From NCBI RefSeq assembly GCF_034627025.1, contig NZ_CP141048.1:2368001-2432000 (forward strand): DNA of 64,000 nucleotides, given 5' to 3'. This DNA is from Microvirga lotononidis. Lineage in GTDB: Bacteria > Pseudomonadota > Alphaproteobacteria > Rhizobiales > Beijerinckiaceae. Shown here piece by piece: positions 1-64,000 of this stretch. Position 1 is the first letter of the stretch. The number at the start of each line of letters is the position of its first letter. The position numbers and the translations under genes were made by a program. The notes under the pieces were generated by a model. That model was not told where the DNA came from. It searched no databases and saw only the letters and a list, made by a program, of their open reading frames with translations.

Positions 1-135
1 AGCACTCTGGTCGACGCGGACATGAACGAGGTTTCGACCCGCCTCCAGGCTCTGCAGACGCAGCAGCAGCTCGGCGTGCAGTCGCTCTCGATCGCCAACC
101 AGAACAGCCAGATGATCCTGCGCCTCTTCCAGTAA
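1..135 (+). CDS. Flagellin, C-terminal fragment (cut by window edge)
   Basis: The first 45 codons of the window read as the C-terminal D0 helix of a flagellin, ending [14 protein letters not shown]. Over 135 bases it differs from the end of the complete flagellin downstream at only five bases, giving Ala to Val and Lys to Arg changes. It is therefore the upstream member of a tandem flagellin pair; the start lies outside the window. Flagellins are exported through the flagellar type III apparatus and polymerise into the filament, with this C-terminal helix packing in the inner core. A strong terminator follows 24 bases after the stop, so it is a separate transcription unit from the next flagellin. 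Confidence 0.93.
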
Positions 136-159
136 GAGCCTCAAAGATCACCAAATGAA

Positions 160-190
160 GGCCCTGCCTCGCGAGAGGCAGGGCCTTTTT
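160..190 (+). terminator. Rho-independent terminator of the upstream flagellin
   Basis: A perfect 11-bp stem (160-170 with 175-185, GC-rich) is closed by a GCGA tetraloop and followed by TTTTT at 186-190. It sits 24 bases after the flagellin stop codon. Confidence 0.93.
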
Positions 191-355
191 CGTTTCGCGC
201 GTGGAGGGCCCAAATCATGTGTGAGATGGCCGAGTGCAAGTATTCAGTTGCTGTTTACTGTCGCGATTGTGCGGTTGTGCTTACGGGAAGCGTTGCGTAA
301 AAAGTTAACGAAAAGTAAATATGCTCCTAGGCCTCATTAAGTTTAATTTTTATCC

Positions 356-561
356 TTGACGCGGAGAAAGGGCGTCGCTATTCAAAGGGCATGGACGCGA
401 CGACAGATCGAGACATCGATCGGACGCGCTAAGACAGCACTGTGGAGAGCCTCTACTTCGGCTCGGCATGACGCCGCTCCACTTTATCGGTTCAAGCCCG
501 GATGCATGTGAACAGCGGATCGAACTTCCTCGAGGCATGATGCCACTCCGCTGGGTCGGTT
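356..561 (+). promoter_or_regulatory. Flagellin upstream region with weak promoter and direct repeat
   Basis: This is the non-coding gap before the second flagellin (191-609). TTGACG at 356-361 and TATTCA at 379-384, 17 bases apart, resemble a weak sigma-70 promoter. I found no convincing sigma-54 -24/-12 pair. A 28-bp imperfect direct repeat (22 of 28 identical, starting GGCATGA and ending TCGGTT) lies at 465-492 and 534-561, start to start 69 bases. It could be a pair of binding sites for a flagellar regulator or a leader structure; that is inference. The gene's own ribosome site is AAGGA at about 597-602. Confidence 0.35.
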
Positions 562-609
562 AGATTCCGACATTCCCTGAACTCGCTTCATCATTCAAGG
601 AACATACAC

Positions 610-1524
610 ATGGCTTCCATCCTCACCAATGCCTCCGCCCTGACCGCCCTGCGCAACCTCGCCAACACGCAGAACGCGCTGAACAAGACCCAGGGCCAGA
701 TCTCCACCGGCCTCAAGGTGGCGTCGGCCTCCGACAACACCACCAACTGGTCGGTGTCGACCCAGATCAAGACCGACAACAGCGTCATCAACACCATCAA
801 GGACACGCTGAAGCAGAACAGCGATCTGCTGAACACCGCTTCGTCGGCGATGGACAACCTGATCGCCACCATCGACAAGATCAAGGTCGAGCTCGCCAAG
901 GCCAAGGACGTCAAGGACGACAACTTCGACGCCATCAACACCTCGCTGGCCAAGCTCGGTGCCGAGCTCGACGGCGTTCTGGAGAACGCGGCCCTCAACG
1001 GCGTGAACCTCCTCGACAACTCCGTCTCCGACATGGATGCGGGGGCTGCCGGCAATCAGATCAAGTTGGCGGCTGGCTGGTCCGGCGGCACGACCGGCAG
1101 CGGCTTCAAGACCATCAACGTCAATCTGACGGACCTCGGCGGTGTCGCGGCCGGCGCAGGCACGGGCGTGCTGAACAAGGCAGGCGCGAGCACGCTGGCT
1201 GTCAACGCCATCAATATCACCGGCACGGGTGCGACGGCTCAGACGCTCGTCGACACGGTGGCCGGTGAAGTGGAAACGGCCCTTGAGTCGGTCCGTAACT
1301 TCGCCACCGAGCTCGGCGCCGCCAAGAACCAGATCGACGCGCAGTCGAAGTTCCTGAGCGCCCTCGGCGAAGCAATGACGAACAGCGTCAGCACCCTGGT
1401 CGACGCGGACATGAACGAGGCTTCGACCCGCCTCCAGGCTCTGCAGACGCAGCAGCAGCTCGGCGTGCAGTCGCTCTCGATCGCCAACCAGAACAGCCAG
1501 ATGATCCTGAAGCTCTTCCAGTAA
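610..1524 (+). CDS. Flagellin
   Basis: This 304-residue flagellin begins with the typical N-terminal helix MASILTNASALTALRNL and the conserved ISTGLKVASASDN loop, and ends with the C-terminal helix [20 protein letters not shown]. The middle (about residues 140-225) is short, Gly/Thr/Ala-rich and without a large D2/D3 domain, as is usual for alphaproteobacterial flagellins. There are no cysteines. It is the filament subunit, secreted unfolded by the flagellar export apparatus. It follows a near-identical flagellin end, and AAGGAA precedes the ATG. Its own terminator follows the stop. The specific paralog name cannot be assigned from sequence alone. Confidence 0.96.
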   Translation: MASILTNASALTALRNLANTQNALNKTQGQISTGLKVASASDNTTNWSVSTQIKTDNSVINTIKDTLKQNSDLLNTASSAMDNLIATIDKIKVELAKAKDVKDDNFDAINTSLAKLGAELDGVLENAALNGVNLLDNSVSDMDAGAAGNQIKLAAGWSGGTTGSGFKTINVNLTDLGGVAAGAGTGVLNKAGASTLAVNAINITGTGATAQTLVDTVAGEVETALESVRNFATELGAAKNQIDAQSKFLSALGEAMTNSVSTLVDADMNEASTRLQALQTQQQLGVQSLSIANQNSQMILKLFQ

Positions 1525-1549
1525 GAGCCTCCTGATCGGTGAGAACGAG

Positions 1550-1582
1550 GCCCCGTCTTGCAAAAGGCGGGGCTTTCTTTTT
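1550..1582 (+). terminator. Rho-independent terminator after flagellin
   Basis: A 10-bp stem with one G-T pair (1550-1559 with 1564-1573) and a four-base loop is followed by a T-rich tail. It begins 25 bases past the flagellin stop and sits before the next gene. Confidence 0.88.
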
Positions 1583-1607
1583 CGGTCTGCTCGCGGAACG
1601 CTGAGCC

Positions 1608-2165
1608 ATGTTGAACGCCCTTCCTCGTATAGCCGCCCTCGTTGTCGCCTGCTCGCTGGGCGCGGCAGCGCACGACTTGTCCGCCACCGCCGCAACAGGC
1701 GCGCTCCGGGCCTGGAACTATGCCCTCCAGACCGACCAGAGCGGCGCCCCGAGCCGCGCGCTCGCACAGATCAGGGGGGAGGGGGGAAGCTCGCTCTGGT
1801 TCTCCTGCACGAAGGTGACGGGAGAAGACGAGCCGTCGCAGGTGGCCGTCGCGGCCACCGTGATGCAGAAGGCCTATCTCGGGCCCAGCGACAACCGGGG
1901 GCGGAGCACGGTCTACTGGCTGGATGAACGTCCGCCGGAAGTGTCCCATTGGGTTTACCGCGACCGCTACGGGCAATTGCGCGGCGAGGACCAGGTCATG
2001 GGCTTCGTCGCAAGCCTCGCGACAGCGCAGACGCTTATTGTGGAACTTGCGAATTTCCGCCTCGAACCGCAGAGCGTGAAGTTCTACCTCGATCCCGGCG
2101 AGACCCAGGCGGTGGCAGAGCGGTTCTCGAAGGATTGCCGGACCATCGCAACGGCGAAGGATTGA
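1608..2165 (+). CDS. Exported protein of unknown function
   Basis: A 185-residue protein with an N-terminal hydrophobic stretch (about residues 6-22, RIAALVVACSLGAAAH) that looks like a Sec signal peptide. The mature part carries a single Cys near FSCTK, a central charged segment, and a C-terminal FYLDPGETQAVAERFSKDC stretch. The fold may resemble small periplasmic proteins such as the TagO/VasI group, but I do not recognise the family with certainty. It lies after the flagellin terminator and 36 bases before the DUF1217 gene, so it may belong to a motility locus. The ribosome site before the ATG is weak. Confidence 0.7.
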   Translation: MLNALPRIAALVVACSLGAAAHDLSATAATGALRAWNYALQTDQSGAPSRALAQIRGEGGSSLWFSCTKVTGEDEPSQVAVAATVMQKAYLGPSDNRGRSTVYWLDERPPEVSHWVYRDRYGQLRGEDQVMGFVASLATAQTLIVELANFRLEPQSVKFYLDPGETQAVAERFSKDCRTIATAKD

Positions 2166-2201
2166 CGAGCGGCGCGGCCATACGAGCCGAAGGAGTGAAC
2201 C

Positions 2202-2990
2202 ATGATCAGCACGATGACCCGCTACCAGATGTTGCAGACCAACACGGCGCTGACAAAGACGCTCACCCAGAACGACGCCATCGTCAAGCGCGATACCGAT
2301 TACTACCTGGCGAACATCTCCAAGGTGAAGACCGTCGACGAGTTCATGAAGGATTACCGTCTCTTCAGCTACGCCATGAAGGCCTATGGCCTTGGGGACA
2401 TGATCTACGCCAAGGCCTTCATGAAGAAGGTGCTCACAGAGGGTGTTGCCGATACCAAGAGCATGGCGAACAAGCTCGTCGACCCGCGCTACAAGGAGTT
2501 CGCCAAGGCGTTCGACTTCGCCGGCAAGGGCGACAAGGCGACCTCTCAGGCCAGCGCGACCACGGAAGCCGTGAGCAAGTACTATCAGCAGACGCTTGAG
2601 AACAAGGAGGGCGAGCAGAACGAAGGCGTGAGGCTTGCTCTCTACTTCAAGCGCAAGGCGTCCAGCGTCACCTCGACGATGGGATTGCTGGCGGACAAGG
2701 GCCTTCTGACGGTCATGCAGACGACGTTCAACATTCCCAAGGAAGCATCCAAGGCCAGCATCGATCTGCAGGTCCGCAACCTGGAAAAGCACATCAACGT
2801 CAAAGATTTCCAGGATCCCAAGAAGGTCGACAAGCTGATCCAGCGGTTCTCCGCCATGTGGGACATGAACAATTCCACTCTCGAGGAGGTCGCACCGGTG
2901 CTGACCCTGTTCTCGGATCCGACGGAATCAGCAGGCATCAGCGTCGACCTGATGATGAGCATCACGAAGCTCAGGCGCGGGGGCTTCTGA
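2202..2990 (+). CDS. DUF1217 family flagellar-associated protein
   Basis: The 262-residue product starts MISTMTRYQMLQTNTALTKT and continues with the alternating helices and the KAYGLGDMIYAKAF motif typical of DUF1217 proteins. In alphaproteobacteria these are encoded within flagellar clusters. The biochemical role is not established; a structural or export-related part in the flagellum is inferred from genomic context. A good ribosome site (GAAGGAGTGAACC-ATG) fixes the start. The protein is rich in Lys and helix-forming residues with no signal peptide or membrane segment. Confidence 0.85.
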   Translation: MISTMTRYQMLQTNTALTKTLTQNDAIVKRDTDYYLANISKVKTVDEFMKDYRLFSYAMKAYGLGDMIYAKAFMKKVLTEGVADTKSMANKLVDPRYKEFAKAFDFAGKGDKATSQASATTEAVSKYYQQTLENKEGEQNEGVRLALYFKRKASSVTSTMGLLADKGLLTVMQTTFNIPKEASKASIDLQVRNLEKHINVKDFQDPKKVDKLIQRFSAMWDMNNSTLEEVAPVLTLFSDPTESAGISVDLMMSITKLRRGGF

Positions 2991-3076
2991 TCCAGAGCTG
3001 CTTCTTATTGCGGGGAACCATCTCTTATTTTGATGAGCCGCACTGTTCAGGAATAACCGGATTAACGTGGCCGGAA

Positions 3077-3155
3077 GATGCTCTAGCCTTTCTGGCTTGA
3101 CGCATCTTTCCACGCAAAACCGGTTCCCACTTTTGCGTTCGATGCTCTAGCCTTT
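3077..3155. repeat. Palindromic intergenic repeat, family 2 copy
   Basis: The core inverted repeat CGCAAAA (3113-3119) / TTTTGCG (3131-3137) encloses CCGGTTCCCA. The 15-mer GATGCTCTAGCCTTT occurs on both sides (3077-3091 and 3141-3155). Similar CTAGAGCATCG-bounded elements occur at 5631, 29282 and, more divergently, 57895. The right edge overlaps the 3' end of the reverse-strand lipoprotein gene and supplies its TAG stop. Confidence 0.75.
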
Positions 3156-3521
3156 CGCCGAGACCACGTTCACGACGATCCTTTCATCGACCGGAACCGC
3201 ATCGGTGGGCGCGTTCACGATGAAGACGCCGCTGCAGATGGTCGTCACCTTGCGGACAGGCGCATGGTGCTTGTCGGCGCCGATCAGGTAATTCACCGTA
3301 TAATAGGGCTCCCCGCCGATATAGGCGCTCTGTCTGCTCTCGAAGATGTAGCCGACCTGGGTCGGACTGATCCGGTAGACCGTCTTTGGCGGCCCCCAGG
3401 CCGCAATGCGCGCCGATATGGGTTTGCCAATATAGTCCGAGCATGAAAGGGCGAGGGGTTCTTGGACGGCCGGCACGCAGCCGCCCGCGCCGACGGCAAC
3501 CGCAAGTGTTGCGAAGAGCAT
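3147..3521 (-). CDS. Small putative lipoprotein
   Basis: The 124-residue product begins MLFATLAVAVGAGGC, a short hydrophobic signal with a lipobox-like AGG-C, so it is likely anchored in a membrane after lipidation. The body contains an SmpA/Bam-like or beta-strand-rich pattern (KPISARIAAWGPPKTVYRI, GYIFESRQS) and a second Cys in TTICSGVF. An upstream in-frame extension exists, but GGGGGA sits 11 bases before this ATG and the signal peptide fits only here. The last codons and the TAG stop lie in a repeat element. Function is unknown. Confidence 0.72.
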   Translation of the reverse strand: MLFATLAVAVGAGGCVPAVQEPLALSCSDYIGKPISARIAAWGPPKTVYRISPTQVGYIFESRQSAYIGGEPYYTVNYLIGADKHHAPVRKVTTICSGVFIVNAPTDAVPVDERIVVNVVSAKG

Positions 3522-3719
3522 TCTCAAGACAATCCCCCAGGCCGAACTAAACGCGTGTCGAGCATGCACTATATCGGCGATCCGAAGCGGAAGAAGTGTT
3601 TCCTGCCAGCGTAGTAAATCATCGACCGCGGCTGCCGGGGCCGCATCGGGTAACGTCAGTTTCGGGCAAGGTTTCTGCTTCATATTGAAGGAGTACCTCC
3701 GAGTGATGAGGAGATATCC

Positions 3720-3857
3720 GTGGCAGTCGTACTGGTGCCGGTCGTCGCAGCATCCCTGGTCGGGCTGATTGGAATGCCCGTCATTCGCCTCATGATGTCG
3801 TCCGCAAGAACAAGGCATTGGGCCAGAAGTCGGAGCCTGGTGCAGGGCCGGTCCTGA
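3720..3857 (+). CDS. Possible 45-residue single-pass membrane microprotein
   Basis: A GTG start at 3720 is preceded by GAGGAG with seven-base spacing. The frame encodes a hydrophobic N-terminus (VAVVLVPVVAASLVGLIG) followed by an Arg-rich tail and a TGA stop. A membrane helix with a cytoplasmic basic tail is plausible. There is no homology evidence and no other gene in this roughly 670-base gap between the lipoprotein and the protease gene, so it may be chance. Confidence 0.3.
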   Translation: MAVVLVPVVAASLVGLIGMPVIRLMMSSARTRHWARSRSLVQGRS

Positions 3858-4189
3858 AAGAATTCAAGCCGCCGCCCGCGGATGCGTCGAATGAAGGCGC
3901 GATGCTCGTCTGCGACGTTGCAGACGAGTTTCTCCGCATTTGCCGCACGGGTCGCTTCATCGGTTTGAGATGCAAACCCTGCGCTGACATAGACATGATT
4001 GTATTGGCATTGCCTCACGACTGATCTTTTCCTCTTCATTCGAAGAGGTCGAGAGCAGCGATCGCTTGTTCTGTTGCTGGAAGTCAACAGTGCCGGGCCG
4101 TTCGTGATCTTGCGGCAAGTTCGCGCTTGCGCCGGGCATCCGCTGCTGACAGCTTTATTGAAAATAATAAAACTGAACAGGTGCGGGGC

Positions 4190-4864
4190 ATGTGCGGGAT
4201 TACTTTCAGAGATTCAAGACGGCGTAGTAAACGCCTTCGTGGCTTCTTCGCTTCGGCAGGTCTCGCGGCCCTTGTCCTGTCCGGCACGGCCGGAGCCGGA
4301 TCGGCGTTCGACTTTCCTCACTTCGCCACGCGGGCGTCCGGCGACACGCTCTTCGCCGTCGGGGCCGCCGGGCCGACGCCGGCCTGGATCGTATTCTGCG
4401 CGCAGCTGCCGCGGGAATGCGCGTACAATCCCTCGGAGCCCGACACCATCGTTCTCGATCAGGCGACCTGGAAGCTGATCGTCGACGTGAACGAGCAGGT
4501 GAACAGGGAAATCGTGCCGGTCACGGACCAGGATCACTGGGGCGTCGCGGATCGCTGGGATTATCCGGATGACGGCATGGGCGATTGCGAAGACATCCAG
4601 CTGTTGAAGCGCCGTCGTCTCACGCAGGCCGGCCTGCCGCAGCGGGCCTTGCGCATGACCGTGGTGATCGACGAACTCGGCGCGGGGCATGCGGTTCTCA
4701 TGGCCCGGACGGATCGTGGCGACTACATCCTCGACAACAAGCGCAACGCCGTTCTGCCCTGGCAGCAGACAGGCTATCGCTATGTGAAGCGGGAAGGGTC
4801 GGACAGCGCCGACTGGGTTTGGCTCGGAAACCAGGCGGCGCCGGTCGTGACCGCGACGAAATAA
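4190..4864 (+). CDS. Transglutaminase-like cysteine protease (BTLCP/LapG-type)
   Basis: This 224-residue exported protein has a hydrophobic signal around residues 20-38. The predicted triad of the bacterial transglutaminase-like cysteine proteinase family is visible: Cys133 in GDCEDIQLLK, His167 in AGHAVL and Asp182 in ILDNK. The best-known family member, LapG, is a periplasmic protease that releases surface adhesins under c-di-GMP control, but many alphaproteobacterial members are uncharacterised. No adhesin or LapD-like receptor lies nearby, so the substrate is unknown. I chose the ATG at 4190 because it places the signal peptide at the N-terminus; an in-frame ATG 63 bases upstream would add a charged leader. 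Confidence 0.85.
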   Translation: MCGITFRDSRRRSKRLRGFFASAGLAALVLSGTAGAGSAFDFPHFATRASGDTLFAVGAAGPTPAWIVFCAQLPRECAYNPSEPDTIVLDQATWKLIVDVNEQVNREIVPVTDQDHWGVADRWDYPDDGMGDCEDIQLLKRRRLTQAGLPQRALRMTVVIDELGAGHAVLMARTDRGDYILDNKRNAVLPWQQTGYRYVKREGSDSADWVWLGNQAAPVVTATK

Positions 4865-4944
4865 GCGACGGCTCTTCGTGAAACGCCGCTATCCGTTCCT
4901 GCAGTGATGCGGGGCAAGGCGCGTGACGGCGCGCCCTATGCTCT

Positions 4945-5553
4945 TCAGCTCGACGCCCGCGCAGGCGATTGCGTGATCATGGTCTCGGTGGTCAGGACCA
5001 CCCAGCCGGCATCGGAGCGCTCGATGGAGATGACCTGTCCGATGCCCGGCAGCGTCATTCCGGGCGTGACCCACCAGATGCCGTCGGGGCCCTCGATCAG
5101 GGCGGATTCGCCCGTGGCCCGGTGGAGAACGTAGCGTTGAAACTGCGGGCCTCGGTTGGCGCTCTGGGTCGTGGCGACCTTGTGGCCTGCGCTCAGTTCG
5201 AGATCCTTCTTCGCCAGTGAGCCCGTCGTCGCGGGGTTCAGGTCCACGGTGCGCGTGACGGCCTTGCCGATGGTCGTGTCGGCCACGGCGCTGGTGAGAT
5301 AGGTGTAGCTTTCGCTGAAATGCAGGGCGTAGACCGGCAGGCCGATGGCCGACAGCGTGAGGGCCAAGCCGAGGCACATCACGATGCGGTCGCCGACAGC
5401 CTCGCGCGCGCGGATCGAGTCCTCGATGCGCTGGACCTTGCGCTCCCGGCGTTCGGCCGTGGAGACATGTTCCCTGGCGCTTCCAGCCCTGGCCACCTGC
5501 TCCAAAACCTTGTCGAACCGAATGCCCATGGAAACCGCCACGTTGAGAACCAC
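4945..5553 (-). CDS. Single-pass membrane protein of unknown function
   Basis: A 202-residue protein with an amphipathic, charged N-terminal region (about 1-55, possible coiled coil), one membrane helix (about residues 56-78, [21 protein letters not shown]), and an extracytoplasmic domain ending in a compact beta-rich segment ([16 protein letters not shown]). The last part resembles small SH3-like or pilot-type periplasmic domains, but I do not recognise a named family. It is convergent with the protease gene and divergent from the chemotaxis receptor gene. Confidence 0.68.
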
Positions 5554-5630
5554 GTGCCACCATGCGTATGGGCTTATGCTTAAGAATTCGTCACTTCACC
5601 CCGTCAAACTTGGCTGTATACCTCCAAAGG

Positions 5631-5690
5631 GCTAGAGCGTTTTTCGGCGAAGTGAATCCGGTTCGCCAAAAATGCGGCTCCGCAAAGAAG
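5631..5690. repeat. Palindromic intergenic repeat, family 2 variant
   Basis: CTAGAGCG followed by TTTTTCGGCGAA (5640-5651 region), a GTGAATCCGG loop and TTCGCCAAAAA forms an imperfect inverted repeat. It shares the CTAGAGC start and the CCGGTT centre with the copy at 3077. It lies in the gap between the divergent membrane protein and chemoreceptor genes. Confidence 0.6.
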
Positions 5691-5807
5691 AGAGATGATT
5701 CCACGCCCGTGGAAACAGCTCGAGAGCAAGCCTCGCGCAAGCCACCGGGCGATACGATGATCGTCGTCGGAAGATGTTGCGGCGGCTTCGACCGCCCGAG
5801 GTTTATC

Positions 5808-7478
5808 ATGAAAATTAGGACGAAGATTTTCGCGCTTGTGGCGGCCCTGAGCCTTGTTGCGGTCGTGACCGCCGCCGTCGGTATCAATACGTTGCAAAGC
5901 TATCACCAGGCCGTCGACGATGTTCGGCTTGCGGCCACGCGCGCCCTTTACGGCGAGCGCCTCAACCGACTCGTGACCCAGGTGGTGATGGAATCCAGGG
6001 GCATCTATGCGTCGAAGGACAACGCGGAGGCGCGCAAGTTCGGCGACGGGCTTCTCGCCACCTTGAAGGACATCGACGGGCTGCTGAAGGAATGGCAGCC
6101 GATCGTTCCAGCCGACGGCAAGGCGCTGTTCGATGCGGTCGTCAGGGATGCGGCGGAGTTCGGCAAGTTCCGCTCCGAGACTGTCCGCCTGGGCAACGAG
6201 GTCTCGCCCGCCGCCGCCAATGCGCAGGGCAACAACGACGCGAACCGCGCCAACCGCAAGGCCTTCCAGGTCAGCATCGATGCGTTGACCAAGCGCGGCA
6301 GCGAGGAGATCGAGGCTGTCAACCGGCATGCGGCCGAACTCTACGACCAGCGCCTGATGCTCCTCGTCGGGATCGCGCTCGCCGGCACCGTCCTTGCGCT
6401 GCTGATCGGCTGGCTCGTCGGCCACCGCCAGATCGCCCGGCCCCTGAAGGGCGTGACGGAGGCCATCCGCAGGCTCGCGTCGGGCGACTACGACCTCCCG
6501 AAGGCCAAGGCGGGCAAGGACGAGATCGGCGATATCTGGCAGGCGACGCAGGTCTTCGCCGGTGCCATGCAGGAGGCCGAGAACCTGCGTCATGCGCAGG
6601 CCCAGACCGAGAAGCAGGCGGCGGAGCGGCGTCGGATCGACATGATGGCGCTCGCCCAAAGCTTCGAGGGCAGCGTCGGCGGCCTGGTGCAGCATCTGAC
6701 CGTCGCCGCGCAGCAGATGGAGGCGACGGCCCGCTCCATGGCGTCGACCGCGCAGCAGACGAACCAGCAATCGAACTCGGTGGCGGCGGCGGCCGAAGAA
6801 ACCTCGAGCAACGTGCAGGCCGTCGCGGCGGCGGCGGAGCAGCTCGCCGCCTCGTCCAACGAGATCGGCTCGCAGGTGTCGCAGACCTCGGTCGCGGCGG
6901 CCCGCGCCGTGCAGAACGCGCGCAGGACCAACGCGCTGGTCGAGACCCTGGCGGACGGCGCGCAGAAGATCGGCGAGGTCGTCGCCTTGATCAACACGAT
7001 CGCGAGCCAGACCAACCTTCTGGCGCTCAACGCCACCATCGAGGCGGCGCGGGCAGGCGAAGCCGGCAAGGGATTTGCCGTCGTGGCCGCCGAGGTGAAG
7101 GAACTCGCCAACCAGACCTCACGGGCGACCGAGGATATCGGCGCGCATATCCACCAGATCCAGCAATCGACCAAGGATGCGGTCGAGGCCATCCAGGACA
7201 TCGGCCTCACCATCGAGGAAGTGCATCAGATCGCCACCAGCGTCGCGGCCGCCGTCGAGGAGCAGCAGGCGGCCACGCAGGAGATCGCGCGCAATGTCAG
7301 CGAGGCGGCGAGGGGCACGCAGGACGTGAGCGAGAGCATCGTCCAGGTCCAGGGCGCCGCGACCCATGCGGGATCGGCCGCGTCTCAGGTGCTCGCCGCG
7401 GCGGGCGAGCTGGCGGCCAACTCGAACGCGCTGAGCCGGGAGGTGGATGGCTTCCTCCAGGGAGTGCGGGCGGCCTAG
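5808..7478 (+). CDS. Methyl-accepting chemotaxis protein
   Basis: A 556-residue transmembrane chemoreceptor. TM1 is at about residues 7-28, a helical periplasmic sensor region at about 30-182, TM2 at about 183-205, HAMP at about 206-258, and the cytoplasmic signalling domain from about 290. The highly conserved hairpin tip is visible ([20 protein letters not shown], about 403-422). It would sense a periplasmic signal and control CheA/CheW activity. No CheW-binding pentapeptide is evident at the C-terminus. The start is chosen at the ATG directly before the TM1 helix, with GAGG six bases upstream, rather than an upstream frame extension. The sensor domain resembles the four-helix-bundle type; the ligand is unknown. 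Confidence 0.94.
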
Positions 7479-7488
7479 ACCGCCGCGC

Positions 7489-7932
7489 TCAGGCGGTCCT
7501 GGGCACGGGCGTTCCTGCGTCGCCCGTGCTGTTCTGCGTCCGGGCCCGGGCGGCCTTGGCCGTCTCGACTGCGGCCCGGACATGGGACAGCAGGGTTGCC
7601 TGCGAATAAGGTTTGGCCAGGAAGACGGCTCCCGGCGGCAGATCGTTCTCCCGCGGCCATTGCCGGCCCGACGCGATGAGAAGCCCGATCCAGGGCCTGA
7701 TCCGATGGACCTGCCAGGCGAGCTCGAAACCGTCCATGCCGGGCGGCATCTCGACATCCGACAGGAGGACGTCGACGCAGATCTCGGCCTTCAGGACCGT
7801 CAGAGCCTCCTCGGCGTCGGCTGCCTCGATCACGCGGAAATGCGCCTCCATGAGAATCTCGGCCGCCACCAGCCGCACGAGCGGCTCGTCTTCCACCAGG
7901 AGAATGACGCCTATGGGTTTCGGATCGGACAA
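7489..7932 (-). CDS. Receiver-only response regulator
   Basis: The 147-residue product is one CheY-like receiver domain. Acidic pocket residues lie in LLVEDEP, the phosphoacceptor is Asp59 in LLSDVEMP, and the conserved Lys107 is in AKPYS. There is no output domain, so it must act by protein interaction or phosphotransfer. It ends 10 bases from the convergent chemoreceptor stop. It is the first of four short receiver proteins in 2.1 kb; the cognate kinase is not in the window. Confidence 0.93.
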   Translation of the reverse strand: MSDPKPIGVILLVEDEPLVRLVAAEILMEAHFRVIEAADAEEALTVLKAEICVDVLLSDVEMPPGMDGFELAWQVHRIRPWIGLLIASGRQWPRENDLPPGAVFLAKPYSQATLLSHVRAAVETAKAARARTQNSTGDAGTPVPRTA

Positions 7933-8095
7933 GAGGCCAACGTACGGTGAAGGAGCAAGGGACGCGAAACGCGACCCTTAATAGACCGATCCGCCCCCTC
8001 AGGCCAGCCAGTCGACGGAAAACGGCGCGAATTTGTGGGAGAACCCTTGGGACGGATGCACGTTGTCCGCGTATTGTATCGCGTCAGGGGCAAGA

Positions 8096-8491
8096 ATGAA
8101 CGCTGCATCCGTCACGGTCCTCCCACGCCGGACACCTCCCACCATCCTGGTCGCCGAAGCCGATGTCAGGGTCCGCTGCCTCGTCAGCGACGAGCTGCGG
8201 GGCTCGGGCTTCAGGGTCCTGGAAGCCGGGTCCGCCCAGGAAACCCTGACGGTGATCGACGCCGTCCGGGTCGATCTCCTGTTCATCGCCCTCGACCTGC
8301 CGGGGACGCCAAGCGGCCCGGAGACCGCCCGTCTCGCCGGCGCCCGGCAGAAGCCCATGAGGATCATCTTCGCCTCCGCGGACGGCGACATCGAGCCGGG
8401 CAGCCTCGGTCCCCTCGTGCGAAAACCCTATCCCCCGTCCGAGGTGGTCGGCCTCGTCATGCGCAGCCTCAACTGGCCCGAGCCTGCCTGA
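8096..8491 (+). CDS. Degenerate receiver domain protein
   Basis: This 131-residue protein aligns with its receiver neighbours but has lost key residues. The acidic pair reads VAEADV instead of VVEDEV. The phosphoacceptor position is Ala65 (VDLLFIALDLPG against VDVVFSDVEMHG in the next gene). Lys110 (VRKPYPP) is kept. It probably cannot be phosphorylated in the usual way and may act as a constitutive or decoy receiver; that is inference. AGGGG five bases before the ATG at 8096 supports this start over one 63 bases upstream. Confidence 0.85.
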   Translation: MNAASVTVLPRRTPPTILVAEADVRVRCLVSDELRGSGFRVLEAGSAQETLTVIDAVRVDLLFIALDLPGTPSGPETARLAGARQKPMRIIFASADGDIEPGSLGPLVRKPYPPSEVVGLVMRSLNWPEPA

Positions 8492-8558
8492 GGCGCCGGG
8501 ATGCCAGGACGGAAAACAGGAAGGGAACCAGGACGGAAGCTCAGCGGTTAAGGAAGCC

Positions 8559-8981
8559 GTGAGCACCCTATCGACGAACATCACGGCCGATGCCGAAACC
8601 CCTCTCCCGACGGTCCTCGTGGTCGAGGACGAAGTGCTGATTCGCCTTGTGATCGCGGATTACCTGCGCGAATGCGGCTACCGGGTCCATGAGGCCGTGA
8701 ACGCTGAGGAGGCCGTGGCGATCCTTCAATCGCCGGAGGTTTCCGTCGACGTGGTATTCAGCGATGTCGAAATGCACGGGACCATGGACGGCTTCGGGCT
8801 GGCACGATGGATCCGAACCAACAAGCCGGGGACCCAGGTGATCCTCACCTCAGGGGCGGAGCGCTCGGCCGACATCGCCGCGACCCTGTGCGAGGCCGGC
8901 CCGCTGCTGAAGAAGCCCTACCCATCCCAGGATGTGGTCGACCGCATCAAGCAGCTGACGGCGAAGGCCCGGCGCTCCTGA
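8559..8981 (+). CDS. Receiver-only response regulator
   Basis: A 140-residue single receiver domain with acidic residues in VVEDEV, phosphoacceptor Asp69 in FSDVEMHG and conserved Lys119 in LKKPYPS. It starts at GTG, with AAGGAA directly upstream. It lies 67 bases after the degenerate receiver gene on the same strand and may be cotranscribed with it. No output domain is present. Confidence 0.92.
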   Translation: MSTLSTNITADAETPLPTVLVVEDEVLIRLVIADYLRECGYRVHEAVNAEEAVAILQSPEVSVDVVFSDVEMHGTMDGFGLARWIRTNKPGTQVILTSGAERSADIAATLCEAGPLLKKPYPSQDVVDRIKQLTAKARRS

Positions 8982-9014
8982 GGGCTCTCAGGCCCGGCAA
9001 TGTCGTGCATCTCC

Positions 9015-9109
9015 CTCACGTCATCACCGGCCTTGTGCCGGTGATCCCGATTGCTTGAGGCGCGGCGCGTCTCCGGATCCGGACGGCCGGGACAGGCCCG
9101 GCCATGACG
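9015..9109. repeat. Double-hairpin intergenic repeat, family 1 copy A
   Basis: Two perfect hairpins are present. ATCACCGGC (9023-9031) pairs with GCCGGTGAT (9037-9045). GGCCGGG (9085-9091) pairs with CCCGGCC (9097-9103). The two are joined by a 39-base spacer containing GGCGCGGCG and are flanked by CACGTCAT and ATGACG. Further copies are at 9635, 13861 and 24274. Confidence 0.9.
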
Positions 9110-9177
9110 GACAGGGGACAAGCTCACGCTTGTGCGAGCCGTGGGAACCGGATCGGAGGAAGCCCGTTTGAACGTGC

Positions 9178-9588
9178 ATGAAACCCCATCGCAGAATTGT
9201 CAAACAGCCGGTTGTGCTCCTGGTTGAAGACGAACCGCTGGTTCGTCTGACCCAGGTCGATATTCTGCGCGAGGCCGAGTTCTGGGTCGTCGAGGCTCAG
9301 GATGCCGACGAGGCCTTCGAGGTGCTCAAGTCCCGTCCGGACATCTCTGCGGTTCTCACGGATGTGGACATGCCGGGCTCCATCGACGGTTTCGAATTCG
9401 CGCGCCTCGTCCGGCAGGGCTGGCCCGAGGTGGGGGTGCTCGTCATTTCCGGCAAGACCGGGCCGGGCCCCGGCGACATGCCGCCCAATGCGGCGTTCCT
9501 GCACAAGCCCATCCTGCCCGACGATCTCGTGGCGGCTCTGACGCAGGTCATGGCGACGGCGCAGGGCGGGGTGAGCCAGGATTCCTGA
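9178..9588 (+). CDS. Receiver-only response regulator
   Basis: A 136-residue receiver domain with LLVEDEP, phosphoacceptor Asp62 in VLTDVDMPG and conserved Lys110 in LHKPI. It closely resembles the reverse-strand receiver at 7489 and lacks an output domain. It is bracketed by two copies of the family 1 palindromic repeat (9015 and 9635). Confidence 0.92.
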   Translation: MKPHRRIVKQPVVLLVEDEPLVRLTQVDILREAEFWVVEAQDADEAFEVLKSRPDISAVLTDVDMPGSIDGFEFARLVRQGWPEVGVLVISGKTGPGPGDMPPNAAFLHKPILPDDLVAALTQVMATAQGGVSQDS

Positions 9589-9634
9589 GGCCGGTCGGCG
9601 AGTTCTCTTTTCTTAGGCGCTTCTGACAGCCCAC

Positions 9635-9730
9635 CACGTCATGGCCGGGCTTGTGCCGGCCCTCTCAAGCCGGAGACGCGCCGTGCCTCAAACAATCGTC
9701 ATCACCGGCACAGGGCCGGTGATGACGTGC
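9635..9730. repeat. Double-hairpin intergenic repeat, family 1 copy B (inverted)
   Basis: The same element as copy A in the opposite orientation. GGCCGGG (9643-9649) nearly pairs with GCCGGCC (9655-9661), and ATCACCGGC (9701-9709) pairs perfectly with GCCGGTGAT (9715-9723). It lies between the convergent receiver gene and the indolepyruvate oxidoreductase gene. Confidence 0.9.
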
Positions 9731-9747
9731 GGGTGGAGAGTGGGCCC

Positions 9748-12700
9748 TCAAGCCCGAACGGCCCGGGGGGCGCGGCTGTCGATCATCTCCGATGCCGACG
9801 ATGCGCGTTCCCACAGTTTCTCGACATGCGCCTGCACCTGATGGATGGCCGTATCCTTGACCGGGCCATAGCCGCGGATGTCCATCGGAGCCTTGGCGAT
9901 GGCGAGCAGGTCGGCGAAGGACCGCTGGCCGAGGGCGGCGAGAATCCTGTCGATCTGCGCCTCGTACCAGCCGATGAGCGCCCGCTCCATGCGCCGCTCG
10001 GCCGTGTAGCCGAAGACGTCGAGCGGAGTGCCGCGCAGCACCTTCAATTTGGCGAGGACGGACAGGGGCGTCTGGAGCCAGGGACCGAAGCTGCGCTTGC
10101 GCGGGCGGCCGCGCGCATCGCGCTTCGCGGGCAGGAGTGGCGGCGCCAGATGGTAATGCACCGTGAAGTCGCCGTCGAACTGCCGCTTCAGCTCGTCGAG
10201 GAAGCCAGTCTCCATGTGGAGGCGCGCGACCTCGTATTCGTCCTTGTAAGCCATGAGCTTGAAGAGCGAACGCGCCACCGCGTCGGTCAGCGCCTCGGAC
10301 CCGAGCGCGCTCTCGGCCTTGCGCACACGCGCGACCAGGGACCCGAAACGGCCCGCATAGGCGGCGTTCTGGTAATCGGTGAGGAACGCGACCCGCCGGG
10401 CGATCACCTGATCGAGCGTCTCGACCTGTTCGGGCTCGTCGCCCGCAACCTGATGAACGACGTCGGGGGCGGCGCAGAGGAGCCGGCCCCAGGCGAGAGC
10501 CTGCCGGTTGCGCTCGACCGTGACGCCGTTGAGCTCGATGGCGCGGGAGAGCGCCTCGAACGACACCGGCACGAGACCCTGCTGCCACGCGAAGCCGAGC
10601 ATCATCACGTTCGCATAGACTGTGTCGCCGAGCAGCGTCTCGGCAAGCGCGTTGGCATCGAGGGTCGCCATGTTGCTCGCGCCGATCACGCGCTCGATGG
10701 CGCGAAGCCGCGTCCGGCTGGCGAGATCCGCATCGCGGAAGCGCACCACGTCGCCGGTCGGCATCTCGGCGGTGTTGACCACGGCGCGCGTGCCGTGGCG
10801 ATAGGTGCCCGAGGCTTTAGGCGAGGAGCTGACGACGAGATCGCAGCCGATCAGCGCGTCGGCCGCACCCTGATCGATGCGCACCTGATGCAGCGCATCG
10901 GGATTCGCCGCGAGCCGGACGAAGCTCAGCACCGGCCCGAACTTCTGTGCGAAGCCCGTGAAGTCGAGGACCGACACGCCGCGTCCTTCCAGATGCGCCG
11001 CCATGCTGATGAGCGCCCCGATGGTGACGACGCCCGTGCCGCCGACGCCCGTCACGAGAAGATCGAACGGCTTCGAGAGTTCGGGAAGGGCAGGGGACGG
11101 CAGGGACGCGGCGCGCGCGGCGGCATCGAAGCCGCTCGTGGTCTTCGCCCGGCGCGTGGCGCCTTCCACGGTGACGAAGCTGGGGCAGAAGCCATCCAGG
11201 CAGGAGAAGTCCTTGTTGCAGGTGGAGAGGTTGATCTTGCGCTTGCGCCCGAACGGCGTCTCCTTCGGCTCGACGCTCAGGCAGTTGGATGCGACCGAAC
11301 AATCGCCGCAGCCTTCGCAGACGAGGTCGTTGATATAGGCGAAGCGCTTCGGGTCTTCCATCTGTCCGCGCTTGCGGCGGCGGCGCTTTTCCGTCGCGCA
11401 GGTCTGCTCGTAGATCAGCACCGTGACGCCGGCGATGGCGCGCAGCTCCTTCTGCACCGCATCGAGATCCTCGCGCGGATGGATCGTCACGCCTTTCGGT
11501 AGGTCGGCTGCGGCGAACTTGTCCGGATGGTCCGACACGAGCGCGATGCGCGACACGCCCTCGGCGCGCACGCTGTGCGCGATGGCCTGGACGCTCACCG
11601 GCCCGTCGACCGGCTGGCCGCCCGTCATGGCGACCGCATCGTTGAACAGGATCTTGTAGGTGATGTTGGCGCCGGCCGCGATGGCCTGCCGGATCGCCAT
11701 GGAGCCGGAATGGTAATAGGTGCCTTCGCCGAGATTTTGGAAGATGTGCCCCTGGCCGGTGAACTTCGATGACGCCGCCCAGTTCACGCCTTCGCCGCCC
11801 ATCTGGATGAGGGACGACGTCTCGCGATCCATCCAGCTCGCCATGAAGTGGCAGCCGATGCCCGCGAGCGCCTTCGAGCCTTCCGGCACCTTGGTCGAGG
11901 TGTTGTGCGGGCAGCCGGAGCAGAAGTAAGGCGTGCGCGTCGCACCCGATACAGTGATCACGCGCTCCGGTTCCGGCGTCAGCGCGGCGGCCCGCCCCGC
12001 GAGGTCGAGATCCGGGAAGATCGGGTCGAGGCGCTGTGCGAGAACGCCGGCGAGGAAGCGAGGTGAAAGCTCGCCCGTCCAGGGGATGAGCCGCTCGCCC
12101 CTCTCGTCGTGCTTGCCGACCATGCGCTCGGGCTTCGAGCCCGGGTAGTCGTAAAAGTATTCCTTGAACTGGCTCTCGATGATGCCGCGCTTTTCCTCGA
12201 TCACGAGGATCTCGCGCTTGCCCTTCACGAATTCCAGCGCGTCGTGAAGGGCGAGCGGCCACACCATGCCGACCTTGTAGATGTCGATGCCATGCGCGCG
12301 GCAGGCGGCCTCGTCGAGGCCGATGAGGCGCAGCGCCTCCATCAGGTCGAGATGCGCCTTGCCGGCCGTGACGATGCCGTAGCTCGCGTTCGGGATGTCG
12401 TAGATGCGCCGGTCGATCGGGTTGGCCTTGGCGAAGGCATAGACTGCGTGCTTCTTCGCCTCCATGCGCTCTTCGATCTGCGGCCCCGGCAGGTCCGGCC
12501 AGCGATAATGCAGGCCGCCGGGCGGCGGCGTGAAATCGGGCTCGAGGAATTGACGCGGCGGATGCAGCTCGACGGAGGCGCCGGATTCGACGATCTCGGA
12601 GACGGCCTTGAAGCCGACCCACATGCCGGAGAAGCGGCTCAGCGCATAACCGTATTCGCCGAATTCGAGATATTCGCCGACGCTCGCCGGATGCAGCGTC

Positions 12701-13218
12701 GGCATGAACCAGCTCATGAAGGCGACGTCGGATTGGTGCGGCATCGAGGAGGACACGCAGCCATGATCGTCGCCGGCGATCACCAGCACGCCGCCATGGG
12801 GCGAAGAGCCATAGGCGTTGCCGTGCTTGAGCGCATCGCCCGAGCGGTCGACGCCCGGGCCCTTGCCGTACCAGAGGCCGAACACACCCTGCACCTGCCG
12901 ATCCGGATTGGTCTCGACCTGTTGCGAGCCGAGAACCGCCGTCGCGGCGAGATCCTCGTTGACGGCGGGCAGGAACTCGATCCGGTTGGCCTTCAGTTGC
13001 TCCTTCACGCGCCAGAGTTCGAGATCGACGCCGCCCAGCGGCGAACCGCGATAGCCGGACACGAAGCCGGCGGTGTCGAGCCCCGCCGCCCTGTCGCGCT
13101 TGGCCTGGTCGAGCACGATGCGGACGATGGCCTGGGTGCCGGTGAGGAACACCCGGCCCGTCTCGCGGGCATAGCGGTCGGCGAGCTGATAGAAATCGAG
13201 TGACGGAACGCTTTTCAT
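9748..13218 (-). CDS. Indolepyruvate ferredoxin oxidoreductase, fused single-chain type
   Basis: This 1156-residue protein joins the subunits of classical arylpyruvate:ferredoxin oxidoreductases in one chain. The N-terminal pyrimidine-binding part has SGYRGSPLGG. A thiamine-diphosphate domain has GIGCHFMASW...GGEGVNW at about 450-485. A cluster-binding CEGCGDCSVASNC lies near 632-645, followed by a gamma-type domain (VTGVGGTGVVTIGAL from about 720) and a C-terminal domain of the DUF6537 kind. The family converts indolepyruvate or phenylpyruvate plus CoA to the arylacetyl-CoA with release of CO2. Here that would feed the adjacent phenylacetyl-CoA pathway. A divergent Lrp-type gene is the likely regulator. 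The length is typical of the fused aerobic type. Confidence 0.95.
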   Translation of the reverse strand: MKSVPSLDFYQLADRYARETGRVFLTGTQAIVRIVLDQAKRDRAAGLDTAGFVSGYRGSPLGGVDLELWRVKEQLKANRIEFLPAVNEDLAATAVLGSQQVETNPDRQVQGVFGLWYGKGPGVDRSGDALKHGNAYGSSPHGGVLVIAGDDHGCVSSSMPHQSDVAFMSWFMPTLHPASVGEYLEFGEYGYALSRFSGMWVGFKAVSEIVESGASVELHPPRQFLEPDFTPPPGGLHYRWPDLPGPQIEERMEAKKHAVYAFAKANPIDRRIYDIPNASYGIVTAGKAHLDLMEALRLIGLDEAACRAHGIDIYKVGMVWPLALHDALEFVKGKREILVIEEKRGIIESQFKEYFYDYPGSKPERMVGKHDERGERLIPWTGELSPRFLAGVLAQRLDPIFPDLDLAGRAAALTPEPERVITVSGATRTPYFCSGCPHNTSTKVPEGSKALAGIGCHFMASWMDRETSSLIQMGGEGVNWAASSKFTGQGHIFQNLGEGTYYHSGSMAIRQAIAAGANITYKILFNDAVAMTGGQPVDGPVSVQAIAHSVRAEGVSRIALVSDHPDKFAAADLPKGVTIHPREDLDAVQKELRAIAGVTVLIYEQTCATEKRRRRKRGQMEDPKRFAYINDLVCEGCGDCSVASNCLSVEPKETPFGRKRKINLSTCNKDFSCLDGFCPSFVTVEGATRRAKTTSGFDAAARAASLPSPALPELSKPFDLLVTGVGGTGVVTIGALISMAAHLEGRGVSVLDFTGFAQKFGPVLSFVRLAANPDALHQVRIDQGAADALIGCDLVVSSSPKASGTYRHGTRAVVNTAEMPTGDVVRFRDADLASRTRLRAIERVIGASNMATLDANALAETLLGDTVYANVMMLGFAWQQGLVPVSFEALSRAIELNGVTVERNRQALAWGRLLCAAPDVVHQVAGDEPEQVETLDQVIARRVAFLTDYQNAAYAGRFGSLVARVRKAESALGSEALTDAVARSLFKLMAYKDEYEVARLHMETGFLDELKRQFDGDFTVHYHLAPPLLPAKRDARGRPRKRSFGPWLQTPLSVLAKLKVLRGTPLDVFGYTAERRMERALIGWYEAQIDRILAALGQRSFADLLAIAKAPMDIRGYGPVKDTAIHQVQAHVEKLWERASSASEMIDSRAPRAVRA

Positions 13219-13378
13219 CAGCTTCCTCCCGAAGCAGGGCGAATTCTTCGTTGATCTCCAGAATAATCCCGAACGGCTGGTAGATGTTTCCTATTCCTTC
13301 CCGAAAGGCGGCAACGTGCGGTAGATGTCGCGGAAACAGGCGTTATAAATGGAAGAGGCTACCAGGGAGAGCGGCGCC

Positions 13379-13834
13379 ATGTTGGACAGGCAGGACGAGC
13401 ATATTCTGGCGCAGCTCCAGAAGGAGGGCCGCACGACGAACCAGCAACTCGCCGAGGATGTGGGCATGTCCACCTCGGCCTGCTGGCGGCGCGTGCGCTC
13501 GCTCGAGGAAACCGGCGTGATCGTGGGCTATTCGGCCCTGGTCGACCGGGAGAAGGCGGGGTTCGCCACCTCGGCCATCCTGCACGTCTCGCTCGAACGG
13601 CATGATGCGAAATTCGTCGACGAGTTCGTGTCCCGCGTGACCGAGCGCGCCGAGGTGATGGAGTGCTTCGCCACCACGGGCGACGCCGATTACCACCTGC
13701 GCGTCGTCGTGCGCGACATGAAGGCCTACAATGCTTTCCTCGACGAGTTCATGTTCCGCCTGCCGGGCATCCGCTATGTGCGCACCAACGTGGTCCTGAA
13801 GGAGATCAAGACGAGCGTGGCGCTGCCGTTTTGA
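13379..13834 (+). CDS. Lrp/AsnC family transcriptional regulator
   Basis: The 151-residue protein has an N-terminal winged helix-turn-helix (LDRQDEHILAQLQKEGR, then TNQQLAEDVGMSTSACWRRV) and a C-terminal RAM ligand-binding domain (about 65-145, with CFATTGDADYHLRVVV). It is divergent from the indolepyruvate oxidoreductase gene across 160 bases, so it probably senses an amino acid or keto acid and controls that gene. The element GGTAGATGT occurs twice in that gap, about 40 bases apart (near 13280 and 13320). The ATG at 13379 follows GGGAGA; an ATG 30 bases upstream has no ribosome site. Confidence 0.92.
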   Translation: MLDRQDEHILAQLQKEGRTTNQQLAEDVGMSTSACWRRVRSLEETGVIVGYSALVDREKAGFATSAILHVSLERHDAKFVDEFVSRVTERAEVMECFATTGDADYHLRVVVRDMKAYNAFLDEFMFRLPGIRYVRTNVVLKEIKTSVALPF

Positions 13835-13860
13835 GCGGGCGGATCGACAAGGTTTTCCCT

Positions 13861-13956
13861 CCCACGTCGGCACCGGCCTCGTGCCGGTGATCCCGATCAC
13901 GGGAAACGCCGCGCCTCAATTGATCGAGATGGCCGGGACAGGCCTGGCCATGACAT
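13861..13956. repeat. Double-hairpin intergenic repeat, family 1 copy C
   Basis: CACCGGC/GCCGGTG (13871-13887) and GGCCGGG...CCTGGCC (13931-13949) are separated by a spacer with GCCGCGCC and flanked by CACGTC and CATGACA. It is the same orientation as copy A, with small substitutions. It fills the gap between the convergent Lrp and thioesterase genes. Confidence 0.85.
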
Positions 13957-13982
13957 GAAACGATCGCCGCCTCTACCCGCCC

Positions 13983-14393
13983 TCAGCCGAGCAGCGCATA
14001 GGCGAGCTGCGCCATCGCGACGGGCCGCGAGTCGCCGTCGGTGGTGAGCGTCACGCTGCCGAAGGCCATGGTGCGGCCCAGGCGGATGACCTTCGCGTCC
14101 GCCAGCACGTCGGCATTCGCCGCAGGGCGCAGGAAGTGCATGGTCTGGTCGACCGTCGTCATCGGCCGATAGGCGCCCGCAGCGGAGGACACGGCGAACA
14201 CCATCGCGGTGTCGGCGAGGCTCATAAGGGCCTGCCCGCAGATCACGCCGTTGTCGCGGCAGAGCTTTTCGGAGAACCGCATGCGCAAGGTCGCACTTTC
14301 CTTGTCGAGGCTCTCGATGGAGAGATCGAGCGCCTGCACCCATGGCGCGAAGACGCTTTCGAGCATGGCCTCGGCGGCCGTCCGATCGAACAT
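13983..14393 (-). CDS. PaaI-like hotdog-fold thioesterase
   Basis: A 136-residue hotdog-fold protein containing NGVICGQALMSLADTAMVFA, the helix and preceding turn typical of PaaI-family acyl-CoA thioesterases, and a final strand pattern GRTMAFGSVTLTTDGD. It would hydrolyse acyl- or aryl-CoA esters in the cytoplasm, possibly releasing trapped CoA from arylacetate catabolism. It lies 35 bases downstream of the fused beta-oxidation gene on the same strand. A second PaaI-like gene is at 26445. Substrate cannot be told from sequence. Confidence 0.85.
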   Translation of the reverse strand: MFDRTAAEAMLESVFAPWVQALDLSIESLDKESATLRMRFSEKLCRDNGVICGQALMSLADTAMVFAVSSAAGAYRPMTTVDQTMHFLRPAANADVLADAKVIRLGRTMAFGSVTLTTDGDSRPVAMAQLAYALLG

Positions 14394-14428
14394 GAAGGCT
14401 CCCCCGCTTGCCGCTTTGCGCGCGGCAC

Positions 14429-16516
14429 TTATGGATAGAACTTCGCTCCCGACGCGGCGCGGTCGACGAGACCTTTAGCCGGTTCCCAGCCGGGTCCGTC
14501 CTGCGCGGCGCGCTCCTTCACCTGCGCGAGGATCGGCTGCAATCCCACGCGGTCCGCCTCGAACAGCGGACCGCCGCGCCAGGCCGGGTAGCCGTAGCCG
14601 TGCATCATCACCACATCGACATCGAGCGGCCGTTCGACGATGCGCTCGTCGAGAATCTTGCACGCCTCGTTGACGATGGCGGCGCGGATGCGCGACTGGA
14701 TCTCGTCCGCCGAAATCGCGCGCCGCGTCAGTCCGCGCCGCTGCGAGGATTCCTCCACGAGCGCCGTCACGGCCGGGTCGATCTCGCGCTTGCCGTCCTC
14801 ATAACGATACCAGCCCGCGCCGGTCTTGCGCCCGAAGCGGCCCGCCTCGCAGAGACGGTCGGCGATGTCCACATAGCGCTCGCGCGGATCGCGGGTCGGG
14901 GCCAGGCGCTTGCGGCGCGCCCAATTGATGTCGAGCCCGGCGAGGTCCGAGACGGCGAAGGGGCCCATGGGGAAGCCGAAGGCTTCGAGGGCGGCGTCGA
15001 CCTCATGCGGCAGCGCGCCCTCTTCGAGGAGGTACTCCGCCTGCTGGCGATAGCGCGACAGGATCCGGTTGCCCACGAACCCGTCGCAGACCCGGCAGAC
15101 CACCGGGATCTTGCGCAGGCGCTTGGCAAGGGCGAGGCCCGTGGCGACCACGTCGGCGGCCGTCGCGTCGGTCCGGACGATCTCGAGGAGCTTCATCACA
15201 TGGGCCGGGCTGAAGAAATGCAGGCCCACCACGTCGGCCGGCCGCGATGTGGCGGCGGCTATCAGCGAGACATCCAGGTAACTGGTATTCGTTGCCAGGA
15301 TCGTGCCAGGAGGCAGAATGGCGTCGAGATCGCGGAAAAGCGCGCGTTTGACCTCCAGGTCCTCGAACACCGCCTCGATCACGAGATCCCGGTCCAACAG
15401 GGAGGAGGTGCCAATTGCATACCCGATGGCTTTCAGGCGCTCGTCCTGCGCCGCCGGGGTGATCCGGCCGCTCGCGACCTGCTTGTCGTAGACGTCCGTC
15501 ACCCGGGCCTGCCCGGCGCTGAGCGCCTGCTCGCTCGTCTCGACGATCCTGACGTCGAAGCCCGCATCCGCAAAGGCGATGGCGATCCCGGAGCCCATGG
15601 TCCCAGCCCCGACGATCCCGACCTTCTGAATGGGGCGGGGCTCGACCGAATCGAGACCCGGCAGGCGCATCACCTCCCGCTCGCCGAAGAAGGCATGCCG
15701 CAGGGCAGCCGATTGCGCGGAGGAGCGCAGCTCCAGAAAGGTTTCGCGCTCCCGCGCCATGCCGTCCTGAAGCGGCAGGTTTGCGGCCAGCAGAACGAGT
15801 TCCGCGGCCTTGCCCGGCGCTTCAGCGCCCCGTGCCTTCTTGCGGATTTCCGCGACTTTGGCGGATGCTGTCTCGGCGTCCAACGGGGCTACGCTCCGCT
15901 CGCCGGTGCGGCGGAGCGGCTGGCCGATGAGTTCCCGCGCCAGCGCCATCGCATCCTGGCGGAGATCGCCGGACGAAAGCCGGTCGATGAGGCCGAGACG
16001 CAGGGCTTCCGGCGCCCTGACGGGGCGTCCGCCGGTGACGAGGTCCAGGGCCGCCTCCAGCCCGACGAGCCGGGGCAGGCGCTGCGTGCCTCCGGCCCCG
16101 GGCACCAGCCCGAGCTTGACCTCCGGCAGGCCCAGGCTCGCGCCCGGCTCGGCCACGCGGGCATGGCAGGCCAGCGCGATCTCGCAGCCGCCGCCGAGGG
16201 CCGTGCCCTGGATGGCCGCGACGACGGGCTTGGAGCAGGCTTCGATGGCATTGATCACGTCGGGCAGGTGCGGCTCGCGCGGCACCTGGCCGAATTCGCG
16301 GATGTCGGCGCCCGCGACGAAGGTCTTTCCCGCGCAGGCGATCACCACGGCTTCGATCCGGGGATCGCTGTCCGCCTCCCGGATCGCGGCGAGCAATCCC
16401 GCCCGGACCGCCTGCGACGTGGCATTGACGGGAGGATTGTCGATTTCGATCAGGGCGACTGGGCTTGTGGAGTTCAACCTGACCGGATCGACGCCCTCGC
16501 GCGAGGCCACCGTCAT
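14429..16516 (-). CDS. Fused enoyl-CoA hydratase / 3-hydroxyacyl-CoA dehydrogenase
   Basis: The 695-residue protein has an N-terminal crotonase domain (to about residue 190, with AGADIREFG and the oxyanion-hole region GTALGGGCEIAL). An NAD-binding domain starts near 297 (VGIVGAGTMGSGIAIAFADAG), with 3-hydroxyacyl-CoA dehydrogenase C-terminal domains to the end. It would carry out the hydration and dehydrogenation steps that PaaF and PaaH perform in the phenylacetate pathway. Separate paaF and paaH genes are absent from the window. Its start overlaps the paaZ stop by four bases (ATGA), so the two are translationally coupled. Confidence 0.93.
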   Translation of the reverse strand: MTVASREGVDPVRLNSTSPVALIEIDNPPVNATSQAVRAGLLAAIREADSDPRIEAVVIACAGKTFVAGADIREFGQVPREPHLPDVINAIEACSKPVVAAIQGTALGGGCEIALACHARVAEPGASLGLPEVKLGLVPGAGGTQRLPRLVGLEAALDLVTGGRPVRAPEALRLGLIDRLSSGDLRQDAMALARELIGQPLRRTGERSVAPLDAETASAKVAEIRKKARGAEAPGKAAELVLLAANLPLQDGMARERETFLELRSSAQSAALRHAFFGEREVMRLPGLDSVEPRPIQKVGIVGAGTMGSGIAIAFADAGFDVRIVETSEQALSAGQARVTDVYDKQVASGRITPAAQDERLKAIGYAIGTSSLLDRDLVIEAVFEDLEVKRALFRDLDAILPPGTILATNTSYLDVSLIAAATSRPADVVGLHFFSPAHVMKLLEIVRTDATAADVVATGLALAKRLRKIPVVCRVCDGFVGNRILSRYRQQAEYLLEEGALPHEVDAALEAFGFPMGPFAVSDLAGLDINWARRKRLAPTRDPRERYVDIADRLCEAGRFGRKTGAGWYRYEDGKREIDPAVTALVEESSQRRGLTRRAISADEIQSRIRAAIVNEACKILDERIVERPLDVDVVMMHGYGYPAWRGGPLFEADRVGLQPILAQVKERAAQDGPGWEPAKGLVDRAASGAKFYP

Positions 16517-18540
16517 GGGCGCACCGCGTTCATCGTGAGGAGTTCGTAGGTCGCAACCGTTTCACCCTTGTCCGTCATGATCTCCACGTCCCAGCGTACC
16601 TCGCCGTACTGTTCGTTGCGCGGCGATTTGGATTTCGCCGTCAGCCGGACCTTGATGGTCTCGCCCGGCTGCACGGGTTTGACGAAACGTAAGGAGTCGA
16701 GACCGTAATTGGCAAGCACCGGTCCGAGATCCGGGTCGACGAAGAGGCCCGCCGCGAAGGACAGGAGCAGATAGCCGTGGGCCACGCGGCCGGGGAAGAA
16801 CGGATGGTTCTTCGTCGCCTCCTCGCTCATATGGGCATAGAAGGTGTCGCCGGTGAATTCAGCGAAATGCTCGATGTCTTCGAGACTGATCGTGCGTTCC
16901 TTGGACACGAAGGTCTGGCCGATGGCGAGATCCTCGAAATGATAGCGGAAGGGGTGGCGTCCCGCTTCGATCGTGGGAGTGCCCTTCATCCAGCTCTGCG
17001 TCACCCGCGAGAGCATGGCGGGCGAACCCTGCAGGGCTGTGCGCTGCATGTAATGGTGGACACCGCGCATGCCGCCGAGTTCCTCGCCTCCGCCCGCGCG
17101 TCCCGGCCCGCCATGAACCATGTGGGGCATCGGGGAGCCGTGGCCCGTCTGTTCCTTGGCGCAGTCGCGGTCGATCAGCACGAGGCGGCCGTGGAAGGCG
17201 CCGACGCCGAAGACGAGGTCGGCCGCAGCCGAGGGATCGTAGGTATAGAGCGAGGCGACGAGGCTGCCGTCGCCCTTGTTCGCCAGGGCCACGGCCTGAT
17301 CGAGGCCGTCATAGCCCATGACGGTGCAGACGGGGCCGAAAGCCTCGACGCTGTGCACGTTGGTGGCCCGGATCGGGTCCGGGCAATGCAGGACGAGTGG
17401 GGGAAGGAAGGCTCCGCGTTCGCGGTCGGCGCCCTCGACCGTGAAGTTGTCGGGATCGCCGACGACGATATCCGCTTCCGCACGCAGCTTCGCCACCTGG
17501 GCGAGCACGTCCCGGCGCTGTCCGAGGCCGACGACCGGGCCCATGCGGACGCTTTCGAGCTCGGGATTGCCGACCTTGATCTTGGACAGCCGCTCGCCCA
17601 GCGCGTCGATCACTGCCGGCACAAGGGCATTGGGCGCGATGGCACGCCTGATGGCCGTGCATTTCTGTCCCGCCTTCACGGTCATTTCCTTGGCGACCTC
17701 CTTGACGAAGAGGTCGAATTCCGGCGTTCCCGGCCCGGCGTCGGGCGCCAGGATCGCGGCGTTGAGTGAGTCGCGTTCGGCGATGAAGCGCACGGATTCG
17801 CGCGCGATGACCGGGTGCCGCTGCAGCTTCTGGGCCGTGTCGGCGGAGCCGGTGAACGAGACCACGTCCTGGCAGGTGAGGTGATCGAAGAGATCGCCCG
17901 TGGAGCCGACGATGCATTGCAGCGCACCCTCGGGAAGGATGCGGGATTCCGCGATCATGCGCACGAGCGCATGCGCCACATAGGACGTGATCGTCGCGGG
18001 CTTCGTGACCACCGGCACGCCGGCCAGGATGGCGGGAGCTAGCTTCTCGAGCATGCCCCAGCACGGGAAATTGAAGGCGTTGATGTGAACGGCGACGCCA
18101 TGGAGGGGCGTCATTACGTGCTGGCCGACGAAGCTGCCGCCCTTCGACAGGGCCTCGACATTTCCATCCAGAAGGAAGGTGGTGTTGGGCAGCTCGCGGC
18201 GACCCTTGGAGGCATAGACGAAGAGGGTGCCGATGCCGCCGTCCACGTCGATGAAGTTGTCGGTCCGCGTGGTGCCGGTCTGGAAGGAGAGCGTGTAGAG
18301 CTGCTCCTTGCGCTCCGACAGGTAAATGGCAAGGCGTTTCAGAAGCTCCGCCCGTTGGTGGAAGGTGAGCTTCCGCAAGGCGGGTCCGCCGACCTGCCGG
18401 GCAAAGGCCAGCACCTCGCCCATATCGAGACCGCCGCTGGCGACTTGGGCGACCACGTCGCCAGTGACGGCGCTGTGAATGTCGGCCAAGTCCTGACCGG
18501 GCGACATCCAACTTCCGCGAACGAAGCTTTCGAGTCTCAT
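16513..18540 (-). CDS. paaZ: PaaZ: oxepin-CoA hydrolase / semialdehyde dehydrogenase
   Basis: A 675-residue bifunctional enzyme, close to the 681 residues of E. coli PaaZ. The N-terminal aldehyde dehydrogenase part (to about 520) has NAFNFPCWGMLEKLAPAI, AERDSLNAAIL and the catalytic Cys in AGQKCTAIRRA (about residue 290). The C-terminal MaoC-like hydratase part has GDTFYAHM and GRVAHGYL. It opens the oxepin-CoA ring and oxidises the resulting semialdehyde to 3-oxo-5,6-dehydrosuberyl-CoA. The start at 18540 is chosen for its AAGGTG site six bases upstream; a further upstream ATG is less likely. Its promoter carries a PaaR-type operator. Confidence 0.96.
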   Translation of the reverse strand: MRLESFVRGSWMSPGQDLADIHSAVTGDVVAQVASGGLDMGEVLAFARQVGGPALRKLTFHQRAELLKRLAIYLSERKEQLYTLSFQTGTTRTDNFIDVDGGIGTLFVYASKGRRELPNTTFLLDGNVEALSKGGSFVGQHVMTPLHGVAVHINAFNFPCWGMLEKLAPAILAGVPVVTKPATITSYVAHALVRMIAESRILPEGALQCIVGSTGDLFDHLTCQDVVSFTGSADTAQKLQRHPVIARESVRFIAERDSLNAAILAPDAGPGTPEFDLFVKEVAKEMTVKAGQKCTAIRRAIAPNALVPAVIDALGERLSKIKVGNPELESVRMGPVVGLGQRRDVLAQVAKLRAEADIVVGDPDNFTVEGADRERGAFLPPLVLHCPDPIRATNVHSVEAFGPVCTVMGYDGLDQAVALANKGDGSLVASLYTYDPSAAADLVFGVGAFHGRLVLIDRDCAKEQTGHGSPMPHMVHGGPGRAGGGEELGGMRGVHHYMQRTALQGSPAMLSRVTQSWMKGTPTIEAGRHPFRYHFEDLAIGQTFVSKERTISLEDIEHFAEFTGDTFYAHMSEEATKNHPFFPGRVAHGYLLLSFAAGLFVDPDLGPVLANYGLDSLRFVKPVQPGETIKVRLTAKSKSPRNEQYGEVRWDVEIMTDKGETVATYELLTMNAVRP

Positions 18541-18599
18541 GGAGGCACCTTGGAATGCTATGACATGCGGCGGCATTGGCATCGCCGGATTTTTGCTGC

Positions 18600-18627
18600 A
18601 TTATTAACCGACCGGCCGGTTAGTCAA
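18600..18627 (-). promoter_or_regulatory. paaZ promoter with PaaR-type operator
   Basis: On the reverse strand TTGACT (18622-18627) is the -35 and TAATAA/AATAAT (about 18600-18606) the -10. The spacer holds a near-palindrome AACCGACCGGCCGGTT (18606-18621). The surrounding 21 bases match the paaG operator at 27755-27775 at 16 positions. Position between -35 and -10 predicts repression. The TetR-family regulator at 24442 is the likely ligand-responsive repressor; that assignment is inference. Confidence 0.72.
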
Positions 18628-18737
18628 GGAATTTTGAGGATGGTCCCGGGCGGACGCATGGCTCGACAGGCATGCCGAAGAATGGGTAGGTGAGAGGCAA
18701 ATGTCGCCTTGACCATAGAGAACCGGAGTAGGCTTGC

Positions 18738-19634
18738 ATGGTCGCGTTTGTGGAGACTCTGCTGGACAAGTTCCACGAACGGACACCGATCCGGGCAGGG
18801 TCGCTGATCGTGACGGTCTTCGGCGATGCGGTGGTACCAAGGGGCGGAGTGCTGTCCCTGACGTCCCTGCACGAGATCATGCGGGCCTTCCGCATCAGCG
18901 ATACGCTCGTTCGGACGGCCTTGTCCCGCCTCGTGTCCGAGGGTTGGTTCGAGCGATGGAAGGTCGGCCGCAACAGCTATTACCGCCTGACGCCCCATGG
19001 TCAGGAGGCTTTCGCCCAGGCCACGCGGCGGATTTACGCCGACCAGCCCCAGGATTGGCAAGGATCCTTCGATCTCCTCCTGCTCGACAATGCCCAGGAC
19101 CGGAGCGCGCTCAGGAGTGAACTCACGGCGGCAGGTTACGGCGCTCTCGGCCCGGACCTCCTGTTGGCCGCTGCGGCCTCCACTGACGGAACGGGTCCAT
19201 TCCTGAGGTTGAGCGCGACCCCGGCCGATCCGGCGACGGCCCGGAGGCTCGTGGAAAGGGCATGGCCCCTGGCTGAGATCGAGAGCCGCTACAGGCGTTT
19301 CATCGAGACCTATTCGGGAATCCTCAGGGCCCTGACGAGGGGCGCCGGGTTTGCCAATCTCGACGCCCTTCTGGTCCGTATCCTCCTGATCCACGATTAC
19401 CGCCGATCCGTCCTGAAGGATCCGCTTCTGCCCGCGCAGCTCCTTCCCCAGCCCTGGGCGGGAGTGGAGGCCCGCACTCTCTGCGGCACGATCTACAGGA
19501 CGCTGCTTCCAGCGGCCGAGCGCTGGATCGACACCCATGCCCAGAACGACACGGGACCGCTGCCGTCGGCCGACCGGGATTTCGGGCGGCGGTTTGCGTC
19601 CGCGGAGCCGGTTGCCGCTTTGAAGATCGGTTGA
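18738..19634 (+). CDS. paaX: PaaX, phenylacetic acid catabolism repressor
   Basis: A 298-residue protein with the PaaX architecture. The N-terminal winged helix (about 20-85) includes LSLTSLHEIMRAFRISDTLV and ALSRLVSEGWFERWKVGRNS. A central domain and a C-terminal domain follow, with FANLDALLVRILLIHDYRR. Known family members bind phenylacetyl-CoA and release repression of paa promoters. It is divergent from paaZ and 157 bases upstream of paaA on the same strand. GGAG precedes the ATG. It probably controls the paaABCDE promoter. Confidence 0.93.
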   Translation: MVAFVETLLDKFHERTPIRAGSLIVTVFGDAVVPRGGVLSLTSLHEIMRAFRISDTLVRTALSRLVSEGWFERWKVGRNSYYRLTPHGQEAFAQATRRIYADQPQDWQGSFDLLLLDNAQDRSALRSELTAAGYGALGPDLLLAAAASTDGTGPFLRLSATPADPATARRLVERAWPLAEIESRYRRFIETYSGILRALTRGAGFANLDALLVRILLIHDYRRSVLKDPLLPAQLLPQPWAGVEARTLCGTIYRTLLPAAERWIDTHAQNDTGPLPSADRDFGRRFASAEPVAALKIG

Positions 19635-19645
19635 TGAATACGTTA

Positions 19646-19685
19646 CAAGAAATTCTTGCATAAACTCATTTCTGTGACATATTAA
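19646..19685 (+). promoter_or_regulatory. paaA operon promoter with palindrome
   Basis: TTGCAT (19656-19661) and TATTAA (19680-19685), 18 bases apart, form a plausible sigma-70 promoter. The palindrome CAAGAA-A-TTCTTG (19646-19658) overlaps the -35. It does not resemble the PaaR-type operator upstream of paaZ and paaG, so it is a candidate PaaX site or another regulator's site. The start of paaA follows 107 bases later. Confidence 0.55.
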
Positions 19686-19791
19686 AAAGGTCTGCGGAAA
19701 GCCGGAGAGGCCTGACGCCCGCGCGCAGGGATCTTGCCCGCGCCAGAGATGGGAAGAAGTCGACCCGGCCGCGAAGTCAGGGAGAAGCGCC

Positions 19792-20787
19792 GTGTACGCA
19801 CAGATGGTGAAGACGGGCGTCGAGCATGTCCGCTCCAAGGAGGAGATGTCCCCGGAGGAGCAGGCCTTCCAGGATCGCGTCGATGCCGACATCAAGATCG
19901 AGCCGAAGGAGTGGATGCCGGAGGCCTATCGCAAGACGCTGATCCGGCAGATCTCGCAGCATGCCCATTCCGAGATCATCGGCATGCAGCCGGAGGGCAA
20001 CTGGATCACCCGGGCGCCGACCCTGGAGCGCAAGGCGATCCTGCTCGCCAAGGTGCAGGACGAGGCCGGTCACGGCCTTTATCTCTATTGCGCGGCCGAG
20101 ACCCTGGGCGTGAGCCGCGACGAGATGATGGAGCAGCTCAACAGTGGCAAGGCCAAGTATTCCAGCATCTTCAACTATCCGACGCTCACCTGGGCCGATA
20201 TCGGGGCCATCGGCTGGCTCGTCGACGGCGCCGCGATCATGAACCAGGTGCCGTTGCAGCGCTGTTCCTATGGCCCCTATTCCCGTGCCATGATCCGCAT
20301 CTGCAAGGAGGAGAGCTTCCATCAGCGCCAAGGCTACGACGCCATGACGAAGCTCGCCCGCGGGACGCCCGAGCAGAGGCAGATGGCGCAGGACGCCTTG
20401 AATCGCTGGTGGTGGCCGTCGCTCATGATGTTCGGCCCCTCCGATGCGGATTCGGTGCATAGCGCCCAGTCCATGCGCTGGAAGATCAAGATCAACTCCA
20501 ACGACGAGCTGCGCCAGAAATTCGTCGACCAGACCGTGCCGCAGGCCGAGTATCTCGGCCTCACCGTTCCGGATCCCGACCTCAAATGGAACGCGGAGCG
20601 CGGCCATTACGATTTCGGCGAGATCAACTGGGACGAGTTCTACCAAGTTATTGCCGGCAACGGTCCCTGCAACCGTCAGCGCCTGCGCGCCCGTGTGAAG
20701 GCCTATGAGGAGGGACAGTGGGTGCGCGATGCGGCCGACGCTTATGCGGCCAAGAAGGCGGCACGGGCAAAGGCCAAGGCTGCGTAA
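19792..20787 (+). CDS. paaA: Phenylacetyl-CoA 1,2-epoxidase, catalytic subunit PaaA
   Basis: The 331-residue catalytic subunit of the multicomponent epoxidase. Carboxylate and His residues of the diiron site are recognisable: Glu61 in HSEIIGMQ, Glu91/His94 in QDEAGHGLY, and Glu174/His177 in [10 protein letters not shown]. With PaaC, PaaB and the PaaE reductase it adds one oxygen atom of O2 across the aromatic ring of phenylacetyl-CoA. It starts at GTG with GGGAGA upstream; an ATG four codons later is an alternative. It is the first gene of the paaABCDE operon. Confidence 0.97.
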
Positions 20788-20801
20788 GCGGGAGACAAGA
20801 C

Positions 20802-21092
20802 ATGACCGACAAGAAGGAATGGCCTCTCTGGGAGGTGTTCATCCGCAGCCAGCACGGCCTGGCGCACCGCCACGTGGGCAGCCTGCATGCGCCCGATGCC
20901 GAGATGGCGATCATGAACGCGCGGGACGTCTATACGCGCCGCAACGAGGGCGTCAGCATCTGGGTCGTGAAGGCCGCTGACATCTCGGCGAGTTCGCCCG
21001 GCGAGAAGGGTCCGCTCTTCGACCCTGCCAACAGCAAGGTCTACCGCCACCCGACCTTCTACGAAATTCCCGAAGAGCTGGGGCACATGTGA
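20802..21092 (+). CDS. paaB: Phenylacetyl-CoA epoxidase subunit PaaB
   Basis: A 96-residue protein with the PaaB hallmarks WPLWEVFIRSQHGLAHRHVG and DVYTRRNEGVSIWVV. PaaB has no metal site and bridges or organises the PaaA-PaaC complex. It begins 14 bases after paaA with GGGAGA upstream, and its stop overlaps the paaC start (ATGA). Length matches the usual 95 or so residues. Confidence 0.97.
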   Translation: MTDKKEWPLWEVFIRSQHGLAHRHVGSLHAPDAEMAIMNARDVYTRRNEGVSIWVVKAADISASSPGEKGPLFDPANSKVYRHPTFYEIPEELGHM

Positions 21093-21850
21093 TGAACGGG
21101 CAGGAGGCTCTTTTCGAGTATCTGCTGCGGCTTGGGGACAATGCCCTGATCCTGGGGCATCGCCTGTCGGAATGGTGCGGGCACTCGCCGGCCCTCGAGG
21201 AAGATCTGGCGCTCTCCAACGTCGCTCTCGACCTGATCGGGCAGACCCAGCTCTGGCTGAACCTCGCGGGCGAGGTGGAGGACAAGGGACGGGACGCCGA
21301 CAAGCTCGCGTATCTTCGCGATGCGCGCGACTTCCGCAATGTCCTTCTCGTCGAGCAGCCGAACGGCGACTTTGCCGCCACGATGGCGCGGCAGTTCTAT
21401 TTCGATGCCTGGCATTACCTGTTGCTGCGCGAGCTGACCGGATCCAAGGATTCCCGCATCGCCGAGATCGCCGCGAAGAGCCTCAAGGAGGTCACCTACC
21501 ACCTCGAGCGGAGCCGCGACTGGGTTTTGCGCCTCGGCGACGGCACGGAGGAAAGCCATCGCCGGATGCAAAGCGCCATCGACGATCTCTGGATGTATAC
21601 GGGCGAGCTGTTCGAGGGTGACGACATCGACAAGGCCATGGTCCAGGCGGGGCTGGGCCCCGATCTCGCGGCGCTGCATGAACCCTGGCACGGCCTCGTC
21701 CGCGCGACGGCCGAGGAGGCGACGCTGAGCCTCCCGCAGCTCGGCTGGGCTCAGAAGGGCGGAAAGCGCGGCGTCCATTCCGAGCATCTCGGCTACATCC
21801 TGGCCGATCTCCAATTCCTGCAGCGGGCCTATCCCAACGCGACGTGGTGA
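21089..21850 (+). CDS. paaC: Phenylacetyl-CoA epoxidase structural subunit PaaC
   Basis: A 253-residue ferritin-like subunit with LRLGDNALILGHRLSEWCGH, ALDLIGQTQLWL and ARQFYFDAWHYLLL. In the family PaaC pairs with PaaA and stabilises it rather than performing the oxygenation. It is translationally coupled to paaB, and its end lies just upstream of paaD. Confidence 0.96.
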   Translation: MMNGQEALFEYLLRLGDNALILGHRLSEWCGHSPALEEDLALSNVALDLIGQTQLWLNLAGEVEDKGRDADKLAYLRDARDFRNVLLVEQPNGDFAATMARQFYFDAWHYLLLRELTGSKDSRIAEIAAKSLKEVTYHLERSRDWVLRLGDGTEESHRRMQSAIDDLWMYTGELFEGDDIDKAMVQAGLGPDLAALHEPWHGLVRATAEEATLSLPQLGWAQKGGKRGVHSEHLGYILADLQFLQRAYPNATW

Positions 21851-21864
21851 GGAGCGCGGGACCG

Positions 21865-22377
21865 ATGATCGACAGCCTGACACGACCGGACCCGGATCAG
21901 ATCAGACGCTGGCTGGACGATGTTCCCGATCCGGAGGTGCCCGCCGTCTCGGTCATGGATCTCGGGATCGTTCGCGATGTGCAGTGGGACGGCGATGTAC
22001 TCGTCGTCGCGATCACCCCGACCTATTCGGGCTGCCCCGCGACGAGCGTCATCGCGTTCGAGATCGAAGCCGCCCTGCGGGCGCGGGGCATCGAACACGT
22101 GCGCGTCGAGCGGCGCCTTTCGCCGCCCTGGACGACGGATTGGATCACCTCTCAAGGACGGCGCCGGTTGGAAGCTTACGGCATTGCGCCGCCCGCCGAG
22201 AATGCCGGCGGGCCATCGCCTTTCGACCGCTTCCTGCGCAAGCCGCTGGCGATTGCCTGTCCGCGCTGCAAGTCGGTGAACACGGAGCGGGTGAGCGAAT
22301 TCGGATCGACGCCGTGCAAGGCGCAGTACCGGTGCCGCGACTGCCTCGAGCCTTTCGACTACTTCAAATGCATTTGA
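21865..22377 (+). CDS. paaD: PaaD, Fe-S maturation-type protein of the epoxidase operon
   Basis: A 170-residue protein with an N-terminal DUF59/MIP18-like domain (VPDPEVPAVSVMDLGIVRDV, YSGCPATSVI). Its C-terminal Cys-rich zinc-ribbon-like segment reads CPRCKSVN...CKAQYRCRDC, ending FDYFKCI. It is thought to help mature the iron or Fe-S sites of the epoxidase. I chose the ATG at 21865, with GAGGAG ten bases upstream. A GTG at 21844 would overlap paaC. Confidence 0.94.
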   Translation: MIDSLTRPDPDQIRRWLDDVPDPEVPAVSVMDLGIVRDVQWDGDVLVVAITPTYSGCPATSVIAFEIEAALRARGIEHVRVERRLSPPWTTDWITSQGRRRLEAYGIAPPAENAGGPSPFDRFLRKPLAIACPRCKSVNTERVSEFGSTPCKAQYRCRDCLEPFDYFKCI

Positions 22378-22393
22378 AACGAGCGGACGGTCC

Positions 22394-23470
22394 ATGACGA
22401 AGTTCTATCCCGTCACAATTGCCGATGTGCGACGCGAAACCCGCGATGCGATCATCCTCACGCTGGACGTGCCGGATGAGCACAAGGAGGCGTTCCGCTT
22501 CTCGCCGGGGCAGTACCTGACCCTGCGCACCACCATCGACGGCGACGAGGTGCGGCGATCCTATTCCATCTGCGCGACGCCGATGGAGGGCAGGCTCCGC
22601 GTCGGCATCAAGAAAATCGCCGGCGGCGCATTCTCCAGCTGGGCCAGCGAGAAGCTCGCACCCGGGCAGGTCATCGAGGCGATGCCGCCGATGGGCAATT
22701 TCTTCGTGCCTCTCGACCAGACCCGCAAGCGTCACTTCGTGGGCTTCGCGGCAGGCAGCGGGATCACGCCTCTGCTCAGCATCGTCAAGACGACGCTGGT
22801 TGCCGAACCGCAATCCTCCTTCACGCTGTTCTACGGCAACCGCGCTTCGAGCTCGATCATGTTCCGCGAGGAGCTGGAGGATCTGAAGAACGAGCATCTC
22901 GACCGGTTCAGCCTGATCCACATCCTCAGCCGCGAGCAGCAGGATATCGACCTCTTCAATGGGCGCCTGACCAAGGAAAAATGCGATCAGCTCCTCGACC
23001 ATTGGATCGACGCATCGTCTATCGACACCGCTTTCATCTGCGGGCCGCAGGACATGATGCTGGGCGTCGCGCAGAGCCTCGAGGAGCATGGCCTCGACAA
23101 GCGCCAGATCAAGTTCGAGCTCTTCGCCACCTCGACGCCGAGCCGCCGACAGCGCCGGCCCGAGGAGACGGCCGCGGAGGATCGCAAGAACCTGTGCGAG
23201 GCCACCATCGTCATCGACGGGCGGGCCCGGAGCCTCACATTCGAGAAGGGCACCGCCTCGGTTCTCGATGCTGCCACGGCCGAGGGGCTCGAGCTCCCTT
23301 ATGCCTGCAAGGGGGGCGTCTGCTCCACCTGCCGGGCCATGCTGGTCGAAGGCGAGGTCGACATGGACGCGAACTTCGCTTTGGAAGATTACGAGATCGC
23401 CCGCGGGTATATCCTGACTTGCCAGAGCTATCCCGTGAGCGACAAGATCCTGGTCGATTTCGACAAATGA
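22394..23470 (+). CDS. paaE: Phenylacetyl-CoA epoxidase reductase PaaE
   Basis: A 358-residue flavin reductase. The FAD domain has RRSYSICATP (about 57-66), the NAD(P)H-binding part has AGSGITPLLSI, and the C-terminal [2Fe-2S] ferredoxin domain has CKGGVCSTCRAML with a last Cys in TCQSY. It passes electrons from NADPH to the PaaA diiron site. It begins 16 bases after paaD. Confidence 0.97.
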   Translation: MTKFYPVTIADVRRETRDAIILTLDVPDEHKEAFRFSPGQYLTLRTTIDGDEVRRSYSICATPMEGRLRVGIKKIAGGAFSSWASEKLAPGQVIEAMPPMGNFFVPLDQTRKRHFVGFAAGSGITPLLSIVKTTLVAEPQSSFTLFYGNRASSSIMFREELEDLKNEHLDRFSLIHILSREQQDIDLFNGRLTKEKCDQLLDHWIDASSIDTAFICGPQDMMLGVAQSLEEHGLDKRQIKFELFATSTPSRRQRRPEETAAEDRKNLCEATIVIDGRARSLTFEKGTASVLDAATAEGLELPYACKGGVCSTCRAMLVEGEVDMDANFALEDYEIARGYILTCQSYPVSDKILVDFDK

Positions 23471-23486
23471 CGAGGGAGCGGCTCCC

Positions 23487-24302
23487 ATGGTCGATGATGA
23501 GGATCTCGTCACCTTCATAGCCGGCGGCGGCCGGCTGAGCGCGCCGGGGAACGTCACGCCGCGTTATCGCGGCGAGCTGATGCGCCTGATGGCGATCTTC
23601 ATCGATTCGGAGATGGCGGGGGCCTCCGGTTTCGCCGACTGCATCAACCTGGCACCGGGACTGAAGGAGCGGATCATCGCGACCCGCATCGTCTTCGACA
23701 AGTTCAACCATGCCCGGCAGGTTCTGGACCTGATGGAGCAGTTCGGCGCCAACACGGCCCAGTATGTGGGCGCCCATCCCTGGGGATCCCGTCTCGACCG
23801 CAGCGTCAATCTCGGCACGCGGCGCATGGAAGGCGACATGCGGCTCAACGTGTTCCACTACCCGATCAACGGCTGGGTCGACGCGGTGGTGATGAACTGC
23901 CTGATGGGACAGGCAACCGTGGTGCAGCTCGACGAGCTGACGCGCGGTTCCTACCAGCCTCTTGCCGACGCGTTGGCCGACATCCTTCCTGCCGAAAAGC
24001 GCCACGCGGAGCTCGGACAACAGGGATTGCAGGTTGCCTTGGAGAGAGGGCACGACAGGACCGACGCCCAGGCCTCGGTCAATTACTGGTATCCTCGCGT
24101 GGCCGACACCTTCGGCAGCAGCGCGTCGGACCATTTCGCCCAGCATCGGAAATACGGATTGCGTCAGAAGGGCCGGGAGGAGTTGACCGTCGAGTGGCAG
24201 AGCCTCGTCCATCCGATGCTCTCGCGCTTTGGTCTTGCTGTTCCGGAGACGATATCCGCCAGGTCGTCACCTCCCATGTCATCACCGGGCTCGTCCCGGT
24301 GA
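23487..24302 (+). CDS. PaaA/PaaC-like ferritin-fold protein, sixth gene of the paa operon
   Basis: A 271-residue relative of PaaA, 16 bases after paaE. Glu42 (SEMAG) matches PaaA Glu61. The first ExxH motif (PaaA QDEAGH) reads FDKFNH, so Lys72 replaces the ligand Glu while His75 is kept. The second ExxH is kept (AEKRHAE, Glu170/His173). It may have an altered metal site or a structural role; both are inference. The last ten or so codons (PPMSSPGSSR) and the TGA stop are encoded inside a family 1 repeat, so the C-terminus was probably changed by the repeat. I do not know a named function. Confidence 0.82.
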   Translation: MVDDEDLVTFIAGGGRLSAPGNVTPRYRGELMRLMAIFIDSEMAGASGFADCINLAPGLKERIIATRIVFDKFNHARQVLDLMEQFGANTAQYVGAHPWGSRLDRSVNLGTRRMEGDMRLNVFHYPINGWVDAVVMNCLMGQATVVQLDELTRGSYQPLADALADILPAEKRHAELGQQGLQVALERGHDRTDAQASVNYWYPRVADTFGSSASDHFAQHRKYGLRQKGREELTVEWQSLVHPMLSRFGLAVPETISARSSPPMSSPGSSR

Positions 24303-24368
24303 TCTCGATCGGAAAGGCGCGGCGCTTTACGGAAGCGGGATGGCCGCAACAAGTGCGGCCATGACGTT
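24274..24368. repeat. Double-hairpin intergenic repeat, family 1 copy D, overlapping a gene end
   Basis: ATCACCGGG (24281-24289) pairs with CCCGGTGAT (24295-24303), and TGGCCGCA pairs with TGCGGCCA (24341-24361). A GGCGCGGCGC spacer separates the hairpins, and the flanks are CATGTCAT and ATGACG. The left hairpin supplies the final codons and TGA of the PaaA-like gene. Confidence 0.88.
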
Positions 24369-24441
24369 GGGAGATCTCGGATCGACTCTGCATGCATCGC
24401 GTCGACCCGCGGGGCAGAACGATCCTTGAGCGGACAAGGTC

Positions 24442-25077
24442 CTATTCCGCTGCGCTGGCGCGCCGTGACGAGGCGGCGGGCTCTGCGTGGAGATTGCGGG
24501 TTCCATCCACGATGAGCTGCGAAACGAGTGCGGCATAATCCGCGCGGGTCACCTCGCCGGTGCTCTTGAACCAGAGATAGTGCCAGTTGATCATGCCGAA
24601 GAGAGACATGGTCACGGGCTTGAGCAGCTTTGTCCCCTTGAGCTGCGGCGCCACGCCCGCCACCGCATCGGAGAAGATCTTCACCAGCTCCCGCTCCACG
24701 GACTTGAGCTCTCCCTGCCGATCGGCAGGGAGCAGGCGCATGCCGTTGATCTGCACGTTGTGCTGGGCATCGGCATCGCGATAGGCCTCGAGCAGGGCCG
24801 CGACCAGCTCCTTCAGGCGATCTTCGGGTGAAAGGTCCGGTCGGTCGGCCGCCTCGACCACCTCGAGCAGTTCCTCGAGATGGAAACGGATCACGTCGAA
24901 GAGCAGCTCCTCCTTATCCCTGTAGTAGTGGTAAAGATTGGCCTTGGAGACCCCGCAGGCTTCCGCGATCTTGCTCATGGAGGCGCGGTCGTATCCGTGC
25001 TCCGCAAAGAGTTCGGCCGAGCGATCGAGGATCGCCCGGCGCTTGTCGTCATAATCGGTGGCACGGGTTCGGGCCAT
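24442..25077 (-). CDS. TetR family regulator, probable PaaR-type
   Basis: A 211-residue TetR protein. The N-terminal DNA-binding domain has ILDRSAELFAEHGYDRASM and ACGVSKANLYHYYRDKEELL, followed by a helical ligand domain. It is the last gene of the operon paaG-paaI-paaK-paaR, nine bases after paaK. TetR regulators in this position in other bacteria respond to phenylacetyl-CoA. Two shared operators (18604-18624 and 27755-27775) fit a dimeric TetR site, one within its own operon's promoter, which implies autoregulation. Confidence 0.9.
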   Translation of the reverse strand: MARTRATDYDDKRRAILDRSAELFAEHGYDRASMSKIAEACGVSKANLYHYYRDKEELLFDVIRFHLEELLEVVEAADRPDLSPEDRLKELVAALLEAYRDADAQHNVQINGMRLLPADRQGELKSVERELVKIFSDAVAGVAPQLKGTKLLKPVTMSLFGMINWHYLWFKSTGEVTRADYAALVSQLIVDGTRNLHAEPAASSRRASAAE

Positions 25078-25086
25078 GGGACTCTT

Positions 25087-26421
25087 CTATTCTTTCGGCC
25101 TGCGGTCGATCACGCGCCTCGCCTTGCCGAGGGAGCGCTCGATTCCTTCAGGATCGAGAACGTTTACATGAGCCGTGATGCCGATGGTATCCTTGATCGA
25201 CTGGCCCAGGCGCTCGGCGGCGGCTTTGCGGGTTTCCGGATAATCGGCATCCGGCCTGATCTCGGCCCGGATCTCCATCTGGTCCATCCGGCCTTCGCGG
25301 GTCAGGATGATCTGATAATGCCCCGACAGGGTCGGTATCGTCAGGAGCTTTTCCTCGATCTGGGTCGGGAAGACGTTGACGCCCCGGATGATCATCATGT
25401 CGTCGGTGCGACCGGTGATCTTCTCCATGCGGCGCATGGCCCGGGCGGTGCCGGGCAGGAGGCGTGTCAGGTCCCGGGTGCGGTAGCGGATGACGGGCAT
25501 GGCCTCCTTGGTCAGCGAGGTGAAGACGAGTTCGCCCTCCTCACCATCAGGCAGGACTTCGCCGGTCACCGGGTTGATCACCTCCGGATAGAAATGGTCT
25601 TCCCAGATGTGCAGCCCGTCCTTGCTTTCCACGCATTCGCAGGCAACGCCGGGGCCCATGACCTCGGAGAGGCCGTAGATGTCGACCGCATGGATGTCGA
25701 AGGCCTCTTCGATTTCCGCCCGCATGGCGTTCGTCCAGGGCTCGGCACCGAAGATGCCGACCTTGAGCGAGGAGCGGCGCGGATCGAGCCCCTGCTTCCG
25801 GAACTCGTCGAGGATCGCCAGCATGTAGGACGGCGTGACCATGATGATGTCGGGCTCGAAATCCTGGATGAGCTGCACTTGGCGTTCCGTCATGCCGCCC
25901 GACATGGGGATGACCATGCAGCCTAGACGCTCGGCGCCGTAATGGGCGCCCAAGCCGCCGGTGAAGAGGCCATAGCCATAGGCAACATGCACCTTCATGC
26001 CGGGGCGGCCGCCGCTCGCTCTGATCGAGCGGGCCATCACGTCGGCCCAGGTGTCGATGTCGCGTTTGGTATAGCCGACGACGGTGGGCTTGCCGGTGGT
26101 GCCGGAGGAGCCGTGCACGCGGGCGATCTGGTTCTGCGGAACGGCGAACATGCCGAAGGGGTAATTGTCCCGCAGGTCGGCCTTGGTGGTGAAGGGGAAC
26201 TTGGCGAGGTCGCTCAGATCCTTGAAATCATCCGGATGAACGCCCGCTGCGTCGAACTTCGCCCTGTAGTGCGGCACGTTCTCGTAGGCATGGCGCAAGG
26301 ACCAGGCGAGGCGCTCGCGCTGCCAGGCGGCGAGCTCATCCTGCGATGCGAGTTCGAAACGATCGAGCTGGGTGGGCTGTGGCTTGAGTTCGGACAGCTT
26401 GCGATTCGGGATCTGAAGCAA
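25087..26421 (-). CDS. paaK: Phenylacetate-CoA ligase
   Basis: A 444-residue adenylate-forming ligase. The P-loop-like motif VHGSSGTTGKPTVVGYT (about 100-115), the IYGLSEVMGPGVA segment and the C-terminal lid (GRTDDMMIIRGVNVFP) are typical of PaaK. It activates phenylacetate with ATP and CoA to phenylacetyl-CoA, the substrate of PaaABCDE. It lies 23 bases after paaI in the reverse operon. Confidence 0.96.
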   Translation of the reverse strand: MLQIPNRKLSELKPQPTQLDRFELASQDELAAWQRERLAWSLRHAYENVPHYRAKFDAAGVHPDDFKDLSDLAKFPFTTKADLRDNYPFGMFAVPQNQIARVHGSSGTTGKPTVVGYTKRDIDTWADVMARSIRASGGRPGMKVHVAYGYGLFTGGLGAHYGAERLGCMVIPMSGGMTERQVQLIQDFEPDIIMVTPSYMLAILDEFRKQGLDPRRSSLKVGIFGAEPWTNAMRAEIEEAFDIHAVDIYGLSEVMGPGVACECVESKDGLHIWEDHFYPEVINPVTGEVLPDGEEGELVFTSLTKEAMPVIRYRTRDLTRLLPGTARAMRRMEKITGRTDDMMIIRGVNVFPTQIEEKLLTIPTLSGHYQIILTREGRMDQMEIRAEIRPDADYPETRKAAAERLGQSIKDTIGITAHVNVLDPEGIERSLGKARRVIDRRPKE

Positions 26422-26444
26422 GATAACCTCCCATTCGTTCGTTT

Positions 26445-26906
26445 TTATTGGGGTTCTGAGCCGAGCAACGTGCCGGCGATGGTGCGCGAGTGTCCGCGGA
26501 ATTCAGCGACGACTTCGCCTTTGCCGTCGCGAACCGTCACGTCGTAGATGCCGGAGCGACCCGAACGATGGCGTTCGACCGCATGGGCCGTGAGCCTGTC
26601 GCCCCGCCGTCCCGGCTGCAGGAAGGTTACCGCGCAATGCTGCGCGACGGTACGCTGATCGTAGGTGTTGCAGGCGAACGCGAAGGCCGAGTCGGCCAGC
26701 GTGAAGATGAAGCCGCCGTGGCAGATGCCATGCCCGTTCGTCATGTCGGGGCGGATCGTCATGGAGAGGATGGCCTCGCCGGGCGACACGCGCTCGATCA
26801 CCATGCCGAGTCCTTGGCTCGCCTGGTCCTCCGCCCACATGGCTTCGGCGCAGGCAGCGGCGATCTCGTGAGACGCGTCGCTTTGTCGGTTTGATCGTGC
26901 GTCCAT
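26445..26906 (-). CDS. paaI: PaaI hydroxyphenylacetyl-CoA thioesterase
   Basis: A 153-residue hotdog thioesterase with NGHGICHGGFIFTLADSAFAFACN, the signature of PaaI. Family members hydrolyse hydroxylated phenylacetyl-CoA to rescue CoA from dead-end products. Its ATG overlaps the end of paaG, with GGGAGA six bases upstream. The order paaG-paaI-paaK supports the name over the more distant thioesterase at 13983. Confidence 0.93.
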   Translation of the reverse strand: MDARSNRQSDASHEIAAACAEAMWAEDQASQGLGMVIERVSPGEAILSMTIRPDMTNGHGICHGGFIFTLADSAFAFACNTYDQRTVAQHCAVTFLQPGRRGDRLTAHAVERHRSGRSGIYDVTVRDGKGEVVAEFRGHSRTIAGTLLGSEPQ

Positions 26907-27700
26907 CAGGCTCTCCCGGTGAATCTCGGTTGCCGCTTTTCGAAGAACGCCGTGACGCCTTCGATGTAGTCCGGCGTGCGCCCGGCCTGTCCCTGCAGGT
27001 CGCGCTCGAGATCGAGCTGCCGGTCGAGATCGTTCGTCTCGGAAGCATCGAGCGCCTGCTTGATCAATCCGAGGCCGACGGTCGGCTGAGCGGCGAAGTG
27101 AGCAGCAAGACGTTGGGCCTCGTCCATCAGGGCGGCGTCGTCGACCGCCTTCCAGATCATGCCCCAGGCTTCCGCCTGCTCGGCGGGAACCGGCTCGGCA
27201 AGAAAGGCAAGTGCCCGCGCACGCGCTGGGCCGATCAATCGCGGCAGGAACCAGGTACCGCCCGAATCCGGCACGAGGCCGAGCTTGGAAAAAGCCTGGA
27301 TGAACTTGGCCGACCGGCCTGCCAGAACGATGTCGCAAGCCAGCGCGATATTGGCGCCTGCTCCCGCGGCAACGCCGTTCACGGCGCAGATGACGGGCAC
27401 CTGCAGCGCGCGCAGCTTGCGCACGAGCGGATTGTAGAGGCGCTCCAGGGTGGAGGAGAGATCCGGAACCTGTCCGGAGGTGAAGACCCGGTCCGACAGA
27501 TCCTGGCCGGCACAAAACCCACGTCCGGCGCCCGTGAGGACGATGGCGCGGCAGGTCTCGTCCGCCTCTGCATCGAGCAGAGCGGACATCAGGGCTGCAT
27601 GCATCGCCTCGTTGAAGGAGTTCAGGCGGTCGGGCCTGTTGAGGACGAGGACCCGATAGCCCTCGCGGCGCTCCGTGACGACGAGATCGTTCTCCACCAT
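26906..27700 (-). CDS. paaG: PaaG, ring-1,2-epoxyphenylacetyl-CoA isomerase
   Basis: A 264-residue crotonase-fold enzyme, close to the 262 of E. coli PaaG. It shows LNRPDRLNSFNEAMH, GAGRGFCAGQDLSDR and the oxyanion-hole segment NGVAAGAGANIALACD, and FSKLGLVPDSGGTW. It converts the epoxide to oxepin-CoA, the substrate of PaaZ. The ATG at 27700 has GGGAGG very close (two bases), so the next codon, GTG, could be the real start. An upstream TTG is unlikely. Confidence 0.93.
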   Translation of the reverse strand: MVENDLVVTERREGYRVLVLNRPDRLNSFNEAMHAALMSALLDAEADETCRAIVLTGAGRGFCAGQDLSDRVFTSGQVPDLSSTLERLYNPLVRKLRALQVPVICAVNGVAAGAGANIALACDIVLAGRSAKFIQAFSKLGLVPDSGGTWFLPRLIGPARARALAFLAEPVPAEQAEAWGMIWKAVDDAALMDEAQRLAAHFAAQPTVGLGLIKQALDASETNDLDRQLDLERDLQGQAGRTPDYIEGVTAFFEKRQPRFTGRA

Positions 27701-27754
27701 GGCCTCCCGAATTTTCGCTGATGGCAAGCGGGTGGTCTTGCGACTTGTTTACTA

Positions 27755-27801
27755 TTGACCAACCGTCCGGTCAATTATATTGATGAGGCAAACAGCGTCA
27801 A
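27755..27801 (-). promoter_or_regulatory. paaG operon promoter with PaaR-type operator
   Basis: On the reverse strand TTGACG (27796-27801) and a consensus TATAAT (27774-27779) are 16 bases apart. Directly downstream, overlapping the -10, is the operator with TTGACC/GGTCAA arms (27755-27774). It matches the site in the paaZ promoter at 16 of 21 positions. It drives paaG-paaI-paaK-tetR and would be repressed by the TetR protein; identity of the regulator is inference. Confidence 0.78.
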
Positions 27802-27996
27802 TGTGCCAACACTCGGTCCTTTACGGAGATAAGCGAGATGGCGTGCTTTGACGACCGACGGGGTTCGCATGCAAAGCTACGCCAGCTTTGCAGGGTTCCG
27901 ATCGCTTCCTTTCCGCAATGATCCGCGGGCTCCTGGCGGCCTGAACCATTGCGCAACAATAAAAACAAATAACGACAACGAAACCGGAGGAAACAG

Positions 27997-29163
27997 ATGA
28001 AGTCGAAAACCGCTCTCACATCACTTCTGGCCGCCAGCGTCATGGCTTTCGGCTTCTCGCAGGGCGCGCTGGCCCAGAACACCGTCAAGATCGGATCGGT
28101 GCTCTCGGTCACCGGGCCCTCGTCCTTCCTCGGCGAGCCGGAAGACAAGACGCTGAAGCTCTATGTCGACAAGATCAATGCTGCGGGCGGCGTTGCCGGC
28201 AAGAAGATCGAGCTCGTGATCTACGACGACGGTGGCGATGCCAACAAGGCGCGCACTTTCGCAACGCGCCTGATCGAGGATGACGAGGTGATCGCCATGG
28301 TGGGCGGAACGACCACCGGCAGCACCATGGCGATGATCCCAGTCTTCGAGGAGGCGCAGGTTCCGTTCATCTCGCTTGCCGGCGCCATCGAGGTGATCGA
28401 CCCGGTGCGCAAGTTCGTCTTCAAGACGCCGCACACCGACAAGATGGCGTGCGAGAAGATCTTCGAGGATCTGAAGAAGCGCAACCTCACCAAGATCGGC
28501 CTGATCTCGGGTACGGACGGGTTTGGGGCTTCCATGCGCGCGCAATGCGTCAAGGTCGCGCCGAATTACGGGATGGAAATCATCGTCGACGAGAATTACG
28601 GCCCGCGCGACAGCGACATGACCGCTCAGCTCACGAAGATCAAGAACACGGCCGGCGTGCAGGCGGTCGTCAATCCGGGCTTTGGCCAGGGTCCGGCCAT
28701 CGTGACCCGCAACTACGCCCAGCTTGGCATGACCAACATCCCGTTCTACCAGAGCCATGGCGTGGCCTCGAAGAGCTTCATCGACCTGGCCGGAGCGGCC
28801 GCCGAAGGTGTGCGCCTGCCGGCTGCGGCGCTTCTCGTCGGCGACAAGCTGCCGGAGAGCGATCCGCAGAAGAAGGTCGTGACGGAATACAAGCAGGCCT
28901 ACGAAGGCGCGACCAAGCAGCCGGTCTCGACCTTTGGCGGTCACGCCTATGACGGCCTGTTCATCCTGGTCGAGGCCATGAAGCGCGCGAACTCGACCGA
29001 TCCGAAGAAGATCCGCGACGAGATCGAGAAGACCAAGGGATTCGTCGGCACCGGCGGCATCGTGAACATGTCCCCCACCGACCATCTCGGTCTCGACCTC
29101 TCGGCCTTCCGCATGTTGGAGATCAAAGGCGGCGACTGGAACCTGATCGCCTCGGGAAGCTGA
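27997..29163 (+). CDS. Liv-type ABC transporter, substrate-binding protein
   Basis: A 388-residue periplasmic binding protein with a Sec signal (cleavage after ALA, about residue 26), then the LivJ/K-type fold (VKIGSVLSVTGPSSFLG, PVFEEAQVPFISLAG). GGAGGAAACAG before the ATG is a strong ribosome site. It faces away from the paaG operon across about 290 bases. It is followed by two permeases and two ATPases. The paa neighbourhood suggests an aromatic acid or amino acid ligand; ligand specificity is inference. Confidence 0.94.
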   Translation: MKSKTALTSLLAASVMAFGFSQGALAQNTVKIGSVLSVTGPSSFLGEPEDKTLKLYVDKINAAGGVAGKKIELVIYDDGGDANKARTFATRLIEDDEVIAMVGGTTTGSTMAMIPVFEEAQVPFISLAGAIEVIDPVRKFVFKTPHTDKMACEKIFEDLKKRNLTKIGLISGTDGFGASMRAQCVKVAPNYGMEIIVDENYGPRDSDMTAQLTKIKNTAGVQAVVNPGFGQGPAIVTRNYAQLGMTNIPFYQSHGVASKSFIDLAGAAAEGVRLPAAALLVGDKLPESDPQKKVVTEYKQAYEGATKQPVSTFGGHAYDGLFILVEAMKRANSTDPKKIRDEIEKTKGFVGTGGIVNMSPTDHLGLDLSAFRMLEIKGGDWNLIASGS

Positions 29164-29221
29164 TTCCTCACCGCAAACGATCGGACGGGAGGCTGGTAGT
29201 CAGCCTCCCGTCTCGCACCTG

Positions 29222-29330
29222 GCGCATCGTGCGGAAAAGTGGACCCGGCTGTCCGCACCGAACGATGCGCCTTCGAAGGCGGAGCATCGGACCCAAAAGT
29301 GCAGATCCCCTTTTGGGTCCGATGCTCTAG
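29222..29330. repeat. Tandem hairpins between binding protein and permease genes (family 2)
   Basis: The first hairpin has arms GCGCATCGT (29222-29230) and ACGATGCGC (29262-29270), with an inner GCGGA/TCCGC pair. The second has perfect 17-bp arms (29282-29298 and 29311-29327) with a 12-base loop and the family 2 end GATGCTCTAG. There is no clear T-tract. Such hairpins can protect an upstream mRNA segment or partly stop transcription, which would raise the binding-protein level over the permeases. Confidence 0.85.
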
Positions 29331-29349
29331 AAGGTCGCAGGACAGCATC

Positions 29350-30222
29350 ATGGCCGAGTTCCTTCAGTTCCTTATTTCCGGTCTGACGGTGGGAGCCGTC
29401 TATGCGCTGGTCGCACTCGGCTTCACCTTGATCTACAACGCGTCGGGCGTGGTGAATTTCGCTCAGGGCGAATTCGTCATGCTCGGCGGCATGGTGACGG
29501 TGTTCGTGTCGGCGGCCGGCGTGCCCCTTCCGCTGGCGGCCGTCATTGCCATCGGCATAGCCGTCGCCATCGGGCTGCTGCTGCACCGGTTCGCCATCGA
29601 GCCCGCTCGCGGCGCATCCGCCGTGACCCTCATCATCATCACCATCGGCGCGTCGATCCTGCTGCGCGGTCTCGCGGCCATCGTCTTCGACAAGCAGTTC
29701 CATAAGCTGCCCGCCTTCACGGGTGATGCGCCGGTCGATGTGCTGGGCGCGGCCGTCCAGCCGCAGAGCTTCTGGGTGCTTGGCGGAACGGCGGTCGTCG
29801 TCCTCGCGCTCTATGTCTTCCTCGAACATACGATCACGGGCAAGGCCGTGCTGGCGACGGCCGCGAACCGCCTTGCGGCACGTCTCGTGGGGATCAACAC
29901 GACCACGATCATGGCGCTGGCCTTCGGCGGATCCGCCGCCATCGGGGCCATCGCCGGCATCCTGGTGACGCCGATCACGCTGACGAGCTACGATGTCGGC
30001 ACGCTGCTGGCCCTGAAGGGCTTCGCCGCCGCCATGCTGGGCGGCATGGGCAATCCTGTGGGCGCCGTCGTGGGCGGTCTGCTGCTTGGTCTTCTGGAAG
30101 CGTTCGGCGCAGGCTACATCAGCTCGACCTACAAGGATGCCTTCGCGTTCGTCGTCATTCTCATCGTCCTGTTCGCGGCTCCCCAGGGCCTGTTCGGGCG
30201 TCGGGTCGTGGAGAGGGTGTAG
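29350..30222 (+). CDS. Liv-type ABC transporter permease (LivH-like)
   Basis: A 290-residue inner-membrane permease with about eight membrane helices. It shows FLQFLISGLTVGAVYALVAL, the NFAQGEFVMLGG motif and the transporter loop GNPVGAVVGGLLLGLLEAFGA. It is the first permease after the hairpins. I chose the ATG at 29350 because upstream in-frame codons lie in the repeat. Confidence 0.93.
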   Translation: MAEFLQFLISGLTVGAVYALVALGFTLIYNASGVVNFAQGEFVMLGGMVTVFVSAAGVPLPLAAVIAIGIAVAIGLLLHRFAIEPARGASAVTLIIITIGASILLRGLAAIVFDKQFHKLPAFTGDAPVDVLGAAVQPQSFWVLGGTAVVVLALYVFLEHTITGKAVLATAANRLAARLVGINTTTIMALAFGGSAAIGAIAGILVTPITLTSYDVGTLLALKGFAAAMLGGMGNPVGAVVGGLLLGLLEAFGAGYISSTYKDAFAFVVILIVLFAAPQGLFGRRVVERV

Positions 30223-30224
30223 AC

Positions 30225-31172
30225 ATGCGGGCACTCCTGAACCAGCGCTTCATTACGCTCGTCGTGCTGGCGGCGGTGATCGCCGCGCTGCCGCTCGTCT
30301 TTCCGTCTGGCTATTACTTCCGGGTGGCTTCGCTCGTCTGGGTCTCGGCGCTGGCCGCCATCGGCCTCAACATCCTGATGGGACAGGCTGGGCAGGTCAG
30401 CCTGGGACATGCGGCCTTCTTCGGCATCGGCGCCTATGCGGTGGCGATTGGGCCGACACATCTCGGCATTCCCCCCTGGGCCGCCCTGCTCGTCGGCGCG
30501 GTTCTCTCAGGCATTCTAGCTTACTTGGTCGGACGCCCGATCCTGCGCCTGAAAGGACATTACCTCGCCATCGCCACGCTTGGCCTAGGCGTGCTCGTGG
30601 CTCTCGTCATCACGACGGAAAGCCGCTGGACCGGCGGACCGGACGGCATGCCGGTCGAGCGGCTCACGCTGTTCGGCTGGCGGGTGAGCGGCTCCTATAC
30701 ATGGTACTGGGTCACCGGAGGGCTCCTGCTCATTGGGACCTGGATCGCGCTCAACCTCGACGAGACGCCGACCGGGCGGGCTTTCCGCGCGCTCCATGAC
30801 AGCGAGGTGGCCGCGCAGGTTGTCGGCGTCGACGTGGCCCGCTTCAAGCTGCAGGCCTTCGTGATCGCCGCCATCTACGCCTCTCTCGCAGGCTCCGCCC
30901 TTGCCTTCATGAACGGCTTCATCAATCCGGATCAGGCGGGCTTCCTGCATTCGGTCGAGCTCGTCACCATCGTCGTGCTGGGCGGGCTCGGATCCGTGGT
31001 CGGAAGCATCGTCGGCGCCGCGGTGCTCATCACGCTCCCGCAAGCCCTGACGATCTTCCAGGAATACGAGCATCTCCTGCTGGGTCTCATCATCATCGTG
31101 GCGATGATCTTCATGCGCAACGGCATCGTGCCGAGCCTGTCAGGCCTGATGGTCCGGAGGACCCGCTCATGA
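30225..31172 (+). CDS. Liv-type ABC transporter permease (LivM-like)
   Basis: A 315-residue permease with hydrophobic helices throughout and LGHAAFFGIGAYA, RAFRALHDSEVAAQVVGVDV and ELVTIVVLGGLGSVVGSIVG, as in LivM. It starts two bases after the LivH-like stop. Its own stop overlaps the ATPase start by four bases. Confidence 0.94.
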   Translation: MRALLNQRFITLVVLAAVIAALPLVFPSGYYFRVASLVWVSALAAIGLNILMGQAGQVSLGHAAFFGIGAYAVAIGPTHLGIPPWAALLVGAVLSGILAYLVGRPILRLKGHYLAIATLGLGVLVALVITTESRWTGGPDGMPVERLTLFGWRVSGSYTWYWVTGGLLLIGTWIALNLDETPTGRAFRALHDSEVAAQVVGVDVARFKLQAFVIAAIYASLAGSALAFMNGFINPDQAGFLHSVELVTIVVLGGLGSVVGSIVGAAVLITLPQALTIFQEYEHLLLGLIIIVAMIFMRNGIVPSLSGLMVRRTRS

Positions 31173-31951
31173 CGATCCTGAAAGCGACGGATATCGGCAT
31201 CTCCTTCGGCGGCGTGAAGGCGGTCGACGGCGTGAGCTTTTCGGCCAGCCCCGGCCAGATCCTGTCGATCATCGGACCCAACGGGGCCGGCAAGACGACG
31301 CTCTTCAACATCGTGTCCGGCGTCTATGCGGCGAGCCGCGGATCGATCCATCTCGCCGACGAGGACGTGACTGGACTTCCCCCTCACAAGCTCGCCGCGC
31401 GCGGGCTCTCCCGGACTTTCCAGAACCTTCAGATCTTCCAGCGCATGACAGCCTGCGAGAACGTGATGGTGGGACGCCATCTGCGGGAAAAGTGCAGCCT
31501 GTTGCCGGCCCTGTTCAGAACGCCTTCCGTCACGCGCCAGAACCGGGAGACCCGGGCGGCGGCTCTCGAACTCCTTGCCGAGGTGGGCTTGAGGGACGCA
31601 GCCGATGTTCCCGCAGGCTCCTTGCCATACGGAGCGTGCAAGCGGCTCGAGATTGCGCGTGCGCTCGCGGCCGAGCCGCGCGTGCTTCTTCTCGACGAGC
31701 CCGCCGCCGGCTGTAATGCGGTGGAGACGGAGGAGATCGACCACCTGATCAAGCAGGTCGCTGACCGAGGCGTCGCCGTCGTCCTTGTCGAGCACGACAT
31801 GAAGCTCGTGATGAAGATCTCCGACAGGATCCTCGTGCTCGAGCGCGGACGGCCACTTGCCGAAGGAACACCGCGGGAGGTGCGCGATGATCCGAGAGTC
31901 CTTGAGGCTTATCTGGGACAGCACGGCGCACGGGAGGCTGCCCGTGCTTGA
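31169..31951 (+). CDS. Liv-type ABC transporter ATPase (LivG-like)
   Basis: A 260-residue ATPase with Walker A GPNGAGKTT, the signature-like segment LPYGACKRLEIARAL and Walker B RVLLLDEPAAG. Variation from LSGGQ in the signature (PYGACKR) is common in LivG proteins. It is coupled to the LivM-like gene by an ATGA overlap and overlaps the next ATPase by eight bases. Confidence 0.95.
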   Translation: MTILKATDIGISFGGVKAVDGVSFSASPGQILSIIGPNGAGKTTLFNIVSGVYAASRGSIHLADEDVTGLPPHKLAARGLSRTFQNLQIFQRMTACENVMVGRHLREKCSLLPALFRTPSVTRQNRETRAAALELLAEVGLRDAADVPAGSLPYGACKRLEIARALAAEPRVLLLDEPAAGCNAVETEEIDHLIKQVADRGVAVVLVEHDMKLVMKISDRILVLERGRPLAEGTPREVRDDPRVLEAYLGQHGAREAARA

Positions 31952-32648
31952 AGTCAGGAACTTGCGCAGTGCCTATGGCCGGATCGAGGTGCTCAAGGGC
32001 ATCGACCTGGATGTTCAAACCGGCGAGATCGTCGCCCTGGTGGGCTCGAATGGGGCGGGCAAGACGACGCTGCTTCGCGCGCTCTCCGGCGTTCAGCCGA
32101 TCACCGGCGGCGAGATCCGCTTCAACGGCCAACGCATCGACCGGCTGCCGCCCCATAAGCGGGTGGAAATGGGCATGACGCAGTCGCCGGAAGGGCGGCA
32201 GGTCTTCGGATCACTGACCGTCGAGGACAACCTGCAGCTCGGAGCCTACAGGCGCCGTGACAAGGGGATCGATCAGGATCGCGACCGCATCTTCAGCATG
32301 TTCCCGGTCCTAGCCGAGAAACGGCATCTTCTGGCGGGAGGATTGTCGGGCGGGCAGCAGCAGATGCTCGCCATCGGCCGCGCACTCATGGGACGCCCGA
32401 AGCTTCTTCTGCTGGACGAGCCGTCGCTGGGCCTTTCGCCGCTCCTCGTCGACCAGATCCTGGATGCCATCGTGTCTCTCAAGAAGGACGGTATTACGGT
32501 TCTCCTCGTCGAGCAGAACGCCAGCGCGGCCCTGGCGATTGCGGATCGTGGCTATGTGCTGGAAACTGGAAAAGTCGCGCATAGCGGCTCCGGCTCCGTG
32601 CTGCTCGCCGATCCTCAGATCAAGGCGGCCTATCTCGGCATCGCGTAA
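31944..32648 (+). CDS. Liv-type ABC transporter ATPase (LivF-like)
   Basis: A 234-residue ATPase with Walker A GSNGAGKTT, signature LSGGQQQMLAIGRAL and Walker B KLLLLDEPSLG. The GTG start at 31944 is chosen because GGGAGG lies six bases upstream and the protein then starts at the usual place (VLEVRNLRSAYGRIEVL). It overlaps the preceding stop by eight bases, suggesting coupled translation. Confidence 0.94.
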   Translation: MLEVRNLRSAYGRIEVLKGIDLDVQTGEIVALVGSNGAGKTTLLRALSGVQPITGGEIRFNGQRIDRLPPHKRVEMGMTQSPEGRQVFGSLTVEDNLQLGAYRRRDKGIDQDRDRIFSMFPVLAEKRHLLAGGLSGGQQQMLAIGRALMGRPKLLLLDEPSLGLSPLLVDQILDAIVSLKKDGITVLLVEQNASAALAIADRGYVLETGKVAHSGSGSVLLADPQIKAAYLGIA

Positions 32649-32950
32649 GGGCGCCGTTACACGAGACTGGCTTCGGTTCCTATGATCTGCGCGAGGCACC
32701 CAGCGGCCGAATGGAAGCTGGCCTGATAAGGCTCAGCTCGATTAGAACAATGTTCGGTCTGGACAATTTCTTCACCCGCCACACTTGTCTGGGTCTTGTT
32801 GCATGTTCCGTGCTGGAATGTTGAAAGCCGCGACGCCGCTCGCCGGAACTGTTCAGGCCGTGGAGGCGTTCGGCGAGATGCGCGGGGCATCGTGGGTGTG
32901 GGCGAGTCATTCCCGATATCACAAAATCCTCGACAGACTGGAGACCGAAA
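32649..32950. other. Intergenic region before the aldehyde oxidoreductase genes
   Basis: No protein-coding frame looks real in these 302 bases. There is a palindrome GAACA-A-TGTTC at 32745-32755 that might be a regulator site. A ribosome site GGAGA precedes the next gene. No convincing promoter or terminator is apparent. Confidence 0.5.
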
Positions 32951-33586
32951 ATGGTGGGTTCGGACGACCTGAATCTGAACCGGCGTGATCTGATGGTCGG
33001 CGCTGGCGCGTACGCGGCCATGCCGGCCGTTCCGACGGCCGCGGCGGCGCAACCAGAATCCGCCGAGACGCCCGTCGAGTTCGAGGTTTCCCTCAAGGTG
33101 AACGGGAAATCCCACACGCTGAGCGTCGATACTCGGACGACGCTTCTCGACCTTCTTCGCGAGAACCTGCATCTGACCGGCACCAAGAAGGGCTGCGACC
33201 ACGGTCAGTGCGGCGCCTGCACGGTGATCGTGGACGGGCGTCGCATCAATTCCTGCCTGACGCTCGCCATCATGCACGAGGGCGCCGCGGTCACCACGAT
33301 CGAGGGGCTGGGCCAGCCCGACAATCTCCATCCGATGCAGGCCGCTTTCATCAAGCATGACGGCTATCAATGCGGCTACTGCACGCCGGGCCAGATCTGC
33401 TCGAGCGTCGCCATGCTTGAGGAAGTCAAGGCCGGCATCCCGAGCCATGTCACGGCGGACCTCCTCGCGCCCGTTCATTTGACCGAGACCGAGCTGCGCG
33501 AGCGCATGAGCGGCAACATCTGTCGCTGCGGCGCTTATTCCAACATCGTTGAAGCCATTACCGAAGTCGCGGAGAGGCAAGGATGA
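32951..33586 (+). CDS. paoA: Aldehyde oxidoreductase [2Fe-2S] subunit, PaoA-like
   Basis: A 211-residue iron-sulfur subunit with a Tat-like leader ([19 protein letters not shown], about 10-28), so the complex is probably exported folded to the periplasm. The first [2Fe-2S] cluster uses Cys82, Cys87, Cys90 and Cys102 ([10 protein letters not shown]). The second uses Cys141, Cys144, Cys191 and Cys193 (CGYC, CRCG). It carries electrons from the molybdenum site toward FAD. Order and lengths match E. coli paoABC; the physiological aldehyde is unknown. Confidence 0.93.
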
Positions 33587-34533
33587 AGGCCTTCACCTAC
33601 GAGCGCGTCGGCTCACCGGCGCAGGCCGCTGCTGCGGTTGCGCGCCATCCAGGCGCCAAGTTCATCGCGGGCGGGACGAATCTGCTCGATCTGATGAAGC
33701 TCCAGATCGAGACGCCCGCCCATCTCGTCGACATCAACAGCCTCGAACTCGATCGGATCGAGCCGACACCCGAAGGCGGCCTGCGCATCGGGGCACTTGT
33801 GCGCAACACGGATCTCGCAGCCGACGAGCGGATTCGACGTGATTACGGGGTCCTGTCGCGGGCGCTCCTCGCCGGCGCCTCCGGGCAGCTGCGCAACCGG
33901 GCGACAACCGCGGGCAACCTGCTGCAGCGCACCCGCTGCCCCTATTTCTACGACACGGCCCAGCCCTGCAACAAGCGGGATCCGGGCTCAGGCTGCTCGG
34001 CCCTGGATGGGGTCAGCCGGCAGCTCGGGATCGTCGGCGTGAGCGAAGCCTGCATCGCCACCAATCCATCCGACATGGCGGTCGCCATGCGGGCCCTCGA
34101 TGTGACGGTCGAGACGGTCGATGCCGGCGGCACGACGCGGACGATCCCGATCGCGGAGTTCCATCGTCTTCCCGGCGATACGCCCCATATCGAGACCTCG
34201 CTCCAGACCGGCGAGCTGATTACGGCCGTCACCTTGCCGCCGCCGGTCGGCGGCCAGCAGATCTACCGCAAGGTCCGAGACCGGGCCTCCTATGCCTTCG
34301 CGCTGGTTTCAGTCGCCGCCATCGTGCAGCGGGATGGGACAGGGCGAGTGGCCCTTGGCGGCGTGGCGCACAAACCCTGGCGAAACGAAGCCGCAGACGC
34401 GGAACTGTCTCGCGGCGCAAAAGCCGCAGCGGCGGCCCTCCTCGCCGATGCAAGGCCAACCCGCGACAACGCCTTCAAGCTTCCGCTCGTCGAGCGCACC
34501 ATTGCATCCGTTCTCACCGAAGCAAGGGCCTGA
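33583..34533 (+). CDS. paoB: Aldehyde oxidoreductase FAD subunit, PaoB-like
   Basis: A 316-residue FAD-binding subunit of the xanthine dehydrogenase family ([30 protein letters not shown]). Four cysteines, 119, 129, 138 and 157, in the insert after the FAD site fit the extra [4Fe-4S] cluster known in PaoB, which most xanthine dehydrogenase FAD subunits lack. It overlaps the previous gene by four bases. Confidence 0.93.
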
Positions 34534-34536
34534 GCC

Positions 34537-36756
34537 ATGAAGTTCGACACTCCTGCCGGTCAAAATCCCATCGATCAACTCAAGGTCGTTGGTCGTCCGA
34601 CCGACCGGATCGACGGCAAGTACAAGACCACCGGGACGGCTCCCTACGCCTATGAGCGTCATGATGCGGTGCCAAACCAGGCCTACGGCTTCGTGCTGGG
34701 CTCCGGGATCGCCAAGGGGCGTATCATCGCAATGCATCTGAGCGAGGCTCGGAGAGCCCCCGGCGTTCTGGCGATCGTCACGACGCTCGACATGCCTCGA
34801 TTGGGACGGGGCCGTATGAACGCCGCCTACCTGTTCGGCGGGCCGGACATCCAGCACTACCATCAGGCAATAGCCGTCGTGGTCGCGGAGACCTTCGAGC
34901 AGGCCCGCGCAGCGGCGTACCTGATCCAGGTGGATTATCAGCAGGAGCCCGGCAAGTTCGACCTCGAGGCCGAAGCTCCCCACGCGGAGCCGGTCGCCAG
35001 TGACAGCGGCGAAGGCAGCGGGGCGCCGCACGAGGCTCGCGTCGGAAACTTCGAGGAGGCTTTCGCGGCAGCGCCGGTCAAGCTCGACGAGCGCTACGAG
35101 ACCTCCGACGAAAGCCATGCCATGATGGAGCCGCATGCCACGATTGCGGCTTGGAACGCCGACAAGCTCACCCTCTGGACCTCGAACCAGATGATTGCCT
35201 GGGGCAAGGGCAGCATCGCCAAGATCCTTGGCATCCCGGCCGAAAACGTGCGCCTGGATTCGCCCTATGTCGGCGGCGGCTTCGGAGGAAAGCTCTTCAT
35301 CCGTTCCGATGCGGTGCTGGCGGCTCTTGGAGCCAAAGCCGCGGGGAGGCCCGTCAAACTGGCGTTGACGCGTCCCTTGATCGCCAACAACACCACCCAT
35401 CGGCCGGCTACGATCCAGCGCATCCGGATCGGCGCGAACCCTGACGGCACGATCACGGCGATCGCGCACGAGAGTACGTCGGGAAACCTCGCTGACGGCA
35501 AGCCCGAGACGGCCGTCGATCAGACGCGGTTGCTCTATGCTGGGGCCAACCGACTGACGGCCTTGCGCCTTGCGCATCTCGACCTTCCAGAAGGGAACGC
35601 CATGCGGGCGCCTGGAGAGGCGCCTGGCCTTCTGGCGCTTGAGATCGCCATGGACGAGATGGCCGAGAAGCTCGGTCTCGATCCTGTCCAGTTCCGCATC
35701 ATCAATGATACCCAGGTCGATCCCGAGAAGCCGGAGCGCCGCTTCTCGCATCGAGATCTGGTTGGGTGCCTGCGGCAGGGTGCCGAACGCTTCGGTTGGG
35801 ATAAGCGTCCGCAAGAGCCGGGCCAGCTGCGTGACGGGCGCTGGCTCGTGGGATACGGCATGGCGGTCGGGTTCCGCAATAACCTGTTGACCAAGTCGGC
35901 GGCCCGCGTACGCCTCGATGGAACAGGCATGGTGACGGTCGAAACCGACATGACCGATATCGGGACAGGCTCCTATACCATCCTCGCCCAGACGGCGGCC
36001 GAGATGATGGGCGTCTCCCTCGAAAAAGTGACCGTCCGGCTTGGCGATTCCGCCTTTCCAGCCTCGGCCGGGTCCGGCGGGCAATGGGGCGCCAACAATT
36101 CAACGGCCGGCGTCTATGCCGCCTGCGTGAAGCTGCGCGAGGCCGTGGCCGCAAAGCTCGGCTTCAACTCAGCCGAAGCGGTGTTCCAGGATGGTGAGGT
36201 TCGCTCCGGCAACCGGAGCGTCGCCCTCGCTGACGCCGCGAGGGGAGGCGAACTCGTCGCCGAGGATCTGATCGAATATGGAGACTTGGCCAAGAAGCAG
36301 CAGCAATCGACCTTCGCCGGTCATTTCGTCGAAGTCGGCGTCGATGCCGCGACGGCCGAAATTCGGGTTCGGCGCATGCTGGCGGTGTGTGCGGCGGGCC
36401 GCATCCTGAACCCGAAATCGGCCCGGAGCCAGGTCATCGGGGCGATGACCATGGGAGTCGGCGCAGCCCTGATGGAGAAGCTCGCGGTCGATACGAAACG
36501 CGGCTTCTTCGTCAATCACGATCTCGCCGGCTACGAAGTGCCCGTTCATGCGGATATCCCGCATCAGGACGTCATCTTCCTCGACGAGGTCGACCCGATG
36601 TCGTCACCGATGAAGGCCAAGGGGGTGGCGGAACTCGGCATCTGCGGCGTCGGAGCAGCGGTCGCGAATGCGGTCTATAACGCCACCGGCATTCGCGTGC
36701 GCGACTATCCGCTCACGCTGGACAAACTGATCGACAAGTTGCCGGAGGTGGTCTGA
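34537..36756 (+). CDS. paoC: Aldehyde oxidoreductase molybdenum subunit, PaoC-like
   Basis: A 739-residue molybdopterin-binding subunit. GGGFGGKLF (about 247-255) and the C-terminal catalytic Glu699 in KGVAELGICG identify the active site of the xanthine oxidase family. It oxidises aldehydes (broad, often aromatic) to acids with water as oxygen source. The gene follows paoB by three bases. No XdhC/PaoD-type cofactor insertion gene follows; the next gene is convergent. Confidence 0.94.
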   Translation: MKFDTPAGQNPIDQLKVVGRPTDRIDGKYKTTGTAPYAYERHDAVPNQAYGFVLGSGIAKGRIIAMHLSEARRAPGVLAIVTTLDMPRLGRGRMNAAYLFGGPDIQHYHQAIAVVVAETFEQARAAAYLIQVDYQQEPGKFDLEAEAPHAEPVASDSGEGSGAPHEARVGNFEEAFAAAPVKLDERYETSDESHAMMEPHATIAAWNADKLTLWTSNQMIAWGKGSIAKILGIPAENVRLDSPYVGGGFGGKLFIRSDAVLAALGAKAAGRPVKLALTRPLIANNTTHRPATIQRIRIGANPDGTITAIAHESTSGNLADGKPETAVDQTRLLYAGANRLTALRLAHLDLPEGNAMRAPGEAPGLLALEIAMDEMAEKLGLDPVQFRIINDTQVDPEKPERRFSHRDLVGCLRQGAERFGWDKRPQEPGQLRDGRWLVGYGMAVGFRNNLLTKSAARVRLDGTGMVTVETDMTDIGTGSYTILAQTAAEMMGVSLEKVTVRLGDSAFPASAGSGGQWGANNSTAGVYAACVKLREAVAAKLGFNSAEAVFQDGEVRSGNRSVALADAARGGELVAEDLIEYGDLAKKQQQSTFAGHFVEVGVDAATAEIRVRRMLAVCAAGRILNPKSARSQVIGAMTMGVGAALMEKLAVDTKRGFFVNHDLAGYEVPVHADIPHQDVIFLDEVDPMSSPMKAKGVAELGICGVGAAVANAVYNATGIRVRDYPLTLDKLIDKLPEVV

Positions 36757-36804
36757 CAGGCTCCTGCCGGTCTTCATCCGCCACCACCTTGAAGGACTAT
36801 GTCG

Positions 36805-38046
36805 TCAGCGCTGTTTGAGATGAGGTAGAACGTAAGCGGGTGCCGCCGCCCGGAGGCCTGACCAGATGCAGCCTGCCGTTATCACCACCACCATGACGGC
36901 AGGTCCGCGGAAGGGATCGTCGCTGCTGCGCAGCACGCCGACGGCAAAGGGGCACAGGGACGCGCCGAGATAGCCGATACTCTGCGACATGCCCGACAGC
37001 ATCGCCGTAACCTCCGCAGTCGGCGAGCGCAGCGAGACGAAAAGCAGCGCCAGTCCAAACAGTCCTCCTTGCCCGAGGCCGAGGACGAGCGCCCACGGGA
37101 TGCGAGTGGTGAGCGGCGCATAGAGCAGGCCGAGAAATCCCGCGCAGGTGGCCACGAGAACCAGCAGGATCAGAAGTCGTGGCGATACACGTCGCGTCGC
37201 AAGCGACGGCACCAGCAGCGCTGTCGCGGTCTGCGACAGGATCGAAACGGAAGTGACGACGCCTGCGTCAAGGACATCGAGCCCCCGATCCCGCAGCAGC
37301 GTCGGCAGCCAGCCGAGCACGATGAAGGCCAGCCCAGCCTGAAGGCCCATGAAAGCCGTGACCGACCACGCCAGGCGATCGCGCATCAGAAGCGAGAAAC
37401 GTGGCAGGCGAGCGGTGCTGAAGGAAACCGGCTCGACGGAAGCGAGGGCGGTCCACATGACGCCACCGGCAAAGGCGAGAATGCTCCAGCTCGCCAAAGC
37501 CAGGGGCCAAGAGTGCCAGGCCTCTTCGAGAACAGGCGTCAGCCCCGCGGCGCTGGCTCCCCCGACGCTCAGGACCATCGTATAGAATCCGGTCATCGGG
37601 CCGAGCTGTGCGGGAAAGCGACGGCGGATCACGACCGGCAGGAGCACGCCCGCCATGCCGATGGCTGCTCCTGCGATGAGGGTGCCGCCGAATAGCGCGA
37701 AACTCACCGGAAGCGCGCGCAAGGCAAGTCCCGCCGCAAGCCCCAGGAGAAGAGCCGCGATGGCCCGTTCGAGGCCGAGCGTCGCGGACAGGAAGGGAGC
37801 AAGCGGCCCAAACGCACCGAAGCAGAGCACAGGCATCGTGGTCAGAACGCCGATCCATGCCCGGCTGAGATCCAAGCCCGCCTGGATCTCCGTCATCATG
37901 GTTGCGGTCGAGGTGAGGGCGGGTCGAAGGTTGAGCGCGGCGACCACGACGCAGGCAACGACGAAGGCAACGGGGAGCGATTCACTCCGCGTGCCGCCGC
38001 GCAGCGCTTGCGCCTCCTTCGTCTCCCGGTCGCGTACTAATGGCAT
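36805..38046 (-). CDS. CynX/NimT family MFS transporter
   Basis: A 413-residue protein with about 12 membrane helices. AALNLRPALTSTATMM near the start and the repeated Gly/Ala-rich helices resemble the CynX/NimT subgroup (cyanate or nitroimidazole-type transporters). It may export or import a product of the neighbouring amidohydrolase. It is 88 bases downstream of the amidohydrolase gene on the same strand, so likely the last gene of the operon. Confidence 0.88.
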   Translation of the reverse strand: MPLVRDRETKEAQALRGGTRSESLPVAFVVACVVVAALNLRPALTSTATMMTEIQAGLDLSRAWIGVLTTMPVLCFGAFGPLAPFLSATLGLERAIAALLLGLAAGLALRALPVSFALFGGTLIAGAAIGMAGVLLPVVIRRRFPAQLGPMTGFYTMVLSVGGASAAGLTPVLEEAWHSWPLALASWSILAFAGGVMWTALASVEPVSFSTARLPRFSLLMRDRLAWSVTAFMGLQAGLAFIVLGWLPTLLRDRGLDVLDAGVVTSVSILSQTATALLVPSLATRRVSPRLLILLVLVATCAGFLGLLYAPLTTRIPWALVLGLGQGGLFGLALLFVSLRSPTAEVTAMLSGMSQSIGYLGASLCPFAVGVLRSSDDPFRGPAVMVVVITAGCIWSGLRAAAPAYVLPHLKQR

Positions 38047-38134
38047 GATCTATCCTTCCAGACGCGTGGACGCGTCTGGTGCGGTTTGTCGTGATGCTCG
38101 GATGCAGCGGGTTCGACCCCGCCGTCGTGATCCG

Positions 38135-39589
38135 TCAATGCTCGATCTGATCGGTGGCTCTCACGTGGTGCCAGAACATCTTCGGCGTCTCGAGCATGGA
38201 CTGGAAGCCGGTCCGCTCGAGCATCGCGTCGGTCTCGCGCTGCGCGTCATCGAGCACTTCGTCCTCGTCGACGAATAGGGCTTTACGGTCTTGCAGGGCA
38301 ATGCGTCCATCGACGATCACCGTGTCTACGTCGTTGCCGTTGGCGAAGTAGATGAGACGGAAGACCGGCATGTTGAGGGGGTAGAGGTGCGGACGGCGCA
38401 GGTCGAGCAGCACCACGTCGGCCTTCTTGCCGACTTCGAGGGATCCGATGTCCTTGTCCATCCCGAGCGCCCTGGCGCCGTCGATGGTGCACATCTCCAG
38501 AACGCGGCCCGGCGGCAACCAGGTGGGATCCTTGAAATAGGTCCGGTGGTAGTGCATGCATTGCTGCATGTGCCGGAACATGTCGCCGGATCGATCCGGC
38601 GCCGTGGCGTCCGAGCCGAGGCAGACATTGGCTCCCGCTTCCAGCAATTCAGGCACCGGGCACCGTCCCAGAATCGACGCGATGGCGCTCGGGTTGTGGG
38701 CGATGCTCGTTCCCGTGTCGGCGACGATCCGGATTTCATCCTCGGTGAGGTTGGTGGAGTGCGAGAGCAGTGCGTTCGGCCCCAGGATCCCGAGTTCCTT
38801 GGCATAGGCGACGCTGCCCTTCGTGTGTCCATCCTGCGTGAAGACGAGACCGGCCTCCTTGGCGAGATCTGCCGTTAGCCGGGCCTGGCGCTTGGCTTCC
38901 TCCAGATTCTCCGCACCGAGTTCCGCAAGATGCTCTGCCCGCAGGGTCGGTGTGATGAGCGCGATGTTGAGGCGCCCGCCGTGCTTGCCGTGCCAGGTGT
39001 CGATAAGTGTCTTGCAGGTTTCGAACTGCTCCTCGAAGCTCACGGGGCGCTCGACGGCTTTCCCGTCCACGATGCGCGCATAGGTGCGCGGATGGGGAGG
39101 GCGGGTCGGTCCGACGGCGACGACGGACCGGGTGCCAACCTCTCGCACACCTTCGCAATGAGCGTCGCCGTAAATGGGCTCGTCGGTGCGAAGGATCGTG
39201 TCTCCGCCGCCCAGCAGCGAAACGCCTGTGGTCACGCCGAAGCGCAAACGCTCGAGTGCCGCGAGACGGGCCTCGGCACGCCAGAATTCGGGCGTCGAGG
39301 CCACCGTGTAGGCTTTGTGGCAGGCCTCGTACCACGCATCGCTGTCGCCGCCGCCCATGGTCTTGATCAAGCCGTGGCCCGCGTGGGCATGCCCGTCGAT
39401 CAGACCAGGCATGACGATCTTTCGACTCGCGTCGATCATCGTGGGCGCCTGATGGCTCGCCAAGACCTCCTCGGTCGGCCCGACAGCGACGATCCGGTCC
39501 TTGTCGATGGCGACTGCGCCGTTCTCGATGATCCGCCGGTGCGGGTCCATCGTGACGACGATGCCGTTGGTGATGATGATGTCGGCCAT
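38135..39589 (-). CDS. Amidohydrolase (AtzA/TrzN/guanine-deaminase-like)
   Basis: A 484-residue metal-dependent hydrolase. The metal motif HAHAGH (His67, His69) is followed by a conserved His in QDGHTKGS, another in LSHSTNLT and the catalytic Asp in GSDATAPD. The composite beta-domain (IITNGIVVTMD at the start and KKADVVLLDLR near the end) is typical. The superfamily covers deaminases and dechlorinases of N-heterocycles. It lies 18 bases after the ABC ATPase gene, and the substrate is probably brought in by that importer. Substrate unknown. Confidence 0.88.
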   Translation of the reverse strand: MADIIITNGIVVTMDPHRRIIENGAVAIDKDRIVAVGPTEEVLASHQAPTMIDASRKIVMPGLIDGHAHAGHGLIKTMGGGDSDAWYEACHKAYTVASTPEFWRAEARLAALERLRFGVTTGVSLLGGGDTILRTDEPIYGDAHCEGVREVGTRSVVAVGPTRPPHPRTYARIVDGKAVERPVSFEEQFETCKTLIDTWHGKHGGRLNIALITPTLRAEHLAELGAENLEEAKRQARLTADLAKEAGLVFTQDGHTKGSVAYAKELGILGPNALLSHSTNLTEDEIRIVADTGTSIAHNPSAIASILGRCPVPELLEAGANVCLGSDATAPDRSGDMFRHMQQCMHYHRTYFKDPTWLPPGRVLEMCTIDGARALGMDKDIGSLEVGKKADVVLLDLRRPHLYPLNMPVFRLIYFANGNDVDTVIVDGRIALQDRKALFVDEDEVLDDAQRETDAMLERTGFQSMLETPKMFWHHVRATDQIEH

Positions 39590-39607
39590 GGGATGAACTC
39601 CGGTCGG

Positions 39608-41338
39608 TCAGGCGGCTTTGATTTCGCCGCGAATACGGTCGAGGGTCGGAACGAGCGACAGCAGTTCCTGCGTATAGGCATGCTGCGGCGCATCGAAGAG
39701 AGTTTCGGAATCTGCCTGTTCCAGGAGCTTGCCCTGGCGCATCACGGCCACCCGGTCGCACATCTGGCGCACCACGGCGAGGTCGTGGCTGATCAGAAGA
39801 AGGGTCAGGCCGGTGGCGTCACGCAGGTCCTTCAGCAGGTTCAGGATCTGCGCCTGGACGGAGACGTCGAGGGAGGATGTCGGCTCGTCGCAGACGATGA
39901 GCTTGGGTCTGGCGCCAAGCGCCCGAGCGATGGAGAGACGCTGTCTCTGGCCGCCGGAGAACGCATGGGGGAAGCGTTGCGACGCCTCCGCATCGAGGCC
40001 GACGGCCTCGATCAGCCGCTCCACGTCGCGCTCGGCCTCGGAACGGGTGTCGGCGAGGCGATAGAAGAGAATCGGCTCGGACAGGATGGATCCGATCCGC
40101 ATGCGGCTGTTGAGCGATGAATAGGGATCCTGAAAGATCATCTGAATCGCCTGCCGAAGCGGCCCGACACGGCGTGTGGCGCCCTCGCCGGCAATGCTCC
40201 GGCCGCGATAGAGCACATGGCCCGACGTCGGATGCACGAGCCCCGAGACGACATTGGCGATGGTCGTCTTGCCGCAGCCGGATTCGCCCACGAGCCCGAA
40301 GACCTCGCCGCTGCGGACAGAGAAGGAGACGCCATCGACCGCGCGGAAGCGATGGCCCTTCGAGCCGGGAAGCCAGCCGCTGGTCTTGTAATCGACACAT
40401 AGGTTCTCGACGGACAGGATCGGCGCATCATCCGAAGACGCGTCCGCAGGATCGGCCTTCGCGCGCAGTTCGGCCCTTGCCTGCTCCGCGCGGCCCTTGC
40501 CCTCGTCGCCCAGAACCGGAAAGCGGTCGAGGCGCTGGTCGATCCGGGGAACCGCGCCGATCAACGCCTTGGCATAGGGGGCCTTGGGACGGCGCAGGAC
40601 CTCTTCCGTCAATCCGGTCTCGACAACCTTGCCCCGGTGCATGATCGTGACGCGATCGGCGATCTGGGCGACGACGCCCATGTTGTGGGTGACGAGCAGG
40701 ATGCCGATCCCACGATTATCCGCCAGATCGCGCAACAGCTTGAGGATTTGCGCCTGAACCGACACGTCGAGCGCCGTCGTCGGCTCGTCGGCGACCAGGA
40801 GCCTGGGGTTGCACGACAGGGCGGCTGCGATCACGACACGCTGGCGCTGGCCTCCGGACAACTGGTGAGGATAGGCCTTGAGGCGTCGACGAGGCTCTGG
40901 GATTCCCACGGCTTCGAGCAATTCGAGTGCACGTGCTTGAGCGGCTGCCTTGCCCAGCCTGAGGTGAAAGCGCATCGCTTCCGTGAGTTGGCTCCCGATG
41001 GTGAAGAGCGGATTCAGGCTCGTCATCGGATCCTGAAACACGGCTCCAACATCGCGGCCGAGAACGATGCCTTCCGCCGAGCCCCTGGCAGGGTCGAAGC
41101 GCTTGCCATCGATATGGATGCTGCCTGCCGCGATGCGTCCGGGCTTCTCGAGAAGCCCCATCACGGTATTGCCGATGGTCGTCTTGCCGGCGCCGGATTC
41201 GCCAACGAGGGCGTGGATCTCGCCTGAGCGGATGACGAGAGAGGCGCTCTCCACGGCGGTGAAGACGCTGCCGTTGGCGAGAGGATATTCGACGCGCAGA
41301 CCATCGATGGCGAGAACGGGTGCGGATTGCGCGTTCAT
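39608..41338 (-). CDS. Fused dipeptide/nickel-type ABC ATPase (DppD-DppF-like)
   Basis: A 576-residue chain with two complete ATPase domains. The first has Walker [10 protein letters not shown], signature LSGGQRQRV and Walker [13 protein letters not shown]. The second has Walker [10 protein letters not shown], signature FSGGQRQRL and Walker [14 protein letters not shown] charged linker lies at about 275-310. It powers the two permeases encoded just upstream. Its start overlaps the DppC-like stop by four bases. Confidence 0.95.
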
Positions 41339-42249
41339 CGTTTCACCCTCAGCTTTGGATTGAACCGATCGCGAAGCCAGTCACCGACGATGTTGACGGC
41401 AAGGACCAGGATCACGAGGGCAAGCGCCGGGAAGAGGGCGATCCACCATATGCCCGAGAACACGAACTCATTGCCGATGCGGATGAGCGTGCCGAGCGAA
41501 GGATAGGTGGGAGGCATGCCGACCCCGAGGAAGGACAAGGTCGCCTCGGTGAGCACGGCGGCCGCAAGATTGATCGTGGAGATGACCAGCACCGGACTCA
41601 TCACGTTCGGCAGGATGTGCCGCAGCATGATTCTCCGTGGCGGAAGACCGATCACCTTGGCGGCGCGGACATAATCCTTCGCGGTTTCGACCATGGTGGC
41701 GGCCCGCACGGTGCGCGCATATTGCACCCATTCGTGGATGGCGATGGCGCAGATCAGGATGATCGGTGCCCATTCGGCCGTGGCCGCTCCGGGGAAGATC
41801 GCCCGTGCGATCCCGCTGACCAGAAGCGCCAGCAGGATTGTGGGGAAGCTCAGGATCACGTCGGCGATCCGCATGATCAGGGCATCGACCCTGCCACCGA
41901 AATAGCCGGCGAGGAGACCCAGCGTGACGCCGAGGGTGGCCGCGAGCAGAACAGCGCCGCCGCCGATGGCGATGGAGACGCGCGCGCCGTAGAGCATGGC
42001 GGAGAGCAGGTCGCGGCCTTGATTGTCCGTTCCCAGAAGGAAGTTCGGATCGCCGTCTGCCGTGAAGGCCGGTGGCAGCTCGGCGTTTATCAGCTCGAAC
42101 GAAGCGAGATCGGTTGGATCGTATGGCGCGATCCACGAGGCCAGCAAGGCGCAGGCCACAAGGCACAAGGCCAGGATGGCGGCGACGATGACCGATACCG
42201 GAGCGCCCAGTCGGACGAACAGGCCGGGAGTGGGGGCGAGTGTTTTCAT
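41335..42249 (-). CDS. Peptide/nickel-type ABC permease (DppC-like)
   Basis: A 304-residue permease with an N-terminal membrane helix and the ABC transporter permease domain (GTDNQGRDLLSAMLYGARVS, HILPNVMSPVLVIST). The start is the ATG at 42249, overlapping the DppB-like stop. A much longer frame continues upstream but is antisense-type noise over the other permease. Confidence 0.94.
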   Translation of the reverse strand: MKTLAPTPGLFVRLGAPVSVIVAAILALCLVACALLASWIAPYDPTDLASFELINAELPPAFTADGDPNFLLGTDNQGRDLLSAMLYGARVSIAIGGGAVLLAATLGVTLGLLAGYFGGRVDALIMRIADVILSFPTILLALLVSGIARAIFPGAATAEWAPIILICAIAIHEWVQYARTVRAATMVETAKDYVRAAKVIGLPPRRIMLRHILPNVMSPVLVISTINLAAAVLTEATLSFLGVGMPPTYPSLGTLIRIGNEFVFSGIWWIALFPALALVILVLAVNIVGDWLRDRFNPKLRVKR

Positions 42250-43217
42250 GCGGACCTCGCGCGCAGGCGGGGATCGACCACCGCGTAGAGAATGTCGACG
42301 ACGGTGTTGATGAGGACGAAGAGCAGACCGACGAAGAGCAGGTAGGCCGCCATGACGGGAATATCGACGAAGCTCACGGCCTGGATGAAGAGAAGCCCCA
42401 TGCCCGGCCATTGAAAGACGGTTTCCGTCACGATGGCGAAGGCGATGAGGGAGCCGATCTGGAGGCCCGTGACCGTGATGACCGGCATCAGCGCGTTTCG
42501 CAAAGCGAGCCGGAAGTGGACGTACCGCGCCGGCAGTCCACGCGCCTTCGCAAAGCGAATGTAGTCGCTGGACAGAACGTCGATCATCTCCGCCCGAACC
42601 AGACGCATGATGAGGGTGAGCTGGTAGAGGGCGAGCGTGATTCCCGGGAGGAGCAGGGACTTCAATCCGCTGATCGTCAGGAATCCTGTCGACCACCATC
42701 CGAGATCGACGACCTGGCCGCGTCCGAACGAAGGCAGCCACCCGAGAGACACCGCGAAGATCAGAATGAGCACGATGCCGGTCACGAAGGTGGGTGTCGA
42801 TATGCCCACGAGGGAGAGTGCCTGAACCAGTCGCGCGGCGATACCATGGGGCTTGAGCGCGCAGAGCACGCCGAGCGGGATGCCGAGAGAAAGCGACAGG
42901 ATCGTCGCGACGATCACCAGTTCCAGCGTGGCGGGAAGCCGTTCGGCGATGAGTTCCGTGACCGGGCGCTGATTGCGGTAGCTGATTCCCAGGTCGCCCT
43001 TCAGGGTGCGGCCGAGGAAGCGGCCGTACTGAACGACCAGCGGCTGATCGAGGCCGAGCGAGCGTCGGAGTTCGGCCTTCTCCTCCACGGAGGCATTCTC
43101 GCGCGACATGGTCGCAACGGGATCGCCGACATAGCGGAACATCACGAACGACACCGCCGATACCACGAGCATCACGAGGGCGGCCTGGCCCAGTCGGGAG
43201 ACGAGGACGTTGAACAT
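42246..43217 (-). CDS. Peptide/nickel-type ABC permease (DppB-like)
   Basis: A 323-residue inner-membrane permease with SRLGQAALVMLVVSAVSFVM at the N-terminus and a conserved EAA-like loop (RALRNALMPVITVTGLQ-type, seen as RLALRNALMPVITVTG). It partners the DppC-like protein. It is 57 bases after the binding-protein gene. Confidence 0.94.
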   Translation of the reverse strand: MFNVLVSRLGQAALVMLVVSAVSFVMFRYVGDPVATMSRENASVEEKAELRRSLGLDQPLVVQYGRFLGRTLKGDLGISYRNQRPVTELIAERLPATLELVIVATILSLSLGIPLGVLCALKPHGIAARLVQALSLVGISTPTFVTGIVLILIFAVSLGWLPSFGRGQVVDLGWWSTGFLTISGLKSLLLPGITLALYQLTLIMRLVRAEMIDVLSSDYIRFAKARGLPARYVHFRLALRNALMPVITVTGLQIGSLIAFAIVTETVFQWPGMGLLFIQAVSFVDIPVMAAYLLFVGLLFVLINTVVDILYAVVDPRLRARSA

Positions 43218-43274
43218 GAGTGCTTCCTCGGCGGCCCGCTCCGTTCAGGCGAGCCGCCATCTCCTGCTGCGGGT

Positions 43275-44843
43275 TTACTTGACGGTCGCGAACCACAGGC
43301 GGACATACTCGTCCGGGAACTGCGGAACGTCGACGCCGTCGCGGACGGCCCAGGCCAGCGGCTGCTGGTGGAGCGGGATGTAGGCGACGGTGTCCCGTGC
43401 GACCTTGAGGGCTTCCGTCAGCATGGCACGGCGCTTCGTCTCGTCGAGCTCGACGGCCGCCTTGCGGGTCAGTTCCTCGATTTTCGGATTGCTGTAGGTG
43501 CCCGCGTTGGAGCCGCCGTAACCGTCTTTCTGCTCGGTGAGCAGGGACGAGAGGACGCTGAAGCCGTCCATCGGCGGCAGGGTTGCCCAGCCCACCATGG
43601 ACACGTCGAATTCGCCGCGGTCCTGGCGCGGGAAGTAGGTGGCGCGAGACTCGGTCTGGAGGTCCGCCTGGATGCCGACCTTCGCCCACATGGAAGCGAT
43701 GGCCACGCAGGTCTGCTCGTCGTTGATGTAGCGATCGTTCGGGCAGTTCAATTTGGTCTTGAAGCCGTTCGGGTAGCCGGCTTCCGCCAAAAGCTGCTTG
43801 GCCCTGTTCGGATCGAAGGCGAGCGGTACATCGTTTTCCTTCGCATAGCCTGGGACGGGCGGTGCGACGAGCGTGCCGGTATTGCGCGACTTGTCGCGCA
43901 TCACGCGTTTCTTGATCGTCTCCATATCAATGGCATGCCACATGGCCTGACGCACCTTGACGTCGAGCAGAGGGTTCTTCTGGCCGGGCATCGCCTTCAG
44001 CTCGGGACGGACGTTGAGCGAGAGCATGATCAGGCGCAGGGACGGCTCCTCGATGACCTTGAAGCCCTGCGATGAGGAGATCCGCTGAAGGTCCTGCAGA
44101 GGCGCCGGCGCGATCAGGTCCAACTCGCCCGACAGCAGGGCGGCAACGCGGGTCGCATCAGACTTCACCGGCTTGAACTCGATACGGGTGAGATTGTGCT
44201 GAGGCTTGTCCCACCAATCGGGGTTCACCACGAAGGTCGTGCCCGCGTCAGGCTTGTACGATTCCACCTTGAAGGGGCCGGTGCCGATGGCTGTGGTCGA
44301 TGCCGCCGTCGTGACGCCGGTAGCGATATTGCCGGGCTTCAGGGCCCCGTTGGCCTCCATCCATTCCTTGTCCAGGATGTAGATGCCGGCGAGGTCGTTG
44401 AGGAGAAGCGGGTAGGGCCCCTGCGTGATGATGTCGACCGTGAAGTCGTCGACCTTCTCTGCTCTGACCACGGTCGCGAGATTGCCGCGAGCCCTGGCGC
44501 CGGGATCGAGGATGCGGGTGATGGAGGCGACCACATCGTCGGCGGTGAACGGATTGCCGTTGTGGAATTTCACGTTTCGACGCAGCTCGAAGCGCCAAGT
44601 ATCAGGCTTCACCGTCTTCCAGCTCACCGCCAGAGCAGGTTCCAGCTCGAGATTACGGCCGCGGCGCACCAACGGGTCGAAGACGTGGTGCAGCATGCTC
44701 GTGGTGAAGCTCTCCGTATGCGCATAGGGATCGAGCGTCGTGATGTCCGTGGGCGAGGCCCATCTCAGGGTCTTGGCCTCCGCCGACATTCCCATCAGGG
44801 CGCCGACGGCGACGGCCAGGCCGGTCGCAAGTTTGGCTTTCAT
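43275..44843 (-). CDS. Peptide/nickel-type ABC substrate-binding protein
   Basis: A 522-residue periplasmic binding protein of the DppA/OppA/NikA class. It has a signal peptide (about 1-22, ending SAEA), then LRWASPTDITTLDPYAHTES and the family sequence RNVKFHNGNPFTADDVVAS. It starts the reverse operon of importer, amidohydrolase and MFS protein. GGAGG seven bases before the ATG decides the start. Ligand unknown; the amidohydrolase suggests an amide or N-heterocycle rather than a peptide. Confidence 0.94.
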   Translation of the reverse strand: MKAKLATGLAVAVGALMGMSAEAKTLRWASPTDITTLDPYAHTESFTTSMLHHVFDPLVRRGRNLELEPALAVSWKTVKPDTWRFELRRNVKFHNGNPFTADDVVASITRILDPGARARGNLATVVRAEKVDDFTVDIITQGPYPLLLNDLAGIYILDKEWMEANGALKPGNIATGVTTAASTTAIGTGPFKVESYKPDAGTTFVVNPDWWDKPQHNLTRIEFKPVKSDATRVAALLSGELDLIAPAPLQDLQRISSSQGFKVIEEPSLRLIMLSLNVRPELKAMPGQKNPLLDVKVRQAMWHAIDMETIKKRVMRDKSRNTGTLVAPPVPGYAKENDVPLAFDPNRAKQLLAEAGYPNGFKTKLNCPNDRYINDEQTCVAIASMWAKVGIQADLQTESRATYFPRQDRGEFDVSMVGWATLPPMDGFSVLSSLLTEQKDGYGGSNAGTYSNPKIEELTRKAAVELDETKRRAMLTEALKVARDTVAYIPLHQQPLAWAVRDGVDVPQFPDEYVRLWFATVK

Positions 44844-44879
44844 GTTTGACCTCCGCAGATCCTCTGGAATGGATTCTTT

Positions 44880-44927
44880 ATTGGATACAATACGGAAAAA
44901 AATTGCATACATAAATCGAGCCGTCAA
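44880..44927 (-). promoter_or_regulatory. Importer operon promoter with paired GntR operators
   Basis: Two copies of a GntR-type site lie 22 bases (about two helical turns) apart: ATTGGATACAAT (44880-44891) and ATTGCATACATA (44902-44913). A -35 candidate TTGACG is on the reverse strand at 44922-44927, so the sites sit in the spacer and near the start point. They match the perfect site at 45850-45861. Confidence 0.75.
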
Positions 44928-45051
44928 TTCGGCAGTCGGCTGAATTTTCATCATCCGGCGATGCGAATCTACGCAGCCGCAAGCGATGCTCCTCGCTTCC
45001 GGAGGGCACTCCGGTGCCGAAGAACCCGTTTGGCCGGGGCAGGTCCCGTTG

Positions 45052-45759
45052 TCAGGAAGCGTAGCGGTCGAGGATGGACCGGATGTCCCGATGCTTGTCG
45101 GACGTGGAGGACAGGAGGGCTCTGTCCGTCACGGCCTTGAGATGGTGGTCCATGGCGTGGATGGCCGCTTGGCTGTTCCCGGACCGCAATGCATCGATGA
45201 TCTGCTGATGCTCATGGATTGAGCAATCGGAGGAGTGAGGTCGGCTGTAGAGTGCCAGGATGAGGGAGCAGCGTGACACCACCTCGTCGATATACCGCGC
45301 AAGCACCCGGTTGCCGGAGAGAGAGGCTAGGAGAATATGGAATTCTCCGGCGAGGCGGATGGCGGCGGGCCCATCATCCGCGTTCGCTTTCGTCTCCAGA
45401 TTCACATGCCGCTGGAGGCGATCGATGTCTTCGCTCGTGACCTTTTCCGCAAGCCGAACAAGAACTTGGCGCTCCAGGCACATACGCGTCTCGAAAACGT
45501 CCTGCGCTTCCGACAGGCTCGGCTGCGCAATGGTGGCACCCTTGTTCGGCTGCATGTCGACGAGGCCCTCGGCATGAAGGCGCGCCAGAACGGTCCGGAC
45601 GATCGTGCGGCTGACGCCGAACCGCTCGCCGATGACATCTTCAGTCAGCTTGTCACCCGGCATCAGTGCCTGCTCGATGATGGCACGGCGAAGCCCGGCA
45701 TAAACGGAATCGCTCCGAGTGCCGGCGGCTGACTTGGGTTTTCTCGCTGGGGTATTCAT
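45052..45759 (-). CDS. GntR family (FCD domain) transcriptional regulator
   Basis: A 235-residue regulator with a winged helix N-terminus (SVYAGLRRAIIEQALMPGDK, GERFGVSRTIVRTVLARLHA) and a C-terminal FCD helical domain containing Asp/His residues (FHILLASLSGNRVLARYI, HEHQQIIDALRSGN). FCD proteins bind small acids or metal-ligand complexes. It lies between the importer operon it probably controls and a divergent amidohydrolase gene with an operator in between. Confidence 0.93.
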   Translation of the reverse strand: MNTPARKPKSAAGTRSDSVYAGLRRAIIEQALMPGDKLTEDVIGERFGVSRTIVRTVLARLHAEGLVDMQPNKGATIAQPSLSEAQDVFETRMCLERQVLVRLAEKVTSEDIDRLQRHVNLETKANADDGPAAIRLAGEFHILLASLSGNRVLARYIDEVVSRCSLILALYSRPHSSDCSIHEHQQIIDALRSGNSQAAIHAMDHHLKAVTDRALLSSTSDKHRDIRSILDRYAS

Positions 45760-45849
45760 AGGGCTATGCAGAGGAGCTCCAGGGACGAACTATGTTCCAC
45801 AAAACCGACCGATCAGGAAGGTCGATTTTACTGGCATTGTGTATTCATA

Positions 45850-45861
45850 ATTGTATACAAT
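45850..45861. promoter_or_regulatory. GntR operator between gntR-type gene and divergent amidohydrolase
   Basis: A perfect 12-bp palindrome ATTGTATACAAT. The TGT-N-N-ACA core is what FCD-type GntR proteins prefer. It is 90 bases from the regulator start and 65 bases before the amidohydrolase start, so it could serve both. Confidence 0.8.
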
Positions 45862-45925
45862 AAGCCGGAATTGGCAATGCGTCCAATCGTATTGCCCGGA
45901 CGAGGCCAGAGAAACGAGGACGCTG

Positions 45926-47116
45926 ATGCAGAGCCTAGTGATCCACAATGTGCGCCCGATGGGCGGGGAGGCAACCTCGGTGACGGTCAGCGACGGCCGG
46001 ATCCAGAGTTACGGTTGGCATGTCCAGGAGGGTGCGGAGCTCCTGGATGGCGGCGGAGCGATCCTGATTCCCGGACTCGTCGAGGCCCATACGCATATGG
46101 ACAAGACGCTTCTCGGCATGGGCTGGTATCGCAACGAGGTGGGGCCGCGCCTCATCGACAAGATCGACAACGAGCGGATGCAAAGGCGTGTTCTTGGCAT
46201 CGATCCCGCCCGTCAGTCCGCCCGGCAGGCTGTGCTCGCAGCCTCCCTCGGCACGACGCATATCCGGACCCACGTGGATGTGGACACAGAGGTCGGCGTT
46301 GCAGGCATCGTGGGCGTTCTCGAAACACGGGAGCGCTATCGTGACCTCGTCGATATCGAACTCGTTGCGTTCCCGCAGAGCGGCATGCTCATTCGGCCCG
46401 GTACCGTCGAGCTCATGGAACGGGCTCTTCAACTCGGCGCTCAGGTTGTCGGCGGACTTGATCCGGCTGGGATCGACCGCGATCCGAAGGGGCATCTCGA
46501 TGTCGTCTTCGGCCTTGCTGAACGCTATGCCGTTCCGGTCGATATTCATCTCCATGAACCGGCGGAGCTGGGTGCATTCTCCATGGAGCTCATCATCGAG
46601 CGTACGAAGGCCCTGGGCCTGCAGGGCAAGGTCACGATCAGTCACGCGTTCTGTCTCGGCATGACCGATCAGGATTATGTCGCAGCGCTGATCGACGAAC
46701 TCGCTCAAGCGCAGATCCACATTCTGACAACGGCACCGGCCTCAAGGCCGGCGCCTGCCGTCAAGCGGCTGGTGGAGGCGGGCATCGTTGTCGCAGCGGG
46801 ATCCGATGGGGTGCGCGACACCTGGGGACCCTACAACAATCCGGACATGCTGGAGCGGGCCGTCCTCGTCGGCTTGCGCAACAACCTGCGTCGCGACGAT
46901 GAGGTTGCGCTGGCTCTCGACACCTGCACGTATGGCGGGGCCCGTATGATGGGCCTCGATGATTATGGCCTCAAGCCCGGCTGCAGAGCGGATCTGGTTC
47001 TGCTCGACGGTGAAACGCTCGCCGAGGCCGTCGTCAGCCGCCGGCCGCGCAAGATCGTGATCAAGGGCGGAAAGGTGATCGCTCGGGACGGGACTGCATC
47101 GATCCCTGCGCCTTGA
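45926..47116 (+). CDS. Cytosine-deaminase-like amidohydrolase
   Basis: A 396-residue metal-dependent hydrolase with the CodA-type pattern: His55/His57 in EAHTHMDK, His residues in DIHLHEPAE and ISHAF, and the catalytic Asp in GSDGVRDTWGPY. Relatives remove amino groups from cytosine, N-isopropylammelide and related rings. It is divergent from the GntR gene and shares its operator, so it probably acts on the same imported compound or its product. The start at 45926 follows GAGG; a longer frame would begin within the operator. Confidence 0.88.
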   Translation: MQSLVIHNVRPMGGEATSVTVSDGRIQSYGWHVQEGAELLDGGGAILIPGLVEAHTHMDKTLLGMGWYRNEVGPRLIDKIDNERMQRRVLGIDPARQSARQAVLAASLGTTHIRTHVDVDTEVGVAGIVGVLETRERYRDLVDIELVAFPQSGMLIRPGTVELMERALQLGAQVVGGLDPAGIDRDPKGHLDVVFGLAERYAVPVDIHLHEPAELGAFSMELIIERTKALGLQGKVTISHAFCLGMTDQDYVAALIDELAQAQIHILTTAPASRPAPAVKRLVEAGIVVAAGSDGVRDTWGPYNNPDMLERAVLVGLRNNLRRDDEVALALDTCTYGGARMMGLDDYGLKPGCRADLVLLDGETLAEAVVSRRPRKIVIKGGKVIARDGTASIPAP

Positions 47117-47129
47117 TCCTGCTCGCAGA

Positions 47130-47155
47130 GCCGTGAGCGGATGAGGGCTTACGGC
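47130..47155. terminator. Hairpin between convergent genes, terminator-like
   Basis: GCCGTGAGC (47130-47138) pairs with GCTTACGGC (47147-47155) with one G-T pair. It lies 14 bases after the amidohydrolase stop and before the convergent rcnA gene. No T-tract follows, so termination is uncertain. Confidence 0.35.
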
Positions 47156-47231
47156 CTCGGTGAGCGATTGGTCGGCGTGCGCCACTCGTTTCAGCACCAT
47201 CGGATGACTTCGGCTGACAGTTTGGCGCTGC

Positions 47232-48365
47232 CTACGACAGGGCCGTCACGGGTGCGGCAAGGTCGACGAAGCCCTGCACCAGCATGACCACGCCGAGGAT
47301 GCCTACAAGGCCAGCCGAGGCGAGCGGCAGGCGCCTGAGCAGATGGTCGGAGAAGTTGACCCGCTTCGCCGCATGCTGCACGCCCCAGGCGGCTGCGACA
47401 CCGATCGACACCATCGTGATCGCCAGCCCCAAGCTGAAGGCCGCGACTGTTGCTGCGCCAAGCGTGAACTGGCCGAGCTGAAGGCAGATCAACAGCACGG
47501 TAATTGACGCAGGGCAGGGGATCAGGCCGCCGGTAATGCCGAACAATGCGATCTGGGCCGTGGTGACGTTGCCGCCGTTGGCCGCGAGCTGGCGGGCGAT
47601 CTGCTCGGCGTGCTCGCGCTCATGCGCGTCCTCGTCATGCTCGGCATGATCATGATGATGTCCGTGATCGTGCTCGGCAAAGGTCGCCTTATAGGTATGG
47701 GCGTGGTCGCCGTGCGACAGACGCAGCCGGGCCGTGAACGCGTGCGGCTCCGGGATTTCCCCGGCTGACTCGAGGTAGCCGTCACGCTCGACGAACCGGA
47801 AACGCTCGCCGGAGCCGTCGTCCCGGATGGTCTCAACCAGCACGTCCTCGGCTCTCCACGCGCTGCCACTTAAGATCCGCAGACGCCAGCGCGGCGGCAC
47901 GCCGTCTTCGAAAATCGACAGCTCCACGACGCCGTGCCCGGTGTCGATGATCCTTGCCTCGTCGCCATGATGATGAGCGTCATGATCATGGTGATGACCA
48001 TGGTGGCGTTGCCGGAACCAGCCGAGGCTCCGGCCCGTGCGCCAGATCATCCAGGCGGCGATGCCGATGATGATCACGCCCGAGGCGATCAGCAGCCAGC
48101 CCTCGAAGTGCGAGTTCAGGATGTCGCGGCCGAGCGACAGGCCGAGCATGGCCACGATCCAGACCACGAGCGAGTGGGAGAGAGCGGCACAGATGCCGAG
48201 CAGGACGGCCTGCCCGATGGTGCCGCGGATCGCCACGATGTAGGCGGCCATCATGGTCTTGGAGTGGCCGGGCTCCAGCCCGTGCAGGGCGCCGAGCAGC
48301 ACGGCGACGGGAAGATACAGCCAGCCGTTGCTGCCGGACTGAAGAAGTTGAGCAATATCGGGCAT
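47232..48365 (-). CDS. rcnA: Nickel/cobalt efflux protein RcnA
   Basis: A 377-residue NicO-family membrane protein with GALHGLEPGHSKTMMAAYIVA, the HGLEPGH metal-binding motif, and a C-terminal GGLIPCPASITVLL helix. Between them are two His/Asp-rich stretches (RHHGHHHDHDAHHHGD and a second HDHGHHHDH), typical of RcnA but here part of a long hydrophilic insert. It exports Ni(II)/Co(II). It is 57 bases downstream of rcnR on the same strand. The start is uncertain between the ATG at 48365 and a GTG 33 bases upstream. Confidence 0.93.
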   Translation of the reverse strand: MPDIAQLLQSGSNGWLYLPVAVLLGALHGLEPGHSKTMMAAYIVAIRGTIGQAVLLGICAALSHSLVVWIVAMLGLSLGRDILNSHFEGWLLIASGVIIIGIAAWMIWRTGRSLGWFRQRHHGHHHDHDAHHHGDEARIIDTGHGVVELSIFEDGVPPRWRLRILSGSAWRAEDVLVETIRDDGSGERFRFVERDGYLESAGEIPEPHAFTARLRLSHGDHAHTYKATFAEHDHGHHHDHAEHDEDAHEREHAEQIARQLAANGGNVTTAQIALFGITGGLIPCPASITVLLICLQLGQFTLGAATVAAFSLGLAITMVSIGVAAAWGVQHAAKRVNFSDHLLRRLPLASAGLVGILGVVMLVQGFVDLAAPVTALS

Positions 48366-48422
48366 CGGTATTCCAGCAATGTCTCGCGGCGGCGACACTT
48401 CTCCCAGCCGCCCGGGAGGAGG

Positions 48423-48701
48423 TCACTTCAGGTAGGTACGGACGACGTCGATGAGTTCGGCCGCGCCCTTGGCGCGCTCCGGATCCGGCTCATGCGCCGG
48501 GTCGACGACGTGGTTGCGGATGTGGTCCTCCATCAGCTCGACGGTCAGGCCGTTCACGGCTCCGCGCACCGAAGCGACCAGCATCAGCACGTCGGCACAG
48601 CCGAGCTCGGCCTCGAGCGCACGCTCGATGGCTTCCACCTGACCCTTGATCCGGCGGACGCGGGCGAGCAGCTTCGTCTTTTCCTTGATGGTGTGGGACA
48701 T
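48423..48701 (-). CDS. rcnR: Nickel/cobalt-responsive repressor RcnR
   Basis: A 92-residue CsoR/RcnR-family all-helical repressor. The four RcnR metal ligands are all present: His3 (MSHTIKEK), Cys35, His60 and His64. This separates it from FrmR- and CsoR-type members. Metal binding releases DNA and lets rcnA be expressed. GAGGAGG before the ATG at 48701 supports this start and puts His3 in place; an extra eight-residue leader is possible. A G-tract operator sits 30 bases upstream. Confidence 0.95.
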   Translation of the reverse strand: MSHTIKEKTKLLARVRRIKGQVEAIERALEAELGCADVLMLVASVRGAVNGLTVELMEDHIRNHVVDPAHEPDPERAKGAAELIDVVRTYLK

Positions 48702-48730
48702 GCCGCCTCCTCTGCGAGTGCTCATGTCAT

Positions 48731-48747
48731 ATAGGGGGGTACCCTAT
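48731..48747. promoter_or_regulatory. RcnR operator
   Basis: ATAGGG-GGGTA-CCCTAT forms an inverted repeat around a G6 tract, 30 bases before the rcnR start. RcnR is known to bind a G/C tract flanked by A/T inverted repeats. It fits autoregulation of rcnR-rcnA. Confidence 0.78.
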
Positions 48748-48992
48748 GTACGTCGAGCGTCAGGATGGCCGCAGGGCCTTTGGCGGATCCGGGTGCTCCC
48801 CGAGCCGACAGGTGGGGCGTGGTTCCGGAGACGGCGTAAGCCGCCGTAACGGGGGGAGGTCGGTTCGGCCTGACAGGTCAAATAGGCGACTTCATGTCAC
48901 CCGAGCCGGCATCCTTGGCTTCCATCGAGAGCGAGCCGACGGGCAGACCGGGAATGGATCCTGAGCCATCGCGAAGGTCTCGACCTGTCGGA

Positions 48993-50762
48993 TCACTTCC
49001 AGCTTCCGACGCCGAGATCCTCACGGCGCTGAGCGTCCAGGAGCGCGGAGGCCAGCGCGAATGCATCCCGAGCGCGGATGCAGCCGACGATCTTGTTGCG
49101 GTCCTCGAAACCGATCACGGCCAATGTGGCCCGGTCGTCGCTGCGGAAGATGTCGAGCACCTCCGCAAGGGATGCGGCCGGCGTCACGATCGGACCCGAC
49201 TCGTAGACCAGTTCCGCGGCCACCACGGGCAGGTCGGCACTCTCGGCCTCGATCGCCTCGACCAGGCGAGGATCGATCAGGCCAAGGAAGGTTCCGTCCA
49301 CCGCATAGACGGCCGTACCGCGCGCGCCTGCCGTCGACAGCGCCCGGCGAACCTCCTCCAGGCTGGCATTGGCCATCACCGCCCGCTTCGGCGGCTTGAT
49401 GATCTCGCCGATCGTCGCGGCCTCTAGGCGCGAGACGTCGTGACCGCCCTCGATGGCGAGGCCACGCTGCTGGAAGCGCCAGGTTGCGAACGAGTAGCCG
49501 AACAGACGGTCTGTCAGGAACGAAGCGGTCAGGGCCCCGATAGCCACCAGGATGGTGGCGTCGAAGTCCCCGGTGGTCTCGAGGACCAGGAAGATCATCG
49601 CCAGCGGACTGCCGATCACGCTCGCTCCGACCGAGGCCATGCCGATCACGGCGCACAGGGCCGGGCTCCAGGTCGGAGCACCCGGGATGAAGGCCAACAG
49701 CCAGGCCATCACCTGTCCCAGCAGGGCGCCGATCATGAGCGAGGCGCCGAACAGGCCGCCGCGAAAGCCGGATCCGAGGCTGGCCGCGGAGGCCAGCCCC
49801 TTCGCGGCCAGCAGACCGAGGGCATGGCGACCGGCGATGTCGCCGGACACGGCATGCTCGATGGCCGCATGACCGCTACCCAGGACGGCCGGGAAGCGGG
49901 TCGCCAGTGCCGTGAGGAGAAGGGCGGCCGCGAGCCGGCGCAGAATCCCGTCCCTCAGGAAACGCTTGAGGAGGCGCTCCATCGCCGAGACCAGAAGCAT
50001 GACGACGATGCCGACGAAGGCCGCGATGCCGCCGAGCAGGACGGCCAGAGGATAGTCGGACCAGGATGTGCCGGGCCCTGTCTCGAGGCTGAAGGGCCGC
50101 GCCTGTCCCAGGAGCAGCCAGATCGTCATCACGGCCGCGATAGCGCCGAGCCCGATCGGGGCCAGGGTCCGGCGTGAGAAGGTCCCCAGCAGCAGCTCAT
50201 AGGCATAGAGCATGCCGGCGATCGGTGCCCTATAGGCGGCGGCGATGGCGGCTGCGGCACCGACGGCCACCAGCAGGCGCAGGTCGGAGCGCGGCCGGTT
50301 CAGCCTTCGTCCGAGGCGGCTGGCGAGCACGGCCCCAAGCTGGGTGACGGCGGCCTCGATTCCGACCGAGGCTCCGAAACAGACCGAGGCGAGGATCGGG
50401 ATGACGACTCCCGTGGCATCGTACCAGCCCATCCTGCCCCCGTTGAGGGCATTCGCCTCGACCGCGTCGACGGGGTCCTTGGTCTTCCAGCGCCCGATCA
50501 GATGCGACAGCAGGGTGACAAGGAAGGCGCTGCAGGCCAGGGCCAGAGCGATCCTGAGGAAGGAGGCGTGGTCCGGCAGGACGATCCGCCGCTCTGCGGC
50601 GAAGCCGAGCATGGCGCGCTGCGCGAAGACGACGAATTGCTGCACGACCGCCACCATCACGCCCGTCAGGATGCCGATCACGATGGCGAGACCAACCAGA
50701 CGGAACGAGCCTGTCGGCTTGCGAATGTTCGGGAGCGCCGGAAGGCGAGGGGGAAGCAGCAT
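48993..50762 (-). CDS. ClC family chloride channel/antiporter with CBS domains
   Basis: A 589-residue membrane protein with about 10-12 helices and a C-terminal pair of CBS domains (about 460-580, with TIGEIIKPPKRAVMANASL). The ClC filter segments are recognisable: GIEAAVTQLGA in place of GREGP (gating Glu kept, Pro changed to Ala) and SGFRGGLFGASL. It moves chloride or fluoride-like anions; the class cannot be fixed from motifs. A 56-residue upstream extension exists but is basic and without helices, so the ATG at 50762 is preferred. Confidence 0.85.
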   Translation of the reverse strand: MLLPPRLPALPNIRKPTGSFRLVGLAIVIGILTGVMVAVVQQFVVFAQRAMLGFAAERRIVLPDHASFLRIALALACSAFLVTLLSHLIGRWKTKDPVDAVEANALNGGRMGWYDATGVVIPILASVCFGASVGIEAAVTQLGAVLASRLGRRLNRPRSDLRLLVAVGAAAAIAAAYRAPIAGMLYAYELLLGTFSRRTLAPIGLGAIAAVMTIWLLLGQARPFSLETGPGTSWSDYPLAVLLGGIAAFVGIVVMLLVSAMERLLKRFLRDGILRRLAAALLLTALATRFPAVLGSGHAAIEHAVSGDIAGRHALGLLAAKGLASAASLGSGFRGGLFGASLMIGALLGQVMAWLLAFIPGAPTWSPALCAVIGMASVGASVIGSPLAMIFLVLETTGDFDATILVAIGALTASFLTDRLFGYSFATWRFQQRGLAIEGGHDVSRLEAATIGEIIKPPKRAVMANASLEEVRRALSTAGARGTAVYAVDGTFLGLIDPRLVEAIEAESADLPVVAAELVYESGPIVTPAASLAEVLDIFRSDDRATLAVIGFEDRNKIVGCIRARDAFALASALLDAQRREDLGVGSWK

Positions 50763-50980
50763 CAGGCGAGTGGGGTGAGAAGCAGCAAGTGCGCGGGGTG
50801 CACGCGGTTTGGGCGTGTCGGCCTTTGCCGTCAACCCATTTCGGCTTGGATGTACCCTTAATGCTGCACCCGTGAGGAGGCGAAGAGCGGGGCCCCGCAT
50901 GGTCCATGCTTTTTGCCGCACCAAAGGCAAGGGGCATTGGCGGGTCGATCGCCGGAACGAAGATCAGTCACGGACGGCCC

Positions 50981-51029
50981 TTGCATATCAATAAGAAATA
51001 TCTAAATTAGAAATATCTGATTTAGATAG
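50981..51029 (+). promoter_or_regulatory. bigR promoter with BigR-type operator
   Basis: TTGCAT (50981-50986) and TAAATT (51003-51008) are 16 bases apart. The operator TAAATTAGA...ATTTAGATA spans 51003-51029 and contains the inverted repeat TATCTAAAT (50999-51007) / ATTTAGATA (51020-51028). It matches the site at 56933-56959 in 22 of 27 bases. Confidence 0.82.
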
Positions 51030-51037
51030 GTGTACGA

Positions 51038-51373
51038 ATGCCCGGCTTGGAACTCGATCTTGAGACGTTTGAACAGAAGGCGACCGAGGTCGCGGACATT
51101 CTGCGGGCACTCGCGAACGAACGACGGCTGATGATCCTGTGCAAGCTGGTGGAGTGGGGTGAGGCCAACGTCACCTCGCTTGTCGAGGCCGTCGGACTGT
51201 CGCAATCGGCCTTGTCGCAGCATCTGGCCAAGATGCGGGACGAGGGCATCGTCACCACCCGGCGCGAGAGCCAGACGATCTGGTACCGCATCGCCGATCC
51301 TCGCATCGAGCAGCTCTTCGGCCTTCTCTACGAGCTGTATTGCAAGCAGGCCAAGACGGACAAGTCCGCCTGA
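51038..51373 (+). CDS. bigR: ArsR family repressor, BigR/SqrR type
   Basis: A 111-residue winged-helix repressor (ANERRLMILCKLVEWGEAN, VGLSQSALSQHLAKMRDEGI). Cys35 and Cys102 match the two conserved cysteines that form a polysulfide bridge in persulfide sensors BigR and SqrR. When oxidised by sulfane sulfur they release DNA. Its own promoter carries the operator, and a second copy is in front of the persulfide dioxygenase-like gene at 57014. It heads an operon with the YeeE/YedE-type transporter genes. Confidence 0.93.
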   Translation: MPGLELDLETFEQKATEVADILRALANERRLMILCKLVEWGEANVTSLVEAVGLSQSALSQHLAKMRDEGIVTTRRESQTIWYRIADPRIEQLFGLLYELYCKQAKTDKSA

Positions 51374-51385
51374 TCGGAGGCAATT

Positions 51386-51811
51386 ATGGACAATCTCACA
51401 CCTGTGTCGGCGCTGTTCGGCGGCCTTCTGATCGGAACGTCGGCTGCCCTGTTCCTGGTGCTGAATGGGCGTATCGCGGGCATCAGCGGCATCCTCGGCG
51501 GCCTGATCCCGCCCGAGCGTGGTCAGGTCGGCTGGCGCCTCGCCTTCCCGGCCGGGATGCTCGTCTCGACCCCGATCTACCTCATGGCCGGTGGCACGTT
51601 GCCGCCGGTCAAGATCGGCGCATCCCTGCCTGTGCTGATCGTGGCGGGGTTGATCGTCGGGTTCGGCACGCGTCTGGGGGCGGGCTGCACCAGTGGCCAT
51701 GGCGTCTGTGGCATCGGACGAGGCTCACCGCGTTCCATCGTGGCGACGCTCGTTTTCATGGCCACTGCCGTCACTACGGTCTTCCTCGCTCGTCACGTCA
51801 TCGGAATGTAA
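51386..51811 (+). CDS. YeeE/YedE-type sulfur transporter, first half (PmpA-like)
   Basis: A 141-residue membrane protein with four to five helices and [20 protein letters not shown], the Cys-rich motif of YeeE/YedE proteins that move thiosulfate or sulfane sulfur. It is 12 bases after bigR and three bases before the second half. Together the two proteins make one transporter; the split form is common in alphaproteobacteria. Confidence 0.93.
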
Positions 51812-51814
51812 GCC

Positions 51815-52273
51815 ATGCCCCTGCTCCTGTCCGCCTTTGCGTCGGGTCTGCTGTTCGGCCTCGGATTGATCGTGTCTCAGATGGTCAACCCGGCCAAGGT
51901 GCTCGGCTTTCTCGACATTTTCGGCCACTGGGACCCGAGCCTCGCTCTGGTCATGGGCGTCGCCGTGGCGATGTCGGCGCTGGGTACCCTCGTCGCGAGG
52001 CGGCGTGGAATGCCCGTGCTGGCGCCATGCCTTGAGATCCCGACCCGGCGCGACCTCGACCCGCGGCTGATCGGCGGGGCAGCCCTGTTCGGAATCGGCT
52101 GGGGCCTTGTCGGTCTCTGCCCGGGCCCGGCCTTGGTCGGGCTGACTTTCGGTCCGTGGGAGGTCCTCGTCTTCGTGGCCGCCATGATCGTCGGCATGGC
52201 GATCTTCCGCCTTGTGCCTGCCGATTGGCCGCAGGTCTCCTTCCGCCGCGAGGCCTCGCAGATGGATGGCTGA
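51815..52273 (+). CDS. YeeE/YedE-type sulfur transporter, second half (PmpB/DUF6691)
   Basis: A 152-residue membrane protein with LLFGLGLIVSQMVNPAKVLGFLD and the Cys-containing WGLVGLCPGPALVGLTFG loop. It pairs with the preceding gene as the second half of a YeeE/YedE-type transporter. It is convergent with the oxidase operon, whose last small gene ends 19 bases away. Confidence 0.92.
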   Translation: MPLLLSAFASGLLFGLGLIVSQMVNPAKVLGFLDIFGHWDPSLALVMGVAVAMSALGTLVARRRGMPVLAPCLEIPTRRDLDPRLIGGAALFGIGWGLVGLCPGPALVGLTFGPWEVLVFVAAMIVGMAIFRLVPADWPQVSFRREASQMDG

Positions 52274-52291
52274 GCATCCGTTCTTCACCGA

Positions 52292-52417
52292 TCAGCCGAG
52301 CAGCCAAGCCCTCAGGACGAGGCTGACGGCTCCGGTGACGCCGACGCCGGCGGCCCAGAGGCCCGCGAACCACAGCCATTGCCTGAGAGCGGAGCCTTGT
52401 TCGAGATCGTTGCCCAT
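52292..52417 (-). CDS. DUF2474-type 41-residue membrane protein of the bd oxidase operon
   Basis: A 41-residue single-pass protein (MGNDLEQGSALRQWLWFAG, then AAGVGVTGAVSLVLRAWLLG). It follows cioB with an ATGA overlap, exactly as CydX/CioZ-type small subunits do. DUF2474 proteins are found beside cyanide-insensitive bd oxidases. The role is probably in oxidase assembly or stability. It is easily missed because of its length. Confidence 0.85.
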   Translation of the reverse strand: MGNDLEQGSALRQWLWFAGLWAAGVGVTGAVSLVLRAWLLG

Positions 52418-53424
52418 CAGTGATATCCCTCGTGTCCCGTCTTGCCGCGGAACACCCAATACGCATATCCGGTATAGGCGAGAATGATCGGGATCAGCAC
52501 GCTCGCGCCGACCAGCATGAACTGAAGGCTGGCATGCGGCGCCGCGGCCTCATGGATGGTGACGGCGTTCGGCACCACGTGCGGGAACATGCTGATGCCC
52601 AGCCCGACGAGGCAGAGGGCGAACAGCCCCAGCGTCAGCAGGAACGGCCAGTATTCCCAGCGGCGCATCAGGCTCACCACGAGCGCCCCGGAGCAGAGGC
52701 CGACGAGCAGCGGCACCTGGGCGGTGAACAGGACCTGTGGCCAGGCGAACCAGCGCTCGTAATAGGCGCCGCTCAAAAACGGTGTCGCCGCGCTCACGAG
52801 TCCGATGCAGATGATCAGGCCGATCGCGAGCTTGCCGGCAAGGCGGAAGCTGTGGTCCTGGACGGCACCCTCGGTCTTCATGACGAGCCAGGTCGCGCCG
52901 AGCAGGGCATAACCGATCACGAGGCTGACGCCGACCAGCAGGCTGAACGGCGTGAGCCAATCCCACCATCCGCCGGCGTAGGAGCGACCCTCGACCGCGA
53001 TGCCCTGGAGGAGCGCGCCGAGCGTGATGCCCTGTGCCAGCGTTGCCGCCACCGAGCCCGTCGTGAACGCGAAGTCCCAGTAACGGCGATGGCCGGGGTC
53101 GCGCCAGCGGAACTCGAAGGCGACGCCGCGGAAGATCAGCGCCAGCACCATGGCGATGATCGGCGCATAGAGGGCAGGCAGGATGATGGCATAGGCCAGC
53201 GGGAAGGCCGCCATCAGGCCGCCGCCCCCGAGCACGAGCCAGGTTTCGTTGCCGTCCCAAACCGGCGCGACCGAGTTCATGGCACTGTCGCGCTCCGGTC
53301 CCGGGCTGAAGAACGGGAACAGGATGCCGATGCCGAGGTCGAAGCCGTCCATCACCACATAGGCGAAGACTGCGAACGCGATGACGAAGGCCCAGAGAGT
53401 GGGGAGATCGAGGAGGGTCGCCAT
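52417..53424 (-). CDS. cioB: Cyanide-insensitive bd-type quinol oxidase subunit II
   Basis: A 335-residue membrane protein with YVVMDGFDLGIGILFPFF, VWDGNETWLVLGGGGL and AYTGYAYWVFRGKTGHEGYH, as in CydB/CioB. It holds no heme of its own but forms the dimer with subunit I. It follows cioA by three bases. The partner's short Q-loop points to the CIO subgroup. Confidence 0.95.
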   Translation of the reverse strand: MATLLDLPTLWAFVIAFAVFAYVVMDGFDLGIGILFPFFSPGPERDSAMNSVAPVWDGNETWLVLGGGGLMAAFPLAYAIILPALYAPIIAMVLALIFRGVAFEFRWRDPGHRRYWDFAFTTGSVAATLAQGITLGALLQGIAVEGRSYAGGWWDWLTPFSLLVGVSLVIGYALLGATWLVMKTEGAVQDHSFRLAGKLAIGLIICIGLVSAATPFLSGAYYERWFAWPQVLFTAQVPLLVGLCSGALVVSLMRRWEYWPFLLTLGLFALCLVGLGISMFPHVVPNAVTIHEAAAPHASLQFMLVGASVLIPIILAYTGYAYWVFRGKTGHEGYH

Positions 53425-53427
53425 GGG

Positions 53428-54849
53428 TTACGCCTTTGCGCCGAGGGTGCGGGCCGGGTTGACAGCCGGGGCCGGTGTGATGCCGGCGGTCCGGATCGGA
53501 TCGCGTCCGGCCTCGGGCCCGGTCTCACCCGCATGCGGCGGCTTGGCCATGAGCTTGAGGATGTATCCGGTGCCGGCGCCGAACACGATGAAATAGACTA
53601 CGATGAAGGTGAGAAGCGAGGCCGCCACGGCCGGAGCTTCGAGCGGCGAAGCCGAAACGGCTGTCCTGAGCAGGCCGTAGACGGTGAAGGGCTGGCGGCC
53701 GACCTCGGTCGTCACCCAGCCGGCGATGACTGCCACGAAGCCTGAAGGTCCCATCAGCAGCGCCAGCCGGTGCAGCAGGCGCCAGTCGTAGAGCCGGCCG
53801 CGCCAGCGGGCGAGGAGGCTGAGCGCTCCGAGGCCGAGCATCGCGAATCCCAAGGCCACCATGATGCGGAACGACCAGAACACCACCGGCACGTAGGGCC
53901 AGTCGGCACGGTCGATGGTATCGAGTCCGTTCAAGGGTGCGTTCAGGTCATGCTTGAGGATAAGCGAGGAGGCTTTCGGGATCTCGATGGCATGGCGCAC
54001 CGTGCCGGCTTCCTGGTCGGGAATGCCGAACAGGATCAGGGGCGCGCCCTCGGGATGGCTCTGGAAGTGTCCTTCCATCGCCATGACCTTGGCGGGCTGG
54101 TGCTCGAGGGTGTTGAGGCCATGCATGTCGCCGGCCAGGATCTGCAACGGGGCGACGATGGTGATCATGCCCATGGCCATCGAGAACATCACCCGGGCAC
54201 CCTTGTTGGTGCGCTCGCGCAGGAGATGCCAGGCTCCGACCCCGCCGACCACCAAGGCGGTGGTGAGATAGGCGGCGAACACCGTATGGACGAGGCGATA
54301 GGGGAAGGATGGATTGAAGATGATCGCCCACCAATCCTCCGGCACGAATTGCCCGGCTTCGTTGATGGCGTAGCCGACGGGCGTCTGCATCCACGAGTTG
54401 GCGGACAGGATCCAGAAGGCCGAGATGAAGGTGCCGACCGCAACCGCGAGCGTGGCGGCGAAGTGCAGCTTGCGGCCGACCCGTCCCATGCCGAACAGCA
54501 TGATGCCGAGGAAACCCGCCTCCAGGAAGAACGCGGTCATGACCTCATAGGCCATCAACGGACCGATGACCGGTCCGGCCTTATCGGAGAACACGGCCCA
54601 GTTGGTGCCGAACTGGTAGGACATGACGATGCCGGAGACCACGCCCATGGCGAAGGCGAGGGCGAAGATCTTGAGCCAGTACTTGAACAGGTTGAGATAG
54701 ACCTCGCGGCCGGTCCAGAGCCACAGCCCCTCCAGAACGGCGAGATAGCTCGCCAGCCCGATCGAGAAGGATGGGAAGATGAAGTGGAAGGTGACCGTGA
54801 ACGCGAACTGGAAACGCGCCAGGAGCAGGGCGTCGAACTGGTCGAACAT
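53428..54849 (-). CDS. cioA: Cyanide-insensitive bd-type quinol oxidase subunit I
   Basis: A 473-residue heme-bearing subunit. His22 (TFHFIFP) is the heme ligand near the N-terminus, and LVHTVFAAYL carries the second His. GDMHGLNTLEHQPAKVMAMEG marks the Q-loop region, which is short, as in CIO-type rather than E. coli CydA. It oxidises quinol and reduces O2 to water. Sulfide does not strongly inhibit bd oxidases, which suits its place among sulfide-response genes. It lies two bases after the regulator gene. Confidence 0.95.
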   Translation of the reverse strand: MFDQFDALLLARFQFAFTVTFHFIFPSFSIGLASYLAVLEGLWLWTGREVYLNLFKYWLKIFALAFAMGVVSGIVMSYQFGTNWAVFSDKAGPVIGPLMAYEVMTAFFLEAGFLGIMLFGMGRVGRKLHFAATLAVAVGTFISAFWILSANSWMQTPVGYAINEAGQFVPEDWWAIIFNPSFPYRLVHTVFAAYLTTALVVGGVGAWHLLRERTNKGARVMFSMAMGMITIVAPLQILAGDMHGLNTLEHQPAKVMAMEGHFQSHPEGAPLILFGIPDQEAGTVRHAIEIPKASSLILKHDLNAPLNGLDTIDRADWPYVPVVFWSFRIMVALGFAMLGLGALSLLARWRGRLYDWRLLHRLALLMGPSGFVAVIAGWVTTEVGRQPFTVYGLLRTAVSASPLEAPAVAASLLTFIVVYFIVFGAGTGYILKLMAKPPHAGETGPEAGRDPIRTAGITPAPAVNPARTLGAKA

Positions 54850-54851
54850 TT

Positions 54852-55436
54852 TTACTTTTCCTTGGGGTCTTCGCGGCGGCTCTTCTTCGATCCGGGCACG
54901 ACGAAGAGACGGTCCTTCATCTCGAGGATTTTCTGCACCTTCGAGCCGAGCGTCAGGAGCTGGACGAGGCGCTCGGTATCGAGCCGCTGCACATCGGCGT
55001 ACCAGCCGGTCAGGAGCTCGAAGAGGTCGTGCATGTCGCGCATGCGCTCCTGGGCGTGGCGCTCTTCGGCGCTCGCCGGCTCCTGCATGAGCACCTCGCG
55101 CAGGAGCGTCATGGTCGGGTCGATCTCGCGCTTCTTGCGCTCCTCGACCAGGGTGCGGACGATCTGCCAGATGTCGTCGGGCGTGGCGAAGTAGTCGCGC
55201 CGGTCGCCGGGCTTGTGCTGGAGCCGCACGAGGTTCCAGGCCTGCAACTCCTTCAGGCCCATGCTGACGTTGGAGCGGGAGACGCCGAGTCGCTCGACGA
55301 TGTCCTCGGCGTTCAGCGGCTCCTTGGAGAGGTAAAGCAGGGCGTAAATCTGACCGACGGTGCGGTTGATCCCCCAGCGCGAGCCCATCTCGCCGAAATG
55401 CAGCACGAAGGTTTGGACAAGAGGAGGGAGGTTCAC
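54852..55436 (-). CDS. GbsR/MarR-type regulator of the bd oxidase operon
   Basis: A 194-residue winged-helix protein (PLVQTFVLHFGEMGSRWGIN at the start, LNAEDIVERLGVSRSNVSMG, LKELQAWNLVRLQHKPGDRR) with a helical dimerisation region after residue 100. It begins the operon gbsR-like-cioA-cioB-DUF2474. I chose the GTG at 55436 because AGGA is seven bases upstream, the family usually starts with NLPP-type residues, and an ATG at 55478 would lie inside the promoter -10 and operator. The longer form adds 14 residues. Confidence 0.85.
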   Translation of the reverse strand: MNLPPLVQTFVLHFGEMGSRWGINRTVGQIYALLYLSKEPLNAEDIVERLGVSRSNVSMGLKELQAWNLVRLQHKPGDRRDYFATPDDIWQIVRTLVEERKKREIDPTMTLLREVLMQEPASAEERHAQERMRDMHDLFELLTGWYADVQRLDTERLVQLLTLGSKVQKILEMKDRLFVVPGSKKSRREDPKEK

Positions 55437-55450
55437 GGTGTGTCCTGAAA

Positions 55451-55495
55451 TTTCAGAATTTTCTGAAATATCGGACATCGATTGACGTAAGTCAA
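55451..55495 (-). promoter_or_regulatory. bd oxidase operon promoter, Fnr/FixK-like box and palindrome
   Basis: On the reverse strand TTGACT (55490-55495) and GATATT (55467-55472) are 17 bases apart. TTGAC-GTAA-GTCAA (55482-55495) is a perfect Fnr/FixK-type box overlapping the -35. TTTCAGAA-TT-TTCTGAAA (55451-55468) is a palindrome with 8-bp arms over the start point, probably the site of the GbsR-like protein itself. Confidence 0.75.
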
Positions 55496-55581
55496 GGATC
55501 GGCGGGCCCGGACGCTTGCAGCCATCCCCGCCGGGCCGGTGTCATGAGGGGTAAGCCTCGCTGGGTTCTCGGCGGACGCGG

Positions 55582-56025
55582 CTATCCGGCATCCGGCGGT
55601 GGATTGCGGGAAGCCGCCTCGATCCGAGGGCGCAAGGCGTCCAGGTCGTATCCGGCATCCGCAGCCATCCGCAGGATCACATCGGGCGCAAGGTGACGGG
55701 CCGAAGCGAGGGCCCACAGGCTGGCGGAGCGGGTGCCGGTCCGGCACAAGGCGAGGGTCGGCCCGGTGCCCGCCGCGAGGGCCTCCTTGAACGCCTCCAC
55801 CTGCTCGGGCGACATCTGGCCAGGAATGACCGGGATGTGCCGGTAGGCGAGACCCAGGCGATGGGCCGCCGCCGCGAGGGTGTCGCTCGATGGCTGGTCC
55901 GGAGCCTCGCCGTCCGGGCGGTTGTTGATGATGGACCGGAAGCCTGCGGCGGCAGCCTGCTGCAGATCCTCCGGACTGAGCTGAGGCGCGACCGAGAGGT
56001 TGTCCGTGAGCTTGGCGATTTTCAT
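55582..56025 (-). CDS. DUF442 / TIGR01244 sulfur-transferase-type protein
   Basis: A 147-residue protein of the phosphatase-like DUF442 group, with LTDNLSVAPQLSPEDLQQAA at the start and the P-loop CRTGTRS (Cys-x5-Arg) near residue 94. In BigR-regulated operons this domain occurs fused or next to a persulfide dioxygenase and probably moves sulfane sulfur. It is 48 bases downstream of the TauE-type exporter gene on the same strand. Confidence 0.9.
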   Translation of the reverse strand: MKIAKLTDNLSVAPQLSPEDLQQAAAAGFRSIINNRPDGEAPDQPSSDTLAAAAHRLGLAYRHIPVIPGQMSPEQVEAFKEALAAGTGPTLALCRTGTRSASLWALASARHLAPDVILRMAADAGYDLDALRPRIEAASRNPPPDAG

Positions 56026-56073
56026 GGATCGTCTCCTAGAGGTTAGAGAATTGCCGCTGACGTTCTCTGAGCG

Positions 56074-56856
56074 TCACAGCAGGTTGAGGCTCTTGACCAG
56101 CATGTAGATTGCGACGGCGAAGATCAGGCCGGCGAAGACGTTGTTGAGGGCCCCCTTCCTGACCGCGAGCTTCGATGCGAGGCTGGCGCCGAGCAGGCCG
56201 CCGAGGATGCCGCCGCCGATGAACAGCCCGGCCAGGGGCCAGTCGACCAGACCCGAGAAGGCGTAGTTCGCCGCTGTGGTCAGGCCGAAGCCGGTCACCG
56301 CCACGAGCGAGGAGCCGACCGCGTAGAGGATCGGCATCCCGGTTGCCAGGATCAGCCCCGGCACGATCAGGAAGCCGCCGCCGATGCCGAAGAAGCCTGA
56401 AAGGGCGCCGGTCGCGAGGCCGATGCCGACCAGCTTGAAAAAGTTCTCCCGGCCGAGCCGCACGCCGTCGTCCCCCTCGCCGGAGCGCTTGCGCAGCATG
56501 AGGGCGCCGACCGCCATCATCAGCACGGCGAAGAGGGCGAGAAGCTTCTGGCCGTCGACCATTTTGCCAATGGTGGAGCCGCCGAAGGCGCCGATGACGC
56601 CGGCAACCGTGAAGACCAGGGCGCAGCGCCATTTCACGTTTCTGGCGCGGGCATGGGTGCCGAGATTGACCGCGGCATTGGCCGCCACGGCCACCGCGCT
56701 GGTGCCGATCGCCACATGCGGGTTCGTGACTCCCACCAGATAGACCAGCAGCGGCACGGCCAGGATCGAGCCGCCTCCGCCCACGAGCCCGAGCGTGAAG
56801 CCGACGAGGGAGCCCGAGGCCAGTCCGAGGGCGCTTTGAAAAAGCGAAAGCGTCAT
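56074..56856 (-). CDS. TauE/SafE family sulfite exporter-like protein
   Basis: A 260-residue membrane protein of about eight helices with GFTLGLVGGGGSILAVPLLV and its repeat GFFGIGGGFLIVPGLI, characteristic of TauE/SafE. It probably exports sulfite or thiosulfate made by persulfide oxidation. AGGAGA five bases before the ATG at 56856 decides the start. Its promoter region contains the second BigR-type operator. Confidence 0.93.
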   Translation of the reverse strand: MTLSLFQSALGLASGSLVGFTLGLVGGGGSILAVPLLVYLVGVTNPHVAIGTSAVAVAANAAVNLGTHARARNVKWRCALVFTVAGVIGAFGGSTIGKMVDGQKLLALFAVLMMAVGALMLRKRSGEGDDGVRLGRENFFKLVGIGLATGALSGFFGIGGGFLIVPGLILATGMPILYAVGSSLVAVTGFGLTTAANYAFSGLVDWPLAGLFIGGGILGGLLGASLASKLAVRKGALNNVFAGLIFAVAIYMLVKSLNLL

Positions 56857-56932
56857 GGGGTCTCCTGAGCCGGACCACGTCGTCCCCCTGCGAAGGGTGG
56901 GCAAGGAGCAGCTCCGGTTGGTTTGCTACTTT

Positions 56933-56976
56933 TAAATTAGAGATTGCTTATTTAGATATATCTTATATATTGTCAA
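56933..56976. promoter_or_regulatory. Divergent promoters with BigR-type operator
   Basis: The operator TAAATTAGA...ATTTAGATA spans 56933-56959. For the reverse (TauE-like) operon, TTGACA is at 56971-56976 and TAAATA at 56949-56954, 16 bases apart. For the forward hydrolase, TTGCTT is at 56944-56949 and TATATT at 56966-56971, 16 bases apart. The operator overlaps core elements of both promoters, so one repressor could silence both. Confidence 0.8.
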
Positions 56977-57013
56977 TAGCGAACGAGACATCGAGGAGAT
57001 GGAGATTCAGATC

Positions 57014-57898
57014 ATGTCAGGCCGACCCACCATCCGGGCGTTCTTCGACGAACCCACCAATACGGTGAGCTATCTCGTGGCCGATCCTGCGACTAGGAAA
57101 GCAGCGATCATCGATCCGGTCTTTGACTACGATCATAATTCCGGCACGGTCGATACGCGCTCCGTCGAGGCGATGCTCAAGGCTGCCGAGGAGGCGGGTT
57201 ACGTGGTCGAATGGGTGCTCGAGACACACGCCCATGCCGACCACCTGTCCGGTGCGCCCTACATCAAGGCCAAGACCAGGGCGAAGATCGGCATCGGCGA
57301 ACACATCACCGAGGTGCAGCGGATCTTCCGGCCGATCTTCAACGCCACCGACCTGGACACCAGCGGCCGCGACTTCGACCATCTGTTCAAGGACGGCGAG
57401 CACTTCACGATCGGCGACCTCGACGTGGAAGTGCTGCACACGCCCGGCCATACGCCGGCGGACATCGCCTACAGGATCGAGAACGCAGTGTTCGTCGGCG
57501 ACACGATGTTCATGCCGGATTACGGCACGGCGCGCGCCGACTTCCCGGGGGGCGATGCGCATAAACTCTATCGCTCGATCCAGCGCCTGCTCGCGCTGCC
57601 GCCTGAGACGCGCCTGTTCATGTGCCACGACTACAAGGCGCCGGGTCGCGACATCTATGCCTGGGAAACCACGGTCGCCGATGCGCGGAACAACGTTCAC
57701 CTGAAAGACGGCGTCACGGAGGACGAGTTCGTGGCGATGCGCCAAGGGCGAGACGCCAAGCTCGCAGCCCCGCGCCTTCTTCTGCCCTCGATCCAGACCA
57801 ATATCCGGGCCGGTAAATTCCCGCCCGCCGAGGCCAACGGCGTACGCTATCTGATGATCCCGGTGACGCTGAAAGGTGGCGCGGAGGAGGTTGTCTAG
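57014..57898 (+). CDS. blh: Persulfide dioxygenase-like metallo-hydrolase (Blh)
   Basis: A 294-residue metallo-beta-lactamase-fold enzyme. THAHADHLSGA carries the metal-binding HxHxDH motif, followed by LHTPGHTP, VFVGDTMF and CHDY. This pattern fits ETHE1/Blh persulfide dioxygenases, which oxidise glutathione persulfide to sulfite. In other alphaproteobacteria blh is a BigR target, and here a BigR-type operator covers the promoter. I chose the ATG at 57014, with GGAG nine bases upstream. The TAG stop lies in a repeat element. Confidence 0.93.
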   Translation: MSGRPTIRAFFDEPTNTVSYLVADPATRKAAIIDPVFDYDHNSGTVDTRSVEAMLKAAEEAGYVVEWVLETHAHADHLSGAPYIKAKTRAKIGIGEHITEVQRIFRPIFNATDLDTSGRDFDHLFKDGEHFTIGDLDVEVLHTPGHTPADIAYRIENAVFVGDTMFMPDYGTARADFPGGDAHKLYRSIQRLLALPPETRLFMCHDYKAPGRDIYAWETTVADARNNVHLKDGVTEDEFVAMRQGRDAKLAAPRLLLPSIQTNIRAGKFPPAEANGVRYLMIPVTLKGGAEEVV

Positions 57899-57931
57899 AG
57901 TATCGGACACGCATGCGACGCCGCGTCCGAT
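57895..57931. repeat. Divergent family 2 repeat at the end of blh
   Basis: CTAGAGTATCGGAC begins inside the blh stop codon. ATCGGAC (57902-57908) pairs with GTCCGAT (57925-57931). The rest of the gap to 58185, between convergent genes, shows only a weak AGGCGA/TCGCCT hairpin near 58052 and no gene. Confidence 0.55.
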
Positions 57932-58185
57932 GCGTCACGCTTCCGGTTCCGCGCCTCTTACGTAAGACGGGCTCCCGCTTTGGCATGCGATGCCTGCCAA
58001 TCCGTGCCGGTCCGCCGCACCGGCGTGGGTCGGAAAACATGTTGCAGGGAGGCGAAGATTCGCCTTCTCCGCTGACTAGATCTCACGATGCTCACTGCCG
58101 CCTGATCAGACCCGGCCAGAGCGCCTCCTCGAACGATACTGCCGAGGGGGCGCAACCTTGCTGGGTCGATGAGGATCGACGCATA

Positions 58186-59643
58186 TTAGTTCTTCAGGCG
58201 ATAATCCAAAGGCGGGTTCCGGTCGCCGATCAGAGCCGAGTAGGAGAACGATCCGCCGCGTGCCCGATCGAATTCCGCCTTGGCGTCTGCGACCAGCTTC
58301 GGCGACTGGAACAACTCGACGACTGTCGTGGCGAGCGTCTCGGCGGCCAGCCGCGTCCCCTTGTGGCCGATCGACATGCCCCCGGCAGCAACGGCTTGCC
58401 AGCTATGCGTCGCCGTGCCCGGCACCCACGTAGCCGTGCCCAGGCCGACCGTCGGCACGACCCAGCTCACGTCTCCGACATCCGTGGAATAGAAGCCCTG
58501 CTTTCCGAATGAATAATCCTCGATCTCCGACACCGACGAAAGAGGAGGCTTCGTGCGAAGCGTTTTCTGAAGTTCGGTGGCAAACGCGGTTTCCTCAGGC
58601 GTCCATTTGATCGCTCCCGCGGCACGCAGATTGCGATCCATGGCTCTTCCGAGCACGTCGTTCGGGAGCACGGAGTACACGCCGCCCAGGCGCTCGATGG
58701 AAGCTTTCGTTCCTGTCCCCAGGGCCGCACCTTCGGCGGTCTTCGTGATCCACTCGAAAACCTCGCCGACCACTCTCGGATCCGGATGACGGACGTAGAG
58801 GTAACTCTCGGCGAAATCCGGCACGACGTTCGGTGCCGCTCCGCCATTCGTGGTCACGTAATGGATCCGCGTCTCCTGCGGGACATGTTCACGCATGAGG
58901 TTAATCATGTGATGCATGGCCTCGAGACCATCGAGCGCCGAACGCCCGCGCTCCGGCTGCATCGCCGCATGGGCGGATTCGCCCTTGAAGCGGATCTTCG
59001 CGCTGACATTGGCGAGCGAGCGCCCCTGCTCGGTCGAGTTCGAGTCCGAGGGGTGCCAGTGCAGGGCGACATCGACATCGTCGAACAGGCCACTGCGGAC
59101 CATGTAAACCTTGCCCGACCCGCCTTCCTCAGCCGGCGTTCCATACAGGCGGATCTGGCCGTCGACCCGATTGTCCTTCAGCCACTGAGCGACCGCGATG
59201 GCTGCCGCGACCGATCCGGCTCCGAACAGATGATGCCCGCAGGCATGGCCGCTGGCGAGGCCTTCCACGGCCTGCTGTTGCGGTGCGGCGGCCTGCGAAA
59301 AGCCCGGTAGCGCGTCCATCTCGGCGAGAAGCCCTATGACCGGTCCAGTGTCCGTGCCGTAGCGTGCGACAAAGGCGGTCGGAATCCCGGCGACATTCCG
59401 CTCGACCTTGAATCCATGAGCTTCCAGCTCCTTGATCAGCAGGTCTGCGGTTGCCGTTTCCAGGTAGCCCAGTTCGGGATGCTTCCAAATGGTGTCAGCC
59501 ACATCGTTCATGCGGGGAGCGTAGTTGCTCACGGCGCGAACGACCTGACCGCGTTGCTCGGCCGTCAGCGGTTCGGCGAAAGCCTGCGGCGCGGCGGTCA
59601 GTAATAAGGACAAGGCGATCATCCGTAGGCTTCCTGTCATCAT
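58186..59643 (-). CDS. Exported M20-family amidohydrolase (AbgB-like)
   Basis: A 485-residue metal-dependent amidohydrolase with a Sec signal peptide (MMTGSLRMIALSLLLTAAP, cleavage after AFA), so it is probably periplasmic. GHACGHHLFGAGS and GTPAEEGGSGK carry the metal ligands and catalytic Glu of the M20 aminoacylase/carboxypeptidase group. The AbgB branch splits p-aminobenzoyl-glutamate and similar amides. It is the last gene of a reverse operon, 174 bases after its cytoplasmic paralog. AGGAGA six bases before the ATG at 59643 decides the start. Confidence 0.9.
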   Translation of the reverse strand: MMTGSLRMIALSLLLTAAPQAFAEPLTAEQRGQVVRAVSNYAPRMNDVADTIWKHPELGYLETATADLLIKELEAHGFKVERNVAGIPTAFVARYGTDTGPVIGLLAEMDALPGFSQAAAPQQQAVEGLASGHACGHHLFGAGSVAAAIAVAQWLKDNRVDGQIRLYGTPAEEGGSGKVYMVRSGLFDDVDVALHWHPSDSNSTEQGRSLANVSAKIRFKGESAHAAMQPERGRSALDGLEAMHHMINLMREHVPQETRIHYVTTNGGAAPNVVPDFAESYLYVRHPDPRVVGEVFEWITKTAEGAALGTGTKASIERLGGVYSVLPNDVLGRAMDRNLRAAGAIKWTPEETAFATELQKTLRTKPPLSSVSEIEDYSFGKQGFYSTDVGDVSWVVPTVGLGTATWVPGTATHSWQAVAAGGMSIGHKGTRLAAETLATTVVELFQSPKLVADAKAEFDRARGGSFSYSALIGDRNPPLDYRLKN

Positions 59644-59817
59644 CTGGTTCTCCTGTGACCGACGCGGAGTATGGTGCTTGAGGTCCGCCGAATAAAGCAA
59701 GATCGAACCCCTGTCGGTGTGGCGGCCCAGGAACACGCTCTCGGTCGCTTCAACCGAGAGGGGGCACATGGGCCGACAACCTGTTCAACTCCGCGAGAAT
59801 CCGCGGTCAGGAAAAGC

Positions 59818-61236
59818 TCAGCCGCGCGACATATCCAACGGCGGCTCGACGCCTTCACGAAGCGGGCTCACATACGGGGTTTCCCGCGTTCTCTCTGCAA
59901 GGTCCGCCTTGGCGGCGGCGATCAGGGACGGGTCGGTGATCGCGGCCATGCCGGTCGCGGCCATCGCCTTGGCGACATGCACCATCGCCTTGTGCGCCGC
60001 CGGCATCTTGCCCTGGGCCACGACCTGCCACGTGTGGAACGGCGTACCGATCGCAACCGTCGGCGCGTGGGCCTGCACGGTGGGAACCACCCAGCTCACG
60101 TCGCCGATATCGGTCGAGCCGATCATGGGCTTGCGCGGCGAGTCGAGAGGCGTCAGGAAATCGGCCAGGGGAGCATCGGTCCTCGGCTGGCCGATGGCGC
60201 GGTAGACGGATGCGATCTCCTGGTCCGACAGGGTCGCGCGGATCTTGCGGGCGAAGTCACGGTCGGAATCGTCGAACGGCGGCGCTCCGAGCTCTTCCAT
60301 GGCGTTGTGCAGCGCATGTTCCAGCGGCGTGTTCCCGAGCGTATTCGAGACTGCGCTGACGATGCGCATCTCGACGCTGGTCTCCGTCATGAGCGCGGCT
60401 CCCTGGGCGATCTTGTGCACGCGCTCGACGAGGTCGAGCATGCCCTGGAGATCCATGGCGCGGATCGAATAGCGCACGCGGGCGTAAGCCTGCACCACGT
60501 TCGGCGCGATGCCGCCCGTGTCGAGCAGGGCGTAATGCACACGGGCATCCGAGGGCATGTGCTCGCGCATGTAGTTCACGCCCACATTCATCAGCTCGAC
60601 GGCGTCGAGTGCGCTGCGGCCCAGATGGGGCGATGCAGCCGCGTGAGCCGCGCGGCCCCTGAAGGCGAAGTCGGCGCGGGTGTTGGCCAGCGACAAGGCG
60701 GGCGCGACCTCCCAGAAGCTGTAGGGATGCCAGGAGATCGCGATATCGGCATCGTCGAAGGCGCCGGCGCGCACCATGAAGGCCTTGGCCGCGCCGCCTT
60801 CCTCGGCCGGGCAGCCATAATACCGGACGCGGCCCGGAATGCCTTTCTCCGCAAGCCAGTTCTTCAGAGCGACGGCGGCCAGCATGGCGCCCGATCCCAG
60901 GAGATTGTGGCCGCATCCGTGGCCATGGCCGCCGGCCTCGATGGGACGATGCTCCGCGACGCCGGATTCCTGGCTGAGCCCCGGAAGGGCATCGTACTCG
61001 CCGAGGAATGCGATGACCGGACCGCCGTCGCCGGCTTCGCCGATGACGGCGGTCGGAATGCCCGCGACACCTTCGGTGACGCGAAAGCCTTGGTGGCGCA
61101 GTTCCGCGGCATGCTCGGCGGCCGAGCGCACCTCGGTATAGCAGACCTCCGGCATCCCCCAGATGCGGTCGCTCAATTCGATGAGGCGGCTCTTCGCAGC
61201 ATCCACATGCTGCCAGATCTCGTTTCGGACGTTCAT
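59818..61236 (-). CDS. Cytoplasmic M20-family amidohydrolase (AbgB-like)
   Basis: A 472-residue paralog of the preceding product without a signal peptide. GHGHGCGHNLLGSGA and GCPAEEGGAAK carry the metal-site residues. The C-terminal GDVSWVVPTVQAHAPTVAIG segment is shared with its paralog (GDVSWVVPT). It probably hydrolyses an amide bond of the imported compound after uptake by the DppDF-type transporter. It lies 48 bases after the alpha/beta hydrolase gene. Confidence 0.92.
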   Translation of the reverse strand: MNVRNEIWQHVDAAKSRLIELSDRIWGMPEVCYTEVRSAAEHAAELRHQGFRVTEGVAGIPTAVIGEAGDGGPVIAFLGEYDALPGLSQESGVAEHRPIEAGGHGHGCGHNLLGSGAMLAAVALKNWLAEKGIPGRVRYYGCPAEEGGAAKAFMVRAGAFDDADIAISWHPYSFWEVAPALSLANTRADFAFRGRAAHAAASPHLGRSALDAVELMNVGVNYMREHMPSDARVHYALLDTGGIAPNVVQAYARVRYSIRAMDLQGMLDLVERVHKIAQGAALMTETSVEMRIVSAVSNTLGNTPLEHALHNAMEELGAPPFDDSDRDFARKIRATLSDQEIASVYRAIGQPRTDAPLADFLTPLDSPRKPMIGSTDIGDVSWVVPTVQAHAPTVAIGTPFHTWQVVAQGKMPAAHKAMVHVAKAMAATGMAAITDPSLIAAAKADLAERTRETPYVSPLREGVEPPLDMSRG

Positions 61237-61284
61237 GTCTTGCTCCAGAATCGGGTCGTGAACGGTCGTCGCAGCTCTGCCGCG

Positions 61285-62157
61285 TTACAATGCGCCCACT
61301 TCGGCGGTGATCAACTCGTCAGCCGATGGAATGCGCCCCTCGAACCAGTAAGCGGCGGCCGCGCGAGACATGGCGGCACCGTCATGGCCCACTCCTTCGA
61401 CGTGGATCAATTTCCAATGGAACGGAAGTCCAAGACGTTCGGCTTCGCGGCGCGCGAAATCGTAGACGAACTGCGCACGCGCATAGCGATGCGGCCCTTG
61501 CCGCAGGGCTTCCGCCTGGGCCGGCAGGTTCGGGTCGTCGGTGCTGATATCCTGATCGCCCGCGAAGATGTGCATGGGATAGGCGAACCAGCGAGCCATG
61601 CTGGTTTCATCGAGGCCGAGACCGCCGAGCCCTTCAGGGAAGCTGCGCTCCAAAGTCGGCAGGGTGTACCAGCCCGGATTACCTGCGGCGACCGCATCGA
61701 ACGATCCATGGTCCTGCGTGGCGAGCATCCGGTGCGCGAACTGCCCCCCGGCCGAGTGACCGAAGAGTCGCGCCTTCTGGCGGCGCGTCACGCCGCCCTT
61801 CTGCAGGGCCGCGAAGACGCGGGCCGGGACGGCGTAGAGCCACTTCTCGACAGGGCTTGTGCTTCCGTCGCTCCCTATGACCAGACCGTTGTTGTACGAT
61901 TCCGGGCCTGGAAAAGACGCATCGGAGAAGGTCGGCGCTGCAATCAGGATGCGGTGCTTCTCGGCGGCGGGAATCCAGAAATCCCGATACTCGTCGCCGT
62001 TGCGGAGCATGCCGTGCTGGACGATGACGACCGGATCGTCGGGACCATGGCCGGCCGGGCGGTAGAAGTTGACGTCGATCTGCCTGTCGGGGTGATGCGC
62101 GTCGACGAAGGGAAGCGTGCTGCGGCCGGTCTCGGGGCTAAGCGTGGTTGTCGTCAT
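61285..62157 (-). CDS. Alpha/beta hydrolase
   Basis: A 290-residue esterase-like protein with nucleophile Ser135 in GHSAGG, a likely acid in FAGDQDISTDD and a likely His in GVGHDG. VVIVQHGMLRNGDEYRDFW resembles the depolymerase/feruloyl esterase group. No signal peptide is seen. It overlaps the DppF-like stop by four bases, so it acts with the transporter and the M20 enzymes, perhaps on an ester of the same compound. Confidence 0.85.
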   Translation of the reverse strand: MTTTTLSPETGRSTLPFVDAHHPDRQIDVNFYRPAGHGPDDPVVIVQHGMLRNGDEYRDFWIPAAEKHRILIAAPTFSDASFPGPESYNNGLVIGSDGSTSPVEKWLYAVPARVFAALQKGGVTRRQKARLFGHSAGGQFAHRMLATQDHGSFDAVAAGNPGWYTLPTLERSFPEGLGGLGLDETSMARWFAYPMHIFAGDQDISTDDPNLPAQAEALRQGPHRYARAQFVYDFARREAERLGLPFHWKLIHVEGVGHDGAAMSRAAAAYWFEGRIPSADELITAEVGAL

Positions 62158-63158
62158 GGGGTGTCCGAATTGTGGAGATGGCAGGCTGCGCTGCGTCCCG
62201 GAGCGATCTCCTTCAGGACCGGGCGAACGTCACGGCATTTCGCCATCGCGTGCTCGCAGCGAGGGTGGAACGGGCAGCCGCTGGGCGGTGCCAGGGGAGA
62301 GGGCAGCTCGCCTTTGAGCGGCTGGAAGGCGCGCTTGCGCCGCTCCGTGGAAGGGCTCGCCGCGATGAGTGCCGCGCTGTAGGGATGGGCCGGTTGGGCG
62401 AAGACGGCGGAAGCCGGCCCGATCTCCACTATGCGCCCGAGATACATGATCGCGACCCGGTCGCTGATGTGGCGCACGACTCCCAGGTCGTGGCTGACGA
62501 ACAGATAGGTCAGCCCGTGCTTCTCGCGGATATCCATGAACAGGTTGATGACCTGCGCCTGGATCGAGACGTCGAGCGCGGAGACCGGCTCGTCGCAGAC
62601 CAGGAAGCCGGGCTTCACCGCGAGCGCGCGGGCGATGCCGATGCGCTGGCGCTGGCCTCCGGAGAACTGATGCGGATAGCGGTTGCGGTAGGCGACATCG
62701 AGGCCGACTTCGGTCAAGGCCTTGTCGACGGCCGCGTCGATCTCGCTCTTCGGCAGAAGCCCATGAACCCGCAGTGCCTCTCCGACGATGTTGCGCACCT
62801 GCATGCGCGGATTGAGCGAGGCATAGGGATCCTGGAACACCATCTGGACCTTGAGGAGATAGTCCAGCCGGTCCTTGCCGCGCAGTTCGGCAACGCGACG
62901 TCCCTCGTAAACGATGTCTCCGGCGCTGGGCTTGGTGATGCCGGTCGCGGCCCGTGCCAGCGTGGACTTGCCGCAACCGGATTCGCCGACGAGGCCGAGA
63001 ACCTCGCCCCGCGTCACGGTGAGGTCGACGCCGTCGACCGCTTTCAGCACGGGCGGCGGCGGAAGGTTTCCGGTCGCGGCCAGAATGCGCTGCGCGAGCG
63101 TCGCCTTGCCGCGGAAGTATTTCTTGACGCCGCGCAGCTCGAAGAAGGGTTCGGTCAT
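62154..63158 (-). CDS. Oligopeptide-type ABC ATPase (DppF-like)
   Basis: A 334-residue ATPase with Walker A GESGCGKST, signature FSGGQRQRI and Walker B LVCDEPVSALD. The C-terminal oligopeptide-transporter domain with CPFHPRCEHAMAKC binds an iron-sulfur-like site in relatives. I chose the ATG at 63158; longer upstream codons are basic and lie over the preceding gene. Confidence 0.94.
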   Translation of the reverse strand: MTEPFFELRGVKKYFRGKATLAQRILAATGNLPPPPVLKAVDGVDLTVTRGEVLGLVGESGCGKSTLARAATGITKPSAGDIVYEGRRVAELRGKDRLDYLLKVQMVFQDPYASLNPRMQVRNIVGEALRVHGLLPKSEIDAAVDKALTEVGLDVAYRNRYPHQFSGGQRQRIGIARALAVKPGFLVCDEPVSALDVSIQAQVINLFMDIREKHGLTYLFVSHDLGVVRHISDRVAIMYLGRIVEIGPASAVFAQPAHPYSAALIAASPSTERRKRAFQPLKGELPSPLAPPSGCPFHPRCEHAMAKCRDVRPVLKEIAPGRSAACHLHNSDTP

Positions 63159-64000
63159 AGGGCGGAGCCTTCGGGCACGGGGTTGTGGCAGCGATAGCTC
63201 TGCCCGTTGCTCATGACCTGCGACGGAGGATCGATCTGCGCGCAGACCGGCAGGGCGCGCTCGCATCGCGGACGGAATGGGCATCCGCTCGGGCGCGCGT
63301 CAATGCTGGGCGCCGCTCCATTGATCTGCCTCAGCCGCTCGCCGGGAGCAACCGTCGCGGCCGAGGAGCCGAGCAGGCCGAGCGTGTAGGGATGGCGGGG
63401 ACGGTCGAGAACGTCGTCGACGGTTCCCGTCTCGACGATCCGCCCCGCATACATGACGGCGACCCGGTCGGCGAGCTCGGCGACGACGGCGAGGTCGTGT
63501 GTGATCCAGAGCACCGCCGTGCCGGTCTCGCGGCTGAGCTTCTGGACCTCGAACAGGATCTGGCTTTGAATCGTGACGTCGAGCGCCGTCGTCGGCTCGT
63601 CGGCGATGATCAGGTCGGGGCCGTTCAGGAGGGCCGTCGCGATCGCCACACGCTGGCGCATGCCGCCGGAGAATTCGTGCGGATACTGCTTCAGGCGCGC
63701 GTCCGGAGACGAGATGCCGACCCGGGACAGGGCTCGCGACGCCTCCGCCAGGGCGTCATGCATGCTGCAGGACCGGTGCTCCAGGATGGCCTCGCACATC
63801 TGCTCGCCGATGGTGAGGACCGGGTTGAGGGTCATCAACGGATCCTGAAAGATCATCGCGATGCGGTCGCCGCGCAGATGGCGCAAGCGCTCGTCGGATG
63901 CACGGCGCAAATCTTCCCCCTTGAACAGGACGTCGCCGGCAACGATCTCGCCGGGAGCGTCGATCAGCTGGACCAGGGAGAAACCGGTCACCGACTTTCC
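63155..64000 (-). CDS. Oligopeptide-type ABC ATPase (DppD-like), 5' end cut by window edge
   Basis: The visible 281 residues begin just inside Walker A (GKSV), so only a short N-terminus is missing. The signature FSGGMRQRV, Walker [13 protein letters not shown] and the C-terminal Cys-rich CPFRPRCERALPVC segment are present. It partners the DppF-like ATPase, whose start it overlaps by four bases. Permeases and a binding protein are expected upstream, beyond the window. Confidence 0.95.
   Translation of the reverse strand, partial: GKSVTGFSLVQLIDAPGEIVAGDVLFKGEDLRRASDERLRHLRGDRIAMIFQDPLMTLNPVLTIGEQMCEAILEHRSCSMHDALAEASRALSRVGISSPDARLKQYPHEFSGGMRQRVAIATALLNGPDLIIADEPTTALDVTIQSQILFEVQKLSRETGTAVLWITHDLAVVAELADRVAVMYAGRIVETGTVDDVLDRPRHPYTLGLLGSSAATVAPGERLRQINGAAPSIDARPSGCPFRPRCERALPVCAQIDPPSQVMSNGQSYRCHNPVPEGSAL

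Follow-up and report, generated by a model that had tools for sequence, protein, structure and literature searches.

A bd oxidase operon with its own predicted repressor inside a probable BigR-type persulfide island of Microvirga lotononidis

The sulfide resistance of bd oxidases and the sensing of persulfide by BigR-type repressors are known separately. In a 64,000-nucleotide stretch of the genome of the soil bacterium Microvirga lotononidis (the window), a bd oxidase operon lies between genes of both flanks of an apparent BigR-type locus, raising the question of whether the oxidase belongs to the persulfide response and, if so, which regulator governs it. Our answer, to which we assign a probability of about three in four, is that two repressors, one BigR-type and one CioR, serve this island of sulfide/persulfide tolerance genes, in which the co-location of the oxidase is functional and recurrent.

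A sulfide/persulfide island had been proposed from the sequence alone, and the gene content bears this out. The ArsR-family repressor (bigR-like; 51,038–51,373, forward strand), assigned by profile and structure-homologue alignment, carries the cysteines Cys35 and Cys102, correctly named earlier; both align with cysteines of HlyU, in a comparison whose matches also included BigR and SqrR chains, and HlyU Cys38 has been called equivalent to BigR Cys42 (PMC5823870). As its score against the NCBIfam BigR equivalog (89.2 bits) falls below the 155-bit cut-off, we file the protein as BigR-type rather than as a BigR equivalog. Two sulfur transport genes follow on the same strand: pmpA, a YeeE/YedE half (51,386–51,811), whose PF04143 match is below cut-off (24.2 of 27) and which adjoins bigR and pmpB, and pmpB, a DUF6691/YeeE half (51,815–52,273; PF20398). 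Beyond the oxidase genes lie a DUF442/TIGR01244 sulfur transferase (55,582–56,025, reverse; profile matches), a tauE gene of the sulfite exporter family (56,074–56,856, reverse; PF01925; ATG at 56,856 chosen, the longest frame opening at 56,904), and pdo (56,999–57,898, forward), encoding a persulfide dioxygenase-like protein of the MBL fold (PF00753, PDB relatives). ETHE1 persulfide dioxygenase is among the 28 PDB matches of the pdo product, the best three of which carry MBL-type names only, and HAHADH and GHTPAD, read by eye, are present, which we take to be metal-ligand motifs; with these features the product classes as a putative persulfide dioxygenase of the ETHE1/PDO kind. The gene earlier labelled ‘Blh’ encodes the dioxygenase by itself, and its DUF442 partner is encoded separately rather than fused to it in one protein. 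No Methylobacterium-like sulfide:quinone reductase (SQR) was found in the genome at E≤1e-10, where only the DUF442 part matched and which other SQR types could escape. An overly strict regular expression for SQR-like open frames gave no match.

This set resembles the bigR operon described for Xylella fastidiosa and Agrobacterium tumefaciens (PMC5823870), which likewise combines a cysteine-pair ArsR repressor, a TauE exporter, and DUF442 and ETHE1-type dioxygenase functions. The window departs from that description in keeping DUF442 and dioxygenase apart, in carrying a double operator at two places with a bd oxidase operon between them, and in a BigR score under the cut-off.

The sequence-only reading had reported a 27-base repeat at 51,003–51,029 and 56,933–56,959; both copies read as claimed, with 22 of 27 identities. 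That register cuts across the repeat unit: each site is better described as a double palindrome, in which TTAG-N6-CTAA, a 14-bp palindrome when one mismatch is allowed, occurs twice and the second copy starts 15 bp after the first. The first double operator, 5′ of bigR, occupies 50,992–51,020 (units 50,992–51,005 and 51,007–51,020) and the second, between tauE and pdo, 56,937–56,965 (units 56,937–56,950 and 56,952–56,965); together the two places form an inverted repeat whose 34-nt arms are 85% complementary. When the 7.3-Mb genome was scanned with TAAATNAGNNATNNCTNATTTA at ≤3 mismatches, both sites matched without mismatch, an overlapping copy lay 15 bp from each (2 and 3 mismatches), and three unrelated places matched with 3 mismatches each; the reversed pattern, as control, matched at one place per strand. 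At ≤2 mismatches the pattern occurred nowhere in the genome besides the two sites and the overlapping neighbour copy. Rfam gave no match within the window.

The oxidase operon between these sites reads on the reverse strand. Pfam identifies both cytochrome bd subunits, cioA (53,428–54,849; PF01654, 545 bits) and cioB (52,417–53,424; PF02322, 322 bits); the name ‘cio’ is taken from the earlier reading and from relatives, subunit I having 473 amino acids. A 40-residue open frame in the cydX position (52,298–52,417, reverse), with no Pfam match, is conserved after cioB in all 31 other genus cio loci fetched (56–95% identity). Leading the operon is cioR/cydE (54,852–55,436, reverse), encoding a GbsR-type MarR repressor of 194 amino acids with no cysteine, identified by profile, conservation and operator; its longest frame opens at 55,478, and conservation favours a GTG at 55,436. 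A cio promoter is predicted at 55,467–55,495 (reverse; TTGACT-17-GATATT), its −35 forming part of a dyad TTGACTTACGTCAA, whose TTGAC-N4-GTCAA form resembles FNR/FixK boxes. Over the predicted −10 lies a CydE/CioR-type operator TATTTCAGAAAATTCTGAAATTTCA (55,446–55,470, reverse) that is nearly letter-for-letter the footprinted CydE site TATTTCAGAAATTTCTGAAAGTTCA of Alishewanella sp. WH16-1 (PMC6096048). All 23 cio loci that have CioR contain the CydE core with ≤1 mismatch, in 22 of them no more than 30 bp from the CioR match and in L079 at a distance of 3 kb. The nine cio loci without CioR all show ≥5 mismatches, and at ≤3 mismatches the core is absent from the 27 loci fetched for BigR (L100–L126). 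The protein is assigned to CydE/CioR by its MarR_2-type HTH, its place beside bd oxidase genes and the CydE-type operator.

What the operator pair was said to do is only partly upheld. It does bracket the island geometrically, with no further BigR unit or 22-bp match between the two sites; the further claim that it places cio under BigR finds no support: no BigR unit stands at the promoter of cio, where there is instead a CydE-type operator, beside cydE/cioR. Direct control of cio by BigR through an operator in the window was considered and rejected, as neither scan (the 22-bp pattern at ≤3 mismatches; 14-bp units at ≤1 mismatch over window positions 44,001–64,000) gave a site between 51,030 and 56,930; weaker sites may lie there. 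A direct action of BigR on the oxidase operon is not evident; the operon seems to have a switch of its own.

Two operons with an equivalent arrangement have been described, cydEAB of Alishewanella (PMC6096048) and cioRAB of Chromobacterium violaceum (PMC11837568), in each of which a GbsR-type regulator gene precedes the genes for the two oxidase subunits, and both oxidases are reported to give sulfide resistance. The window differs from them in lying within a BigR-type persulfide island, in its CydX-like third gene and in a CioR devoid of cysteine. CydE is derepressed by sulfate (expression with sulfide or chromate is called constitutive, from data the authors do not show; PMC6096048), and CioR binding is disrupted by zinc and iron (PMC11837568), so the signal to which cio responds in the window may be something other than sulfide.

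We accordingly picture the island as follows. BigR most likely controls the promoters of bigR-pmpAB and of tauE-DUF442 and pdo: as a dithiol ArsR repressor of the BigR/SqrR type, it would occupy both double operators, one at the promoter of bigR-pmpA-pmpB and the other at the divergent tauE-DUF442/pdo promoter, until persulfide or polysulfide oxidised its cysteine pair and freed both. Release at both places would bring joint expression of the sulfur transferase, the dioxygenase, the sulfite exporter and the genes for sulfur transport. The presumed cioR-cioA-cioB-cydX operon would be transcribed from its own promoter, with CioR repressing at the operator over the −10, and the bd oxidase would pass electrons to oxygen while sulfide blocks heme-copper oxidases. 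The two halves would be joined by position, perhaps also by read-through from tauE-DUF442, rather than by a common operator.

Such read-through from the tauE promoter could put cio partly under BigR. In a stronger form, which we consider rather doubtful, BigR would control cio too: the tauE-DUF442 transcript would run on through cioR-cioA-cioB-cydX, and persulfide would increase the oxidase even with CioR seated at the cio promoter. tauE, DUF442 and cio share their direction in three Microvirga genomes (the window, L069 and L070; gaps before cioR of 145, 341 and 146 bp), and terminator calling gave none with a T-run in the window gap; against this, that gap contains a G+C-rich hairpin, the full cio promoter and CioR operator are kept there and in L069 and L070, and the gene order was unseen in the other genus cio loci (L071–L099, some ended by contig borders). 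Elsewhere, cioAB directly follows tauE at L224 and L225 of Methylobacterium (25 and 26 bp from tauE to cioA) and at L264, as cydAB does on seven plasmids, and no CioR-like gene was found at these cassette loci. In another linked genome of the genus (G025), a BigR double operator in the intergenic region common to bigR and cioR lies ~90 bp from the CydE site. An Escherichia coli mutant of ygaV, an SqrR/BigR homologue, had more cydAB reads (PMC9774250), which counts as a precedent for BigR control of a bd oxidase; YgaV is a BigR-type regulator like the window's, and differs in having a broad regulon of ~150 genes, with no island described in the parts of that report available to us. In Acinetobacter baumannii (PMC7315123) the sulfide response unites the functions seen here, namely a BigR operon, TauE, YeeE/YedE and sulfide-induced cydAB, with cydAB (A1S_1433-1434), unlike in the window, apart from the BigR-regulated operon (A1S_1878-1876).

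Conserved synteny of bigR and cioAB in relatives had also been anticipated. The linkage is a patchy, minority state in the genus: it is present in six of 25 cio-bearing genomes and is not generally conserved, and among 397 genomes of the family outside the genus (cio in 49, BigR in 27) neither of the two holding both has the linked pair. An association by presence alone was rejected, 12 genus genomes having both genes versus 12.5 expected (25 × 24 / 48; not counted in the 24 are G014, G037 and G045, whose BigR matches are partial or weak, the first two being cio-bearing). This null result, and the fact that most genus cio copies are not beside bigR, would suit mere neighbourhood, in which cio sits in a general stress or metal island (low oxygen, cyanide, metals) and its proximity to bigR has no sulfide meaning; so would the dyad of the cio promoter and the NicO-type exporter, CLC channel, DsbD and two-component system also found around linked copies. 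We regard this as unlikely, because random placement predicts 0.08 linked pairs in Microvirga and 0.11 in Methylobacterium, versus six and 13 genomes observed (related genomes, hence not independent events), several linked groups are separate in trees, and there are cases in which the oxidase genes are arrayed with pdo and tauE much as in an operon.

For the BigR half of the two-repressor island, conservation across the genus supports BigR-type operators at both places. An exact pair lies near a start in 24 of 32 BigR-type loci, a single unit in five and none in three (L114, L124 and L125, counted in the 32 even though the BigR match is partial in L124 and L125). Over 500,142 bases of these loci, 61 units lie near bigR, pdo or tauE starts versus nine elsewhere; the comparison set, 27 loci without BigR above 60% (among them L126, with a 45% match), has 12 units in 392,772 bases. 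That the repeat is another regulator's site or a promoter-like, A+T-rich coincidence is highly improbable: promoter-like sequence overlaps both sites and three loci lack a unit near a start, but 29 of 32 have at least one near a bigR, pdo or tauE start, and only two places match well in this genome.

The proposal that cio was recruited to a sulfide island is supported in that the association recurs in Methylobacterium, in another family and on plasmids; in the window, a shared operator is not evident. An oxidase lies ≤4 kb from a DUF442-SQR fusion in 13 of 19 fusion-bearing Methylobacterium genomes; the palindrome of that genus was defined on promoters and then counted, so that its counts are descriptive, and it is absent in five of 20 loci. 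In G776, of another family, and on the seven inspected sphingomonad/Agrobacterium plasmids (L266–L272), cydAB closes an apparent co-directional pdo...tauE-cydAB operon. The plasmids carry arsR-prx / pdo-pmpAB-(DUF442-SQR)-tauE-cydAB clusters with the same functions and oxidase family as the window, differing in their co-directional run without CioR, a divergent prx-arsR and, in six of seven, DUF442 fused to SQR. Among the places listed in the gene-order sample, where linkage is a lower bound, only G776 besides our own genome has a PDO within 10 kb. In the Microvirga tree, starred branches force two origins of linkage, with three places visible in the display; the wider trees give grouped counts of one per label, unlabelled rows left out. 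As unlinked copies fall between linked ones, the trees suggest about four separate recruitments, several of the branches concerned falling below the starred level, and one early linkage followed by many losses may account for the pattern instead. At abstract level, in chiefly open-access literature, we recognised no published pdo/sqr–bd oxidase operon.

We lean, by a small margin over even odds, towards a broader view in which alphaproteobacterial ArsR-controlled persulfide loci captured bd oxidases several times. Such compact modules, some of them on plasmids, would detect persulfide and oxidise it, in many cases with a sulfur transferase fused to SQR; they would also export sulfite and bring along a terminal oxidase that is proof against sulfide. 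In the window we would then see an intermediate: position and strand already tie the oxidase in, a CydE-type repressor of its own would still govern it, and read-through driven by BigR would bridge the two. If so, a unit tying the two known properties together, assembled more than once, would show that the upkeep of respiration belongs to the detoxification programme, and the variants found in nature, with a separate repressor, a divergent promoter held in common or a complete operon, would allow one to ask how a respiratory branch acquires a new signal. The plasmids bearing such units were typed as conjugative. In the window, a CLC-type chloride channel gene (48,993–50,771, reverse) is divergent from bigR, a place it keeps in L069, L070 and L071.

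The island in the window combines a bigR-type ArsR gene (51038..51373) followed by two YeeE/YedE halves (pmpA and pmpB), as well as a stand-alone persulfide dioxygenase-like gene (pdo), on the plus strand with, on the minus strand and in order of transcription, tauE, a DUF442 sulfur transferase gene, a GbsR-type MarR regulator gene (cioR), cioA, cioB and a CydX-like short frame. Cys35 and Cys102 of the ArsR protein align with the HlyU cysteines, and the protein scores 89 bits against the BigR equivalog cut-off of 155. The sequence-only reading had described a sulfide-tolerance island bracketed by a BigR-type operator pair and had placed the bd oxidase under BigR through these operators; it judged the pair and the type of island correctly but was hasty in its placing of cio. 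As judged from genes and operators, the sulfur half of the island is most likely under BigR and the oxidase half under CioR, and read-through may couple the two, because tauE-DUF442 runs toward cioR on the same strand, across a 145-bp gap holding a hairpin without a T-run. BigR-type control of a bd oxidase has a precedent in Escherichia coli, where, according to excerpts of one study, mutation of ygaV raises cydAB reads (PMC9774250). Gene names in relatives derive from homology or record annotation, and all results are drawn from sequence.

The two 27-base elements (51003-51029 and 56933-56959) lie where they had first been placed, are identical at 22 of 27 positions, and are the only places in the own genome (7,316,924 bases, 4 contigs) where the symmetric pattern matches with zero mismatches. 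A repeat finder showed a second, overlapping copy of each at a distance of 15 bp, and the two operator places proved to be inverted copies of each other (34 nt). Across relatives the operator unit is a 14-bp palindrome, TTAG-N6-CTAA, usually present as two units with starts 15 bp apart; in the genus, 32 loci have a BigR match above 60% (window included), and an exact pair lies near a gene start in 24 of them, a single unit in five, and none in three. Unit matches in these loci (500,142 bases) number 61 near bigR, pdo or tauE starts and 9 elsewhere, and 27 loci without BigR contain 12 in 392,772 bases. The double palindromes at both places are in all likelihood BigR-type operators.

The oxidase promoter carries a CydE/CioR-type site (55446-55470). 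Upstream alignment within the genus revealed a palindrome, TTTCAG...CTGAAA, directly before the conserved cioR start (GTG 55436 in the window) in 22/23 CioR-bearing copies, L079 being the only exception, with a largely conserved TTGACTT...TCAA preceding it; in the window, the palindrome overlaps the predicted -10 of TTGACT-17-GATATT. Excerpts of the source give TATTTCAGAAATTTCTGAAAGTTCA as the stretch that Alishewanella CydE protects from DNase I at one of two sites there (PMC6096048), and its window counterpart reads TATTTCAGAAAATTCTGAAATTTCA. The CydE core occurs at no more than one mismatch in all 23 cio loci with CioR (3 kb away in L079), and has no match below 5 mismatches in any of nine cio loci without CioR; the 27 loci fetched for BigR yielded none at up to 3 mismatches, and four of them one at 4. 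Nine cio copies of the genus (L083, L089, L093-L099) lack both CioR and the operator. According to excerpts of two reports (PMC6096048, PMC11837568), regulators related to CioR act as repressors of bd oxidases conferring resistance to sulfide. The window's CioR contains zero cysteines, and thiol-based persulfide sensing by this protein is therefore unlikely.

One further perfect CydE/CioR-type site in the own genome lies outside the window, immediately ahead of the gene for a DUF983 membrane protein (L130 about 1501-1518; G000:C3:192386-192403); DUF983 genes are also found near seven cio copies of relatives. The dyad TTGACTTACGTCAA (55482-55495), for the most part kept ahead of cioR, resembles an FNR/FixK box and may be either such a box or a -35 element.

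Linkage of cio with bigR is patchy in the genus. Among its 48 genomes, a close cioA (identity at least 88%) is present in 25, a close bigR (at least 70%) in 24 and both in 12; the two genes lie within 10 kb in six of these, where random placement predicts 0.08 linked pairs. The complete window gene order is present in three genomes (own, G009, G036). G018 has the order bigR-pmpAB-cio; G005 groups bigR, a thioredoxin-like gene and cio, and its tauE and pdo follow ~12 kb farther along the same contig; and in G025 bigR is divergent from cioR, their common intergenic region holding a BigR double operator ~90 bp from a CydE site. Outside the genus, cioA and bigR of these kinds co-occur in two genomes of a family sample (n=397), unlinked in both. 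Genes for DsbD, a response regulator and a histidine kinase adjoin cioR in two linked genomes (L071 2139-6118; L081 12427 onward), and also lie near Methylobacterium islands L228 and L230.

As a general claim, the recruitment of bd oxidases into persulfide islands proved stronger than could be seen from the window. Among the best 80 of 585 loci from a dioxygenase scan of GTDB contigs, five contain a bd oxidase: that of G009, already seen, and four from Methylobacterium. The Methylobacterium islands contain a DUF442-SQR fusion (its NF049943 score of 177 bits lies under the model cut-off of 525; TIGR01244 also matches), tauE, pdo, a peroxiredoxin gene (prx) and one or more ArsR genes. This fusion of a DUF442 sulfur transferase to a sulfide:quinone reductase-like protein (L163 7013-8710) is found in Methylobacterium, Agrobacterium and sphingomonad plasmids. 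It occurs in 19/111 Methylobacterium genomes, with cioA at most 4 kb away in 13 and no cioA within 4 kb in G454, G455, G445, G404, G307 and G370. In G419 and G215, prx-pdo-arsR-tauE-cioA-cioB all lie on one strand, tauE and cioA being 25 and 26 bp apart, respectively; neither a CioR gene nor a CioR site was found in these two loci. Of the unlinked copies in this cioA group, three (L255, L257, L258) have both and others neither. A palindrome, CAATATG-N6-CATATTG, defined on the same promoters in which it was counted, occurs at 17 places in 15/20 Methylobacterium loci versus 2.0 in shuffled sequence, every one at most 330 bp upstream of a prx, cioA, SQR or tauE start.

Among the matches listed for the order sample, G776, from another family, has pdo-pmpA-pmpB-DUF442-tauE-cioA-cioB-cydX in one direction and a divergent two-cysteine ArsR gene. 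Its tauE-cydAB stretch is covered at least 80% by eight plasmid records, of which the seven annotated ones were inspected (Agrobacterium tumefaciens F2 and six sphingomonad plasmids; PLSDB types: four conjugative, two mobilizable, one non-mobilizable). All seven carry arsR-prx divergent from pdo...tauE-cydA-cydB, and six the SQR fusion. The eight cassette loci (those of G776 and of the seven plasmids) yielded neither a CioR-like gene (E<=1e-6) nor a CydE site with 3 or fewer mismatches.

In a CioA tree, some inner branches of which are weakly supported, the Microvirga island, the Methylobacterium operon, a second Methylobacterium group and the plasmid cassette are placed apart from one another. 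Because unlinked copies sit between these linked groups, we read the tree as suggesting that a bd oxidase was recruited into persulfide islands about four times; repeated loss could also account for the pattern.

A second dioxygenase paralogue (52%; L265 about 5636-6484, G000:C1:2450638-2451486) lies outside the window at a distance of ~25 kb from pdo and is preceded by a peroxiredoxin-like gene; the own-genome scan gave no BigR-type match near it. Window positions 47232-48725 hold a NicO-type exporter gene and a small gene, presumably FrmR/RcnR-like, and this pair is found beside the G009 and G018 islands too. Two adjoining related genes, 39% alike, which we take to be amidohydrolase-like, occupy the minus strand downstream of pdo (58186-61236).
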